Shown here piece after piece: positions 1 to 43,881 of a DNA stretch of 43,881 nucleotides (within the stretch, counting starts at the first letter, position 1; the number at the start of each line of letters is the position of its first letter). The notes below the pieces were generated by a model. That model had not been told where the DNA came from. It made no database searches and saw only the letters and a list, made by a program, of their open reading frames with translations. The stretch is from Planctomycetes bacterium GWF2_41_51. GTDB lineage: Bacteria > Planctomycetota > Phycisphaerae > Sedimentisphaerales > UBA12454. The DNA lies in NCBI GenBank assembly GCA_001825665.1, contig MHXZ01000079.1, positions 1 to 43,881 on the forward strand. The letters are read 5' to 3'. The position numbers were made by a program, and so were the translations under genes.

Positions 1-213
1 CGGATGTATTGGAAAAGGTTTGCCAATTTTGCCGCGTTCTACAAGTTTTTGCAGTTTGTGCCACTGCTTCCATGGCGGATTTTTTGTTTTTTCGCCGGTG
101 TCGATATCTATTCCGGGGCCGATCAAAGACCTGTAATAAAACAGCATTCCAATCAACAGGCAAATAAAAATACCGAGGATCATTGCGTACCCGCCGCGAC
201 TGCGTTCCATCAT
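1..213 (-). CDS. Small membrane-anchored protein, 3' end beyond window
   Basis: The gene is read leftward and runs off the left edge, so only 71 codons are visible. Two adjacent ATG codons (213-211 and 210-208) are preceded by a GAAAGGAC ribosome-binding site at 221-228, which supports this start. The protein begins with a short charged stretch, then one hydrophobic segment at about residues 9-24, then a polar domain rich in Lys, Trp and His. This is the layout of a single-pass inner-membrane protein with its N-terminus in the cytoplasm. It lies about 40 bp downstream of ribF on the same strand and may be co-transcribed with it. I do not recognise the family and assign no function. The open frame, ribosome-binding site and membrane segment are seen directly. 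Confidence 0.6.
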   Translation of the reverse strand, partial: MMERSRGGYAMILGIFICLLIGMLFYYRSLIGPGIDIDTGEKTKNPPWKQWHKLQKLVERGKIGKPFPIHP

Positions 214-253
214 TTTGCGAGTCCTTTCAATTTTATGCTCCTATGCAAATTAT

Positions 254-1228
254 TTATTCGTTTAATAAAATATTTTGCGCAACTCGACAGTCTTTTTCAA
301 TCTGCTCTTTAAGTTTTTGTTCAGATTCGAATCTCTGCTGCGTACGGATAAAATCAACGAAATCCATTGCGAGATATTTTCCATATAAATCGCCGATGTT
401 TTCATCAAAAAGATGAGCCTCTATAAGCATCGGATGATCCGAGACAAATGTTTTAGCCCTTCCAAGACTGAAAACTGCGGGCAATTTCTGATTCAGTGTA
501 ATCAATTTTTCAACCGAATCCGCCAAAGAAACAAAACCGGCGTAAACACCTTCTACAGGAATAATCTGTTCGTGCGGGTCGATATTCGCTGTGGGAAAGC
601 CCAATTCTGTACCTTTTCCGCGGCCTTTGACAACATTTCCCATGAGCCTGTATGGTCTGCCCAAAGCCGCCGCCGCTTCTGCAACATTGCCTTTATGCAG
701 CAAATGACGAATCATCGTACTTGAAATTCGCATTGAAACGTTGTCAATTTGCACGTTCTCCGGTTTTACAACAATGACATCGAAACCAAAAGTTTTACCA
801 ATCTGACTAAGGATATAAACATCACCGCTTCGGCCGTATCCAAAGCGAAAATCATCGCCTTCGATTACAGCTTTCGGCGATATTGACTTCATTAAAAAAT
901 TTTCGACAAATTCGTGCGGTGAAAGAGTCAGCATTTGATAGTTATCTTTCAAGACTATCAAATAATCGACACCGGCCGATTCGAGCAATGCCGAACGCAA
1001 TGACAAGGGTGTGAGAATTCGCGGCATCATTTCAGGATGAAGAATCGCGGTCGGATGAGGGTCAAAAGTCATTACAGCCACAGGGCAATTGCCAAGCTTT
1101 TCAGAAGTTTCCCTGGCAACACGGATTATTTCCTGATGTCCCCGATGAAAGCCATCGAAGTTACCAATCGTCAAACAGCAATGCCTGATACCATCATCAA
1201 TTTTATCGAGTTTATCAATAATTTGCAT
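254..1228 (-). CDS. ribF: Bifunctional riboflavin kinase / FAD synthetase
   Basis: This enzyme phosphorylates riboflavin to FMN and adenylates FMN to FAD in the cytoplasm. The 324-residue length is normal for bacterial RibF. The N-terminal nucleotidyltransferase domain carries the signature GNFDGFHRGHQ at residues 22-32, and the SSTMIR segment near residue 168 matches the family's second nucleotide-binding motif. The C-terminal riboflavin kinase domain has GTELGFPTAN near residue 212, containing the PTAN signature that binds ATP and magnesium. The start ATG at 1228 is the only one that keeps the complete first strand of the fold. It is divergent from the LeuA-like gene, with a 97 bp gap. Nothing looks truncated or altered. 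Confidence 0.95.
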   Translation of the reverse strand: MQIIDKLDKIDDGIRHCCLTIGNFDGFHRGHQEIIRVARETSEKLGNCPVAVMTFDPHPTAILHPEMMPRILTPLSLRSALLESAGVDYLIVLKDNYQMLTLSPHEFVENFLMKSISPKAVIEGDDFRFGYGRSGDVYILSQIGKTFGFDVIVVKPENVQIDNVSMRISSTMIRHLLHKGNVAEAAAALGRPYRLMGNVVKGRGKGTELGFPTANIDPHEQIIPVEGVYAGFVSLADSVEKLITLNQKLPAVFSLGRAKTFVSDHPMLIEAHLFDENIGDLYGKYLAMDFVDFIRTQQRFESEQKLKEQIEKDCRVAQNILLNE

Positions 1229-1325
1229 AATTAAGCCATTTTAAATACAAAAAGCCGTTTGGGCAAGAAGATATATTTTTGACTTTTTTGTCGCAACAAT
1301 TCCTCTTTTTTGTTAAATTACAGGT

Positions 1326-1907
1326 ATGACAATGAGAGCTAGCGACAATCCGCTTTTCGATGCAGCCAAGCCGCCCATACCGGAAATCATACACGCGCAG
1401 CTTGCGGCAAGGGGGAAAGAGCTTACGAATGAACAGTTTAAAGATTTATTCGATAGAATTGCCAATCTGTACGAAATGAAGATACTGATTTTTGCCGAAG
1501 AAATCGCGGCAATCGCTGACGAAATTCGTGTCCAGCCGAAAATCGGTTTTGACCTTGTTTCTCTCAAGACCACCATTGGCCCAAATATTCTGCCTGCCGC
1601 AACAGTCGTGCTCGAGACACCCGAAAAGGAGCATATCACCTCCCAAGCCGCCGGTTTCAGCTCAACTGATGCGATTTGCACCGCGATTTCAGAAGCAACA
1701 GGCATTCGTATTTTCCTGAAAGATCTTCAGTTTCATACCATCGTCAACGGTACAAATTCGCTGGGACAGGTAAATATTACCGCTGAATATCACAACCGTC
1801 AGGTTAGAACAACTTCCTGCTCGATCGATATACTCGAAGCAATCGCAAAAGCGTATCTGACCGCTATAAATATTGTAATGGACAGAGTCAACCAGCAATT
1901 GGATTAA
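1326..1907 (+). CDS. Stand-alone LeuA C-terminal regulatory-domain protein
   Basis: The 193-residue protein resembles only the C-terminal part of alpha-isopropylmalate synthase (LeuA). Residues about 25-70 look like the LeuA linker helices, and residues about 75-190 resemble the LeuA allosteric (dimerisation) domain. That region has the expected pattern: a GFSSTDAICTAI block where the family has GxGPVDA, a central V-N-G-turn, and a terminal SIDILEAIAKAYLTAIN block. The catalytic TIM barrel with its HxH metal site is absent. In the full-length family this domain binds leucine. A free copy could be an amino-acid sensor or a partner subunit; that is inference. The next gene, aroDE, begins 12 bp downstream on the same strand, so the two may be co-transcribed. 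The start has only a weak ribosome-binding site; the internal ATG two codons later is equally possible. Confidence 0.75.
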   Translation: MTMRASDNPLFDAAKPPIPEIIHAQLAARGKELTNEQFKDLFDRIANLYEMKILIFAEEIAAIADEIRVQPKIGFDLVSLKTTIGPNILPAATVVLETPEKEHITSQAAGFSSTDAICTAISEATGIRIFLKDLQFHTIVNGTNSLGQVNITAEYHNRQVRTTSCSIDILEAIAKAYLTAINIVMDRVNQQLD

Positions 1908-1919
1908 GGCCTTTAATAT

Positions 1920-3479
1920 ATGACATATCTGACAGTACCAATTTCAGGCAAAAACTTACAAAGCTGCAAAGAGCAGATTGGCTCGGCTGTAAGAGCAGGA
2001 GCAGAAATGCTTGAACTGCGGACAGACTACATTGAATCCCTCAATATTGATAAATTAAAGGAATTAATCGCCTATACAGAACAAACTTCGCTGCCTGTGA
2101 TTGTTACTTGCAGAGATTCTGCTCAGGGTGGACAAAATAATTTATCAGCAGACCTGCGAAAACAGATACTTATAGAGGCCGTCAAACTGGGCGCTGATTT
2201 AATCGATTGTGAATTCGCCAATTTTCTAAAAGATGATTTCGGCAATGATATAAAAAAAACATTAGCTGGAAATAAGAAAACAAGACTCATTCTTTCAGAA
2301 CATAATTTTAAAGAACCATTCGAAAATTTAGCTGAAATTTACGAGGAGATGTATTCTGTCTTTCCCGAGGCAATCGCCAAGACTGCATACCAGGCAAATC
2401 ATATAAATGATTGTTTCGCCGCCTTCGATATAATGCATGAATATGGAGGAAAAGCAATTGCGATATGTATGGGCCCTGCCGGAATCATCAGCAGGATAAT
2501 TACGAAAAAATTGGGAGCATTTCTGACCTTTGCAAGCACAGAAGCTAATACTCAAACTGCACCGGGACAATTAACAATCGAAAAAATGAAAAAGCTGTAT
2601 CGTTATGATACTATCAATAAAGAAACAGAAATTTTCGGTGTTATTGCTGACCCTGTCGGGCATTCGATTAGTCCACAGGTACATAATGCCTGCTTTGCGA
2701 CTGGAAATATGAACAAAGTATATCTTCCACTTTGGGTTGCAGGCGGGCAAATGGATTTTAATTCATTTCTCGATAACGTTACTACTCGAAAATGGCTCGA
2801 CTTCAAAGGATTTAGCGTAACGATTCCGCACAAGGTCAATGCTCTCGAATACGCGCAGAAAAAAGGAGAATACATTGAACCGGTGGCTATACAAATCGGC
2901 GCAGTCAATACTCTTGTTATCAGAGACAATGAAAGAATTACAGGATACAACACCGATTATGCAGGCGCTATGGATGCCTTGACACAGGTGATGGGAATAT
3001 CGAAAAAGCAGCTCAAAGGAAAATCTATAGCCGTTCTCGGTGCTGGCGGAGTCGCAAGAGCTATCGTCGCCGGACTTGCTGATGTTGGCGCGAAAATTAC
3101 TATTTACAATCGCACGATGGAAAAAGCTCGGGGACTTGCCGGAGAATTCAAATGCCATTTTGCACAAGCAGATGAAATTCAAGGCAGTGATGCGGAAATA
3201 ATCATAAATTGCACAAGCATAGGAATGTACCCAAAAACGGATGTAAGCCCGCTGCCAACCAAATGCCTTAATGCCTCACAGACTATTTTTGATACAGTTT
3301 ACAATCCTCTGGAAACTCTGCTTTTAAAACAGGCAAAACAAGCAGGAGCGAAAACTGTAAATGGCGCTGAGATGTTCATAAATCAGGCTGCCGAACAATT
3401 CAAAATGTTCACACAATGCGATTGTCCGATGGAAGTGATTCGCAAGGCCGTACTTAATGCACTGACATCAAAGATTTGA
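1920..3479 (+). CDS. aroDE: Fused 3-dehydroquinate dehydratase / shikimate dehydrogenase
   Basis: This bifunctional enzyme carries out two consecutive shikimate-pathway steps: 3-dehydroquinate to 3-dehydroshikimate, then NADPH-dependent reduction to shikimate. Residues 1-225 form a type I dehydroquinase: ELRTDY near residue 33, the catalytic His in SEHNF (about 128), the Schiff-base Lys in AKTAY (154) and the C-terminal APGQLTI. Residues about 238-515 form shikimate dehydrogenase: HSISPQVHN, SVTIPHK with the catalytic Lys at 305, NTDYAGA, the nucleotide-binding GAGGVARAI, NCTSIGMYP and NGAEMFINQAAEQF. This AroD-AroE order is known from plants, chlamydiae and planctomycetes. An AAGG sequence lies about 10 bp before the ATG. 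The gene ends 1 bp before the convergent copA stop codon. Confidence 0.95.
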   Translation: MTYLTVPISGKNLQSCKEQIGSAVRAGAEMLELRTDYIESLNIDKLKELIAYTEQTSLPVIVTCRDSAQGGQNNLSADLRKQILIEAVKLGADLIDCEFANFLKDDFGNDIKKTLAGNKKTRLILSEHNFKEPFENLAEIYEEMYSVFPEAIAKTAYQANHINDCFAAFDIMHEYGGKAIAICMGPAGIISRIITKKLGAFLTFASTEANTQTAPGQLTIEKMKKLYRYDTINKETEIFGVIADPVGHSISPQVHNACFATGNMNKVYLPLWVAGGQMDFNSFLDNVTTRKWLDFKGFSVTIPHKVNALEYAQKKGEYIEPVAIQIGAVNTLVIRDNERITGYNTDYAGAMDALTQVMGISKKQLKGKSIAVLGAGGVARAIVAGLADVGAKITIYNRTMEKARGLAGEFKCHFAQADEIQGSDAEIIINCTSIGMYPKTDVSPLPTKCLNASQTIFDTVYNPLETLLLKQAKQAGAKTVNGAEMFINQAAEQFKMFTQCDCPMEVIRKAVLNALTSKI

Positions 3480-3480
3480 C

Positions 3481-5817
3481 TTATAATTTAAATTTTCGCA
3501 ACCGAAGGGCATTGCCTGCGACCGATACCGAACTTAAACTCATCGCTGCCGCGGCTATAATAGGGCTTAACAGAATTCCAAAAAAGGGATAAAGCAAACC
3601 GGCAGCTATCGGTATCGAAACGGAGTTATAAAAGAACGCGAAGAAAATATTTTGCCGGATATTTTTCATTGTCGCCCTGCTTAGCAAAACAGCTTTGACA
3701 ATCCCCCTTAAATCGCCTTTAACAAGTGTAATTCCCGCGCTTTCCATAGCAACATCCGTTCCTGTTCCCATCGCAATGCCGACATTTGCCGCAGCCAGAG
3801 CAGGAGCATCGTTTATGCCGTCACCGGCCATCGCCACAATTTTTCTTTCTTTTTGAAGCTGCACAACTATTTCATTTTTATGCTGCGGCAGAACCTGCGC
3901 TTTAATTTTTTCTATACCGAGTTTTTTCGCAATCACTTCGGCAGTCGTGCGGTTATCTCCTGTGAGCATTACCAACTCAATGCCTTGCTTTTTAAGCTCT
4001 CTAACAGCTTCAAGAGTCGTTTCTTTAATCGGGTCGGCTATTCCCATCAATCCCTTTATTTTTCCATCAGCAGCAATCAGTACGATTGTTTGCGCTTCTA
4101 GCCGAAGTGAATCCGCCTGTTTCGAAATAGGTGAAATATCAACTCCGCTTTCTTCAATGAATTTCTGATTCCCCACTATAATTTTTTTACTTTCGAGTGT
4201 TCCTTGAACCCCTTTTCCCGTAATCGATTCAAAATCATCAGCATCTTTGAGCCGAATATTTTTGCTTTGAGCATAGTTTACTATCGCTGATGCAATCGGA
4301 TGTTCCGAATGACGTTCCAGGCTCGCAGCCATAGCAATTAATTGATTTTCATCAATATCATTGACTGTTTTAATGGAAACCACCTTTGGTTTTCCTTCCG
4401 TGAGCGTGCCTGTTTTGTCTATTACCAGAGTATCGATGCGTTCCAGATTTTGCAATGCTTCTGCGTTTTTAATCAAAACGCCCGCCTTAGCTCCCCTGCC
4501 GAGTCCGACCATTATCGACAGAGGCGTCGCAAGACCAAGTGCACACGGACAGGCAATAATCAGAACAGCAACAGCATTAACAAGAGCGTACGCAAAACGC
4601 GGAGCAGGGCCAAATATCGACCAGATAATAAACGTTATTACTGCAACTGCGAAAACCATTGGTACGAAATATGATGCCACAACATCGGCAACTTTCTGAA
4701 TTGGTGCCCTGCTGCGCTGCGCCTGCGATACCATTTTTACAATTTGCGCAAGCATTGTTTCAGAGCCAATGCGCTCAGCCTGCATCACAAGACCGCCTGT
4801 GCCGTTGATTGTACCGCCGACGACCTTGGAATCTTGCTTTTTCTCAGCCGGATTAGGTTCACCAGTAATCATCGATTCATCGACAAAACTTGAACCTTCA
4901 AGAATAATACCGTCAATCGGAATTTTCTCTCCCGGCCTTATGCGTAATCTATCGCCAACTTTTACATCTTCGATTGCAATATCTCTTTCTAAGCCATCCT
5001 CGAAAATCTTTCTGGCCGTTTTCGGAGCAAGGCCTAAAAGTTCCTTTATCGCACTGCTTGTTTTGCTTCTCGCCCGAAGTTCCATCACCTGCCCCATCAG
5101 CACTAAAGCGGTAATCACCGCGGCAGGTTCAAAATAAACATCTACTCCGCCGGCTGTATTGCGAAATGAAGCGGGAAAAATCTGAGGTGCAATCAATGCA
5201 ATCACACTGTAAATATAAGATGTCGAAACACCAATAGCTATGAGTGTAAACATATTCAAACTGCGATTTACAAAGGATTGCCAGCACCTGACATAAAAAG
5301 GCCAGCCGCACCAGAGAACCACCGGAGTCGCAAGCATCAATTCAAACCAATGCAGAGCGTGCATTGAAGCTATCGATTCAATAAACTTTGGAAAGATATG
5401 ATGCCCCATTGCGATAAACACTATCGGTGCAGTCAAAATAACGCTAATCCAGAATCGCCTCGTCATTGAAATCAGTTCCGGATTCGACTTTTCCTCCGCG
5501 GTTTCCTCTTCAGGCTCAAGCGCCATCCCGCACATCGGACAACTTCCCGGCCCTTTTTGGCGTACTTCGGGATGCATCGGGCAAGTATAGATTGCGTCTG
5601 TATCAGTTTCTTCAGAAGGTTTTGCAGCAGGTTTTTCTGAAAGAAATTTTTGGGGTTCGGCTTCGAACTTTTGTGCGCATTTATTGCTGCAGAAATAATA
5701 ATCTTTGTTTTTGTAAGTTTTTATTGCCGCTGCCTGCAACGGCTGCACAGTCATTCCGCAGACCGGGTCTATTGCCTTCTTTTCCTGGCTTCCTTTATTA
5801 GAAAGCTTTTTACTCAT
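3481..5817 (-). CDS. copA: Cu(I)-translocating P1B-type ATPase with YHS and heavy-metal-binding N-terminus
   Basis: This membrane ATPase exports monovalent copper (or silver). Visible features are the phosphorylation motif DKTGT (near residue 466), TGE in the actuator domain, [10 protein letters not shown] in the P domain and the ion-binding CPC in transmembrane helix 6 (ACPCALG, near 424). YN in helix 7 and MSLSS in helix 8 are the remaining copper-selective (P1B-1) ligands. The N-terminus lacks the usual ferredoxin-like HMA domain. Instead it has a YHS domain (DPVCGM ... CSNKCAQKF, about residues 16-57) and a CPMHPEV ... CPMCGM metal-binding finger. An in-frame GTG at 5856 could add 13 residues, but those codons form one arm and loop of a hairpin, so the ATG at 5817 is preferred. 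It lies downstream of the EF-G-like gene on the same strand. Confidence 0.92.
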
Positions 5818-5829
5818 TTTTATTTTAGA

Positions 5830-5856
5830 GTGGGGCTGCTTGTGAAGGCAGCCCAC
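5830..5856 (-). terminator. Hairpin between the EF-G-like gene and copA
   Basis: On the minus strand GTGGGCTGC (5856-5848), a CTTCACAA loop and GCAGCCCCAC (5839-5830) form a stem of nine pairs with one bulged C. It begins 6 bp after the stop codon of the EF-G-like gene and ends 12 bp before the chosen copA ATG. The following TCTAAAATAAAAA is AT-rich but not a clean U-tract, so it may be a partial terminator or an attenuator rather than a strong terminator. Confidence 0.45.
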
Positions 5857-5862
5857 GCAATT

Positions 5863-7899
5863 TTATTCTGCTTCAGCTTGTTTCTGTTTCGCGTATTGAG
5901 CAATAACCTGCTGCTGCACGTTTGGCGGAACAACTTCATAATGACTAAGAGTCATCGAATAGCTGCCCTGACCGCCGGTAACACTTTTTAGCTGGCTATC
6001 GTAACTTGCGACTTCAGACAACGGAACCTGAGCTTTTATAAGCATCATATTACCTGCAAGCATATCCTGACCTTGTACTCTGCCTCGACGGCTGGACAGA
6101 TCGCCTGCAATGCCGCCGACAAAATCGGCTGGGACTGTAATTTCAATGTTTACAATAGGCTCAAGCAGGCAAGGTTTAGCTTTTTGGATTGCATCAAGAA
6201 ATGCACCTTTACCTGCTGCGCGGAACGCAACTTCTTTCGAGTCTACCGGGTGGTGCTTACCATCTGTTATGGATACTTTCACATCTTTCATCGGAAAGCC
6301 GGCAACAGCGCCATTTTCCATGATTTCCTGAATACCTTTGAGAATCGGAGCTTCAAACTGGCCTGGAATTGAGCCGCCAAAAATATCCCATGAAAACTGG
6401 AGAGTCGGTTCCGAGCCGCGGGGAGCAGGTTCGACTTTAAGGAAAACTTCGCCGAACTGGCCTGCACCGCCTGTTTGTTTTTTATGACGATAATGGCCTT
6501 CCGCCTTTGCTGTAATTGTCTCACGATATGGAATTTTCGGTTTTTTGGTTGTAACAGAAAGTTTAAATCTTTTTTCCATTTTGGAAAGCATAACACGCAG
6601 ATGCAAATCGCCCATACCGCTTATAACAAGCTCGTGTGTCTGATGGTCACGACTGACTTTGAAGCAAACATCCTCTTCTGTCAGTTTTTCCATCGCGGTG
6701 CTTAATTTCTGTTCATCACCTTTTGATGTAGGTTCAAGAGCTAAACTAAACATTGGTGCAGGCACATGAGGCATTTCGAATTTGCCGGAAACTTTGCCGT
6801 CGTGAATAAGGTCACCTATCTGCAACTCCTCGAGTTTCGCAAGAGTTACGATATCACCAGCGATACCAGCAGGTATTTCACTGATTTCGGCACCCTGATT
6901 TTTCAGAACGTGGCCGGGGCGAATTGTTTTTTTATCGTGGTTTCTCAGCATTGCCGTATCACTCTTTAATGTGCCGCTGAAAATTCGCATTGTCGCATAC
7001 TTCATATTCGAACGAGGGTCAAGACCAACCCTGAAAACAAGTCCTGCCAATGGCCCTGCGGGGTCAGCATGAAGCTCGGTTACATTCTCACCATCAATTA
7101 ACTTTGCCGGTTTTACATGTGCCGGAGAAGGAGCATAAGTAGTTACTAAATCAAGAAATTCGGTTATGCCGATTTCTTTTCGTGCATTGGTGAAAAGAAC
7201 GGGAATTATTTTGCCCATAGCAAGCGCTTTAGCAAAAACTTCCGCTATTTGCTCCTGCGATACCTGTTCACCACCCAAATAAGATTCCATCAGTTTGTCG
7301 TCAGCTTCAATAGCACTTTCAACAAGCTCTATGTGAGCACTTTCAACATCAGAAAAAAGAACATCGCCGGAACTCTTCGTCAGGCAATCGACAACTGATG
7401 ATTTGTCTGCACTCGGCAGATTTGCACACCTGCACTGCGTACCAAAAGTCTGCTGAATAATCTTGAGCAGTTCTGGTATATCGGCCGTATCAGAATCAAG
7501 TTTATTGATGATTATCATTTTCGCTTTTCCAGCCTCTTCAGCAGCCTGGAAAAGTTTTCGCGTGTTGATTTCAATGCCGGTGGTCGCATTTATTACTATT
7601 ACACAAAAGTCAGCGGATGGTATTGAAGTTAATGCAGCGCCAATAAAATCTGGATACCCCGGCGTGTCCACAATGTTTATTTCTTTTCCATTGTACTTTG
7701 CGTGCATAATGGCAGAGTGAATCGAATTGCCGCGATCCTTCTCTTCATCATCATAATCACTAACAGTATTCTTCTCTTCAACTGTGCCTAACCTGTTTGT
7801 TTTGCCAGTCTTATGGAGAATCGCTTCGGCAATGCTCGTCTTACCAGAGCCGCCATGTCCAAGTAAAACAATATTACGAAAATCATCTGTTTGAGCCAC
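5863..7899 (-). CDS. Elongation factor G paralogue (EF-G-like translational GTPase)
   Basis: This is a 678-residue translational GTPase with all five EF-G domains. The P-loop reads GHGGSGKT (residues 14-21) rather than the GHxDAGKT of canonical EF-G. The G2 region is DYDDEEKDRGNSI, G3 is DTPGYPDF and G4 is NKLD. The GHGGSGKT variant is typical of the second EF-G group (FusA2/EF-G-2-like), so this is probably not the main translocase; canonical fusA normally sits beside the rpsL/rpsG/tuf cluster, which is absent here. The start is GTG, decided by a strong AAGGAGT ribosome-binding site at 7906-7912. Its cellular role (back-up translocation, recycling or stress) cannot be told from sequence. Confidence 0.9.
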   Translation of the reverse strand: MAQTDDFRNIVLLGHGGSGKTSIAEAILHKTGKTNRLGTVEEKNTVSDYDDEEKDRGNSIHSAIMHAKYNGKEINIVDTPGYPDFIGAALTSIPSADFCVIVINATTGIEINTRKLFQAAEEAGKAKMIIINKLDSDTADIPELLKIIQQTFGTQCRCANLPSADKSSVVDCLTKSSGDVLFSDVESAHIELVESAIEADDKLMESYLGGEQVSQEQIAEVFAKALAMGKIIPVLFTNARKEIGITEFLDLVTTYAPSPAHVKPAKLIDGENVTELHADPAGPLAGLVFRVGLDPRSNMKYATMRIFSGTLKSDTAMLRNHDKKTIRPGHVLKNQGAEISEIPAGIAGDIVTLAKLEELQIGDLIHDGKVSGKFEMPHVPAPMFSLALEPTSKGDEQKLSTAMEKLTEEDVCFKVSRDHQTHELVISGMGDLHLRVMLSKMEKRFKLSVTTKKPKIPYRETITAKAEGHYRHKKQTGGAGQFGEVFLKVEPAPRGSEPTLQFSWDIFGGSIPGQFEAPILKGIQEIMENGAVAGFPMKDVKVSITDGKHHPVDSKEVAFRAAGKGAFLDAIQKAKPCLLEPIVNIEITVPADFVGGIAGDLSSRRGRVQGQDMLAGNMMLIKAQVPLSEVASYDSQLKSVTGGQGSYSMTLSHYEVVPPNVQQQVIAQYAKQKQAEAE

Positions 7900-8031
7900 A
7901 ATAATACTCCTTATAAAGGCCTAAACCAATGATAATAGGAAATTATAAACCATTAGTCAATAGTCATTAATTGCTGGATTAAAAATTATCTCTAAATAGG
8001 CTTTTATGCATTCAGGACAATCAAATACTAC

Positions 8032-8077
8032 TTTGCATTATAAGATGAATAATCTTATACTCATTATCTAATGCAAA
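8032..8077. promoter_or_regulatory. Nested inverted repeats upstream of the acetylesterase gene
   Basis: An outer perfect 9-bp inverted repeat, TTTGCATTA (8032-8040) and TAATGCAAA (8069-8077), encloses a perfect 8-bp one, TATAAGAT (8039-8046) and ATCTTATA (8052-8059), with a 5-base loop. It sits about 90 bp before the start at 8166, in the 266-bp gap after the divergent EF-G-like gene. It could be a regulator binding site or a transcript hairpin. The symmetry is seen directly; the function is inferred. Confidence 0.45.
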
Positions 8078-8165
8078 TTAAAACCATTAAGGTGCTTGTT
8101 TTCATCGATAATCCTTTTATAATAAGTTATTAAATACTTTACCGATTTTTTTAAAAGGGTTACAA

Positions 8166-9689
8166 ATGAAAAGATTTTTATGCCTGGCAATTATTGCTTT
8201 TTCATCTTCAATTTCTATCGCTGCGATTACCCTTCCTTCGATTATCTCCGACAATATGGTTTTGCAGGCAGATTCAATTGCTCCGATTTGGGGCAATGCA
8301 GAACCAAACAGTAAAATTACAATTTGCCCTTCGTGGAATAAAGAAACCATCGTCACAGAATCAGACGACCAAGGCAAATGGACAGCAAAAATCAAAACCC
8401 CAAAAAAAGGTAAAAAATGCAAGCTGATAATATCCTGCGGCAAAGAAAGCAGAACTATAACTAATATTCTCATCGGTCAGGTTTGGCTTTGCAGCGGACA
8501 GTCCAACATGCAATGGACTGTTAAACAATCCACCAATGCAGATAAAGAATTATTGGAAGCAAAATTCCCTAATATCAGATTGTTCAGCGTAAAAAGAGCG
8601 GTGGCTGAAGAACCGCAGAATGATTGTTTTGGCCAGTGGGTCGAGTGTAACGCTGAAACAGCGGCTGAATTCAGTGCTGTCGGATATTACTTCGGGAAGA
8701 AACTTCATAAAAAACTGAGAACTCCTGTTGGCCTTATTAATTCCTCTTATGGAGGAACGCCTGCTCAATCATGGACAAGCAAGGATACTCTTATTAATGA
8801 TCCATCATTGAAACAGTACGTTATAACTGATGCCAACAATAAGGCCAATAAAGACGTTTATGAAAAGCAATACGCTCAAACTCTCAACGAATGGAAAAAA
8901 GAAGTAATGAAAACAGTCGCTGCCGGTAAACCTGCAAAAAGAAAACCGAAGCCCCCTCTTGAGTTGAGAGAAGAACAAAAATCCGCAAGTATATATAACG
9001 CAATGATTCATCCATTAATCCCATTTGCGATTAAAGGTGTTATATGGTATCAGGGCGAGTCAAACGCATCTAATGCCGATAACGCAATTCTTTATAGAAC
9101 ATTGTTCCCTGCGATGATTTCAAATTGGCGAAATGACTGGCAGCAGGGAGATTTTCCTTTTTACTATGTTCAGCTTGCAGCTTTCGGAAAGACTGATTTG
9201 ACAAAATCGAATTGGGCTTTATTAAGAGAGGCTCAAACAATGACATTATCTCTGCCAAACACAGGAATGGCTGTTGCTATGGACATCGGTGAGCCGAATA
9301 ATATCCATCCCAAAAACAAACAGGAAGTCGGCAAACGTCTTGCGATTTGGGCATTTGCCAAAGATTATGGTTATAAAAATATAATATATTCCGGCCCTAT
9401 ATACAAAAGTATGCAAATTGAAGACGATAAAATAAGAATTTTCTTCGACTATGCCAAGTCAGGCCTTAAAACGCCAAAACGCCAATCGCTGAAAGGTTTT
9501 GCAATAGCCGGTGAAAATGGAAAATTCGTTTGGGCAAACGCAACGATTGAAGACGGAACTGTTTTAGTATGGTCAGACCAAATTAAAAATCCAAAACATG
9601 TTCGCTATGGCTGGACAGATTATATAGAATGTAATTTATATAACAAAAAGAATTTGCCCGCATCTCCTTTCAGAACAGACAATTTTTAA
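8166..9689 (+). CDS. Secreted sialate O-acetylesterase-like SGNH esterase
   Basis: This is a secreted carbohydrate acetylesterase of the sialate O-acetylesterase (SASA/SGNH) family. A signal peptide covers residues 1-20 and ends in SIAA. The N-terminal beta domain has the family hallmark SDNMVLQ (28-34). The esterase nucleophile is Ser113 in GQSNM, block III is WYQGESN, and the catalytic His lies in the NIHPKNK segment near residue 380. In plant-polysaccharide loci such enzymes usually remove acetyl groups from hemicellulose or pectin rather than from sialic acid; no sialic-acid genes are nearby. The ribosome-binding site is AAAGGG just before the ATG. The CBM9-like gene follows 9 bp later, so the two form an operon. 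Confidence 0.88.
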   Translation: MKRFLCLAIIAFSSSISIAAITLPSIISDNMVLQADSIAPIWGNAEPNSKITICPSWNKETIVTESDDQGKWTAKIKTPKKGKKCKLIISCGKESRTITNILIGQVWLCSGQSNMQWTVKQSTNADKELLEAKFPNIRLFSVKRAVAEEPQNDCFGQWVECNAETAAEFSAVGYYFGKKLHKKLRTPVGLINSSYGGTPAQSWTSKDTLINDPSLKQYVITDANNKANKDVYEKQYAQTLNEWKKEVMKTVAAGKPAKRKPKPPLELREEQKSASIYNAMIHPLIPFAIKGVIWYQGESNASNADNAILYRTLFPAMISNWRNDWQQGDFPFYYVQLAAFGKTDLTKSNWALLREAQTMTLSLPNTGMAVAMDIGEPNNIHPKNKQEVGKRLAIWAFAKDYGYKNIIYSGPIYKSMQIEDDKIRIFFDYAKSGLKTPKRQSLKGFAIAGENGKFVWANATIEDGTVLVWSDQIKNPKHVRYGWTDYIECNLYNKKNLPASPFRTDNF

Positions 9690-9698
9690 GGAAACAGA

Positions 9699-10358
9699 AT
9701 GATTTACAACGTGAAAAAAACATCCGAATTGTTTAAATTTGAAAACGATTGGAATGGCATTGGATATAATAATGTGGAGATTCTGGAGATATCTAATTAC
9801 ATGGGAAGCAAACCAGAGCATTTCCCAAAAGTACAGACAAAACTTCTTTACGACAATGAAAACATTTACGTTTTTTTTAAAGTCGAAGATCAATATGTGA
9901 AAGCGACACATAATAAATTGCACGATCCGGTATGCAGAGACAGTTGTGTTGAATTTTTCTTCACGCCCGGCAAAGATATTTCCCAAGGCTATTTCAACGT
10001 CGAAATCAACTGCGGCGGAACAATGCTCATGTTTCACCAGACAGCAAGAAACGAAAACAAGAAAAACGTTTCTGGTCAGGACTGCGAAAAAATCAAAATA
10101 TCCGCCTCAATGCCTAAAATAGTTGAACCGGAAATTCAACAACCAATAAACTGGACGCTAAAGTACGACTTGCCTATTAATATGCTCGAAAATTATACGC
10201 AAATTATAAAACCGGCACCAGGAGTTAAATGGCGAGCCAATTTTTATAAATGTGCCGATGCCACCTCTCATCCTCATTGGTTGACCTGGTCCAAAGTTGA
10301 ATTGCCAAAACCTGATTTTCACCGGCCGGAATTTTTCGGTACATTAGTGTTTGATTAA
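9699..10358 (+). CDS. CBM9-like carbohydrate-binding protein
   Basis: The 219-residue protein matches the family 9-like carbohydrate-binding fold seen in many polysaccharide-degrading bacteria. Supporting features are KVQTKLLYDNENIYVFFKVED, in which new exposed strands carry aromatic residues, the conserved RDSCVEFFFTP segment near residue 85, YFNVEINCGGTM, and the C-terminal WRANFYKCAD followed by WLTW. There is no signal peptide and no catalytic domain, so it is either cytoplasmic or exported by another route. A GAAAC/AAGG ribosome-binding site overlaps the end of the preceding esterase gene. It probably binds sugar ends released by partner enzymes; the ligand is unknown. It ends 4 bp before the convergent glycerate kinase gene. 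Confidence 0.8.
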   Translation: MIYNVKKTSELFKFENDWNGIGYNNVEILEISNYMGSKPEHFPKVQTKLLYDNENIYVFFKVEDQYVKATHNKLHDPVCRDSCVEFFFTPGKDISQGYFNVEINCGGTMLMFHQTARNENKKNVSGQDCEKIKISASMPKIVEPEIQQPINWTLKYDLPINMLENYTQIIKPAPGVKWRANFYKCADATSHPHWLTWSKVELPKPDFHRPEFFGTLVFD

Positions 10359-10362
10359 TTTT

Positions 10363-11481
10363 TTATTGAATCAAACTAACAAATTCGACAGATGCCGCGT
10401 TGAGCAATTCTCTGCAATTTGCGATGGCATATTCCAGTGTCATTCCTGCTTTTCTGCACGCAATGGCTTTATGAACACCGGATGACTGATATTCCGGTTC
10501 GGACAATGATACCCCGCCTGCAATTACAGCAATTTTGGTGTTTGTTTTTCTCGCAATTTTAACAATACCTGATACCACTTTTCCGTTTAATGATTGACTA
10601 TCGAACAAACCTTCCCCCGTAACAATCCAATCGGCATCAACCATATTTTTTTCAAGTTCGATTTCTTTGATTATGGTTTCTACACCAGATACAAGTTTGG
10701 CGTCCATAAATGCCACAGCACCCGCCGATAATCCTCCTGCCGCCCCCGCTCCTGCCATATTTTTTATATCTTTTTCTGTTTGTTTTTTTATCATATCGGC
10801 TATATGCGATAATCCTTTTTCCAGAAGTTCGACCATTTCTGGTGTTGCGCCTTTTTGGGGGCCGAAGATTATCGCAGCCCCTTTATCTCCGCATAACGGG
10901 TTATTCACATCGCACAGAACTTCTATCGGCGGCAATGTTAACTGCTCGGGTTTTATAATTTTAGCAACATTGATTAATTTTTCACCGCCAAAACCAATCG
11001 AACGATTATTACTATCAAGGAATTCCCATCCCAAGGTCATTGCTGCTCCAACCCCGCAATCAACCGTTGCGCTTCCGCCAACGGCAAGCAATATTTTTTG
11101 TGCTCCATATTCACACGCAGCTTTTATCAACTGCCCTGTTCCGTATGTCGTCGTTTTCAGAGGATTGAGCTGTTCTTTTTTCAAAAGTTCAATCCCGCTT
11201 GCCGTAGCCATTTCAACAACTGCTTCTTTTTCTTTCTCGAACCAAGCAAACCCTGCTGCGACTTCCATTCCAGCCAACGGCCCCATCACATTTTTGGCAA
11301 TCCACTTCCCGCCTCTTGCGGCAATCATCGCTTTTGCGGTTCCCTCCCCGCCGTCCGCCATCGGTTTTAACAACGTTTGCGCATTTGGACATTTTGCCTT
11401 AATAGCAGCCGAAACAATTTCACATGCTTCAGTTGCTGTCAAACTGCCTTTAAATGAATCAAGTGCAATAATTATTTTCAT
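10363..11481 (-). CDS. Glycerate 2-kinase (GarK/GlxK family)
   Basis: This enzyme phosphorylates D-glycerate with ATP, here most likely to 2-phosphoglycerate as in the GarK/GlxK family. The N-terminal KIIIALDSFKGSLTA block, the PMADGGEGT motif near residue 45 and GGSATVDCGVGAAMTLG near 140 are family signatures. The C-terminal half has TGEGLFDSQSLNGK. The length of 372 residues is typical. Two in-frame ATGs exist at 11487 and 11481; the second gives the canonical N-terminus MKIIIALDS and is chosen, although both lie near the same CAGGT sequence. It is divergent from the GntR-type regulator, so the operators at 11568-11602 may control both directions. With the neighbouring aminotransferase it suggests glyoxylate/glycerate/serine metabolism; that link is inference. 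Confidence 0.92.
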   Translation of the reverse strand: MKIIIALDSFKGSLTATEACEIVSAAIKAKCPNAQTLLKPMADGGEGTAKAMIAARGGKWIAKNVMGPLAGMEVAAGFAWFEKEKEAVVEMATASGIELLKKEQLNPLKTTTYGTGQLIKAACEYGAQKILLAVGGSATVDCGVGAAMTLGWEFLDSNNRSIGFGGEKLINVAKIIKPEQLTLPPIEVLCDVNNPLCGDKGAAIIFGPQKGATPEMVELLEKGLSHIADMIKKQTEKDIKNMAGAGAAGGLSAGAVAFMDAKLVSGVETIIKEIELEKNMVDADWIVTGEGLFDSQSLNGKVVSGIVKIARKTNTKIAVIAGGVSLSEPEYQSSGVHKAIACRKAGMTLEYAIANCRELLNAASVEFVSLIQ

Positions 11482-11567
11482 AAACATTTAAACCTGTAAG
11501 AAGTCCTATCTAAACTTACTTTCTACATCAAAAATTACACAAATGCAAGCATAGGATGTTTTTTAAT

Positions 11568-11602
11568 ATTGTACACAATATAAATTTGACATTGTGCACA
11601 AT
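11568..11602. promoter_or_regulatory. Two near-identical palindromic operators
   Basis: ATTGTACACAAT (11568-11579) and ATTGTGCACAAT (11591-11602) are each perfectly symmetric 12-mers. Their centres are 23 bp apart, about two helical turns, which places two dimers on the same DNA face. The TTGT...ACAA half-site fits operators reported for FCD-type GntR regulators. They lie between glycerate kinase and the GntR gene, and the second covers the spacer of the GntR promoter. Autoregulation by the adjacent regulator is the simplest reading. Confidence 0.75.
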
Positions 11603-11614
11603 AACATATAAAAT
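11586..11614 (+). promoter_or_regulatory. Sigma-70-type promoter of the GntR gene
   Basis: A perfect -35 TTGACA (11586-11591), a 17-bp spacer and a -10 TAAAAT (11609-11614) stand just before the start codon at 11621. Transcription would start about 7 bp after the -10 box, at or next to the A of the ATG, giving a leaderless or nearly leaderless mRNA. No ribosome-binding site precedes the ATG, in agreement. The operator at 11591-11602 fills the spacer, so bound regulator would block RNA polymerase. Confidence 0.7.
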
Positions 11615-11620
11615 AATTAA

Positions 11621-12496
11621 ATGACATGGGCAGATTTTATAACTAATGATATTGAAAACCGGGTTTTAAATGGCAAACCGCTGCCGACTAAACTGACTCT
11701 GCATTCTTTATGCTCCGAATATGGCGTAAGCATTACTCCGATAAGGCAGGCAATAGATTTGCTGCTCGAAAAAAGCATATTTATAAAAGACAAAAGCGGC
11801 AGATTAAAACTAAACAGCCATAAAATGAGCCATAATGTAAATAGACATTTCGAACAGGTTTCATGCCCACCTGCTGATTTGTACGGCCAAATATCAAGAG
11901 AACTGGTAGTTGAAAGCCTCAGCGAAAAAACTCACTTCCTGCGTGAAAGCGCAATGGCAAAAAAATATGCTACCGGAAGAACCGTCATTAGAAGAATTTT
12001 CAACCGTTTAGCAGGTGAAGGAATAATTGACCATATCCCCCGATGCGGCTGGAAACTCCGCTCATTTAACAAAGAAGACCTGGCAGCTTTTTTACAGGTT
12101 CGCGAAATCCTGGAATTAAAAGCCCTTGACCTGGCAAAAAACCATTTAGAGCAGGATGAATTGATAAAAATGCTCGAGCAAAATAAAATTGATGACAAAC
12201 ACAAAAATGTCACAGCCGACAATTCTTTCCATAATTATCTGATAAAACAATCAGGAAACAGATACATAAAAGATTTTTTCGAGCATTATGGAAGGTATTA
12301 TGAAATCCTTTTTACTTGCGAAGACACAGATTTAAAGTCAAGAATTCTGGCGGTCAAACAACATAGAAAAATCCTTAAAGCTTTACTCAAGCAAGATTGG
12401 CACAATGCTAAAAAATATCTGGCACAGCACATACATATCAATCATAGCGTTTTAAATAGTCAGCCAGAATTAATTTTGAAACTTGTAAGGAGATAA
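11621..12496 (+). CDS. GntR-family regulator with two winged-helix domains and an FCD-like domain
   Basis: The 291-residue protein has two winged helix-turn-helix units. The first (about residues 5-65) contains the LHSLCSEYGVSITPIRQAI recognition region. The second (about 90-150) contains LRESAMAKKYATGRTVIRR and a wing GWKLRSF. A helical C-terminal segment (about 150-285) resembles the FCD ligand-binding domain, with the spaced acidic and His residues expected for a metal site, though shortened. Ordinary FCD regulators have only one winged helix. The start at ATG 11621 lacks a ribosome-binding site and sits at the predicted transcription start. The aminotransferase gene begins 1 bp after its stop, so both share a transcript. 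It probably represses its own promoter through the paired palindromes and responds to an organic acid; the ligand is unknown. Confidence 0.85.
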   Translation: MTWADFITNDIENRVLNGKPLPTKLTLHSLCSEYGVSITPIRQAIDLLLEKSIFIKDKSGRLKLNSHKMSHNVNRHFEQVSCPPADLYGQISRELVVESLSEKTHFLRESAMAKKYATGRTVIRRIFNRLAGEGIIDHIPRCGWKLRSFNKEDLAAFLQVREILELKALDLAKNHLEQDELIKMLEQNKIDDKHKNVTADNSFHNYLIKQSGNRYIKDFFEHYGRYYEILFTCEDTDLKSRILAVKQHRKILKALLKQDWHNAKKYLAQHIHINHSVLNSQPELILKLVRR

Positions 12497-12497
12497 T

Positions 12498-13850
12498 ATG
12501 AAGTTAAGCGATAGGCAGCAGGAACTGCTTAAAAGAACTTTTTTGGATTACAGACAAACAATGGATTTTCTCGAAAATCCTTTGGTTTTTAAATCTGCAA
12601 AAGGTTTATATTATTTTGATATCGAAGGAAAAAAATATTTCGATGCCATCGGCGGAATTTTCGTAGCTTCTCTCGGGCATTGTCATCCGAGAATTATTGA
12701 AGCACTGCGCAAACAATCCGAGATTATGACTTTCGCGCCCCCTTTGCACGGCATTTCAGATGTTACACTTGAATTTGTTGACAAACTCGGCTTAGTTGCA
12801 CCGGGAAACCTTAAATACGTCAAGGCTTTCAGCGGAGGTTCCGAGAGTGTCGAATCAGCTCTGAAATTTGCACGTCAATATTTCAAACAAACAGGCCATC
12901 CCGGAAAATATAAATTTATCAGCAGGTACATGGGTTATCATGGCAGCACATTTGGCGCAATGTCCGCAAGCGGAACAGGACACAGAAAAACAAAATTTGA
13001 GCCTTTGATGACCGGTTTTCCGAAAGTACCAAATCCCAATCAATTGCGAGACAGGTTTTCGGATTGGCAGGAATGTAACAGATTCGCAGCTAAATTATTC
13101 GAAGATGTAATCATTCACGAAGACCCTGATACAGTTGCGGGAATTATTGTCGAACCAGTGGGAAATACCGGCGGAATCATCACACCGACACAGGAATATT
13201 ATAAAATTTTGCGCGGTATTTGTGATAAATGCAATGTTTTATTAATATTCGATGAAATAATAACAGGCTATGGCAAAACCGGCAATATGTTTGCTGCTCA
13301 AACTTATGATGTGGCTCCAGACATTATATGCGGAGGAAAAGGTCTCAGCAGCGGTGTTATACCTCTTGGCGCAATGATCGCGAATGAAGATTTATCCAAA
13401 GCATTTTTGGGCAAGCTTGGAAGTAACGTTGAATTCGCGCACGGAAATACTTATGCCGGCAACCCTCTTGCTTGTGCGGTCGGCATAGCCGTATTAAATG
13501 AAATCACCGAAAAGCAACTGGATAAAAAAGCACAGAGAATTGGTAAATATCTTTTCAATAAACTCGAAGGGCTAAAAAAATACGGTGTTATACGAGAAAT
13601 ACGAGGAAAAGGAATTTTACTTGGCGTTGAACTTGTTAAAGATTTAAAAACAAATGAACCTTTCGACGAACTGGGCAAAGCTTTAAAACAAACTGCTATA
13701 AAGAATGGCCTGATTATGCGAATCGACCCGTCGTGGTTCGCTGTAGCTCCGGCACTTATTGCTGAAGAATCCGATATTGATGAAATGTATGGGTTGATTG
13801 AGAAAAGCCTCAAAGACGCTTTGGATTCAGTTAAAAAAGTAAATAAATAA
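12498..13850 (+). CDS. Class III PLP-dependent aminotransferase
   Basis: This is a fold-type I aminotransferase that moves an amino group between an amine or amino acid and a keto acid using pyridoxal phosphate. The PLP lysine is Lys281 in ICGGKGLSSG, preceded by the cofactor-binding FDEIITGYGKTG with Asp252. FSGGSESVESALK (111-123) binds the phosphate, and YMGYHGST stacks on the ring. The length of 450 residues is normal. A strong AAGGAG site precedes the ATG within the 3' end of the regulator gene. Substrate cannot be read from sequence; the family includes 4-aminobutyrate, beta-alanine and alanine-glyoxylate aminotransferases. With glycerate kinase divergent from the shared regulator, an alanine/serine-glyoxylate role is plausible but unproven. 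Confidence 0.88.
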   Translation: MKLSDRQQELLKRTFLDYRQTMDFLENPLVFKSAKGLYYFDIEGKKYFDAIGGIFVASLGHCHPRIIEALRKQSEIMTFAPPLHGISDVTLEFVDKLGLVAPGNLKYVKAFSGGSESVESALKFARQYFKQTGHPGKYKFISRYMGYHGSTFGAMSASGTGHRKTKFEPLMTGFPKVPNPNQLRDRFSDWQECNRFAAKLFEDVIIHEDPDTVAGIIVEPVGNTGGIITPTQEYYKILRGICDKCNVLLIFDEIITGYGKTGNMFAAQTYDVAPDIICGGKGLSSGVIPLGAMIANEDLSKAFLGKLGSNVEFAHGNTYAGNPLACAVGIAVLNEITEKQLDKKAQRIGKYLFNKLEGLKKYGVIREIRGKGILLGVELVKDLKTNEPFDELGKALKQTAIKNGLIMRIDPSWFAVAPALIAEESDIDEMYGLIEKSLKDALDSVKKVNK

Positions 13851-13866
13851 TCAAAAAAATATTTCG

Positions 13867-15417
13867 TCACCAGTTATCGCGATCGAATCCCCGAACTTTG
13901 CCTTTCAGCGTCTGGTCAAGCTCGACTAGCGCATATAATAAATTCCCAATTCCGTCAACAGCCTCATAATATGTTTTTGCAGGGTGGCCTTTGAACAGAC
14001 CGTTTGTGTACAATTTTTTCATCGCTTCATCAGCAAACTTTTGTGCAAGCTTTAAATATTTCTGCTGATTCGTCAGGATATACATATCGACAAAGAACGA
14101 TATAGTTCTGCCATACTTCTCAGCATAAGTACCTTCTTTGCCGAAAGTTTTTGTATATTCCGAATACCACGAAATTTCCGTTTCGCACGTATTCGTCGGT
14201 GTCTTTTCAATCCAGTCTGCGAATCGTTTTGCCCCTGTTAGCATATTCGGGTCTTTTCCCATTTGATATGCCATTGCATAACACTGCGCTGTTTCAAGCG
14301 GAAATTGACTTCCGAGAATATACGGCTCCCACAAATCCAAATACCCTCTTGGCTCATATTGGCCGTATTGTTCTGCGTTTCCGAATTGTTCAGGCTCTGC
14401 CGAAGCGGCAAGTCGCGGTCCCGGTATAGGCTTGCCGTCAAGTTTTAACGCTCCCCAGAATTTCCCGCTTTCTTTGTCGAAACCATATTTATTATAAGCA
14501 TCGAGATAAGCTGTCGCCTGCTCTTTAAAAACATTTTCATTTGTAAGCCGATAAGTAACCAGCAAGCTATGACAGTAAGGCCCGCTTATATCTGTCGCAA
14601 AAGCACTTCCGTCAAATCTTCCCGCCCCCGCGTTAGGTCTTTCTGCGATAAGATTTGTTTCTTTATTGCGCAGGTTCCAGAAATAATTAGCAAGAAGTTT
14701 AGACCTCTCAAGCCAGACTTTATCGTTGGTTTTCGTATATAAAAAGGCGAACGATTCGATAATACTCCCTGCAGTCAAAGGAAAATCACATCCAATTTGT
14801 CCGTCATCATGACGATTCGTTTCGCCTGTTTCTTTGTTAATAACATGCCATTGCCACATAGCTTCGATTTCTTTTTTTACAGCTTCAGAGTTTACCTCCC
14901 AAAGTATTTCCCATTGTATTTGTATCCCGCCATGAACTTCATGCCAGTTTAACAAATGCCCCGTCATTTTATCTTCATAAACATCATAATGCCTGTGCCC
15001 GCCCCACCAGATTAAATCTTTTTTATCTACCAGGTTTTTCAAATAGTAATCGATATATTTTTTAGCCGCTCTTGAATATGTTTTATCCCCCGAAATCTGC
15101 GATACCGCAAACATCGTCTTGAGAGTCGCCTGATCGCAAAGCAGATTCGCCCCTGCCGGATTCCTGCGTTCTCTTCTTATCACCCGCCATTTTTCGTCAA
15201 AAGCCAAGGGGTCCTGCGGACAAGTTCGGGAATTGACATCGAGAATACTTACAAATATCGGTGATTTCACAGGACCGTAAGTATCGGTTCCATATTTGAT
15301 GAGATTATCGAGACAAACCTTAACAGCTTGCAAATATTTACTATCATCCTTTTCTGCCAACAGTCCGGATGTTGTAAAAAATAACATTAGCAAAGCCGAT
15401 TTAAGCTGCTTTTTCAT
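13867..15417 (-). CDS. Secreted alpha/alpha-barrel protein, possible pectate lyase-like enzyme
   Basis: The protein has a signal peptide (MKKQLKSALLML followed by a small-residue stretch ending in LLA) and about 495 mature residues dominated by paired helices, as in alpha/alpha-barrel lyases and glycosidases. Recognisable blocks are NLLCDQATLKTMFAVSQ, an aromatic LIWWGGHRHYDVYED patch, LNWHEVHGG and RHDDGQIGCDFPLTAGS, rich in His, Asp and Trp that could line a sugar-binding cleft. The WGGH block reminded me of family 2 pectate lyases, but I cannot confirm the family. The ATG at 15417 is chosen over 15441 because an AAGGAA site lies 8 bp upstream and the signal peptide begins there. It is divergent from the GH105 gene, which fits a role in pectin breakdown. 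Confidence 0.6.
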   Translation of the reverse strand: MKKQLKSALLMLFFTTSGLLAEKDDSKYLQAVKVCLDNLIKYGTDTYGPVKSPIFVSILDVNSRTCPQDPLAFDEKWRVIRRERRNPAGANLLCDQATLKTMFAVSQISGDKTYSRAAKKYIDYYLKNLVDKKDLIWWGGHRHYDVYEDKMTGHLLNWHEVHGGIQIQWEILWEVNSEAVKKEIEAMWQWHVINKETGETNRHDDGQIGCDFPLTAGSIIESFAFLYTKTNDKVWLERSKLLANYFWNLRNKETNLIAERPNAGAGRFDGSAFATDISGPYCHSLLVTYRLTNENVFKEQATAYLDAYNKYGFDKESGKFWGALKLDGKPIPGPRLAASAEPEQFGNAEQYGQYEPRGYLDLWEPYILGSQFPLETAQCYAMAYQMGKDPNMLTGAKRFADWIEKTPTNTCETEISWYSEYTKTFGKEGTYAEKYGRTISFFVDMYILTNQQKYLKLAQKFADEAMKKLYTNGLFKGHPAKTYYEAVDGIGNLLYALVELDQTLKGKVRGFDRDNW

Positions 15418-15463
15418 GCACATATTCCTTTTTCTTGACAAATTTTTGATTATAATTTATCAT

Positions 15464-15473
15464 ATTGTACAAT
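15464..15473. promoter_or_regulatory. Palindrome ATTGTACAAT in the divergent lyase-like/GH105 promoter region
   Basis: This perfect 10-bp palindrome lies in the 104-bp gap between the divergent lyase-like and GH105 genes. Its TTGTACAA core resembles the GntR-gene operators (TTGTACACAA) but is two bases shorter. It may be a weaker site for the same regulator or belong to another one. A TTGACA (15435-15440) and a TATAAT (15451-15456) nearby are too close together (10 bp) to be a normal promoter pair. Confidence 0.35.
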
Positions 15474-15521
15474 CGTTTGTGCTGCTTTCAAGTGTTGTTT
15501 ACTTTTTTAAATGAGTTAAAA

Positions 15522-16550
15522 ATGAGATATTTTCTTAGCTTGTTACCTTTGTATTGTTTTGCCTCACTTTCCGCAGGCGCAAATCTCGACAAATCTTCCA
15601 TTATTCAGACCGCTGATCAAGTAGCTCTGGAGTCGGTTAAACCTGAAATTTACTTCAAATATGAGTCCTTTTTTGCCAACTTCGGCACACTTTTATATGC
15701 AAATTCTTCAAAAAATAATGATTTAATTCAAAAAATCGTCAAAAACTATACCCATTATTTGAGCAAAAACACCATAATCCCCGGCCACGTTGACAAAAAC
15801 GCATGTGGAATTTTAGGCTTTGAATTATACCTCCTCACAAAAAAATCTGATTATCTTGAGTTGCCTTTGTCATTAGCTGAGGACGAATGGACAAACCCGC
15901 GTGATGATGGCCTGGCAAAATATTCACGTTTTTGGACAGACGACATGTTTATGGTTTCTGTTCTGCAGGTTCAGGCATATAAAGCAACCGGAAAATCTAT
16001 CTATCTTGACAGAGCTATTACGCAGATATTAGCCTACGCTGAAAAATTACAGCAGCAGAATGGACTATTTCAGCACACCATCAAAATTCCGGTATTTTGG
16101 GGAAGAGCAAATGGCTGGGCAGCCTCCGCACTGACAATCACATTACAAAACACACCGAAGGATCATCCAAAATTCGATAATTTAATGAATATTTATAGAA
16201 AATTAATGAAAAGCCTCTTAAAATACCAGGATGATAATGGTTTATGGCACCAGGTACTTATTGACAAGGATAGTTTTACAGAAACCTCCTGTTCAGCAAT
16301 GTTCACATTCTCATTCGCAACAGGTGTTAAAAATGGGTGGCTGGATAAATCTTATGAAACTTCAGCAATTAAAGGCTGGCACGGTTTGGTAAATAAAATA
16401 GAAAATGGATTGTTAACCGACGTATGCTGCGGAACCGATGAGAGCAGCTCTTATGACTATTATTTAAATCGCCCCCGAATCACCGGCGATTTCCACGGTC
16501 AGGCTCCGCTTCTTTGGGCAGCGGCTGCGTTACTTCAACTTAATGAATAA
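15522..16550 (+). CDS. GH105 unsaturated rhamnogalacturonyl/glucuronyl hydrolase
   Basis: This secreted enzyme of glycoside hydrolase family 105 (YteR/YesR type) removes the 4,5-unsaturated uronic acid that pectin lyases leave at oligosaccharide ends. The ATG at 15522 begins a clear signal peptide (RYFLSLLPLYCFASLSAGA). The upstream frame back to 15465 would put 19 polar residues in front of it and is rejected. The fold is an alpha/alpha barrel; FWTDDMFMVSVLQ holds the catalytic Asp, GRANGWAAS lines the cleft, and ETSCSAMFTF and the terminal GDFHGQAPLLWA are further family blocks. It opens a four-gene operon (GH105, GH172-propeller, GH5-GH113, symporter) with gaps of 24, 16 and 0 bp. Confidence 0.88.
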   Translation: MRYFLSLLPLYCFASLSAGANLDKSSIIQTADQVALESVKPEIYFKYESFFANFGTLLYANSSKNNDLIQKIVKNYTHYLSKNTIIPGHVDKNACGILGFELYLLTKKSDYLELPLSLAEDEWTNPRDDGLAKYSRFWTDDMFMVSVLQVQAYKATGKSIYLDRAITQILAYAEKLQQQNGLFQHTIKIPVFWGRANGWAASALTITLQNTPKDHPKFDNLMNIYRKLMKSLLKYQDDNGLWHQVLIDKDSFTETSCSAMFTFSFATGVKNGWLDKSYETSAIKGWHGLVNKIENGLLTDVCCGTDESSSYDYYLNRPRITGDFHGQAPLLWAAAALLQLNE

Positions 16551-16574
16551 TTTTTCACAAAAAGGAATTTTGTC

Positions 16575-19481
16575 ATGCAAAAAATCTATTCACTCATCAT
16601 TATCTTAATCTGTATTTCCATTTCATATTCAGCTCAGGAATTAACATATCTTGATTTTATTAATAGCCTCACTGACCTTGAATATCTCGCAACTTTACCT
16701 GCTGACGGAGAATCTTGCGCACAATGGTCAAGCTACGATAGAAACAGTGTTTACGACGCAAATACCGGTAAATATATCAATTGGGATTATAATGGCGATG
16801 GTTACGGAGGGGCTGGCTGGATAAGAATTGAAGATGAAAAGCTGGTTCTTGCTGAAATCAAAGGCCCCGGCTGTATTCGCAGAATATGGTCTGCGACTCC
16901 GAAAGATGGACACGTCCGCATTTATCTTGATGGTTCTCAAACACCTGCCGTGGATTTGCCGTTCAAAGGTTATTTTGACCGAAAGAACAAACCTTTCAAC
17001 CGCCCCGCTTTAGTACATACCGTTGCAAGCGGCCACAACAATTACGTTCCGATTCCATTCCAGAAATCCTGTAAAATTGTCGCGGATAAAAATTACGGCG
17101 AATATTATCATTTCAATTATACCTTGTTCCCGAAGGATACAATCGTTCCGACTTTCAAGGGCGAACTTACTGCCGAAGAATCTCAGACACTCGACAAGGC
17201 CGATGCGTTGCTCTCTTCCAGCGGCCCTGATATGTTAGCTGACCGCTACCCAAACGCTAAGAAAGAAACAGGCTTACTGGAAATCGCAAAAGGCAAAACA
17301 GAGCAGCTAATCAAAATCGATGGCGCAAGAGCCATAACTTCACTGAAAATTTATCCTGTTGATATGCCCGCTGATATCGAACAGCAAAGAAAAATATTGA
17401 GAGAACTGACAATTAGCATTTTCTGGGATAAAAGCAGCAAACCTGCGGTCTGGTCTCCGCTTGGAGATTTCTTCGGCACTGCTCCGGGAATCAATTCTTA
17501 TAATTCTTTCCCAATGGGTATGACACCGCAATGGTTTTACAGTAACTGGTTTATGCCTTTTTCTCAGCAGGCTGTAATTAAAATCACAAATGACGGCAAG
17601 CAAAAAAGACAAATAAAATTCGAAGTATCACATACAGATTTAAATAAACCTGCTCAAGCATACGCGAGATTTCACGCCAAATGGCACAGAAATATGTTTT
17701 TACCGGCAGAGAAGGAAAGACAAATAGACTGGACAATGCTCCTCACACAAGGCAGAGGCAGATTTGTCGGCGTTGAATTAGAAATATGGAATCCTCGCGG
17801 AAAATGGTGGGGAGAAGGCGATGAAAAATTCTTTGTCGATGGCGAGAAATTCCCCTCGACTTTCGGCACTGGTTCCGAAGATTATTTCGGTTACGCATGG
17901 TGCGACCCTGCGCTTTTCGTAAACTGTTACCATAATCAAACCATCAGTGAGCAGAATCAGGGACATATTTCCGTTAACAGATGGCACATCGTCGATAACA
18001 TCCCATTCCAGAAATCTTTCGAAGGCTCTATAGAAAAATATTTCGTTGACCAGCGTCCCACACAATACAGTTGTGTCGCATATTGGTATCTTGACAGCCC
18101 TACCGACCAATATCCCCAGGCAGATTATTCCGAGAGAGTCGATTTTTATACTAAGTTGACTTATCCTCTCGACGTCGATGGCATGAAATTAATTTCTGAA
18201 CCGCCGGGACGTACAGAGGCTCAGGACATGCGTTCTTTCGCCCCTGAAAAATGGACTGATGACCAGCAGCTTTGGTGGACACCCGAAAAAATCGGCGATA
18301 AAATGAATTTATCCATCGATGCCGAAAAAGAAGGAAAGTATCGAATTCTGACAAGGCTGACCAAAGCAGCGGACTATGGAATTATCCAGTTTTATCTCAA
18401 TGACAGCAAGATAAATAACCCTGTCGATTTATTCAACAAAGACGCAGTTATAACCACTGGCGAAATTGATTTAGGCGTTCACCAATTACAAAAAGGTCAA
18501 AACATAATTACTATTGAAGTTATCGGCGCCAATCCCGCCGCGATACCGGTATATATGGTTGGTATTGATTATCTTAAAATAAGAAAAGATTATGTCTCTG
18601 CCGGCGAATTCAAACTCATATACGACCCGTCTGTCGGTGAAAATGAAAAATGGTACATCAACGACCATTGTTTTATTTACGACTCCAACGGACAATGGCA
18701 CATGTTCGGCATTACACATGCAGAGCCGTTGAACCCGATTGATGAAGACAATTTAGCTCACGCCGTTTCATCAAGCCTTACCGGCGGCTGGCAAAAGAAA
18801 CCTTTCGCGTTGACTGTCGACGAAAGCGCCGGAGAAACTCATCTCTGGGCTCCACATGTAATATTCCATGACGGCCTTTATTACATGTATTACTGTGCAG
18901 GCAGCAATGAGGGAAACGACAAATATAAAATTAATCTCGCTACTTCAAAAAATCTTTACGATTGGCAAAGACATCCTGCAAATCCGATGGTTGTCGATGG
19001 TTACGATGCGCGCGACCCGTTTATTTACCAAATGGAAGACAAATGGGTGATGTACTACACTGCCAACAGCACGCCTCAGGGCGGAAACCATGTCGTTTTT
19101 GCAGTAACAAGCAAAGACCTTATTCACTGGTCGGACAAAAAACTTGTTTATACAGACCCGGGCGTTGGCTCATGGGGCGGCAACACCGAATCGCCGCAGG
19201 TAATCCGCCGAGGAAAATATTATTATCTCTTCATAGGCCCAGGCGACGGCTATACAGAAACAACAGGATATCGCAGCACAGATCCTTTCAATTGGGAATA
19301 TGATCCCAACGTTCCGGTTCTCAGGACACATGCCGCTGAAATCATTCGCGATCTCGATGGTTCATGGTATATAAGCCATTGCGGATGGGGTCAGGGCGGC
19401 GTTCATCTTGCCCCGCTTAAATGGAATGACGGTGTGAATGATAATGACACATCACTGCCGATACCATTAACAAAGAAATAA
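16575..19481 (+). CDS. GH172 (DUF2961) enzyme fused to a GH43-like beta-propeller
   Basis: This is a large secreted two-enzyme protein. After a signal peptide (1-19) comes a GH172/DUF2961 module, with GPGCIRRIWSATP near residue 100, an insertion of beta strands, WNPRGKWWGEGDEKFFVDG near 410 and the hallmark GTGSEDYFGYAWC near 431. GH172 members act on arabinofuranosides or fructofuranosides. Residues about 575-665 look like a beta-sandwich carbohydrate-binding domain. The C-terminal part from about 675 is a five-bladed propeller of the GH43/GH32 type: FIYDSNGQWHMFG, WAPHVIFHDGLYYMYYCAG, YDARDPFIYQMEDKWVMYYTA and GGNTESPQVI, with Asp and Glu in the expected blade positions. A GGAATT ribosome-binding site precedes the ATG. 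Arabinan or arabinogalactan side-chain removal is a reasonable inference. Confidence 0.85.
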   Translation: MQKIYSLIIILICISISYSAQELTYLDFINSLTDLEYLATLPADGESCAQWSSYDRNSVYDANTGKYINWDYNGDGYGGAGWIRIEDEKLVLAEIKGPGCIRRIWSATPKDGHVRIYLDGSQTPAVDLPFKGYFDRKNKPFNRPALVHTVASGHNNYVPIPFQKSCKIVADKNYGEYYHFNYTLFPKDTIVPTFKGELTAEESQTLDKADALLSSSGPDMLADRYPNAKKETGLLEIAKGKTEQLIKIDGARAITSLKIYPVDMPADIEQQRKILRELTISIFWDKSSKPAVWSPLGDFFGTAPGINSYNSFPMGMTPQWFYSNWFMPFSQQAVIKITNDGKQKRQIKFEVSHTDLNKPAQAYARFHAKWHRNMFLPAEKERQIDWTMLLTQGRGRFVGVELEIWNPRGKWWGEGDEKFFVDGEKFPSTFGTGSEDYFGYAWCDPALFVNCYHNQTISEQNQGHISVNRWHIVDNIPFQKSFEGSIEKYFVDQRPTQYSCVAYWYLDSPTDQYPQADYSERVDFYTKLTYPLDVDGMKLISEPPGRTEAQDMRSFAPEKWTDDQQLWWTPEKIGDKMNLSIDAEKEGKYRILTRLTKAADYGIIQFYLNDSKINNPVDLFNKDAVITTGEIDLGVHQLQKGQNIITIEVIGANPAAIPVYMVGIDYLKIRKDYVSAGEFKLIYDPSVGENEKWYINDHCFIYDSNGQWHMFGITHAEPLNPIDEDNLAHAVSSSLTGGWQKKPFALTVDESAGETHLWAPHVIFHDGLYYMYYCAGSNEGNDKYKINLATSKNLYDWQRHPANPMVVDGYDARDPFIYQMEDKWVMYYTANSTPQGGNHVVFAVTSKDLIHWSDKKLVYTDPGVGSWGGNTESPQVIRRGKYYYLFIGPGDGYTETTGYRSTDPFNWEYDPNVPVLRTHAAEIIRDLDGSWYISHCGWGQGGVHLAPLKWNDGVNDNDTSLPIPLTKK

Positions 19482-19497
19482 CTTAAAGGAACATATA

Positions 19498-22368
19498 ATG
19501 AAAAAACTCGCTGTGATCCTGATATTAATCCTTGCATCTTTTTGTGCAGCAGAAAGTGTATTCAAAAGTTTTGTTTACATACAAAACGATAAGCTTATGG
19601 ACGAAAACGGCGAGTTAAAGTTTATCAGCTTTAATATTCCCTGCCTGCACTACAATGAAGATAATATGGCTTTTGAACAAACCAATCCGTGGCGGTTATC
19701 AGATGAGTTCGAGATAAACGATGCGCTCGAAGCGGTTCGTCAAATGGGCGGTCAGGTTGTCAGGACTTACACTTTATCCATACGCCAAAAAGGTGAAGAT
19801 CCAAATATTCCCAGACATATCACAGCACCTGGTGAATTTAATGAAGAAGCTTTTAAATCGCTGGATTGTGTTCTGGCTGTCGCAAATAAAAAAGGCATCA
19901 GAGTTATTTTTCCTTTCATCGATAACTGGAAATGGTGGGGAGGAATCCCGGCCCTGGCACAATTTAGAAATAAAAACTTCAATGATTTCTGGACAGATGA
20001 GCAGTTATTTGAAGATTACAAACAAATCATCAGCTTCGTATTGAATCGCACTAATACTATCACCGGTGTAAAATATAAAGATGACAAGGCAATTCTTGCA
20101 TGGGAGACTGGCAATGAGCTTACATCGACTTCCGAATGGACAGCCAAAGCAGCAGCATACATAAAGAGCATCGATAAGAACCATCTTGTTATCGATGGTT
20201 ATCACAGCACCATGTTGCAAGACAGTGCTCTCGAAGACAAGAACATCGACATTGTAACAACACATCACTATTCAAAAGATCCTAAAGAAACAATATCGCA
20301 GATAAAGAAAAACGCCCAAAAAGCCCGAGGCAAAAAACCGTATTTTGTAGGTGAATTCGGCTTTCTCCCAACTAAAAACATCGAAGCAATCTTGAACACC
20401 ATTGCCGAACAAAAACTAAGCGGCGCATTAATATGGTCTCTTCGCTTCCGCAATCGCGATGGCGGTTTCTATTGGCATCACGAGCCTTATGGCGGCGATT
20501 TATTCAAGGCTTATCATTGGCCGGGCTTCGAATCTGGCTCTTCTTATGATGAGAAAAATCTGATGAGCCTTATGCGAAACAGAGCGTTCGAGACAAGAAA
20601 TTTATCGCTCCCGAGGATTGAAAAACCAGCCGCTCCCCTGCTTTTGGACATCATTGATAATTCGAGAATAAGTTTTCAGGGAAGCGCCGGTGCGGAAAGC
20701 TACATCATTGAAAGAGCTTTCGACAAAAACGGCCCCTGGATTATCGCCGGAGAAAACATTTCCGATGCCGATGTTCAATATAGGCCTTTATTCAATGACA
20801 CCAAAGCGCCGGTAGGAAGCAAATGCTATTATAGAGTTAAAGCTAAAAACGGAGCCGGCATTTCAGATGCATCGAATGTTGTTGGGCCTATTTATATTTA
20901 TTGTAAAACACTTATCGATGAGATGCAGGATTTTAATTTTATCAAAAGCCGTAAAGGCAAAGTTTCGCTTGAAAATAATCAGACACGGAAGTTCAAAGAA
21001 GATAGTCACAGACTTGCCGGAACCAACGGTTCAGAACTTGTATATTATGTTAATGAGCCTATAATCTCATTTAAAGTCTTTTCATTTTTTCCTGGTAGCG
21101 TTCATAATTTTAAATTCTCCATTTCAGAAGATGGTAAGAAATTCAAATCTGTTAAATTCGAATCTCAAAACTTCAGCATGGGCAAAGGTGATTACGATTA
21201 TCAAACTCCGGTTGTCTTTACAAGTGCCCTTTCATCCGGAGAGTATAAATATTTAAAAATTCAATTCACAGGTAAAGCTCAAATTTCTCGCCTTGGAATA
21301 AAATATGGAGCCTGGAAAACAAAATTTAATCACACCTATTCGCCTGTTGGTTTTATTAAAGGTTTTACTTGGGGCTGGACAGGATGGAGAGGTCAATATC
21401 TCGGCGAAAAACCTGCGGATTCTATGAAGAAACTTGTAGCTACCAATTCCGGTTGGGTCTGCATATCTTTCGGCGCTGAAATGGATAAACCGAATATTCC
21501 CCAAATCCGATGGGGCGACAGTTTCAGCCGTATGGCGACAGACGCCGAAATCAAAAGAGCGATTCAGCTTGCCCGCAACAACAATCTCAAGGTGGCCCTT
21601 AAACCTGTGGTAAATGTTTACGATGGTACGTGGCGTGCATGGATAAAATTTGATGACCTGCCGGGTATTAAGAATATGGCCAAATGGGACAAATGGTGGT
21701 CTGACTTCAGATTGTTTTTACTCCATTATGCCAAAATCGCCGAGGAAACAAATTGTGAAATGCTCTGTCTTGGCTGCGAGATGGAATCAACAGAGGAATT
21801 TGAAATCAGATGGCGAAACCTGATTACTGAAATACGCCAGGTATATGGCGGCCCTTTGGTTTATAATGCCAATCACGGCAGAGAAGACAAAATTGCGTGG
21901 CTCGATGCTGTGGATGTAATAGGTATAAGCGCTTATTATCCCGTCGGCACAGACGACGTACTAATTGCTCTAAAAGACGATTTAAGCAAAGTGCCGCCGG
22001 CAGACCGTTCCGTTGATGCTATGAAAAAAAGATGGCTTCCAATCGTGGACCGGCTTGAAAAAGTCAGTAAAAAATATGACCGTCCGATTTTCTTCATTGA
22101 GCTTGGCGTATGCAGCGCCAAAGGATGCGCAGCGGCACCATGGACTCACGAAGACCCCAATATGATTTATGATGCCGTTGAACAGAGCAACTACTATCAG
22201 GCAGCATTTGAAAGCGTCTGGGACAAACCTTGGTTTATCGGTTTTACATGGTGGGAATGGTCAGCACATCTGTATGATTTGGAAGAAGCGGACACACACA
22301 TAGGTTTTGGAGTTTACGGCAAACCCGCCGAAAAATTAATTCAACACTGGTACAGAAAGGAAAGATAA
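19498..22368 (+). CDS. Double-barrel GH5-GH113 mannanase-like enzyme
   Basis: This 956-residue secreted protein carries two TIM barrels. A signal peptide (1-18, ending FCAA) precedes a GH5-type barrel (about 25-375). Its acid/base Glu lies in WETGNEL (near 206) and its nucleophile in FVGEFGF (near 285), a layout similar to endo-beta-1,4-mannanases. A fibronectin III-like domain (about 385-470) and a discoidin-like beta-sandwich (about 480-605) follow. Residues about 615-955 resemble GH113 endo-mannanase: KGFTWGWTGWRGQ, VALKPVVNVYDGTWRAW, the acid/base Glu in LGCEMES (near 760) and the nucleophile in FFIELGV (near 868). The ribosome-binding site is AAAGGAAC. The symporter gene starts immediately after the stop codon. 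Two mannanase-like barrels in one chain plus the GH130 phosphorylase nearby point to mannan as a substrate. Confidence 0.85.
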   Translation: MKKLAVILILILASFCAAESVFKSFVYIQNDKLMDENGELKFISFNIPCLHYNEDNMAFEQTNPWRLSDEFEINDALEAVRQMGGQVVRTYTLSIRQKGEDPNIPRHITAPGEFNEEAFKSLDCVLAVANKKGIRVIFPFIDNWKWWGGIPALAQFRNKNFNDFWTDEQLFEDYKQIISFVLNRTNTITGVKYKDDKAILAWETGNELTSTSEWTAKAAAYIKSIDKNHLVIDGYHSTMLQDSALEDKNIDIVTTHHYSKDPKETISQIKKNAQKARGKKPYFVGEFGFLPTKNIEAILNTIAEQKLSGALIWSLRFRNRDGGFYWHHEPYGGDLFKAYHWPGFESGSSYDEKNLMSLMRNRAFETRNLSLPRIEKPAAPLLLDIIDNSRISFQGSAGAESYIIERAFDKNGPWIIAGENISDADVQYRPLFNDTKAPVGSKCYYRVKAKNGAGISDASNVVGPIYIYCKTLIDEMQDFNFIKSRKGKVSLENNQTRKFKEDSHRLAGTNGSELVYYVNEPIISFKVFSFFPGSVHNFKFSISEDGKKFKSVKFESQNFSMGKGDYDYQTPVVFTSALSSGEYKYLKIQFTGKAQISRLGIKYGAWKTKFNHTYSPVGFIKGFTWGWTGWRGQYLGEKPADSMKKLVATNSGWVCISFGAEMDKPNIPQIRWGDSFSRMATDAEIKRAIQLARNNNLKVALKPVVNVYDGTWRAWIKFDDLPGIKNMAKWDKWWSDFRLFLLHYAKIAEETNCEMLCLGCEMESTEEFEIRWRNLITEIRQVYGGPLVYNANHGREDKIAWLDAVDVIGISAYYPVGTDDVLIALKDDLSKVPPADRSVDAMKKRWLPIVDRLEKVSKKYDRPIFFIELGVCSAKGCAAAPWTHEDPNMIYDAVEQSNYYQAAFESVWDKPWFIGFTWWEWSAHLYDLEEADTHIGFGVYGKPAEKLIQHWYRKER

Positions 22369-24168
22369 ATGAACGTTCATCCGATAGATACCGCTATTAT
22401 AGCCGGTTATATGGTCGCTATGATACTGATCGGTTTTTGGGTAACACGCAAGGCATCCAAAAATCTTGATTCATATTTTCTCGGCGATAAATCCATGCCA
22501 TGGTATATGCTCGGTATATCCAACGCCGCGAGTATGTTCGATGTCAGCGGAACAATGTGGCTGGTCTATCTGCTGTTTGTTTATGGCATAAAGAGCGCAT
22601 TTATCCCCTGGCTTTGGCCTACGTTCAATCAGATATTTCTCATGGTTTATCTTGCCGTCTGGCTCAGACGTTCGAATGTGCTCACAGGCGCTGAATGGAT
22701 TCGCACAAGATTCGGCAATGGCGTAGGCGCTGATTTATCGTATTTCAGCGTTGTAATTTTTGCCTTGGTCAGCGTAATTGGTTTTACAAGCTACGGCTAT
22801 CAGGGCATCGGTAAATTCGCAGCAGTGTTCCTGCCTTGGGATGTCTCGCCGCACGTTTATGCAATTGCTATCATAGGCGTAACCACTCTCTATACAATGC
22901 TTGGCGGTATGTACTCAGTTGTTATAACTGATGTGGCACAGTTTTTGATTATGTGTGTCGCTTCCGTCGCAGTTGGTATTATCGCGATGTCGCGCACTTC
23001 ACCTGAAGCCATTGACGCCGTCGTCCCAGCGGGTTGGGAAAACTTGTGGTTTGGCTGGAAACTGAACATGGATTGGACAGGAATATTGAATGCCGCCAAT
23101 ACTCATATTCAGAAAGATGGATGGTCGCTGTTTACAATATTTATGATGATGGTGCTGTTCAAAGGAGTACTCGCCAGTATGGCCGGCCCCGCCCCAAATT
23201 ACGATTTGCAAAGAGTCCTTTCTTGTAAAAGCACAAAAGCCGCAGCTATGATGAGCGCTTCTGTCTCGTTCGTTTTATTTATACCGAGATATTTACTTAT
23301 CGCCGGTATTACAGTTCTGGCGATAGTATTCTTCAGCCCACAGCTTAACCAAATGGGCGAAAATGTGGATTTCGAACAGATACTGCCTTATGTAATCGGC
23401 AACTTTATTCCCGTTGGTCTGATGGGGCTGCTGCTTGCCGGTCTGCTTGCCGCATTCATGAGCACTTTCAGCGCAACGATTAACGCCGGCGCCGCATACA
23501 TCGTTAACGATATTTATAAAGGCTATATCAACAAAAACGCATCAAACAGAAAATATATTGTCATAAGCTGTATTGTTACAGTGATTATAGTTCTCGCCGG
23601 TATCGCCTTCGGCTTAATGACAGAATCGATTAACCAGTGGGTAATGTGGATTGTCGCCGGACTTTATGGCGGATATGTCGCTCCGAATGTTTTGAAATGG
23701 CATTGGTGGCGTTTGAATGGCTTCGGTTATTTTGCCGGAATGATGATTGGCATTATCGCTTCAATACTTATGACAATTATTCCTGTAGTAAAGGATATTC
23801 CAGTAATATATGGTTTTCCATTTTTACTTGGTTTAAGCCTTGTAGCTTCAATTGTCGGCAGTTTATTGACCCCAATAGAAAACGAAGAAACACTGAAAAA
23901 GTTTTATAAGCAGGTCCGTCCATGGGGTTTCTGGGGACCTATTAAAGAACTTGTGCTGGCTGAAGATCCCAATTTTGTCCCGAACAAAAATTTCGGCAGG
24001 GATATGATAAATGTAGCCGTCGGCATCGTTTGGCAGCTTACTTTTACTTTAGCGCCCATATACTTGGTGATAAAGAATTTCAAAGCTATGACAATATCGC
24101 TCATTATTATGGCTGTTACTTCGATATTTATGAAACTCAATTGGTACGACAAACTTGAAAAAGATTAA
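22369..24168 (+). CDS. Sodium:solute symporter (SSS family) for sugars
   Basis: This is an inner-membrane sodium-coupled transporter of the SSS family with about 13-14 predicted hydrophobic helices over 599 residues. Recognisable blocks are YMVAMILIGFWVTRKASK in helix 1 and its loop, YFLGDKSMPWYMLGISNAASMFD after it, TLYTMLGGMYSVVITDVAQF, and GLLLAGLLAAFMSTFSATINAGAAY, which holds the sodium-site Ser/Thr residues. Its ATG follows the GH5-GH113 stop codon without a gap, with a GAAAGGAAAG site inside the previous gene, so expression is coupled. It probably imports oligo- or monosaccharides released by the operon's secreted enzymes; the exact sugar cannot be told. Confidence 0.9.
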   Translation: MNVHPIDTAIIAGYMVAMILIGFWVTRKASKNLDSYFLGDKSMPWYMLGISNAASMFDVSGTMWLVYLLFVYGIKSAFIPWLWPTFNQIFLMVYLAVWLRRSNVLTGAEWIRTRFGNGVGADLSYFSVVIFALVSVIGFTSYGYQGIGKFAAVFLPWDVSPHVYAIAIIGVTTLYTMLGGMYSVVITDVAQFLIMCVASVAVGIIAMSRTSPEAIDAVVPAGWENLWFGWKLNMDWTGILNAANTHIQKDGWSLFTIFMMMVLFKGVLASMAGPAPNYDLQRVLSCKSTKAAAMMSASVSFVLFIPRYLLIAGITVLAIVFFSPQLNQMGENVDFEQILPYVIGNFIPVGLMGLLLAGLLAAFMSTFSATINAGAAYIVNDIYKGYINKNASNRKYIVISCIVTVIIVLAGIAFGLMTESINQWVMWIVAGLYGGYVAPNVLKWHWWRLNGFGYFAGMMIGIIASILMTIIPVVKDIPVIYGFPFLLGLSLVASIVGSLLTPIENEETLKKFYKQVRPWGFWGPIKELVLAEDPNFVPNKNFGRDMINVAVGIVWQLTFTLAPIYLVIKNFKAMTISLIIMAVTSIFMKLNWYDKLEKD

Positions 24169-24192
24169 ATAAGTATTAAACAAGTTTTTGAA

Positions 24193-25188
24193 TTATAGCT
24201 CTGAATTATTTTTCAGATATTCAAATACTTCATCTGCATTGCAAAAAGCAAGACCTGTTACGGTATCCGCGCAGCCGTAATAAATTGCTATTCTTCCTGT
24301 TGCTGGATCCTGCAATGAAGCGCACGGAAAAACGACATTAGGAACATCGCCCACACATTCGTACATCGTGCGCGGATTAAGCAGATAATTTTTGCTTCGA
24401 TAAATTACTTTCCATGGCTTTTCAAGGTCAAGCAATGCAGCGCCCATTTGATATACAAAACCATTGCAGCTTGTTAAAACACCATGATAGAAAAGCAACC
24501 AGCCTTCGGAAGTTTCGATAGGTATCGGCCCTGCGCCGATCTTGGTGCATTGCCACGATAGTTTACCATTTTTAGGAGACATCACGTGTCTGTGGCAGCC
24601 CCAATGAATCATATCAGGACTTGTACTTATGAATATATCACCGAAAGGCGTGTGTGAAGTATCACTGGGACGTGACAACATTAAATATTTGCCGTTTACT
24701 TTTCTGGGAAACAAAACGCCATTTCTGTTGAAAGGCAAAAACGAATTTTCAAGCTGATAATATTTTTTGAAATCGTACGTATATCCCACTCCAATTGTAT
24801 ATCCATGATAATTATTGCACCAAGTAACATAATATCTGTCTTCTATCCAGCATACTCTCGGGTCATAGCTTTCTATAAAATTTGCAATTTCCGGCTCTTC
24901 GCAGATGAATTTGATAGGCTCTGACTCAATTTGAAAATTAATGCCGTCTTTACTGCTTCCGCTATGGAGTCGCATATTTCTTGAACGATCATCTACTCGA
25001 AAAACACCGCTGAAACCATCTTGAAATGGCACAACAGCGCTATTGAAAATACTGTTTGCACATGAAATCAGATCTCTTGGTATTACAGGGTTATTATTGT
25101 ATCGCCAGACAACATCTGAATTATTTTTCGGCCTGTCCTGCCATGGGATATTTGGTAACTTGTTGCCTTTCATTACTATTTTTGGCAT
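24193..25188 (-). CDS. GH130 beta-mannoside phosphorylase
   Basis: GH130 enzymes split beta-mannosides with inorganic phosphate, usually yielding alpha-mannose 1-phosphate in the cytoplasm. The 331-residue protein has no signal peptide. The family pattern is visible in [20 protein letters not shown] near residue 50, [20 protein letters not shown], the proton-donor Asp109 in ESYDPRV, and [22 protein letters not shown]. The ATG at 25188 is preferred over 25242: it has a CGGAGA ribosome-binding site and yields the normal N-terminus, whereas the longer frame would overlap the upstream dehydrogenase gene. It forms an operon with that dehydrogenase (19-bp gap). Products of the mannanase operon, converging from the other strand, are the likely substrate; the subfamily is not resolved. 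Confidence 0.87.
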
Positions 25189-25207
25189 TTTTGTCTCCGT
25201 TCTCTTT

Positions 25208-26260
25208 TCATCGATTAAACAATATAATTGCCTTGGTTGCATGGCATTCTTCTATTAATTTAAATGTTTCTTCCCATTTATCAAGAGCGATTCTGTGGCT
25301 AATCATTGGTTCAATTTTTATCAGCCCCCTGCTCATCATCGCAAGCACAGCCTGCCACGTTGGCCAATTATGACTGAAAGTCCCCTGCAATCGAGCCGCT
25401 TTAGATAGCAATGTATCAAGGCTGAAATTCACAGGTTTAGGTCCCCACCCGATTTTAGTTATTTGCCCGCCGGACGAAACGGCATCTAATGCCATTCGCA
25501 ATGACTTCTCATTTCCGGCGGCATCTACAACCAAAGGAACGCCTTCTCCTCCTGTTTGGTCTTTTACAAATTCAACTGCATTTTCCAAAGAAACATTGAT
25601 AACGAAATCGCTCCCAAGCTGCTTTGCTTTTTCAAGTCTTGCAATATCTTTATCCGTTCCTGCCACCATTATCGGATACGCGCCGCAAGCAGCCGCAACT
25701 TGTACACTGAACAGACCTATCGGTCCCGGACCAATTATTAAGACAGCTTTTCCTGCCTGAATCTTTGATAAAACCACAATCGCCTGATATGCCACACAAG
25801 CAGGCTCAGTCAGTGCGGCATGGTCAAAACTTACACCTTCAGGAATACGATGCAGGCATCTGCCGGGAACTTTAACATAATCTGCAAAGGCGCCATCAAC
25901 TCCGTAACCGAATCCCTTTCTGCCTGGACAAAGATGATAATTACCAGTCAGACATTGTGTGCATTTGCCGCAAATCACCGCGGCCGTTTCACTGACCACG
26001 CGTTCACCGATTTTAAAATCTTTTATATTTTTTCCGATTTCTTTGATAACCCCGCAAAATTCATGTCCCTGTATTATCGACACATTAAAAGATGTTGCCA
26101 TTTTATGCTGCCACATTTCAATGTCCCAGCCGCAAATACCGGCAGCTTTAACTTCCAATAATACATCATCTGCATCAATTTTTGGAACCGGCACATCTCG
26201 AATTTCCAGTTGATTAGGATTATTACCATACTTTACCAGGGCTTTCATTTTCATTTCCAT
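25208..26260 (-). CDS. Zinc-dependent medium-chain alcohol/polyol dehydrogenase
   Basis: This is an NAD(P)-dependent dehydrogenase of the medium-chain zinc family, resembling sorbitol and threonine dehydrogenases. The catalytic zinc ligands are Cys43 (GICGWD) and His66-Glu67 (QGHEFCG). The structural zinc site is Cys97, Cys100, Cys103 and Cys111. The coenzyme fold begins at [17 protein letters not shown] near residue 172. The length of 350 residues is typical. Three in-frame ATGs (26260, 26254, 26248) lie close together and no ribosome-binding site separates them clearly. It is followed 19 bp later by GH130, so it probably oxidises a sugar or polyol from mannoside turnover. The exact substrate is not determinable from sequence. 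Confidence 0.88.
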
Positions 26261-26280
26261 TGTTTCTTAATTTCATAAGG

Positions 26281-27822
26281 CTAATAAAGCCAATGAAGAC
26301 TGAAATTCGTAAAATCCTTTAAATTTATAATACCATCTCCGACACCTCTCCGGGGTGAAATGTCACGATAGTGATTTTCTGTTAACCAGGAATTCACTAA
26401 TATTTTTAAATCTTCAATATCAGTTGAAGTATCCCTATTGAAATCGGCCTCGAAGGGTTTATATTCAGGCAAAACAATCATTTCAGTTGTGAAAGTATAA
26501 TTGTAAGCCATCCCCCCTATCGATGGGCCTGAATAAATTAGTTCCGCAAAGTAAGCAGTCCATCCGTTTGCAGGCGCATTTACCTGTGCGGTGTAAATTC
26601 CGCTGCTTCCTGTAAGAACAGTACTGCTCCAGTTGGAGCCTGTAGTAATTCGCCGGAAGTCTCTTGTATTGGGATTTGTTATTTGCCAGAGTTTTACAGA
26701 CAAAGGCGTATCTGTTACTGTCAGAGTTGTCGAACCATCCTGGTTTACAGTCCATGAAAATAGCGGACGCTGCAAATTATTTAAAACTGTGTAATAGAAT
26801 GGAACTATTGAATTAAGTACGCTTGTAGTTGCTCCCGACAAATAGTGATCTGTATTGGGAACGTGTCGCAGGTATGTTTCTCCTTCAAGCTGATTCAAAT
26901 AGAATTGAATGCCATCGCTGACAAAAAAATCATCTCCGGATGCGTTTATAATGAATTTTGGCATTGTCAACCTATCACTATACGCATAAGGGTCAACAAT
27001 ATTTATCAACTCTGTGCTTCGAGGAGAATCAAATTCGTCAAAAATTCCTAATTCCGTATAAGGTGACAAGGCACCAGCCCAGAATCCATAACACCCCCAT
27101 TGATGCGCAAACGATTTTTTCATATTCAATAAATCGCTGACTATTGGAGCGACTGCGATAACTCTTGAATCAACTGCCGCCGTAAGCCATGCTGTCCACC
27201 CTCTTTTTGAACCGCCGGTAAGGACAAAATGATTTATCGTTCTGCTTCCGCCTGCACTGCTGCCGACAAAACTTACTGCCGCATCCATACACTTCACTAC
27301 TGCCTTCACCATTGGAAGCTGAACTGGCCAGTTAACATCACCGCCATCCAGAAATTTTCGCCATGAATAAGCGATGATCTGATCTTCTGTTCGGCCGGAA
27401 GATTCATCGAGAAAACGAATAGGCTGATTGGGAACGCCTTTTAAAACAATGATTACAGAACGTGTGCCGGCGGAAAGCAATCGATACTGAGAATCGATTG
27501 CGGGAGCGGAATCGGTGTGATTGCCGCCATCGATGTAAATCAACGCAGTGTCTTTTGTCGGGCCGAGCAATGTATTCGGCACTATTACCGTCATCCAGTG
27601 ATTCCAGATAGTATGATCAACTTCTGTCTCATCTCTCCATTGTTGCGAGATAAGTCGCAGCGTATAACCCTGCGTTTGGGTATATGGATCACTACTGCTG
27701 CTTATCAGGGAATAAGAATAACATGGGTCTGCTAAAGCTGCATAATCGTCTAAGACCGAACCTTGGCAAACACAAATTAATGATTGAACAAATAATTGTA
27801 TGCTTAGCGACAGATACTTCAT
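26281..27822 (-). CDS. Secreted PhoPQ-related (PqaA-like) alpha/beta hydrolase with C-terminal dockerin-like repeat
   Basis: This is an alpha/beta-hydrolase of the PhoPQ-activated pathogenicity-related family, with a signal peptide (KYLSLSIQLFVQSLICVCQG). The nucleophile elbow reads TGGSKRGW near residue 210, the acid region FIINASGDDFFVSD near 305 and the His is in PNTDH near 325. A beta domain follows. Residues about 458-513 form a dockerin-like pair of calcium loops, ADFNRDTSTDIEDL and GVGDGIINLKDF, a common C-terminus of secreted planctomycete proteins. ATG 27822 is chosen because GGAG lies 6 bp upstream and the signal peptide starts there; the upstream in-frame start at 27858 adds 12 polar residues. 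It stands 20 bp before the dehydrogenase gene on the same strand. Esterase activity is inferred. Confidence 0.82.
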   Translation of the reverse strand: MKYLSLSIQLFVQSLICVCQGSVLDDYAALADPCYSYSLISSSSDPYTQTQGYTLRLISQQWRDETEVDHTIWNHWMTVIVPNTLLGPTKDTALIYIDGGNHTDSAPAIDSQYRLLSAGTRSVIIVLKGVPNQPIRFLDESSGRTEDQIIAYSWRKFLDGGDVNWPVQLPMVKAVVKCMDAAVSFVGSSAGGSRTINHFVLTGGSKRGWTAWLTAAVDSRVIAVAPIVSDLLNMKKSFAHQWGCYGFWAGALSPYTELGIFDEFDSPRSTELINIVDPYAYSDRLTMPKFIINASGDDFFVSDGIQFYLNQLEGETYLRHVPNTDHYLSGATTSVLNSIVPFYYTVLNNLQRPLFSWTVNQDGSTTLTVTDTPLSVKLWQITNPNTRDFRRITTGSNWSSTVLTGSSGIYTAQVNAPANGWTAYFAELIYSGPSIGGMAYNYTFTTEMIVLPEYKPFEADFNRDTSTDIEDLKILVNSWLTENHYRDISPRRGVGDGIINLKDFTNFSLHWLY

Positions 27823-27986
27823 TCCATCTCCAAAAATAGTATGATAATATAAAGACATATTTTTTGCAATAAAATTACATAAACCAAACTCTCAAATACA
27901 TATTCAAAACTCTCATTTTCGCATAAAAGTTGTCCATCACTTTTGAAATTGACAAAATTACCAAACAAAGTTATATGTCATTTATT

Positions 27987-28172
27987 ATGAATATAACTAA
28001 ACTATTAATTGTATATATCTGTTTTCAAGCATTGCGTTTGCACAGGAAAAACTCTTATGGCACGACATACGTTTGGATCAAGAAAAAAAAACTTTTGTCG
28101 TGGATTGATACCGATAGTCCTTATGATTCGGTAATATGCAAAGCATGGAATGAAGGCGGAGGATTCACATAA
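27987..28172 (+). pseudogene. Decayed 5' end of a secreted-protein gene
   Basis: From an ATG at 27987 one frame gives the start of a signal peptide (NITKLLIVY). The frame shifted by one base continues it as LFSSIAFAQEK, with a clear AFA/Q cleavage site, followed by LLWHDIRLDQEKKTFVVD and a stop. The original frame then picks up with WIDTDSPYDSVICKAWN before ending at 28172. Two frame changes, one close to a nine-A run around 28081-28090, thus break a coherent reading, and no continuation follows. I read it as the remnant of a secreted enzyme gene of unknown family within the 396-bp gap before the malic enzyme gene. Confidence 0.45.
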
Positions 28173-28218
28173 GCATCCCCATCGATGCATCAGATATTAC
28201 GATAAATCTCAAAAATGA

Positions 28219-29616
28219 TTATTTTTTATAAGCCTCTTCGACCGCTTTTATCACACGATTATGCGTTTCTTTGTCAAGTATATCCGGCAGGAGCATTCCT
28301 TCCGGCGCAATTTCCGCTAATGTACGTGCTGCCGCCAATTGCATTTCCATTGTAATATCTTTCGCCTTGACATTGAGTGCACCTCTGAACAAACCCGGAT
28401 ATGCCAATGCATTGTTAATCGTTCTGCCGTCAGCCGCTATCGCCGCTCCGGCTGCAAATGCGTCATCAACGCTTATTTCACCCACCGGATTACTGAGAGG
28501 AAATACCAGTGGATTCTTTGCCATCACAGAAATCATTTGTTTCGACACCGCATTTGGTTGAGCCACTCCGACAAAAATATCTCTGCCTTTAAAACCTTCC
28601 ATCAGATTGCCTTTGATATTCATCTTGTTAGTAATCTCAGCCAGCTGCTGTTTGTAAATGTTCATTTTTTCTTTTCGGCCATTATAAATAGGACCAAAGG
28701 AGTCATATACAACGATGTCTTTAATCCCGAATTCGGAAAGAATTCTTGTAATCGCATATCCTGCTGCACCGGCCCCCAAAATAATCGCCGTACAATTTTT
28801 CGCTTCTTTATTGGTTCTCTTTAATGCATTGATTAAAGCCGCCAAAGTGACCGTAGCCGTCCCATGCTGATCGTCATGTAAAACAGGAATATCCAGCCTG
28901 GCCTGCAATTTTTGTTCTATCTCAAAACAAGTCGGCGCAGATATATCCTCAAGCTGAATAGCGCCAAAACTTTTGGCAATCATACTTACTAATTCAACAA
29001 CTTTATCCGGCTCTTTGGAATCAACAAGAATTGGAACAGCGCTGATATTCGCAAACTCAGCAAAAATTGCAGCCTTTCCTTCCATAACCGGCAATGAAGG
29101 GAGCACACCAATATTGCCCAATCCCAGCACCGCTGTTCCGTTTGTTACAATTGCGACTCTGTCACAAATACCAGTCAATTCCCATGCGGCATTCGGATCT
29201 TCAACAATCCTGTTGCAAACAGATGCAACTCCCGGCGTATAAAGCATTCTCAAATCTGTTAAATTATGAATTGGTACTCTGCTTTTCATTTCGATAGCGC
29301 CGCGTCGATGGATTTCCAACACATCATCTCTCACGCTTAATATTTGAATTCCATCAATTTTATTTACACTATCGAGCAGTTTTTTCAGGTGGTCTTTATT
29401 GGAACAGTAAACCTGAATATCTCTTATCTTACTATGGCTTTCGATTCCAATCGTGCTGATATCGCCAAGATGAGCCTGTGTTTGTCCGATTGCGGTAATC
29501 AGTTTCCCCAGCATTCCCAGCGTATCATAAACCTTACATCGCAATGTATAAATCTCCGAAGCATGGTAACGTTCCTGCCAGCTTGTTTTTTTCATTTCAG
29601 TCATTTGCTTTTTCAT
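28219..29616 (-). CDS. NAD-dependent malic enzyme with N-terminal ACT domain
   Basis: This enzyme oxidatively decarboxylates malate to pyruvate in the cytoplasm. Residues about 18-100 form an ACT domain (LRCKVYDTLGMLGKLITAIG, DIQVYCSNKDHLKKLL), a regulatory amino-acid-binding fold. The catalytic part follows: DLRMLYTPGVASVC holds the catalytic Tyr, NGTAVLGLGNIGVLPSLPVM the Lys-binding region, and EDISAP plus DDQHGTA the divalent-metal Asp residues. AIILGAGAAGYAI is the coenzyme loop. The length of 465 residues fits the short bacterial class. ATGs at 29616, 29604 and 29595 are all possible; none has a strong ribosome-binding site. The upstream region contains a TATTTTA-type AT-rich repeat tract (about 29,631-29,660), presumably promoter DNA. 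Confidence 0.92.
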   Translation of the reverse strand: MKKQMTEMKKTSWQERYHASEIYTLRCKVYDTLGMLGKLITAIGQTQAHLGDISTIGIESHSKIRDIQVYCSNKDHLKKLLDSVNKIDGIQILSVRDDVLEIHRRGAIEMKSRVPIHNLTDLRMLYTPGVASVCNRIVEDPNAAWELTGICDRVAIVTNGTAVLGLGNIGVLPSLPVMEGKAAIFAEFANISAVPILVDSKEPDKVVELVSMIAKSFGAIQLEDISAPTCFEIEQKLQARLDIPVLHDDQHGTATVTLAALINALKRTNKEAKNCTAIILGAGAAGYAITRILSEFGIKDIVVYDSFGPIYNGRKEKMNIYKQQLAEITNKMNIKGNLMEGFKGRDIFVGVAQPNAVSKQMISVMAKNPLVFPLSNPVGEISVDDAFAAGAAIAADGRTINNALAYPGLFRGALNVKAKDITMEMQLAAARTLAEIAPEGMLLPDILDKETHNRVIKAVEEAYKK

Positions 29617-29838
29617 TTTACTGCTTTCTATTTTAAATTTTATATTTTATATTTTATACCACTCCAGGGGTTGTAGTTTTGCAAGAGATTGTTAAGTTTA
29701 CTCAAAATCATTAATATTATCAATTTCTCACTTTTACATGTTAAATAATTTAGATATAATACCCAACAAAATTGCAATAAAATTGTATCTTGGCAAAGTC
29801 TTTAAAAAGCCATAACCATTTTATTAGCAGCAACTTAC

Positions 29839-29912
29839 GCGCTCGTAGCTCAGTAGGATAGAGCGTTGGTTTCCTAAACCAAAGGTCACAGGTTCGAATC
29901 CTGTCGGGCGTA
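29839..29912 (+). tRNA. tRNA-Arg (anticodon CCT)
   Basis: A complete 74-base cloverleaf is visible. The acceptor arms GCGCTCG (29839-29845) and CGGGCGT (29905-29911) pair with two G-T wobbles; the discriminator is A29912. The D arm is GCTC/GAGC. The anticodon stem TTGGT/ACCAA holds loop TTCCTAA with anticodon CCT, which reads AGG. The T arm is ACAGG/CCTGT with loop TTCGAAT. CCA is not encoded. Its 3' third overlaps the end of the serine recombinase gene on the other strand, marking it as the integration site of the island. Confidence 0.95.
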
Positions 29913-31394
29913 TTCAACAGGACGGTTCGCGTTTTTTGCCAGTATTGCGAACGGTAACCTGTAGTCTGCACAAAGACTTACGCCATTTAATTCCAAGTTC
30001 GAGAACACCGAATTTGCGATTTGGCGTTTTTGTGGCGGTTTGAACGTAACATATTGTCTTGAAAGGTCTTGTGTGAGTTCGAGAATTTTCATCGGTCTGC
30101 CGTTATCTTCCTGAACACCTGATTTGACCTGTTCAAAACGATGTTGCAGCAAAGTTACTTCACTTTGCCGCTCTTGTGCCAGCCTCATGAATCCATCAGC
30201 GAGGCTGTCTTGTGCTTGAGCGGCCCTAAGCAGAATAGCATCTACGGTCTTTTGCGATTCAGATATCTTCCTTTTTAACGACTTCAATTCATTTTCAACA
30301 TCAGAGACTTCCTGAATTGAAGACCTTTTCAGGTACTCCAAGACCCAGTCATAAATGTCTTTGGGTAACACCAGCTTTTCCAGCAAGGACACGATTTGCA
30401 ATTCAATCTTTTGCTCCGGAACCCATGCCGGTTTTTCAACATGGTCAGTATGTCTTCGCTGAGCACAAATATAATATGTGTACTGTTTTTTGTGCGTTTC
30501 CGCTGTTACATTGTAACCACAATCAGCACATTTGATCAGCCCATGACCGTATGTAAAACTTCGTTTCTGAAGAGATTTGGTATTGCTGCGGCCATCGAGA
30601 ACATTCTGGACTTTTTGCCAAACCTTCTCGCTTACAATCGGCTCATGTTTGCCCTCGTAAATCTGACCATGCCAAAGTATTTTGCCAATATAAAATGGGT
30701 GACGAAGCATTCTCGCCAAATGAGAACGTGTCCACCTGCGTGTTTTTGCAGAAAAATACATCCCACGTTTGAAAAGTTCTTCTCGAAGTGTATCGATAGA
30801 ATACTGGCCAGTTGCCATCAACTTAAATATTGTACGGACATTTTCGACTTTTTCGGGATCAGGTGTCGGAAGTCGGGAATCTTTTGATTCCTTGACTGTC
30901 AGATAGCCGTATGGGGGCTTGTGGGGATATTCACCGGCTTCAATTTTACCTCGAAAACCTTTGTTGACCTCTTCTCGGAGATTATCAGTATACCATCGGG
31001 CCACAACACCCATTACGCCTACACTGAGTCGGCCTGCTGCGTTTTGGGGGAACTCCTGTGTAGCAAAGAAAATCTGTTTGTTTTTCTCTGTCTCCAAAGC
31101 TTCCAGCATGGCCAGATCCGTAATATTGCGACATGCACGGTCTACTTTGTGAAATACTGCTCCGTCTATTGTTGTATCTTTGCGGAGTCTGTCAATAATC
31201 TCCCGAAACCTCTTTCTCTCTTTTTGCTTGGATGCGGTTTCAATATACTGAACCGTATCGACAATTGTATAACCTTTGCGTTTTGCCCATTCGTGATTGG
31301 CCTGATTTTGTGCCTCAAGGCTGTACCCCTCGCCTTGTTCATTCGATGATACCCTGCAGATGTTAAGCAGTCTTAATGGCATGTTATTTTTCAT
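29886..31394 (-). CDS. Large serine recombinase (integrase)
   Basis: This is a 502-residue site-specific recombinase of the large serine type. The resolvase domain (about 7-150) starts LLNICRVSSNEQGEGYSLEAQ, with the nucleophile at Ser16 in the RVS motif. A recombinase domain (about 165-270) follows, with PPYGYLTV and RMLRHPFYIGKILW. A zinc ribbon (CADCGYN ... YYICAQRR, about 286-310) and a long coiled coil with an EL(K)SLKRKI pattern (about 355-430) complete it. The last nine residues, EYARQDSNL, and the stop are encoded by the antisense of the tRNA-Arg 3' end. It overlaps the small gene upstream by 11 bp, indicating translational coupling. It probably inserted the island; activity is inferred from intact motifs. 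Confidence 0.93.
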   Translation of the reverse strand: MKNNMPLRLLNICRVSSNEQGEGYSLEAQNQANHEWAKRKGYTIVDTVQYIETASKQKERKRFREIIDRLRKDTTIDGAVFHKVDRACRNITDLAMLEALETEKNKQIFFATQEFPQNAAGRLSVGVMGVVARWYTDNLREEVNKGFRGKIEAGEYPHKPPYGYLTVKESKDSRLPTPDPEKVENVRTIFKLMATGQYSIDTLREELFKRGMYFSAKTRRWTRSHLARMLRHPFYIGKILWHGQIYEGKHEPIVSEKVWQKVQNVLDGRSNTKSLQKRSFTYGHGLIKCADCGYNVTAETHKKQYTYYICAQRRHTDHVEKPAWVPEQKIELQIVSLLEKLVLPKDIYDWVLEYLKRSSIQEVSDVENELKSLKRKISESQKTVDAILLRAAQAQDSLADGFMRLAQERQSEVTLLQHRFEQVKSGVQEDNGRPMKILELTQDLSRQYVTFKPPQKRQIANSVFSNLELNGVSLCADYRLPFAILAKNANRPVEYARQDSNL

Positions 31395-31587
31395 AATTGC
31401 TGCCCTTGTTAGCTAAAACCTGTAAAAACTGGCCAAAATCCTCTATTATCCGGTCGGCCTCTTCTTCGGAAATCGGCCTTCCTGCTACTTTGGACCAGAC
31501 ACGCTGTGTGTATTTACGAAATTCTACCACACCTTTTATGTCGGGCGCAAGTGCTTTTTTAGGATTTTTTTCAGCTATGCTTATCAT
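31384..31587 (-). CDS. Small conserved recombinase-linked protein
   Basis: The 67-residue acidic/basic protein has a helical core VVEFRKYTQRVWSKVAGRP followed by an EEEADRIIEDFGQFLQVLA helix. It has no membrane segment or cysteine. Its 3' end overlaps the recombinase start by 11 bp, so it is translated from the same message just before the integrase. Short proteins of this pattern (GRPxSxEEAxxII...) sit in front of serine recombinases in other genomes as I recall, but no function is known to me. It could be a regulator or recombination directionality factor; that is speculation. Confidence 0.65.
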   Translation of the reverse strand: MISIAEKNPKKALAPDIKGVVEFRKYTQRVWSKVAGRPISEEEADRIIEDFGQFLQVLANKGSNYEK

Positions 31588-31657
31588 CTGTTATTGTGGA
31601 TATATTTGTGTTTACAAATTCAACATTTTACGGATATCTTATTTTTCTAATTGTTGA

Positions 31658-32599
31658 TTACAGCCAGACAACTCCGGCATCGTCTTTTTTGATTTCGATA
31701 ATATCTTCTTCACTTAATCCTGAGGGGTATTGCAAAAACCTCATCTTACTAATGTCGTAGTATTTCCGCATACTTCGTTGTACATTCTTGATTAAACGCA
31801 CTACATAATCCGACCAGTTTTGCCTTATGCGGATATTCTTAATAGCAGCAGCTTCTACACGGTAGCCTTCGGCTTCAAGTGCCTGCTCTGTTAGTATTAG
31901 GCCTCTGCCTCGCGGATTGACGGCTTCGGCAAAGATTTCTTCAACGCCGCAGTCAACGGCAAATTTAACCAATTCATCGATTTGGGCAGGTGAATCCGCA
32001 ACCGAAGGTAAGATCGGACAGAACATTCCATAGGTTCGCAATCCTCGTTCGTGGGCTTGCCTAACGGTTTCCATTCGTTCTTCGATGCTGGATGCATTTG
32101 GTTCAATTATCTTGATGCGATTGCTCTTATCCGGCGTTGCTGTAATGCTTAAGCCAACAAGTACACGGTCGGAATGTTTTTCGATGAGGTCAAAATCATT
32201 TTTTACGGCAGCATTTTTGGTTAAAATGCGAACCGTCCAGTCAAGCTCTGAAAGAATCGCTTCCAGGCATTTTCTGCCAAGATCATGTTCCTGCGCTTCA
32301 GGCGACCACGCATCTACAGTTGTGCAGAGTTGAACCATCGCTCTTTTCCTGATCTTGCGGGCATCACGAGCCACCCGTTGAGGGGTGGTGGGATCGACAA
32401 TTGCGTAGCCATTATCAAATGCCGATAAGCCTAATTCTTTAAATGCGTGGTGGACTCTGAGCATTGCACCTGTCGAGCAGTATGTGCATGCGTGTCCGCA
32501 TTTGAGGCCAATATTGACAGCAAATTGAGCTAACCCTTTTTTCTCAAATTCTTTTGTTCGACTGATACCATTCTTCAATTCCCATTCGTAAGTTTTCAT
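31658..32599 (-). CDS. Radical SAM protein, spore photoproduct lyase-like (COG1533 type)
   Basis: This is a radical S-adenosylmethionine enzyme. The iron-sulfur motif is Cys34-x3-Cys38-x2-Cys41 (KCGHACTYC), inside an N-terminal FAVNIGLKCGHAC block like that of SplB/COG1533 proteins. Further family features are TTVDAWSPEAQ, the RILTKNAAVKNDFDLI strand and LVGLSITATPDKSNRI near residue 150. The ATG at 32599 is preferred over 32644: an AGGAGT ribosome-binding site lies just upstream. The gene is last in the leftward series of membrane/chaperone genes, 25 bp after the preceding one. The substrate is unknown; COG1533 proteins include DNA photoproduct lyase and uncharacterised members in mobile regions. 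Confidence 0.85.
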   Translation of the reverse strand: MKTYEWELKNGISRTKEFEKKGLAQFAVNIGLKCGHACTYCSTGAMLRVHHAFKELGLSAFDNGYAIVDPTTPQRVARDARKIRKRAMVQLCTTVDAWSPEAQEHDLGRKCLEAILSELDWTVRILTKNAAVKNDFDLIEKHSDRVLVGLSITATPDKSNRIKIIEPNASSIEERMETVRQAHERGLRTYGMFCPILPSVADSPAQIDELVKFAVDCGVEEIFAEAVNPRGRGLILTEQALEAEGYRVEAAAIKNIRIRQNWSDYVVRLIKNVQRSMRKYYDISKMRFLQYPSGLSEEDIIEIKKDDAGVVWL

Positions 32600-32624
32600 A
32601 ATTGTACTCCTATGATTTAAATGA

Positions 32625-33080
32625 TTATTTGACAACAATTTCACTTTTGACCTTCGTTATCTGGTTTTCTTTTCTCTGTTGATCTATTGCAATGGCCTTA
32701 TTTTTGTGACCATAAAATGGTCTGAAAAAGCTGCTTACACCATCGGCGAACATCGCAAGATTTGCGACTACGAGCAGCAGAAGAAAACTCATTCCCAACG
32801 CCAGATAAGGCAACAAGATGGTATGGAATGTGTCTTCCTGGTTTTGTGAAGGGAGATTCTGTTGCAAGACTCCTGTGGCACCAGGTGGACTTTCATGCTG
32901 CTGCGGGAAAAATTCCACTACCCCAACAATAAACAGCATTGCCACACAGAGGGCGATCATAAAGCTGCCAAACCCCGAAAAAGTGGAGTGCCGGTTCAGT
33001 GCGTTCCATGTTGCCATAAACACAACTCCCAGTAGCGGCAGAATGATTAACCAGCCGTAATTTTCAACATTTGCTAACAT
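32625..33080 (-). CDS. Three-segment membrane protein
   Basis: The 151-residue protein has hydrophobic segments at about residues 8-25, 38-57 and 87-112. A polar Gln/Pro-rich loop (about 60-85) and a charged, Lys-rich C-terminus follow. The topology suggests an integral inner-membrane protein with its basic tail in the cytoplasm. A GGATCGGATT ribosome-binding region precedes the ATG. It belongs to the leftward gene series that starts at the Hsp70 fragment, separated from the next membrane gene by 211 bp holding a TGCCCG ... CGGGCA inverted repeat (about 33,182-33,222). I do not recognise the family. Confidence 0.6.
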   Translation of the reverse strand: MLANVENYGWLIILPLLGVVFMATWNALNRHSTFSGFGSFMIALCVAMLFIVGVVEFFPQQHESPPGATGVLQQNLPSQNQEDTFHTILLPYLALGMSFLLLLVVANLAMFADGVSSFFRPFYGHKNKAIAIDQQRKENQITKVKSEIVVK

Positions 33081-33291
33081 AATCCGATCCTTTCTTTTCG
33101 AGTTTTAGAAGTAACTTTGTTTGTTTCCATTGCATCGAATCTACCATACTGTTCTGACCCTGCGGTGCCTTTCGACGGAATTTGCCCGGAAATCTAACAC
33201 ACTGTTAACTGTCGGGCAGCGATATCCGGTCCAATCTTTTAATAGAGTCATCTTTGTCTGACTTGCCAACAGTCACTTGGGCATTTTACGG

Positions 33292-33585
33292 TTATCGTTT
33301 TCTTCTTTTTTGGGTTTTATTCCTAAGGGCCACGATGAATGACATCAGCTTAATCACTATGACGATTGTCCCTAAGACGGCAGACGGCAGAAGAACGATT
33401 TTCATCATATGATGTTTGAGACCCATCCCAATGATGGCGGGTATCAATATCGAAGACGCCAGAGATCCGAGCTTATTAAGTCCCAGAACTTCATTTGCAG
33501 AGCGAAACCCTAGAACTCCAATGGCGATTAAAATCGGCACCAACAGGATTATCTCTAATACATCGATTATGGTGAGAGTAACCAT
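33292..33585 (-). CDS. Small multi-pass membrane protein
   Basis: The 97-residue protein starts at an ATG at 33585 and has three hydrophobic stretches (about residues 6-24, 38-54 and 61-84) and a strongly basic tail ending KTQKRRKR. The in-frame start at 33657 is possible, but would overlap the preceding gene by 37 bp and add 24 polar residues. A GAAAG sequence upstream is the likely ribosome-binding site. The basic tail predicts a cytoplasmic C-terminus. Family not recognised; its position inside the Hsp70/vWA/J-like series suggests a membrane partner of those proteins. Confidence 0.6.
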   Translation of the reverse strand: MVTLTIIDVLEIILLVPILIAIGVLGFRSANEVLGLNKLGSLASSILIPAIIGMGLKHHMMKIVLLPSAVLGTIVIVIKLMSFIVALRNKTQKRRKR

Positions 33586-33620
33586 TGTACAGTTCTTTCT
33601 TTTCTGATTTCTCTGACTTG

Positions 33621-33905
33621 TTATAGAAGGATGACAAGCATCAAGCGTGTGATCCATAAAGAGAAAACCAACAGGTTAAATAATGTTCGCTGCGAATACG
33701 TTTTGTCGGTATACCTTGACACCAACCGCTGGAAACGATCCAGCACAACCGATATCAACGGATCGAGCACATCGACGATTTGTTTCAGCCAGGATGGTTT
33801 CCATCTTTGGTAGACGGCCTTTGCTAAAAAAATCAATAGCAGAATATCCATTGCGACAAATACCAGGTTGACCACGCTGATAAATAAATTTGTTAGTAAA
33901 CCCAT
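33621..33905 (-). CDS. Small membrane protein with a weak YggT-like look
   Basis: The 94-residue protein has a long N-terminal hydrophobic segment (about 5-30), a central amphipathic stretch (KPSWLKQIVDVLDPLISVVL) and a C-terminal hydrophobic segment (about 76-94). The DPLISVVLDRFQRLV part recalls one half of YggT proteins, but the match is weak. A very good AAAGGAGT ribosome-binding site lies 6-8 bp before the ATG at 33905. It begins 3 bp after the stop of the J-like gene, so it is firmly part of that operon. Function unknown. Confidence 0.65.
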   Translation of the reverse strand: MGLLTNLFISVVNLVFVAMDILLLIFLAKAVYQRWKPSWLKQIVDVLDPLISVVLDRFQRLVSRYTDKTYSQRTLFNLLVFSLWITRLMLVILL

Positions 33906-33908
33906 TTT

Positions 33909-34325
33909 CTATACTCCTTTCGCTGAACGCATGAATAAAACAGTAATGACCAGTAAGAACCAAACGATGAGAAAAAGCTTGGTTACGAATTTTGGAAATG
34001 GCACCATTTCAACTAAACTATCCCAATATTGGGACAACTCCTGTATTACATCCCAAATGGTTGTTGCCTTCGTCGTGTTTTGTCGAGTAGTCGTTGTTCT
34101 TTGCTTTTTAGGCCTGTTTGTTTTCGGTTGTTTCGTTTGCATGATCTTCCAGGCTGCCGTCAATTCGGTCAAATCAGACAGGGCCCGCTGACGAACTGAA
34201 CTGGGATTGCCCGGCAATATACGGATATGAAGCGCCTGCTGCTTTTGGCGGTAGGCTTTCTCTGCCGATTTGGGGCTGGCAGAAGCGGAAATACCTAAGA
34301 TTTTATGAGCATCTGTCTTTGTCAT
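33909..34325 (-). CDS. Degenerate J-domain protein with C-terminal membrane anchor
   Basis: Residues about 4-60 resemble a J domain (DAHKILGISASASPKSAEKAYRQKQQ... DLTELTAAWKIM), the module that activates Hsp70. The essential HPD tripeptide between helices II and III is missing; the loop reads HIRILPGN. A Lys/Thr-rich linker (about 65-90) leads to a single membrane segment (about 112-131) near the C-terminus, followed by a short basic end. ATG 34325 overlaps the vWA stop codon as ATGA and has AAAGGAG upstream, so it is chosen over 34343. Without HPD it may bind Hsp70 without stimulating it, or act as a scaffold. That is inference. Confidence 0.7.
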   Translation of the reverse strand: MTKTDAHKILGISASASPKSAEKAYRQKQQALHIRILPGNPSSVRQRALSDLTELTAAWKIMQTKQPKTNRPKKQRTTTTRQNTTKATTIWDVIQELSQYWDSLVEMVPFPKFVTKLFLIVWFLLVITVLFMRSAKGV

Positions 34326-35020
34326 TGATTGTCTCCTTTCCAAATCAGGCCTGTAGCCAATTGGCGATAGTGTTGTTTTAATGTGCGTGCATCTGCGATA
34401 AAGCGGTAATGATTCGTGCCATCCGGCTCTGTCGTTGCCACCTTTCGTAGTAGAGATTCATTTACGTCCTCGGGGCTGCCGCCGATACCGATGACATCTA
34501 TGACGGCACCGTACCGTTGTTTGAGTTTATCAGGGATGCTGATCGGGCAATTGCCGAAACCATCGGTCAAAAGGATAATCTGACTTCGACCGTTTAAGTC
34601 TATGTGGCTATGCAGTAAGCTTGTTGCCTGTTGTAAGCCCTGACCAATGTTGGTACTGCCTTCTGCCCTGATCGACCGTATACCCTGGATAATCTCCATG
34701 GAGTTGTTAATCGCTGTAGGAGTCACCATGACTTTAGCTTCATCATTAAACGCGATTACCGCTATGTTGGCATTTGCGTTTTGCCCTACCAAGGTACTTA
34801 AATACTCAATGGCAGCATCCTTCGCGGCCTCCAGTCGGTTTGGCAAATAATCTTCAGTTTGCATGCTAATCGAGCAGTCAATGATGATAATAATGAGTGT
34901 GGCAATACTATCGTGCAGAGCCGCCAACTGGCGGCCGGTTTGGGAAATCCCAAACCGGTCACCATTGATCGCCGATTGCAGCTTGTTATTGAAAGCCTGT
35001 ATCGTTGATAAAATGTTCAC
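34322..35020 (-). CDS. von Willebrand factor A (vWA) domain protein
   Basis: The 232-residue protein is essentially one vWA domain. The metal-ion-dependent adhesion site is complete: DxSxS at Asp48-Ser50-Ser52 (DCSISM), the Thr in EGSTNIGQGL near residue 121 and the Asp in ILLTDGFG near 153. It has no signal peptide, so it is cytoplasmic. Start is GTG, supported by AAAGGAC 7 bp upstream. It starts 15 bp after the Hsp70 fragment stop and its own stop overlaps the J-like start (ATGA), so all three are translated together. vWA proteins of this kind act as metal-dependent adaptors in complexes with ATPases or chaperones. Exact partner unknown; Hsp70 is the obvious candidate. Confidence 0.85.
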   Translation of the reverse strand: MNILSTIQAFNNKLQSAINGDRFGISQTGRQLAALHDSIATLIIIIIDCSISMQTEDYLPNRLEAAKDAAIEYLSTLVGQNANANIAVIAFNDEAKVMVTPTAINNSMEIIQGIRSIRAEGSTNIGQGLQQATSLLHSHIDLNGRSQIILLTDGFGNCPISIPDKLKQRYGAVIDVIGIGGSPEDVNESLLRKVATTEPDGTNHYRFIADARTLKQHYRQLATGLIWKGDNQ

Positions 35021-35035
35021 TCTATAGTCCTTTCT

Positions 35036-36250
35036 TTAGTTGCTGTGCCTGGAAACAAGCTGGTTTCGTTGATCATTAATCTGACTGTCAGAAAGTCCTG
35101 TGTGGAATTTGAACCTAATAGGTACCGGCTTATTGAGTACCTTGTCGCGAACCTTGATGTCCACCATACCCTCAGTGTCCATAGTCACCTTAAACTCAAT
35201 ACGACCATGGTTTTCATCTCCACTTGTTGGCTGGACATCCACCTCAACTTGTTGCAGAGGAGTGAAGTTGCTGGATAACTCTCCCGGCATCCCATCGATC
35301 AATTTAACCTTCACTGTCATTTGTTGGGCATCAATGGGGCTAAAGCACTCGATAGCCTCAAAAGGAAGCTTCGCCCCGGAGGGAATGATAGGGCAATTGT
35401 ACTCTGTGTGATTATCAGCACTTTTTTTGGTAATCGCCGCAACACATAAATCTCTGCCTGCGATCATGCTTGGCTTAATCGAAGAAGCAAGGTAACGATA
35501 CTCTCCGATACTTAAAATGCTGTCTGGTTTACCAAAATACGCAGTGGCCAAGATGGCATTGCCTTTCGCCACAGCCATATCAGGATCGGTATCCGTTACG
35601 GGCTCTTTACCAAAGATTTCTTCCACGATCTCTGGAATAAACCGCAACCGGCTGCTGCCTCCCATCAAGATAATCCTGTCGATCTCAGAAGCATTCATCT
35701 CGGCCTTTTCAAGGGCTCTGCTGCAGCATTGCCGTAAGGTTTCGATGACAGGGGCAGCATCATCCTTGAGTTGGTCGTAGGTAATCTCCATCGAATGTCG
35801 ATGACTGCCAACTCTCAGATTGATAACCGCGGTGTCCTTATGTGCCAGTATTTCCTTGGCTTGTTTGCAGGCATCCAGAGCTTCCATCCATTCGGCCTGA
35901 TCTTTTTGAAGGTCAAGTTTATCCCCTTTGCTTTCGACAAACTTACGAACCCGCTGGAAGATGGCCTCATCGATATTGCTGCCGCCGCACTCAGAATCGC
36001 CATCGACGGCGATCTGTTCGATAGTTGCGTCAGCTTTTAATTGCAGGATACTGATGTCGAAGGTGCCGCCTCCAAAGTCGAATACAGCAATTTTCTGATC
36101 CAGCCCTTTGGAAAGGCCGTAAAAGGTCGCCCCTGCCGTTGGTTCGTCCACAATGTGTACCTTCTGGAAACCGGCGATGAGTCCGGCCTGCTTCGTCGCC
36201 AGTCTGGCCGGTCTCTTAAAGTAGGCTGGGACACTGATAGCCGAATATTG
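35036..36250 (-). pseudogene. Hsp70 (DnaK/HscC-like) with missing N-terminus
   Basis: The reading frame is Hsp70 from about its VPAYF motif onward: ISVPAYFKRPARLATKQAG and IVDEPTAGATFYGL (seen upstream of the GTG at 36151), then the phosphate-binding FDFGGGTFDISIL, ECGGSNIDEAI and ILMGGSSRLRFIP. A short substrate-binding beta domain follows; the helical lid is absent, as in HscC-like proteins. About the first 130 residues, including the first phosphate loop, are lost. Homology stops at about 36,247, where a stop codon is met and sequence of the rightward Res fragment begins. It could still be translated from the GTG at 36151, but would not fold as a working ATPase. Promoter and 5' end are therefore missing for the whole leftward operon. 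Confidence 0.85.
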
Positions 36251-36251
36251 T

Positions 36252-37982
36252 CAGGTCAATCGTCTGCCTATGGTGAAACCCTTTGTTTTGATTTCAACAA
36301 AAGATACAACTCACGCCGGCCAGATTAAAGCCTTCATCGAATCTGATAGTTTTTGTGAGGGAAGGTATGCTGGGAAAGTTATTGAAATCCATTCCGGCAC
36401 AAAGGGCGCTGAAAGCGATGAAAATGTAAGCCGGCTGCTTGCGGTCGAGCAGCCAACCAGTAATGTTGAAATCGTTATCCACGTTAATATGCTCAAAGAA
36501 GGCTGGGATGTAAAGAACCTTTACACCATTATTCCATTGAGAGCCTCGATTAGTGAAATATTGACTGAACAGACGATAGGACGAGGCTTGCGTTTGCCTT
36601 TTGATGGGAAAATAACCGGAGAATACGACCTCGATGCCCTTGAGATTATTTCTCACGATCAATATGCCAAATTGATACAAGAAGCAAAAGACAGTCCCAT
36701 TTTCAAATTTAAAGAGCTTAATGAAGATGACTTAAGGCCTGTCAAGACAGTTCCGGTAGCTCATAAGTTTATTGACTTAGATAATGTTCTGGACCGCATT
36801 TCCAAAGGAGGTAATGTTCTGTTTACATCGGAATTGACAAATGAGCAAAGGCTAAATGAAGTCGTGCAGGAAATTGTTGCCGAGGAAACTGCAAGGTATG
36901 AAATGATTACGAAGCTGGGTGCAGAATCAGAAGAAGTAAAGCAGGTTATAAAAGAACAGCCGACACTTTTTGAAGTTGCGGCTCCAACAGAAGCAGCAAA
37001 GAAATTTGATCCAGCCGTTCTGGAAGCGGATTTAAAAGATAGATTACGAAGATATGCCAGAGCAAGTATCGATGTGCCACACATTATCACCGAAACTTAC
37101 ACAGACAGAAAGCTGGAACCTTTTGATGTAAAAGTAAATATTGGTCCGTTCGAGTTGGTTGAGCAGCGAGTATTGACGCATGAGCTTGCCAGTGGTGAGG
37201 AAAGAATTGGCGAACAGCTTGATGTTATGGAAATTGAAAATCCAAGGGCTTTTCTGGCGGGCAGATTGATAGATACAATTGAAGAGTTGGATGTTGCAAA
37301 TGACAAAGAGGCTGTATTGGCTTTAGTGGATGGCTATATCTCTCAGATTGATAAGTCCGCAGATGATTTCAAAAAGATTACTCACCTTTATAGGGATGCG
37401 ATTATCAGAGACCTTAAAAATCAGGTCGAAAGCCATATACAGGATGAATCCAAAGTCGAAGCACAGGTTCGTAGCGGCTTTATAAAGTTCAGGCCTTATT
37501 CAAAAACCGTTCTTGAGAAAGACGGTATTGTGCCTTATACGCAGCAGGTGCCTCGTTCTGATGTGAAGCGTTATTTGTTTGAAGGTTTTGTGAAATCACT
37601 CTATCCACAAGTTACATTTGACTCTACGCCTGAGAAAGATTTCGCTGCAATCTTGGAGAAAGACCATGATGTGGTGAAGTGGATTCGTCCACCGGAGGGA
37701 AATATCCCAATTTTATATAAAGGGCGAAACTACAATCCGGACTTTATTGTTCAAACGAATATGACAAAATACATTATTGAAGTCAAGGCAAGAAATGAAC
37801 TTGAGCCTCAAATGAATCAGGAAGTAAAAGATAAAGCTATTGCGGCGATTCGCTGGTGTAAGCTCGCCTCAGATGTTGAAAAACAGTTTAAATGGGAATA
37901 CAAACTGATACCTGATGATATAATCAAGTCCGGCTATGACTTGAAATTTGTTCTCGGAAATTCAATAAATTGTGAACAGTAA
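36252..37982 (+). pseudogene. C-terminal half of a type III restriction Res subunit
   Basis: The open frame matches the second helicase lobe and nuclease of type III Res/DEAD-like restriction subunits: KPFVLISTKDTTHA, motif V VNMLKEGWDV, motif VI QTIGRGLRLP and, near the end, the PD-(D/E)xK nuclease signature NPDFIV ... IIEVKA. The first lobe with Walker A and DExx motifs, some 400-500 residues, is missing. In-frame codons continue upstream of the first ATG (36270) to about 36,252, where Hsp70 sequence on the other strand begins. The coding frame is otherwise intact for 570 codons. The ABC-3C gene follows 28 bp later on the same strand. Without the ATP-binding lobe it cannot be an active restriction enzyme. 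Confidence 0.85.
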
Positions 37983-38010
37983 AATATGCAGATGAACTCA
38001 AGGACAGAGT

Positions 38011-39099
38011 ATGGCTAGTGATAATAAAGTTAATTCTAAGATGGAGCTTACAACAGAAAGCGTTGTAATGGGGCCGATAGTAAGCCCGGTGGATAGGATC
38101 AAACTTTACAGTCCGAATGAGTGGGAAGAATTCATAAAAGAATGGGCCGAATCCTTAAAATCTGATTATTACCATGTCGAACGATTAGGAGGAGCGGGTG
38201 ACATGGGGAGAGATATTGTGGCTTCCACCGGTGATCCAGCTACCTGCTGCCCCTGGGATAATTATCAATGTAAGCATTACGATCATAGTTTGATGCCTGG
38301 AGATATATGGGTAGAGCTCGGGAAATTATGTTATTACACCTTCATAAAAGAGTTCACTCTTCCGAGAAAATATTATTTTGTAGCTCCGCAAGGTATCGGA
38401 ACCAAACTGTACGATCTTTTAAGCAAACCAATAAAGATTAAGAAAGAGTTGATTTCTATTTGGGACAAAAAATGTAAGGATAAAATTGCCGCTAAGAATG
38501 AAATTCAATTAGATGGTAAATTTAAAGAATATGTTGAGGATTTTGACTTTAGTATTGTTTGGTATAAAAAAATTAGTGAAATTATAGAGCGGCATCGTAA
38601 AACAAATCTTCACATAGCTCGCTTTGGAGGAGGATTACCACTACGTCCGGCACCTGAATCTCCCCCCAGTAGTATCCAAAGCAAAGAAGTCAGATATGTA
38701 AGACAGCTTCTTGATGCCTATGGAGATGCTGCAAATACGCAGTATTCCAATCCAGATGAACTTAATTGTCACAAGACATATCGAAGTCATTTTGACCGTT
38801 CACGTGAAAGATTTTATTGTGCAGAATCACTACGTGTATTCTCAAATGATACACTTCCGCAGGGTGAATTTGATAAATTACAAGAGGAAATATATGATGG
38901 AGTTGTTGACATTGCCGAATCAAGTCATAGTAATGGATATGAAAGAGTTAAGGCTACAACAAATCAAGCAACAACAATTAATATTAACAGCCATCCCCTA
39001 AAAAGCTGTCTCAAAAATAATGACAAGAGTGGGATATGTCATCAATTGGCTAATAATAATAGACTTGTATGGGTGCCTCAAAATGACAAAAACAAGTAA
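38011..39099 (+). CDS. ABC-three-component (ABC-3C) system nuclease-type protein
   Basis: This 362-residue protein resembles the effector/C-terminal component of ABC-3C conflict systems. Residues about 30-130 look like a restriction-endonuclease fold, with RLGGAGDMGRDIV and NYQCKHYD giving an Asp ... Gln-x-Lys active-site pattern. The conserved ELGKLCYYTF, KYYFVAPQGIGTKLYDLL and ARFGGGLPLRP blocks follow, then RSRERFYCAESLRVFSNDTLP and the C-terminal GICHQLANNNRLVWVPQ. An AAGGAC ribosome-binding site lies before the ATG. It overlaps the middle-component gene by 17 bp, the typical ABC-3C arrangement, but the ABC ATPase is not present in the window. Likely antiphage or conflict role, probably inactive without its partners. 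Assignment is from memory of the family. Confidence 0.8.
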   Translation: MASDNKVNSKMELTTESVVMGPIVSPVDRIKLYSPNEWEEFIKEWAESLKSDYYHVERLGGAGDMGRDIVASTGDPATCCPWDNYQCKHYDHSLMPGDIWVELGKLCYYTFIKEFTLPRKYYFVAPQGIGTKLYDLLSKPIKIKKELISIWDKKCKDKIAAKNEIQLDGKFKEYVEDFDFSIVWYKKISEIIERHRKTNLHIARFGGGLPLRPAPESPPSSIQSKEVRYVRQLLDAYGDAANTQYSNPDELNCHKTYRSHFDRSRERFYCAESLRVFSNDTLPQGEFDKLQEEIYDGVVDIAESSHSNGYERVKATTNQATTININSHPLKSCLKNNDKSGICHQLANNNRLVWVPQNDKNK

Positions 39100-39223
39100 T
39101 CTAAATTTTTGGAGTAAGCCATTTAATAGCCCTTTTGAAAGTGGTTTGAGGTCTCTAATTATTTTGACCGAAGCTTACCCTGAAGCATTTGATTTGCAAA
39201 GGTTAGTGAAGCATTTGATATGA
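39083..39223 (+). pseudogene. Truncated ABC-3C middle component
   Basis: The start (ATG 39083, inside the end of the nuclease-type gene) reads FNSPFESGLRSLIILTEAYP followed by EAFDLQRLV, the N-terminus expected for an ABC-3C middle component, normally well over 100 residues. After LQRLV the frame runs KHLI and stops at 39223. A one-base frame change would restore AFD, which I recall following LQRLV in intact relatives, but then similarity is lost. So the gene has both a likely frameshift and a breakpoint at about 39,219. It supports the idea that only a fragment of the ABC-3C locus is left. Confidence 0.7.
39181..39219 (+). repeat. Short direct repeat at the end of the ABC-3C fragment
   Basis: TGAAGCATTTGAT occurs at 39181-39193 and again at 39207-39219, 26 bp apart, at the point where the ABC-3C middle component loses its similarity. 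Part of the repetition may reflect the protein's own repeated Ala-Phe-Asp, part may be a slippage or joining scar. Confidence 0.5.
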
Positions 39224-39303
39224 ATAAAATAAATTTTGAATTATTCAAATATCAACGCTGGTCCAGAAATCGGCATCTACCTTTAACATAAGGAACTTCG
39301 CAA

Positions 39304-40098
39304 ATGAACAACAGAGATTTTGTAGATAGGCTGAGAGCTGCTAAAATATACGATCCAGTTGGAGACTACAAAATGGTTACTGAGCATGCATCATTAGTCG
39401 ATAGGATGTATTTTTTTGGAAAACAAAGGGATAGATACCTTAAGGAAGCAGAGTTTATTGCACAACAAATAAAAGACACTTCTGGCGGAAATAGTTATGT
39501 TGATGCGGGGTGCGGCACAGGAATACATTTGATGTTAATGAAGAAAAAAGGATTTGAGGCTTCAGGTTTTGACATAAGACAGCAGATGGTTGATGTTGCA
39601 CTAAAAAGAAATCCTAATATAACTCTCATTCAAGGTGATATGAGGAATTTTCCATTAGGTGACAGAGTGCATGGAATAAGTGCAATGTATGGTGCAATTA
39701 ATTATATAGATACGGAAGAGGGGATTAGGAAAACCCTTAGAGGATTTTCTGATCATTTGACAGAAGACGGCGTTGCGATTGTTGACACACGATATCACCC
39801 AAATCTTGACGAAGGAGTAAAAATGTGGTCAACAAATTCATGGATGCTTGCAAAGCGATGGGTGAAATGTACGGGGGGGATGGATAGTGTCTATAGGGTT
39901 TTTTATGCAATACCTGATGAGGGTGTGATGGAAATGGAAGATCATAGACAGTACTTTCAAAATCCATTTTGGATAGCAGATCGGATGCTAGAAGAAGGAT
40001 TTGCGAGGACCAAAATATTTGACTCATACGAGAGGGATAAAGAGTTTGAGCCATCATCAGGAAGCGCCTTATCTGTTGCTGTAGGGTATAAAAAATGA
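39304..40098 (+). CDS. Class I SAM-dependent methyltransferase
   Basis: The 264-residue protein has the Rossmann-type methyltransferase core. Motif I is SYVDAGCGTGIHL (residues 64-76), an acidic end of strand 2 is in FDIRQQM, motif II is LIQGDMRNFPLGD, and ISAMYGAINYI and GVAIVDTRYHP follow. It resembles small-molecule N-methyltransferases such as those of aminosugar biosynthesis more than protein or DNA methyltransferases, but the substrate is open. AAGGAACTT precedes the ATG. Its stop overlaps the next start (ATGA at 40095), so the prenyl-synthase-like protein is translationally coupled. Base composition is distinctly more AT-rich than the chaperone module to its left. Confidence 0.85.
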   Translation: MNNRDFVDRLRAAKIYDPVGDYKMVTEHASLVDRMYFFGKQRDRYLKEAEFIAQQIKDTSGGNSYVDAGCGTGIHLMLMKKKGFEASGFDIRQQMVDVALKRNPNITLIQGDMRNFPLGDRVHGISAMYGAINYIDTEEGIRKTLRGFSDHLTEDGVAIVDTRYHPNLDEGVKMWSTNSWMLAKRWVKCTGGMDSVYRVFYAIPDEGVMEMEDHRQYFQNPFWIADRMLEEGFARTKIFDSYERDKEFEPSSGSALSVAVGYKK

Positions 40099-41075
40099 GA
40101 AACATCTTTTTTGAAGAATCAAGTCATATAAGAGAAGCGATTCGAAAGAGGATTGATCGAGTGACGGAGCAGATTCCTCATCCAAAGTTGCGGGATATTA
40201 TACGCCAAAGGAATAAGACATCGAGCTTTCTTAAGGGTGCAATTGGATATTATATTCATGAAGGTGTTGGAGGGATTTATCCAGAAGAGCAAAGATTGGA
40301 ACTAGCAACGGGGATTGAAGTTTTATGCAGTTCGGGGGCGATATTTGACAATGCTATTGATGAACATGAAGAAAGAAACGGGGAAACAACATTTCTAAAA
40401 GAATATGGAGTCTGGATGCAAATAGCAGCGTCTCAATACGTTCTTCATCGTGGGCTTAAAATGTTATTTCCTTTCATGAGTATTTATACTGAAAAATTCT
40501 TTCATATGTATTCTATCGATGATGCAGTTATTGGTATGGTAGGAATGGATATTGAAAGCTCAAACAATCTGGATGAACAAATAAAAATAACAGAAAAGAG
40601 CAATGGACGGTTCGCTGAAGTGCCTTTAGTAATCGCGGCAACAACAGGTACAGAGGATACAATAACAATTGAGTATATTTCAAAATTTGGGTATTGCCTT
40701 GGAACAGCCTTAGGGATTTATGAAGAGGTGAGAGATATGTTGGGTAAGCATGGCAGGAGGAGAGCCACTGAAATCGAAAGAGGAAGATTTGCAATACCTT
40801 TGCACTATGCTAATGATATGAAAGGATTTAAAGCAAGTGATTATATTGGGAAAACAATTAATGACGATGCTTATCGGTCAATGATTCGAGGAGTCATACA
40901 ATCTGGATCCCTAAGAAAAACTCAAAATCTTGCAGGTACCTATTTTCAGAAAGCAGAGGATGCTTTGTATTTTGCTGTAAATAAATTTTGTTTCGATAGG
41001 CTAAAGGGTTTGTTGGAATCAGTATCTTTGGAACTCGAAGAAATGATTAAAGAAGTAGAAAATATTTATCAGTAA
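40095..41075 (+). CDS. Divergent trans-isoprenyl diphosphate synthase-like protein
   Basis: The 326-residue all-helical protein has the spacing of trans-prenyl synthases. The first Asp-rich motif is FDNAIDE (Asp85, Asp89, Glu90) in place of DDxxD. The second is IYEEVRDMLG (Glu210, Glu211, Asp214), again altered from DDxxD. ERGRFAIPLHYA stands where GKxTLPxxxA is expected. The early GGKRxRP lysine/arginine site is not recognisable. It resembles specialised relatives such as ComQ-like enzymes more than housekeeping IspA. Loss of Asp residues could alter metal binding or turn it into a pseudo-enzyme. It overlaps the methyltransferase by 4 bp and is followed 87 bp later by a Nudix gene, suggesting a small pathway. 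Product unknown. Confidence 0.65.
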   Translation: MRNIFFEESSHIREAIRKRIDRVTEQIPHPKLRDIIRQRNKTSSFLKGAIGYYIHEGVGGIYPEEQRLELATGIEVLCSSGAIFDNAIDEHEERNGETTFLKEYGVWMQIAASQYVLHRGLKMLFPFMSIYTEKFFHMYSIDDAVIGMVGMDIESSNNLDEQIKITEKSNGRFAEVPLVIAATTGTEDTITIEYISKFGYCLGTALGIYEEVRDMLGKHGRRRATEIERGRFAIPLHYANDMKGFKASDYIGKTINDDAYRSMIRGVIQSGSLRKTQNLAGTYFQKAEDALYFAVNKFCFDRLKGLLESVSLELEEMIKEVENIYQ

Positions 41076-41162
41076 CAAGAAGACACTTATTTAGATTAAG
41101 AGATTGCTGGATCGCATATCAGACCTAAAATTATTTAAATTAAACATTGTAAATTTAATAGT

Positions 41163-41621
41163 ATGGAAGTCAATAAGAACTATGTAGGAATAGTAATCGA
41201 AAATCCTATAGGTGAGTTCCTCTTTCAACTTAGAGACAATAGGTTAGGTTTGCCTCACCCTAACAAATGGAGTTTGTTTGGAGGTGGGATAGAATATGGT
41301 GAAAATCCGGTTCAGGCAATATTGCGCGAAGTTAAGGAAGAATTAGGTTTTAATCTTATAGCAAGAGAACTTAGATTGCTTTTTAAAAAGGAGTCCAAGA
41401 GAGAAAAGAGATATGTCTTCTACTATAAACTTAAGGAAATGCCTATGAAGTTTAAACTAAATGAGGGACAAAAATATGAATTCTTACGATTCCGAAACAT
41501 ATTGTTTAAGAAAAACTTTGTTCCTTCTCTGAAGTTCTTTATGCTTTTATACCCCTTTTTTAAGATGGCCCAAACATCCATCAGCTTACGTTGGTTGAAG
41601 CCCTATAGAAGGGTTGCATGA
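41163..41621 (+). CDS. Nudix hydrolase
   Basis: The 152-residue protein has a perfect Nudix box: Gly41-x5-Glu47-x7-Arg55-Glu56-Val-x-Glu59-Glu60-x-Gly62-Phe, which binds the metal that attacks a nucleoside diphosphate-type linkage. The N-terminal VIENPIGEFLFQLRDNRLGL and PNKWSLFGGG segments resemble GDP-mannose hydrolase and related Nudix proteins. The C-terminus (about 110-152) is hydrophobic and basic. Intergenic DNA of 87 bp separates it from the prenyl-synthase-like gene on the same strand; an AAATTTAATAG sequence precedes the ATG with no clear ribosome-binding site. Substrate unknown; an isoprenyl diphosphate or nucleotide sugar is conceivable in this context. Confidence 0.88.
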   Translation: MEVNKNYVGIVIENPIGEFLFQLRDNRLGLPHPNKWSLFGGGIEYGENPVQAILREVKEELGFNLIARELRLLFKKESKREKRYVFYYKLKEMPMKFKLNEGQKYEFLRFRNILFKKNFVPSLKFFMLLYPFFKMAQTSISLRWLKPYRRVA

Positions 41622-41773
41622 GATGTAAGACAAACAAGTTTACACACTTCGACAGGGCAAACTCAAAATTAATTAATTCCATATTGAAATACAAATTGTA
41701 ATAGAAATGGTCTGAGTTACTGTTGGTCTTCAATTGTGCAAAGACTAAAATCCTTTCGTTTATTGGCAAATAC

Positions 41774-41920
41774 CTACGTCGTCGTTTTCGGAATCGCCAT
41801 ACTTTTGAACTTATATTTGGAACACTTATAGCAGATCCTTGACGATTTGGAGGTTGTTCTAAAAAGCTCGTTGCAACGGTCACATACTCGAAGATAATCC
41901 CGGAGTTTTTCTGTTTTCAT
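41774..41920 (-). CDS. Tiny zinc-ribbon-like protein
   Basis: A 48-codon frame from ATG 41920 to TAG 41774 encodes a basic protein with two CxxC pairs: Cys13/Cys16 (VCDRCNELF) and Cys30/Cys33 (RICYKCSK), separated by 13 residues. This is the spacing of a short zinc ribbon. About 12 of the 48 residues are Lys or Arg, consistent with nucleic-acid binding. A different frame over the same bases gives a longer but featureless protein, which I consider a shadow. There is no clear ribosome-binding site. It occupies most of the 427-bp gap between the Nudix and DUF4190 genes; the rest of that gap shows nothing I can name. Confidence 0.5.
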   Translation of the reverse strand: MKTEKLRDYLRVCDRCNELFRTTSKSSRICYKCSKYKFKSMAIPKTTT

Positions 41921-42048
41921 AAGGGAAAAATAGAAAGATACATTAAATATTTTTCCACTCGCCTGCTCCAGTCCGAGGAAATGCGGTTTTTTAAGAAAGA
42001 TAGGAATTCAAGGGTTCTGTTACTCAAAAAACAAAGAGAAGGGGTATA

Positions 42049-42594
42049 CTATTCTATTATTATTGAATATTGATAATTCACTGGATCATCAATTCCCTCT
42101 ATAATTAAATAATAATTTCCCGGAGATATTTCAGTATTAGATAATGTTAATCTTTTTGAGTCAAATGAGCCTTTAAGATAATAGTACTCCTTGCCTTCTT
42201 CATATCTATAGAATTCATTTTCTTGAAGAATCATTATATTGGCTGGATTATTTGTTGTCGCCAATAATTCAATATCTGCAAGACGATGAACTATAAATCC
42301 TTGAGAGATATATTCATCAGACTCCAAACTTCCCGTATTTGCAATAACAACTGGCTCAACTTGGCTTTGCATCATAGGGATTATTGCCGCCCAAAGAATT
42401 GTAATGCCTATAATAAAAATCCAAAACCCTCCAATAGCTACTCCTGCGATTGCCAAACCTCTTCCTTTCATTTTGCCATTCTTTGTGTGAGAAAGACCAA
42501 TTAGACTAAAAATAAATCCTAATATCCCCAAGATATACATGAAGCTTAAAACGAATCCTGCAATCGCCATACCGCTCCACTTTTTTTGGGCCAT
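42049..42594 (-). CDS. DUF4190-type membrane protein with extracytoplasmic domain
   Basis: The 181-residue protein opens with the DUF4190 pattern: WSGMAIAGFVLSF, a first membrane segment (about 8-35), a short KNGKMKGRGLAIAGVAIGG loop and a second membrane segment (about 44-75). The remaining 105 residues, rich in beta-branched residues and Asn, form an extracytoplasmic domain (LTLSNTEISPGNYYLIIEG near the end) of unknown family. The topology places both termini on opposite faces or the tail outside. No strong ribosome-binding site is visible before the ATG. Neighbours give no clear partner. DUF4190 itself has no established function. Confidence 0.75.
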   Translation of the reverse strand: MAQKKWSGMAIAGFVLSFMYILGILGFIFSLIGLSHTKNGKMKGRGLAIAGVAIGGFWIFIIGITILWAAIIPMMQSQVEPVVIANTGSLESDEYISQGFIVHRLADIELLATTNNPANIMILQENEFYRYEEGKEYYYLKGSFDSKRLTLSNTEISPGNYYLIIEGIDDPVNYQYSIIIE

Positions 42595-42937
42595 ATAGTT
42601 AACACTCTAAACGGATATTTAAATATTGTGTTCTGCTAAAGAGTAAAAAGTTTAAGGAAATAGTTAGCCTTAAATCAATAGCATAGGCAACTCACCGCCT
42701 AAGTTCTGGAATCCCCAAAACGGCATAAATTACATTTTTAACTCCTCATATCTCTGCTAAAATTGCCTTTGTTGCTCACGAGGATAGTAAAGAAACGAGA
42801 GACTCTAAATCTTTGTTTTATTGGAGTTAAGTGTTAAATCCAGGTTTTTAATGAGTTGACAAAAAAGAGGGCAAATTGAATTCCGCTCCCACCGCCAACC
42901 GAATGGGAGGCCATTTTGTTCCCAGGTTTGAGTAAAA
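42595..42937. other. Non-coding gap between DUF4190 and DUF6527 genes
   Basis: No convincing gene is seen in this 343-bp AT-rich stretch. An inverted repeat CTCCCA (42886-42891) and TGGGAG (42904-42909) with a 12-base loop lies about 30 bp past the DUF6527 stop codon in the leftward direction, and a TCTTTTTT run follows further on. It could act as a weak terminator for the ubiquitination-like operon. Confidence 0.4.
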
Positions 42938-43288
42938 TCAATGAATAATAGTTTTGCACCATTGGATTTGGCCTTTTCTTACGTAAAAATGGCTTCTGCA
43001 TCCGATGGTTCTATTTATAGAGGGAAACAGGGTCACAGTTCTGTCGTTGTGAATTTCGATCTTCCAATTAGGCCGACTTTTTTGGTCAAGATTCATGTAT
43101 AGAATTTCACCACAACCGCATGGACAAACCATTGCAGTAAACCATAGGTACCCGCCTTCGCCAGCAATGTATATTTTGTTGGGATGGAGTTTGTCTGGCA
43201 CTTCTGTGACCTGCTCTGCTTTGAAGCGGGACTCCCCAAAGAAAACGCTTCTGAGAAACTTACCAATTTTCTGTAGATATCGCATCAT
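42938..43288 (-). CDS. DUF6527 protein (BubE-like) of a bacterial ubiquitination-like operon
   Basis: The 116-residue protein matches the DUF6527 pattern: a basic N-terminal stretch, LHPNKIYIAGEGGYLWFTAMVCPCGCGE (Cys55, Cys57, Cys59), then W-x-IEI, VTLFPSINRT near residue 88, and CRSHFYVRKGQIQWC (Cys97, Ser99, His100). DUF6527 proteins occur next to E1/E2-like genes; in the Bub systems they are called BubE and, as I recall, have been described as a serine-protease deubiquitinase-like enzyme. Clustered Cys and His could bind zinc. The start (43288, or the adjacent 43285) is 6 bp after the E1-like stop codon, so the two genes are one operon, with DUF6527 last. The family is recognised by eye, not by search. 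Confidence 0.8.
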   Translation of the reverse strand: MMRYLQKIGKFLRSVFFGESRFKAEQVTEVPDKLHPNKIYIAGEGGYLWFTAMVCPCGCGEILYMNLDQKSRPNWKIEIHNDRTVTLFPSINRTIGCRSHFYVRKGQIQWCKTIIH

Positions 43289-43294
43289 ATTCGC

Positions 43295-43881
43295 TTAATC
43301 ACTTAGAGTTGGCATATCCAAAAGAGGGGTTCTGTCGCCTTTACCAACATGCTTTGCGAGAACCACACATTTTTCAAAGTCGGACGAATAATAGATCCTG
43401 CTCTGCGTCAAGCTGCTGCCAAATTGGGCAAAGCGGTTATTATCATCGTCACGAAATTGATGAATTCGAGCAAGAAACTCGATGACGGCCATACTTGCAT
43501 AATGCATATTAATACTTATGACGGCAGGACTGTCAACATTTACGCCCTTGATATATTTTTCCTTGTATTGCTTTTCGTATAATGCAGGATTCGTACGCAT
43601 CATACCTTCGGCTTCAATGCCGTCGAGGGTAATTACATTTCGACTCAATAAACTCGATTTTCCAGACTGTAAATAGTTAACGCTTCCGCATATTTGGCTA
43701 ATATTTCCCTTGCCATCAGCTTCAAGCTTCACGCCAACATCGAAATAAGGTATTTGGTAATAGGTAGCAAGCCGATTTAATAGATGGTGTCCGTCCGGTG
43801 AAGCACCTCTTTTTTTGCGGTGGATAATCGCGATAATCGGCTCATGTTTATTGAAAGGATTTGAACATGAGCAAGCTAAAA
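43295..43881 (-). CDS. E1-like ThiF-family adenylyltransferase, C-terminal part, 5' end beyond window
   Basis: The gene enters from the right edge and 195 codons are visible. Typical E1/ThiF features are SPDGHHLLNRLATYYQIPYFDVGVKLEADG, in which an Asp-x-His loop precedes the LNxLA helix and the PYFDVGV strand. CGSVNYLQSG, VISINMHYASMAVIEFLARI and the terminal VGKGDRTPLLDMPTLS are also present; the last pattern is characteristic of E1-like proteins of bacterial ubiquitin-like operons. The nucleotide-binding GxGxxG and catalytic Cys regions must lie outside the window. A GTG at 43732 is an internal codon, not the start, because the homologous frame continues upstream without a stop. It would activate a small ubiquitin-like protein by adenylation. 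It is followed by DUF6527 in the same operon. Confidence 0.8.
   Translation of the reverse strand, partial: LACSCSNPFNKHEPIIAIIHRKKRGASPDGHHLLNRLATYYQIPYFDVGVKLEADGKGNISQICGSVNYLQSGKSSLLSRNVITLDGIEAEGMMRTNPALYEKQYKEKYIKGVNVDSPAVISINMHYASMAVIEFLARIHQFRDDDNNRFAQFGSSLTQSRIYYSSDFEKCVVLAKHVGKGDRTPLLDMPTLSD

What the first reader, a model, noticed from the sequence alone, without database searches (positions are those of the whole stretch)
31658..36250. Candidate new membrane-linked Hsp70-vWA-J-like module with three small membrane proteins and a radical SAM enzyme
Seven genes on one strand are packed with overlaps or short gaps (ATGA overlap between vWA and J-like genes, 3 bp to the next membrane gene). 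They encode an HscC-like Hsp70, a complete-MIDAS vWA protein, a J-domain relative that has lost HPD but gained a membrane anchor, three small multi-pass proteins and a COG1533 radical SAM protein. I know of no described system with this set. A chaperone-driven membrane surveillance or conflict role is conceivable.
Basis: partly seen in the sequence, partly recalled or inferred. Interest (0 to 1): 0.75.

Follow-up and report, generated by a model that had tools for sequence, protein, structure and literature searches.

The report
Chaperone switch cassette on mobile element
The gene group is the damaged end of a mobile DNA element that carries its own chaperone-based control unit (Hsp70, a vWA protein and a modified J protein), and in sister elements the same slot is filled by a kinase/phosphatase, ubiquitin-like or tubulin unit, which suggests a plug-in switch for a shared DNA-pumping machine.

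Summary
The genes are real and on one strand, but the window's copy is incomplete. Its Hsp70 lacks about 124 N-terminal codons. It is cut at 36237-36246, head to head with a truncated type III Res gene. The block ends at a serine recombinase on tRNA-Arg, so it is the integrase-side part of an integrated element.

Complete relatives read: HerA/FtsK-like ATPase, PD-(D/E)xK-fold domain, 2-TM protein, GrpE, Hsp70, vWA, (J-like), small membrane proteins, small putative Xis, integrase, tRNA. Hsp70+vWA adjacency holds in 27 loci of about 20 genomes, mainly Planctomycetota. Seventeen control vWA loci show none of it. The host genome has three copies, one intact.

All module Hsp70s lack the lid but keep catalytic residues. 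The J-like gene occurs in exactly one of two Hsp70 clades and never has HPD; the matching Hsp70 surface is not conserved.

New here: the same ATPase carries other cassettes in that slot: kinase/PP2C/vWA (3 loci), E2-E1 (4), FHA-tubulin (2). On the ATPase tree cassette type is scattered, so cassettes appear to have been exchanged repeatedly. I found no description of this platform in the papers searched. Function (defence/exclusion or element transfer) is inferred.

The parts
29839..29912 (+). tRNA-Arg (CCT), likely integration site of the element
   Evidence: ARAGORN; recombinase gene ends inside it; an 85%-identical recombinase lies at the same tRNA type in L060
29886..31394 (-). large serine recombinase (integrase), 502 aa
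   Evidence: Pfam Resolvase 1.4e-19, Recombinase 1.1e-16, Zn_ribbon_recom 1.2e-8
31384..31587 (-). 67-aa gene paired with the serine recombinase (possible directionality factor, inferred)
   Evidence: 70% identical over 60 aa to the gene in the same place in L060; no Pfam match
31658..32599 (-). radical SAM protein (COG1533-like), element accessory
   Evidence: Pfam Radical_SAM 4.5e-9; 66% and 65% identical to proteins at the same end of a tubulin-cassette element (L128) and a Ubl-cassette element (L139); no NCBIfam cutoff met
32625..33080 (-). small 3-TM membrane protein (TM3 family, second copy)
   Evidence: aligned with TM3 proteins of other module loci
33292..33585 (-). small 3-TM membrane protein (TM3 family, first copy; start ATG 33585)
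   Evidence: same alignment
33621..33905 (-). small 2-TM membrane protein (TM95 family)
   Evidence: family alignment; profile hit 8e-35, window is one of the seeds; TM95 also follows Ubl cassettes; no Pfam family
33909..34325 (-). J-like domain without HPD followed by one TM helix
   Evidence: start ATG 34325 in ATGA overlap with the vWA stop
34322..35020 (-). vWA protein with complete MIDAS, 232 aa
   Evidence: Pfam VWA_2 2.3e-22; subfamily alignments
35036..36241 (-). 5'-truncated Hsp70 (401 codons left; about 124 N-terminal codons missing; family naturally lacks the lid)
36237..36246 (.). junction of truncated Hsp70 with truncated type III Res gene (head to head; 6-7 bp fit both reading frames)
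36246..37982 (+). 5'-truncated type III restriction Res-like gene (neighbour, not part of the module)
   Evidence: PADLOC REase_III 3.3e-71 matching model positions 247-521; plasmid homologues align from residue 8 of the read-through frame

Best explanation
The block is the integrase-proximal part of a tRNA-integrated mobile element whose complete form encodes a HerA/FtsK-type ATPase with a wHTH and a PD-(D/E)xK-fold domain, a zinc-binding protein in some, small membrane proteins, a small putative excisionase and an integrase. Between ATPase and integrase sits an exchangeable regulatory cassette. Here it is GrpE, a lid-less Hsp70, vWA and a membrane-anchored J-like protein without HPD; elsewhere it is PP2C/kinase/vWA, E2-E1 (Ubl) or FHA-tubulin. 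Proposed mechanism (inferred): the membrane-held J-like and small TM proteins, with vWA, recruit Hsp70; its ATP cycle, reset by GrpE, clamps or releases the ATPase-nuclease complex, keeping it off until a disturbance (invading DNA or a competing element) titrates the chaperone away, after which the ATPase processes DNA. It would be a threshold switch for a DNA-pumping effector in defence or element-element exclusion. The window's copy lost GrpE, the ATPase and the Hsp70 N-terminus and is probably inactive.
For: Shown by sequence: Hsp70 next to vWA in 27 loci and integrase in 21 of 23 loci with room; 0 of 17 controls. tRNA abuts the integrase in most. GrpE in complete loci. Walker A GxGK and an acidic Walker B-type residue invariant in the ATPases. 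REase fold modelled at pLDDT 88 and matched to PD-(D/E)xK nucleases. Cassette swap: TerY-P type in L043, L141, L151; E2-E1 in L131, L146, L129, L139; FHA-tubulin in L128, L145. On the HerA tree cassette labels need 8 changes (minimum 3; shuffled mean 8.6) and starred branches force at least 5 for the Hsp70 label. Hsp70 catalytic D8, K70, E171, D194, T199, D201 conserved; lid absent; R167 and linker not conserved, matching the HPD-less J; J-like gene in 8 of 8 loci of one Hsp70 clade and 0 of 13 of the other. For a conflict role: published GAP1-N2 conflict neighbourhoods show the same alternative themes, tubulin+vWA, HSP70+GrpE+DnaJ, kinase+PP2C+vWA (PMC7159879); PADLOC mad8/HerA-type hits to the ATPase; caspases upstream of the cassette in L055.
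Against: No experiment exists. The near-constant integrase link equally fits an element backbone for transfer or maintenance. The REase-like domain has ExE where ExK is usual, so cleavage is uncertain. PADLOC lists no known system for Hsp70, vWA, J-like or GrpE. Physical contact between cassette and ATPase is inferred from gene order only. Cassettes other than Hsp70 rest on 2-4 loci each.
Confidence: 0.45

Rival explanations
1. The HerA/FtsK-type ATPase with wHTH and REase-like domain plus small membrane proteins is the element's own DNA-transfer machine, comparable in logic to TraB plus Spd proteins of actinomycete integrative conjugative elements, and the Hsp70/vWA/J cassette assembles or gates it at the membrane.
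For: Near-constant link to integrase, small HTH/Xis-like gene and tRNA; archaeo-eukaryotic-type primase in several loci (L008, L044, L054, L058); several small membrane proteins in the same operon; integrase and module shuffle.
Against: No relaxase or T4SS identified among scanned genes; no att repeat found within about 50 kb in G014 or C87, nor within shorter ranges elsewhere; exchange of the regulatory cassette is not an obvious need of a transfer machine; L055 has the cassette without integrase or HerA.
Confidence: 0.33
2. The window copy is only an assembly artefact: Hsp70 and Res halves were joined wrongly and the element is intact in the organism. (This concerns the truncation only and is compatible with the explanations above.)
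For: The window is a whole contig of a draft genome of 138 contigs; both genes are cut at the same point.
Against: Only 6-7 bp fit both sides, shorter than usual assembly overlaps; no orphan Hsp70 N-terminus or extra module GrpE elsewhere in the genome; the C8 copy is also 5'-truncated and frameshifted.
Confidence: 0.25
3. A housekeeping or stress chaperone set (HscC/DjlC-like) that happens to sit near integrases.
For: E. coli hscC is adjacent to djlC, a co-chaperone.
Against: Patchy presence (7 of 392 genomes of the phylum); always with vWA; HPD absent; not orthologous to DnaK, HscA or HscC.
Confidence: 0.04

Closest known systems
GAP1-N2 GTPase-centric conflict systems (Kaur et al. 2020, PMC7159879)
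   Same: Same alternative partner sets around a constant core: tubulin+vWA, HSP70+GrpE+DnaJ, kinase+PP2C+vWA.
   Different: Core there is a GAP1/GTPase in actinobacteria and firmicutes; here a HerA ATPase with REase-fold domain in integrase-linked elements of Planctomycetota and neighbours; no GAP1/GTPase seen in the proteins scanned; Ubl E2-E1 cassette added.
TerY-P triad (vWA, PP2C, kinase), including its links to FtsK/HerA ATPases with REase-like factors in CoCoNuT loci (PMC11090510, citing Anantharaman 2012)
   Same: vWA with MIDAS plus a two-enzyme switch beside an FtsK/HerA ATPase and REase-like protein; in L043, L141 and L151 a triad or its kinase/phosphatase pair itself occupies the slot.
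   Different: In the window type the kinase/phosphatase pair is replaced by GrpE/Hsp70 and a J-like membrane protein; no McrBC/CoCoNuT genes were identified.
Mads8/HerA ATPases of MADS and HerA-nuclease defence systems
   Same: ATPase relationship (PADLOC mad8 5.8e-10; HerA 0.009).
   Different: No known defence-system model matched the cassette proteins tested; composition differs.
HscC-DjlB/DjlC of E. coli and mitochondrial Pam16/Pam18-type J-like regulators (latter from general knowledge)
   Same: Specialised Hsp70 with a membrane J-type partner; Pam16 is also HPD-less.
   Different: vWA partner, lid fully absent, R167 contact not conserved, element-borne.
Actinomycete integrative and conjugative elements (general knowledge)
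   Same: tRNA site, Int/Xis, primase in some, FtsK-type ATPase, small membrane proteins.
   Different: Transfer not shown; chaperone/kinase/Ubl/tubulin cassettes have no counterpart known to me.

Membership tests
GAP1-N2 / DO-GTPase conflict systems | GAP1 or TRAFAC GTPase component | tested here: not met
   No such domain in module-neighbour proteins scanned with Pfam; not every neighbour was scanned
GAP1-N2 / DO-GTPase conflict systems | HSP70 + GrpE + DnaJ partner set | tested here: met
   GrpE and Hsp70 in complete loci; J-like in 8 loci
MoxR-vWA ternary systems | MoxR-type AAA+ ATPase beside the vWA | tested here: not met
   No MoxR match in scanned module neighbours; only a RuvB-like AAA in L044
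TerY-P triad | vWA + PP2C + Ser/Thr kinase | tested here: not met
   Not met in the window or Hsp70-type loci; met in L043; in L141 kinase and PP2C found (PP2C just below cutoff) and the 269-aa protein read as vWA by motif only
DnaK / HscA orthologues | NCBIfam equivalog cutoff | tested here: not met
   Complete module Hsp70s score at most about 290 bits against cutoffs of 620-1019
HscC | closest relationship to HscC | tested here: not met
   HscC groups with DnaK/HscA references (100/99) apart from both module clades; its branch is long
J-domain co-chaperones | J fold | tested here: met
   Model and PDB matches; Foldseek E-values are weak (0.07 at best) because the domain is short
J-domain co-chaperones | HPD motif that triggers Hsp70 ATPase | tested here: not met
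   IxPGN/PGT in place of HPD in most rows; HPD in none of 7 aligned; DnaK R167 not conserved in partners
PD-(D/E)xK nucleases (REase-like partner) | core fold and acidic metal ligands | tested here: met
   fold searched for the split 120-aa form
PD-(D/E)xK nucleases (REase-like partner) | catalytic ExK lysine | tested here: inconclusive
   ExE in all 7 aligned, with a conserved K 12 residues later
tRNA-integrating mobile elements | integrase next to tRNA | tested here: met
tRNA-integrating mobile elements | direct att repeat at the far end | tested here: inconclusive
   None found in the stretches searched
AICE-type conjugative elements | DNA transfer between cells by the FtsK-type ATPase | not testable with these tools
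   needs mating experiments

The most novel reading that the evidence does not exclude
A new class of integrative elements, patchy and rare in Planctomycetota and neighbouring phyla, built on one HerA-nuclease machine with a plug-in regulatory slot that has repeatedly swapped between chaperone (Hsp70/GrpE/vWA/J-like), phosphorylation, ubiquitin-like and tubulin cassettes, with the Hsp70 cassette using an HPD-less membrane J-like protein and a lid-less Hsp70 in a non-canonical switch.
Probability: 0.5. Interest if true: 0.85.

Novelty: new variant of a known kind. Interest (0 to 1): 0.72.

Why it matters
Chaperone, kinase, ubiquitin-like and tubulin modules have each been proposed as parts of bacterial conflict systems. 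Finding them exchanged in one slot of one platform would argue that they do the same job, and would give a comparative set to learn what that job is. It also offers a natural test of how an Hsp70 works when the lid, the J-domain trigger and its docking residue are missing together.

Tried and rejected
ParM-like actin instead of Hsp70 in L045-L047: rejected, Pfam HSP70 6.9e-88. TM95 as YggT-like: no Pfam support in any of 10 members. att direct repeats: a 13-bp match in G033 was inside a gene and is chance. MreB at C10 first taken as a broken Hsp70: rejected. Viral origin: no match in IMG/VR contigs by vWA and one weak phage hit not pursued; plasmids none. The HerA scan of viral contigs could not be run because the alignment had no conserved stretch. 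Literature searches for MADS gene roles returned only unrelated papers. Several other HerA loci (for example L130, L135, L136, L138, L140, L147) lie in different surroundings and were not used for the cassette claim.
Full report
What is in the window. Reading the minus strand from 36241 down: a 5'-truncated Hsp70, a vWA protein, a J-like protein with one TM helix, a 2-TM protein, two related 3-TM proteins, a radical SAM protein, a 67-aa protein and a large serine recombinase whose gene runs into tRNA-Arg. The vWA/J-like ATGA overlap and the 3-bp gap are as described. The MIDAS residues are complete. The J-like protein scores below the Pfam cutoff, but its model has the three J helices at high confidence and the top PDB matches are mostly J domains.

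The copy is broken. The Hsp70 homology starts at Pfam position 137, which is residue A of AISVPAYF in the alignment. On the other strand a type III Res-like gene starts in mid-protein: PADLOC REase_III matches from model position 247, and plasmid homologues align from residue 8 of the read-through frame. The two genes meet head to head within 36237-36246, where 6-7 bp fit both frames. No loose Hsp70 N-terminus or second module GrpE exists elsewhere in the 138-contig genome. The C8 copy is also 5'-truncated and frameshifted. Decay of old copies is the simpler reading, but I cannot exclude a misjoin.

Same genome, three copies. C8 (L007) and C87 (L008) carry Hsp70, vWA, J-like and an integrase next to tRNA-Asp and tRNA-Arg(tcg). 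Only C87 is complete, with GrpE and a 697-aa ATPase upstream. The vWAs are 38 and 33% identical to the window's, so these are not recent duplicates.

Relatives. A vWA profile found family members in relatives and, in one pattern-based scan of 84,980 species, 23 loci, mostly Planctomycetota plus Lentisphaerota, Hydrogenedentota and Pontiella. A six-frame profile table gives 27 loci from about 20 genomes with Hsp70 next to this vWA. Seventeen control vWA loci from the same search have no Hsp70, GrpE, J-like, small TM or integrase hit, although their flanks are only about 1.5 kb. Twenty-one of 23 loci with room have an integrase, and most of these have a tRNA at its end. Prevalence is low: 7 of 392 genomes of the phylum. 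Phages, plasmids and viral contigs gave nothing beyond one weak phage hit.

The full operon. Upstream of Hsp70 lies GrpE (Pfam GrpE 4.2e-10, 7.3e-7, 1.9e-8). Before that come, in many loci, a small 2-TM protein and a HerA/FtsK-type ATPase with invariant Walker A and an acidic Walker B-type residue. The ATPase ends in a wHTH-like and a REase-like region, the latter a separate protein of about 120 aa in some loci. That protein models at pLDDT 88 and matches PD-(D/E)xK proteins such as Can2, Bax1 and XisH. Its active site has D and ExE rather than ExK, so activity is open. Downstream come TM95, TM3, a small putative Xis (HTH_17 5.7e-7 in L040) and the integrase.

Hsp70 and J-like. All module Hsp70s keep the catalytic residues but end after the beta part of the substrate domain: the lid columns are 96% gaps. 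In DnaK numbering R167 and linker 389-393 are not conserved. From general knowledge these take part in J-domain docking. The J-like proteins have no HPD; most have IxPGN or PGT in that loop. Three of them (L008, L042, L044) have a PEGA-like domain, recognised by eye, after the TM helix. On the Hsp70 tree the eight loci with a J-like gene form one clade (93/84 including L051; 100/99 without it), and the 13 without form the other side (100/100). Trigger and receptor surface have therefore diverged together, which predicts a non-canonical partnership.

Cassette exchange. Searching with the ATPase profile found the same ATPase in other surroundings. In the slot between ATPase and integrase I found: PP2C, kinase and vWA (L043 by Pfam and profile; L141, where the vWA is read from its motif only; L151 by profile, PP2C and kinase only); Prok-E2_E and ThiF-type E1 (L131, L146, L129, L139), with TM95 following in three of the four; and an FHA protein with Tubulin_2 (L128 at 4.7e-6, just below the Pfam cutoff; L145 at 6.3e-18; FHA weak in L128). 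Integrase was not seen within the fetched stretch of L128, L129 and L145. On a tree of 26 ATPases cassette type needs 8 changes against a minimum of 3, hardly fewer than shuffled labels (mean 8.6), and well-supported branches force at least 5 for the Hsp70 label. Alignment over 722 columns of divergent proteins and one very long branch (L051) call for caution, but the mixing is supported at several starred nodes. The radical SAM protein travels across types: 66% identity with the tubulin-type L128 and 65% with the Ubl-type L139. The integrase shuffles too: the window recombinase is 85% identical to that of L060, while the two Hsp70s are 24% identical.

Comparison with the literature. Kaur et al. 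2020 (PMC7159879) report GAP1-N2 GTPase neighbourhoods with three non-overlapping themes: tubulin+vWA, HSP70+GrpE with DnaJ, and kinase+PP2C+vWA. The same set recurs here on a different core. The CoCoNuT paper (PMC11090510) describes TerY-like vWA genes beside FtsK/HerA ATPases and REase-like proteins, and cites TerY-P-like modules as stand-alone antiphage systems. No paper found describes the HerA platform with an Hsp70/GrpE/vWA/J-like cassette; the library holds open-licence papers only.

Mechanism. Shown: gene order, domain content, tree patterns and the loss of canonical J-Hsp70 contact features. Inferred: that the cassette regulates the ATPase, that it acts as a threshold switch at the membrane, and that the output is DNA processing against invaders or rival elements. 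The main rival is a transfer machine of the element itself. The data do not separate the two strongly; cassette exchange, the parallel with conflict systems and the caspase genes in L055 tip me slightly to conflict.

Noticed in passing
window 38011-39099: LmuA-like protein (PADLOC LmuA 2.2e-128; Pfam ABC-3C CTD6 1.6e-46) next to the truncated type III Res gene; no LmuB or LmuC was identified among the adjacent genes scanned.
   Followed up: partly
L055:4172-7263: Two caspase-domain proteins (Pfam Peptidase_C14) directly upstream of GrpE-Hsp70-vWA in Pontiellaceae B12227, without integrase or HerA: possible alternative effector for the cassette.
   Followed up: partly
L044:15981-19500: By reading the protein starts, cas3-, cas5- and cas8-like genes (type I-C style CRISPR-Cas) beside the element in G033; not tested with profiles.
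   Followed up: no
L007:7247-11077: KAP-family NTPase of 1276 aa upstream of the truncated Hsp70 in contig C8 (Pfam KAP_NTPase 4.1e-27).
   Followed up: no
L044:8347-9318: RuvB-like AAA protein inserted between vWA and the J-like gene in G033.
   Followed up: no
L146:7221-7442: 73-aa protein before the E2 gene that looks like a ubiquitin-like protein by eye; no Pfam match.
   Followed up: partly
L008:14167-14586: Treble-clef/FYVE-IBR-like zinc protein (2e-5, just below cutoff) upstream of the ATPase; other Cys-rich proteins precede the ATPase in several loci.
   Followed up: partly
L072: Module fragment in a contig binned as Actinomycetota carries a 75-aa gene with the same start sequence as the planctomycete loci L059/L063; likely mis-binned.
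   Followed up: no

Follow-up and report, generated by a model that had tools for sequence, protein, structure and literature searches.

Two gene fragments that lie head-to-head and abut without a spacer raise a question: how did both come to lose their 5′ ends at the same point? The window analyzed here is the whole of contig C79 (43,881 bp), part of a 4.83-Mb genome (G000 below) that comprises 138 contigs and is 95.6% complete. Features of its proteins, dockerin-like tails among them, point to a planctomycete. In it, profile searches and ORF reading showed that a minus-strand Hsp70 fragment and a plus-strand fragment of a type III restriction subunit (Res) meet at about 36240. Our answer is that this junction is probably the scar of one deletion, which would have halved both a mobile element and the neighboring defense operon.

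The ends of the two homologies were located by tblastn and by alignment to full-length relatives. On the minus strand, Hsp70 homology (A-I-S-V-P-A-Y-F) extends as far as about 36241; on the plus strand, Res homology (A-E-Y-C-x-V-N) already begins at 36240. Within the breakpoint, which we place at 36238–36243 with no strand assigned, the two bases GC at 36240–36241 match both partners; the homologies overlap by these 2 bp, with no filler between them. Microhomology could extend to at most about 6 bp (TAGCCG, 36238–36243), a figure that presumes a favorable choice of the lost ancestral codons. A first-pass annotation of this DNA had proposed that Hsp70 and Res are both N-terminally truncated at one point and had called for comparison with relatives that keep either gene intact. 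Such full-length relatives bear out both truncations and the sharp, shared point; the ends it had given (36247 and 36252) must be moved, as the homologies overlap rather than being separated. The junction sequence is single-copy in the genome, its sole other match being a stretch of an Hsp70 paralogue at 68% identity, and its exact pattern found no match in viral contigs.

The Hsp70-like gene occupies 35036–36241 on the minus strand (PF00012, E = 2.8e-50) with about 402 codons open; its longest start-to-stop ORF runs from 35036 to 36151 (371 aa). Measured against the full-length Hsp70 of genome G005 (524 aa, 60% identity), the fragment lacks residues 1–123, a loss close to the roughly 130 residues first estimated. 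The phosphate-1 region (DLGTT) is gone, and the fragment does not contain the complete N-terminal nucleotide-binding domain to which that motif belongs. The remaining fold matches PF00012 positions 168–510 in an open frame with no stops. With the N-terminal part of its nucleotide-binding domain gone, the fragment is likely dead, and an Hsp70 that lacks the phosphate-1 motif would be unable to cycle ATP. Because all of the DNA upstream of Hsp70 is gone, the operon has likely lost its promoter as well; a scan for promoter patterns returned no more matches above the junction than chance would give. The missing N-terminus of this copy was not found elsewhere in its own genome, which does have a long DnaK-like frame on contig C42 (670 codons, open). 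Relatives of this Hsp70 are rare: at E < 1e-70, among 397 genomes of the class, they occur only in the window's genome, G005, and G495.

On the other side of the junction, the 5′-truncated Res gene spans 36240–37982 on the plus strand (REase_III PDLC03648, E = 3.3e-71, in PADLOC; PF19778), and its longest ORF covers 36270–37982 (570 aa). We used as references the three closest proteins (860–872 aa, 62–64% identity), which come from Binatia (L033), Elusimicrobia (L034), and an unclassified source (L035). Relative to these full-length proteins, the fragment is without about 284 N-terminal residues, including Walker A and DESH, fewer than the 400–500 that had been supposed; what remains is the C-terminal helicase part plus the endonuclease domain (PF19778, E = 7.1e-07). 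The N-terminal half of the helicase, which carries Walker A and DE-x-H and by which a type III Res is recognized, is thus not present. Could this be a naturally split Res with a genuine start at 36270? We rule this out, as 93 of 100 Res homologues extend in frame for at least about 240 residues upstream of the break, several of the shorter ones ending at contig ends. A DE-[SAC]-H motif lies in the upstream frame of 96 of the 100. Given these extensions and their motif, the truncation is real and not a miscalled start.

A Mod-like gene stands directly upstream of Res in two of the three closest relatives (L033 and L035), where the Mod-type methyltransferase was named by reading its sequence. 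In the window's own genome, a search with a close relative's Mod returned only a weak 61-residue match, and the Res N-terminus was not found. Lacking Walker A, DESH, and a Mod gene, the fragment is not a working member of the type III (Mod-Res) restriction-modification systems. It is likely dead; a Res so reduced would be unable to translocate or restrict.

What lies downstream of Hsp70 identifies the left-hand partner. On the minus strand, an intact VWA-domain ORF (34322–35020; PF13519, 2.3e-22) is 37–48% identical to the VWA genes at the same position in four other elements. It is followed by a J-like, membrane-anchored cassette gene (33909–34343) with same-position homologues at loci L167, L168, L169, and L174; a Pfam search of this gene gave no match, and it is J-like by reading only. 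Next come a small membrane protein (33621–33905; homologues in L167, L170, and L174), then a small hydrophobic protein (33292–33657) and another small membrane protein (32625–33080), for neither of which was a homologue found in the other elements read. A radical SAM gene (31658–32644; PF04055) has a 65% identical copy in the element on contig C57 of the same genome, and a 67-aa ORF from the ORF list, with no function assigned (31384–31587), adjoins a large serine recombinase (29886–31394; PF00239, PF07508, PF13408). The 3′ end of the recombinase gene runs into the 3′ part of the plus-strand tRNA-Arg(CCT) gene (29839–29912), as in tRNA-inserted integrative elements; this tRNA is the insertion site and the surviving element end.

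The order VWA, J-like protein, small proteins, integrase, tRNA is the same in L167, L168, L169, and L174. The ATPase, 246-aa protein, and GrpE-like genes expected upstream of Hsp70 are nowhere in the window. Compared with the sister cassettes, all that should precede Hsp70 codon 123 has gone, and on this gene order the Hsp70 "chaperone operon" represents the half of a mobile element that adjoins its integrase. The first-pass view of a stand-alone chaperone operon does not hold: these genes belong to an integrative element that is inserted in a tRNA gene and of which the other half is absent. In this the window element differs from other tRNA-inserted elements, its far end being missing. A second att site, that is, a repeat of the tRNA end, was sought in the window and not found; that alone proves little, as the sister elements, the intact ones included, show none either, and the element limits given here are tentative. 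We infer that the element has lost whatever preceded its operon and, probably, the far end as well.

The sister elements supply the lost half. Each Hsp70 cassette ends in an integrase beside a tRNA gene, in the window as in the four others: a tyrosine integrase at tRNA-Asp (G005:C12), a 433-aa ORF that reads like an integrase with tRNA-Met about 110 bp away (G495:C9), an integrase-like ORF at tRNA-Arg(TCG) (G000:C87), and a tyrosine integrase at tRNA-Asp (G000:C8). With the C57 element, at tRNA-Ser, the sister elements end at or near tRNA-Asp, tRNA-Arg(TCG), tRNA-Ser, and tRNA-Met. A complete cassette opens with a small cysteine-rich protein, a P-loop ATPase (weakly HerA/mad8-like), a winged-helix-like 246-aa protein, a GrpE-like protein (PF01025, 7.3e-07), and Hsp70, and continues with VWA, J-like, and small membrane proteins up to the integrase and tRNA. 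Hsp70 is full length and preceded by the GrpE-like and ATPase genes in three relatives (G005:C12, G495:C9, and G000:C87); the 246-aa gene is separate in the first two, and in the third its winged-helix part is fused to the ATPase. The C57 element shares the ATPase and a 257-aa protein, along with one small membrane protein and a radical SAM gene, the last being the 65% identical copy of the window gene; it carries an E1/E2-type ubiquitin-like cassette where the others carry Hsp70/VWA/J. That cassette (L170, G000:C57:1-12000, at 4723–7217) encodes ThiF (E1), whose N-terminal part matches JAB weakly, and an E2 of the Prok-E2_E type.

Taken as a group, L167, L168, L169, L174, L170, and window positions 29839–36241 look like an apparently unnamed family of planctomycete tRNA-adjoining elements, characterized by the HerA-like ATPase, the winged-helix-like 246-aa protein, either a GrpE/Hsp70/VWA/J or an E1/E2 cassette, and serine or tyrosine integrases. 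A literature search for the ATPase/GrpE-like/Hsp70/VWA/J cargo under a name found none; it did find related Hsp70/GrpE/VWA conflict systems. These are the predicted GTPase-centered (GAP1-N2) systems, whose operons group Hsp70 and GrpE genes and DnaJ domains; VWA domains, too, are known among these systems (eLife 2020 e52696, PMC7159879). In contrast with them, no GTPase, MoxR, or FNIII-repeat was seen in the present family, which has instead the weakly HerA-like P-loop ATPase, the 246-aa winged-helix-like protein, and an integrase. A search of viral contigs yielded no relative of the ATPase.

A second broken cassette occurs in the same genome. On contig C8 (L168, G000:C8:28000-42217), Hsp70 is 5′-truncated by about 17 codons at approximately 8180–8200 of that stretch (C8 ~36190) and is also frameshifted near codon 83; its head-to-head fusion partner is a DUF4416 gene without the first ~76 profile positions, the N-terminal half. 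The GrpE-like and 246-aa genes of this cassette were not found in the adjoining 28 kb. Farther along there is only a distant ATPase relative (23% identity), and no G005-type ATPase was found in the genome at E 1e-40 among the four of 13 candidates that were scored. This arrangement suggests that the C8 copy lost the same half of the element. Two of the three Hsp70 cassettes in the genome are therefore broken, each head-to-head with a truncated neighbor.

The DNA to the right of Res carries damage of its own. Lamassu normally consists of LmuA and LmuB, usually with LmuC (PMC10586767). Immediately right of Res, the plus strand holds a full-length LmuA, the Lamassu/ABC-3C effector with CTD6 (38011–39099; PF20282, 1.6e-46; LmuA profile, 2.2e-128, positions 4–334 of 336), and then the start of LmuC (39083–39223; LmuC PDLC03871, 2.3e-10, positions 7–39 of 156; MC2 PF20288, positions 1–30 of 145). 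LmuC breaks off at about 39210 after some 35 of ~156 profile positions, a second scar 3 kb from the first, and no SMC-like LmuB was seen among the ORFs after the stub; this leaves a complete LmuA, an LmuC stub, and no Lamassu system. With the Res 5′ end and the LmuC 3′ end both cut, the right-hand block is, as its genes read, a defense-island fragment damaged at both ends.

Beyond the stub, methyltransferase, polyprenyl-synthetase-like, and NUDIX genes stand in a row on the plus strand (39304–41621), with no counterpart in the stretches read from family relatives. A comparison with the DNA right of tRNA-Arg in G007:C212 and G011:C19 showed nothing that corresponds to the right-hand block; only the conserved left flank matches. 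A non-coding-looking repeat of about 112 bp (42779–42894) recurs on several contigs of the same genome and in G002, G003, G006, G010, G011, and G012, its copies being 75–87% identical; in an Rfam search at this position, no family reached threshold. At 42938–43879, a DUF6527 gene lies beside an E1-like C-terminal fragment that is cut by the contig end and shows 36% identity with a portion of the ThiF protein from C57, a pair that is possibly a remnant of a ubiquitin-like system. The last ~100 bp of the contig (43779–43881) are 93% identical both to G002:C167 and to a site close to where contig C22 ends, and are probably a repeat that stopped the assembly.

How might these two damaged blocks have been brought together? 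In the ancestor that we envisage, the mobile element would have occupied tRNA-Arg(CCT), with an operon (ATPase, 246-aa protein, GrpE-like protein, Hsp70, VWA, J-like protein, and small proteins) that ran leftward toward the serine recombinase. To the right of the element would have lain a defense island with a rightward Mod-Res type III operon and then the Lamassu genes. A deletion from about Hsp70 codon 123 to about Res codon 284 would have removed mod and the 5′ end of res together with the upstream arm and the far end of the element; illegitimate end joining would then have sealed the gap at 2–6 bp of microhomology. The outcome would be a dead Hsp70, a dead Res, and a stranded element without its own upstream sequence and one of its ends. 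Summed from relatives' genes, the minimum deletion is ~6.5 kb: ~4 kb for the stretch that starts with the Hsp70 5′ end and takes in the ATPase and small cysteine-rich genes (L167/L174), plus ~2.5 kb for Mod and the Res 5′ end (L035). We found no genome that still has the arrangement from before the deletion, and the ancestral layout is pieced together from separate relatives.

Illegitimate (microhomology) end joining typically leaves joins of this kind, in which a few bases (here 2–6) are shared. The junction resembles the microhomology-sealed deletions of genomic islands in that the fragments abut with few shared bases and no filler, and the intervening DNA is absent; it differs from them in nothing essential, only the two partners being unusual. 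We infer a single event, end-joining chemistry, and the loss of both function and promoter. The exact abutment and the conserved upstream gene order of the relatives support the earlier suggestion of a deletion that decapitated two divergent loci. The inversion offered beside it is unnecessary, because one deletion between a leftward and a rightward operon removes both 5′ ends.

The junction could also be an assembly or library chimera, in which the contig connects two loci that are unlinked in one genome or that come from two strains in a binned sample. The genome does look like a metagenome bin (138 contigs, 3.77% contamination, and 4.8 Mb compared with 1.7–2.9 Mb for most relatives), and GC falls from ~0.45 to 0.38 across the region. 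The tetranucleotide correlation between the two sides of the junction is 0.44, a value that falls within the range of other island pieces of the genome (0.38–0.67) and equally within that of foreign DNA of similar GC (0.07–0.59). A misjoin of two intact loci should, however, leave the reciprocal halves in the assembly, and neither the Hsp70 N-terminus, Mod, nor the Res N-terminus was found elsewhere in one that is 95.6% complete. Moreover, the junction lies outside repeats, and an overlap of 2–6 bp is far under any assembler's k-mer and too short for such an assembler to join. The ~112-bp repeat recurs in the same genome and in other family members, placing the right-hand DNA in the same lineage, and the two further truncation scars (lmuC at ~39210 and the C8 Hsp70/DUF4416 pair) favor real erosion. 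We therefore consider a chimera, which the first-pass annotation had offered as an alternative, unlikely.

A real rearrangement other than a deletion, either the end of an inversion or translocation or the capture of a ~3-kb res-lmuA-lmuC fragment (36240–39210) by illegitimate recombination, strikes us as quite improbable. Capture would account for a right-hand block that is cut on both sides, at the Res 5′ end and the LmuC 3′ end. Insertion of such a fragment into Hsp70 is nevertheless ruled out, since the rest of Hsp70, GrpE, and the ATPase do not resume to the right, and an inversion should have left the moved halves elsewhere in the genome, where they were not found. That the element's own serine recombinase made the junction, with 36240 as an attachment end, we regard as scarcely credible, even though the recombinase sits at the tRNA end of the element and the junction DNA CCGAATATTGTCAGG, compared by eye, faintly resembles the tRNA 3′ end TCGAATCCTGTCGGG. 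This likeness is explained by the Res frame, in which E-Y-C is conserved in three close relatives. The junction did not rank among the best in a window scan for att-like matches, which, together with the conserved E-Y-C reading, rules this origin out; a cut inside two coding sequences is also unlike a natural element end.

A single deletion thus remains our preferred account, and with it the head-to-head pair of half-genes becomes readable as one halved mobile element and its neighboring defense operon. For annotation, the Hsp70 fragment, the Res fragment, and the lmuC stub should not be counted as working genes. The junction itself is ordinary gene decay; the more interesting part is the repeatedly halved element family. 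It is a long shot, but the ATPase/246-aa/GrpE arm may be shed recurrently, and not by random decay, through breaks in the 5′ part of Hsp70, either owing to a cost or toxicity of this arm or because the element itself provokes the break. Should it prove true that sister elements lose this arm again and again, the ATPase arm would appear costly to carry, and this would offer a handle on the role of the unnamed element.

Follow-up and report, generated by a model that had tools for sequence, protein, structure and literature searches.

Bub operons encode a ubiquitin-like protein (BubA), an E2-fold protein (BubB) and a JAB-E1 fusion (BubCD), and the closest solved relatives of the proteins described here are those of Citrobacter (PDB 9EA4, 9EA5, 9EA8, 9EAE and 9EAV). 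An operon of the same type was listed as row 6e by Iyer et al. (2006), with a polyUbl, an inactive cysteine-less E2/RWD-like protein, a JAB-E1 and a Zn-finger protein (PMC1779556). The latter is a small protein with the pattern C-x(3)-C-x(35-38)-H-x(2)-C, for which a role in target recognition was suggested as a possibility, the example being sll6052 of Synechocystis (PMC1779556). Judged by its sequence, this Zn-finger protein appears to correspond to DUF6527, and sll6052 is likely the DUF6527 gene that ends an operon on Synechocystis pSYSX (SGL_RS01630 to SGL_RS20235). There, a divergent ImmA/IrrE protease and an HTH gene are accompanied by genes for multiubiquitin, E2/UBC, ThiF and DUF6527. 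Regulators of this kind are common companions, as CapW or CapH+CapP has been linked to 219 of 544 Bub operons (PMC13373217). Repressor cleavage triggered by single-stranded DNA is known for CapH/CapP (PMC13373217, PMC10904395): CapP structurally resembles PprI/IrrE, and its cleavage of CapH is activated by ssDNA (PMC10904395). Anti-phage protection by Bub has had no demonstration, according to PMC13373217.

A planctomycete Bub operon on two contigs

The window analysed here (43,881 nucleotides) is the whole of contig C79 of the genome of Planctomycetes bacterium GWF2_41_51 (G000). A preliminary description had recognised, at its right edge, an E1/ThiF-like frame followed after 6 bp by a DUF6527 gene, had read this pair as the 3′ end of a Bub-type operon linked to a defence island, and had predicted E2 and ubiquitin-like genes just beyond the edge. 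The features of the operon in the window and on a second contig of the same genome, C62, are as follows.

42938-43288, minus strand: DUF6527 gene (116 aa; PF20137), the 3′-most gene of the Bub operon
43295-43786, minus strand: 3′ part of bubCD (JAB-E1 fusion), from tblastn matches to ThiF proteins, Citrobacter BubCD in the PDB and the in-phase join with C62
43779-43786, minus strand: 8-bp target-site duplication, reading CATCTATT on the minus strand; a second copy adjoins the IS end on C62
43787-43881, minus strand: terminus of an IS66-family element whose inverted repeat, in the inward direction, is GTGTCCGTCCGGTGA; a 93% identical copy lies on contig C22
C62:21617-21817: Multi_ubiq match within bubA, whose product has 110 aa (PF14452, E 4.9e-13)
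C62:21843-22229: E2 match within bubB, whose product has 133 aa (Prok-E2_E, PF14462, E 4.1e-38)
C62:22253-23146: match to the N-terminal part of the JAB-E1, 48% identical to residues 5-299 of the Prosthecobacter query; C62 holds the first 301 codons of bubCD

The open frame at 43295-43879 (minus strand) stops 6 bp upstream of the DUF6527 gene, while its other end runs off the window. Indeed, it contains the blocks LNRLA, PYFDVGV and GDRTPLLDMPTLS that had been named for it. The library search suggested for this frame gave no match in Pfam, NCBIfam or PADLOC when the frame was used alone, but in tblastn it aligned with the C-terminal ends of proteins annotated ‘ThiF family adenylyltransferase’ from 84 plasmids (top match on an Abditibacteriota plasmid, 56% identity, E 7e-50), and phmmer matched it to the solved Citrobacter BubCD in the PDB (E 5e-18). 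The E1 assignment was correct as far as position 43786. The native segment 43295-43786 encodes the last ∼164 residues of the E1 (adenylation) half of BubCD, whereas the frame opens with ∼31 codons that derive from the IS. The profile search proposed for 42938-43288 returned PF20137 with an E-value of 4.9e-23 (score 81 bits, the cut-off being 23.6), which bore out the second half of the pair.

Using the Prosthecobacter homologue (L005) as the query for a search of the own genome, we found the predicted upstream genes on C62, in the order Multi_ubiq, Prok-E2_E and JAB-E1 N-terminal part. The BubA protein has a single recognised Ubl domain, ends in ...DQTEG and thus in a glycine, and matches Citrobacter BubA in the PDB (E 1.6e-05). 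The BubB protein matches Citrobacter BubB in the PDB (E 1.3e-27); it is itself devoid of cysteine, and the 11 aligned E2 proteins have no conserved cysteine column. The C62 part of BubCD comprises Prok-JAB and ThiF domains with the JAMM motif HSHPSGYAEFSVTD, and it too matches the solved Citrobacter BubCD. Some homologous BubA proteins have short tails beyond EG, and the JAB half may trim such tails. In the crossover region of the E1, a cysteine within ICGSVNYL was considered as a catalytic candidate and rejected, since homologues do not conserve it.

A BubA with C-terminal glycine, an E2-fold BubB and a JAB-ThiF/E1 BubCD are thus all present by sequence, in line with the Bub reading of the preliminary description; an uninterrupted E1 gene, which bears on function and not on descent, is lacking in this genome. 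In contrast to the Citrobacter system, the locus resides in a planctomycete, has one recognised Ubl in BubA and has its bubCD broken by an IS66 element. Type 6e of Iyer et al. shares with it the Ubl, the inactive E2/RWD-like protein, the JAB-E1 and the small putative metal-binding protein, whose C-x3-C-x37 spacing fits C-x(3)-C-x(35-38). However, two or three Ubl repeats are usual in the published polyUbls, and the last ligand pair is printed as H-x(2)-C, whereas it is C-x2-H here. The Synechocystis genes stand in the same order as ours but are uninterrupted, and the DUF6527 proteins are only 26% identical. The operon type is therefore already known, and the locus is a new, disrupted example of it.

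Divergently from the bub genes, C62 carries a CapH-like HTH gene (HTH_3, E 1.7e-18) that overlaps, on the same strand, the gene for a CapP-like IrrE-type protease (Peptidase_M78). The protease matches the PADLOC capP model (E 2.3e-60) and the solved CapP (PDB 7T5T, E 9.3e-14). Hence an HTH repressor gene adjoins an M78/IrrE protease gene, as in CapH+CapP pairs; while those were characterised with CBASS, regulation of the present operon is predicted from the genes.

An IS66-family insertion within bubCD

Contig C79 stops inside an insertion element. Its stretch 43787-43874 recurs at C22:20576-20664 with 93% identity, where the copy adjoins a TnpA-like transposase HTH gene (HTH_Tnp_1 just below the curated cut-off) and the beginning of TnpB_IS66 (PF05717, partial, above cut-off). 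Since 43787-43881 recurs beside these genes, we conclude that C79 ends in an IS66-family element. The frame at 43295-43881 that had been assigned to E1 as a whole therefore consists of E1 up to 43786 and of an IS66 end from 43787 onward. Contig C62, in turn, ends 85 bp past the N-terminal part of the E1 (23146), inside the other IS66 end (GTAAGCGTCCGGTGA...). Its terminal sequence reads ...GGCATCTATT up to the IS boundary and GTAAGCGTCCGGTGA... beyond it, and the window side reads ...TCACCGGACGGACAC and CATCTATTAAATCGG..., respectively. The first 15 bases of the two IS ends agree at 12 of 15 positions, with a GTAAGCG end of the GTAAG type. Members of the IS66 family are expected to produce an 8-bp target duplication, and precisely such a duplication was found here together with the GTAAG-type end and TnpB_IS66.

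When the flanks were joined at one copy of CATCTATT, a single frame of 461 aa resulted, without stop or indel. The joined BubCD aligned with ten homologues across the join, where our sequence has CMDGSEGRHLLNRLATYY and that of Prosthecobacter CMDSASGRHVLNKLAATY. Accordingly, bubCD is interrupted after codon ∼301 of 461 by an IS66 element of which both ends are seen and the body between them is unassembled. The shared 8-bp duplication, the IS66-type ends, the continuous frame and the alignment across the join speak strongly for C62 and C79 being neighbours, apparently separated by one IS66 copy; the join is derived from the IS ends, the target site and the reading frame rather than from a spanning read. 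The genes expected just beyond the right edge thus exist upstream, but the IS66 insertion inside the E1 comes before them.

Further IS66 ends are located at C22:20576-21135 and C53:1-102. They were considered as the two sides of one IS66 copy, and this was dismissed on account of their different flanking 8-mers (GCCGATTT versus GTTTAATC). Because of this mismatch, it appears that the G000 assembly is broken either by three or more IS66 sites or by a rearrangement.

On the basis of gene content, gene order, family membership, the IS junctions, the repeated target site and the continuous frame, we are highly confident that the locus is a planctomycete Bub operon under predicted CapH-CapP control, bubA-bubB-bubCD-DUF6527, with bubCD split by an IS66-family insertion. 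Conceivably, C62 and C79 could instead stem from two distinct Bub operons, at two loci or in two organisms of the bin, with a separate IS66 copy interrupting each. The IS66 ends on C22 and C53 with their non-pairing flanks and the contamination estimate of 3.8% would be compatible with this idea. It nevertheless seems most improbable, as the 8-bp target duplications are identical (chance about 1.5e-5), the frame continues in phase, the two halves share no more than the duplicated bases and together make up one protein, the genome has a single Multi_ubiq match and a single strong match for either half, and tetranucleotide use is similar in the two contigs (r 0.95). It is hardly credible either that the locus represents a different ubiquitin-like pathway, for instance Bil or the CBASS kind named ‘E1-E2’ by PADLOC. 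The N-terminal part of BubCD does match PADLOC E1-E2 models (E 3.8e-12), but these matches span the generic adenylation domain only. Moreover, the E2 is encoded by a gene of its own, the closest proteins of known structure are those named BubA, BubB and BubCD, and no CD-NTase or cysteine-bearing E2 was seen in the operon on C62 and C79. The E2 of Bil systems has a catalytic cysteine, whereas the E2-like protein encoded here has none.

An unlikely but weightier alternative concerns the sampled population: bubCD may be intact in most cells and the Bub system functional in the lineage, the IS66 insertion being a minority or recent variant picked by the assembler. A recent or partial insertion fits with the preservation of both halves and the flanking genes, which are otherwise undecayed: the joined frame is free of stops and indels, and the key motifs are kept. 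Yet both contigs end inside the IS, and the assembly has no contig with an uninterrupted site. The assembly may be a mixture in which some cells are without the IS.

DUF6527, its distribution and the defence setting

In the DUF6527 protein the expected CPCGCG and CRSHF motifs were both found, and its Cys/His pattern is C55-x3-C59-x37-C97-x2-H100, with Cys/His near-invariant across homologues. Through these residues (C55-x3-C59 ... C97-x2-H100), DUF6527 is a putative zinc-binding protein. The predicted fold is mostly beta (mean pLDDT 77.7, from a shallow alignment of 5); Foldseek gave no match at E ≤ 0.001, and VIA-align none above Z 2.5. We therefore claim no fold assignment for a model that matched nothing convincing. 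Downstream on the same strand (42049-42594) lies a gene whose product is a small membrane protein; it begins like DUF4190 and resembles DUF1883 in its C-terminal part, with both matches below the Pfam cut-off.

DUF6527 occurs in 12 of the 392 genomes of the phylum. At six of the eight strong loci outside our genome, E2 and JAB-E1 genes lie directly upstream, five of these with a recognised BubA; DUF6791-ThiF proteins precede DUF6527 at two of the eight, and three weak loci have neither partner type. The position of DUF6527 behind a ThiF protein thus appears to be general, the position behind BubCD being the commoner case. The preliminary description had called the E1-DUF6527 pairing a hallmark of Bub operons. 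The link seems indeed typical of them, but not exclusive, because DUF6527 is also found behind DUF6791-ThiF proteins and alone. Among 40 close relatives searched, those of the same genus or family yielded nothing above the generic ThiF level, and two of the same order had more distant full-length JAB-E1-like proteins. As no close counterpart was present in the same-genus and same-family genomes searched, the operon belongs to the accessory genes here.

The genome contains two related loci. At C122:7949-8329 (L034) there is an orphan DUF6527 gene of the DUF6791-ThiF-associated kind (CCCGCG, CQSHYW) without an adjoining E1, and a site-specific-integrase-like gene lies nearby. A second JAB-E1-like protein is encoded at C57:5370-7217 (L016) with a cysteine-less Prok-E2_E-like partner; by eye, the radical SAM gene beside it is closely similar to one at 31658-32644 of the window.

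No DUF6527 relative was found in the phage record collection. In the viral contigs, a single DUF6527 sequence as query found no relative, and an alignment query found three. Two are solitary DUF6527 genes (L053:5548-6315, on a 151-kb contig, and L054:5887-6306, on a 121-kb contig) whose surroundings, up to 6 kb away, yielded no E1, E2 or Ubl. The third belongs to a complete Bub operon (L055:1533-6285, IMGVR_UViG_2684623039_000002) consisting of a Ubl-E2 fusion, a JAB-E1, DUF6527 and a divergent IrrE-like protease. Since this operon is flanked by Mu gpF-like and Mu I protease genes, it is cargo of a Mu-like (pro)phage.

Other defence-type genes across the window and C62 include those for LmuA, a type III restriction-like protein, a TOTE-type primase-helicase and AbiEi/AbiEii. 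The LmuA (Lamassu) gene at 38011-39099 of the window (PADLOC E 2.2e-128) carries an ABC-3C CTD6 domain, and no LmuB was recognised among its scanned neighbours. These defence-type genes fit the defence island and the defence link that had been proposed. The type III restriction-like gene is N-terminally truncated and starts with the helicase C-terminal part, and the Hsp70 gene matches its profile only from position 168. Around a spot of ∼120 bp (36151-36270 of the window), both genes appear without their N-termini, as if an insertion or recombination had taken place there.

Predicted state of the pathway and its implications

We infer all of the biochemistry and regulation, and likewise the loss of function, from the genes and junctions described above. 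In intact versions of the operon, DNA damage or infection would generate single-stranded DNA, by which CapP would be activated to cleave the CapH repressor. BubCD would then adenylate the C-terminal glycine of the ubiquitin-like BubA, which would be passed to target proteins with the assistance of BubB, an E2 fold without catalytic cysteine. The small putative zinc protein DUF6527 probably helps to recognise or position targets, and the JAB half of BubCD would trim or remove BubA. A bolder proposal, which we regard as very doubtful, is that DUF6527 acts as an E3-like substrate-recognition zinc component of Bub and that the solitary viral copies (L053 and L054) are phage decoys blocking or redirecting the pathway.

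In the present assembly, the Bub pathway is probably inactive. With the E1 interrupted behind residue ∼301 of its 461, BubA activation would be lost, and the pathway as a whole is predicted to be off because, in addition, the IS separates DUF6527 from its promoter.

Together, these findings confirm computationally what had been predicted from the bare sequence, as the E2 and Ubl genes expected upstream are present on another contig. It would probably be a mistake to annotate an active Bub pathway in this genome on the strength of the DUF6527 and E1 fragments. The operon is apparently being lost by insertion and is without close counterpart in the searched genus and family, in keeping with a mobile, dispensable defence or stress module.
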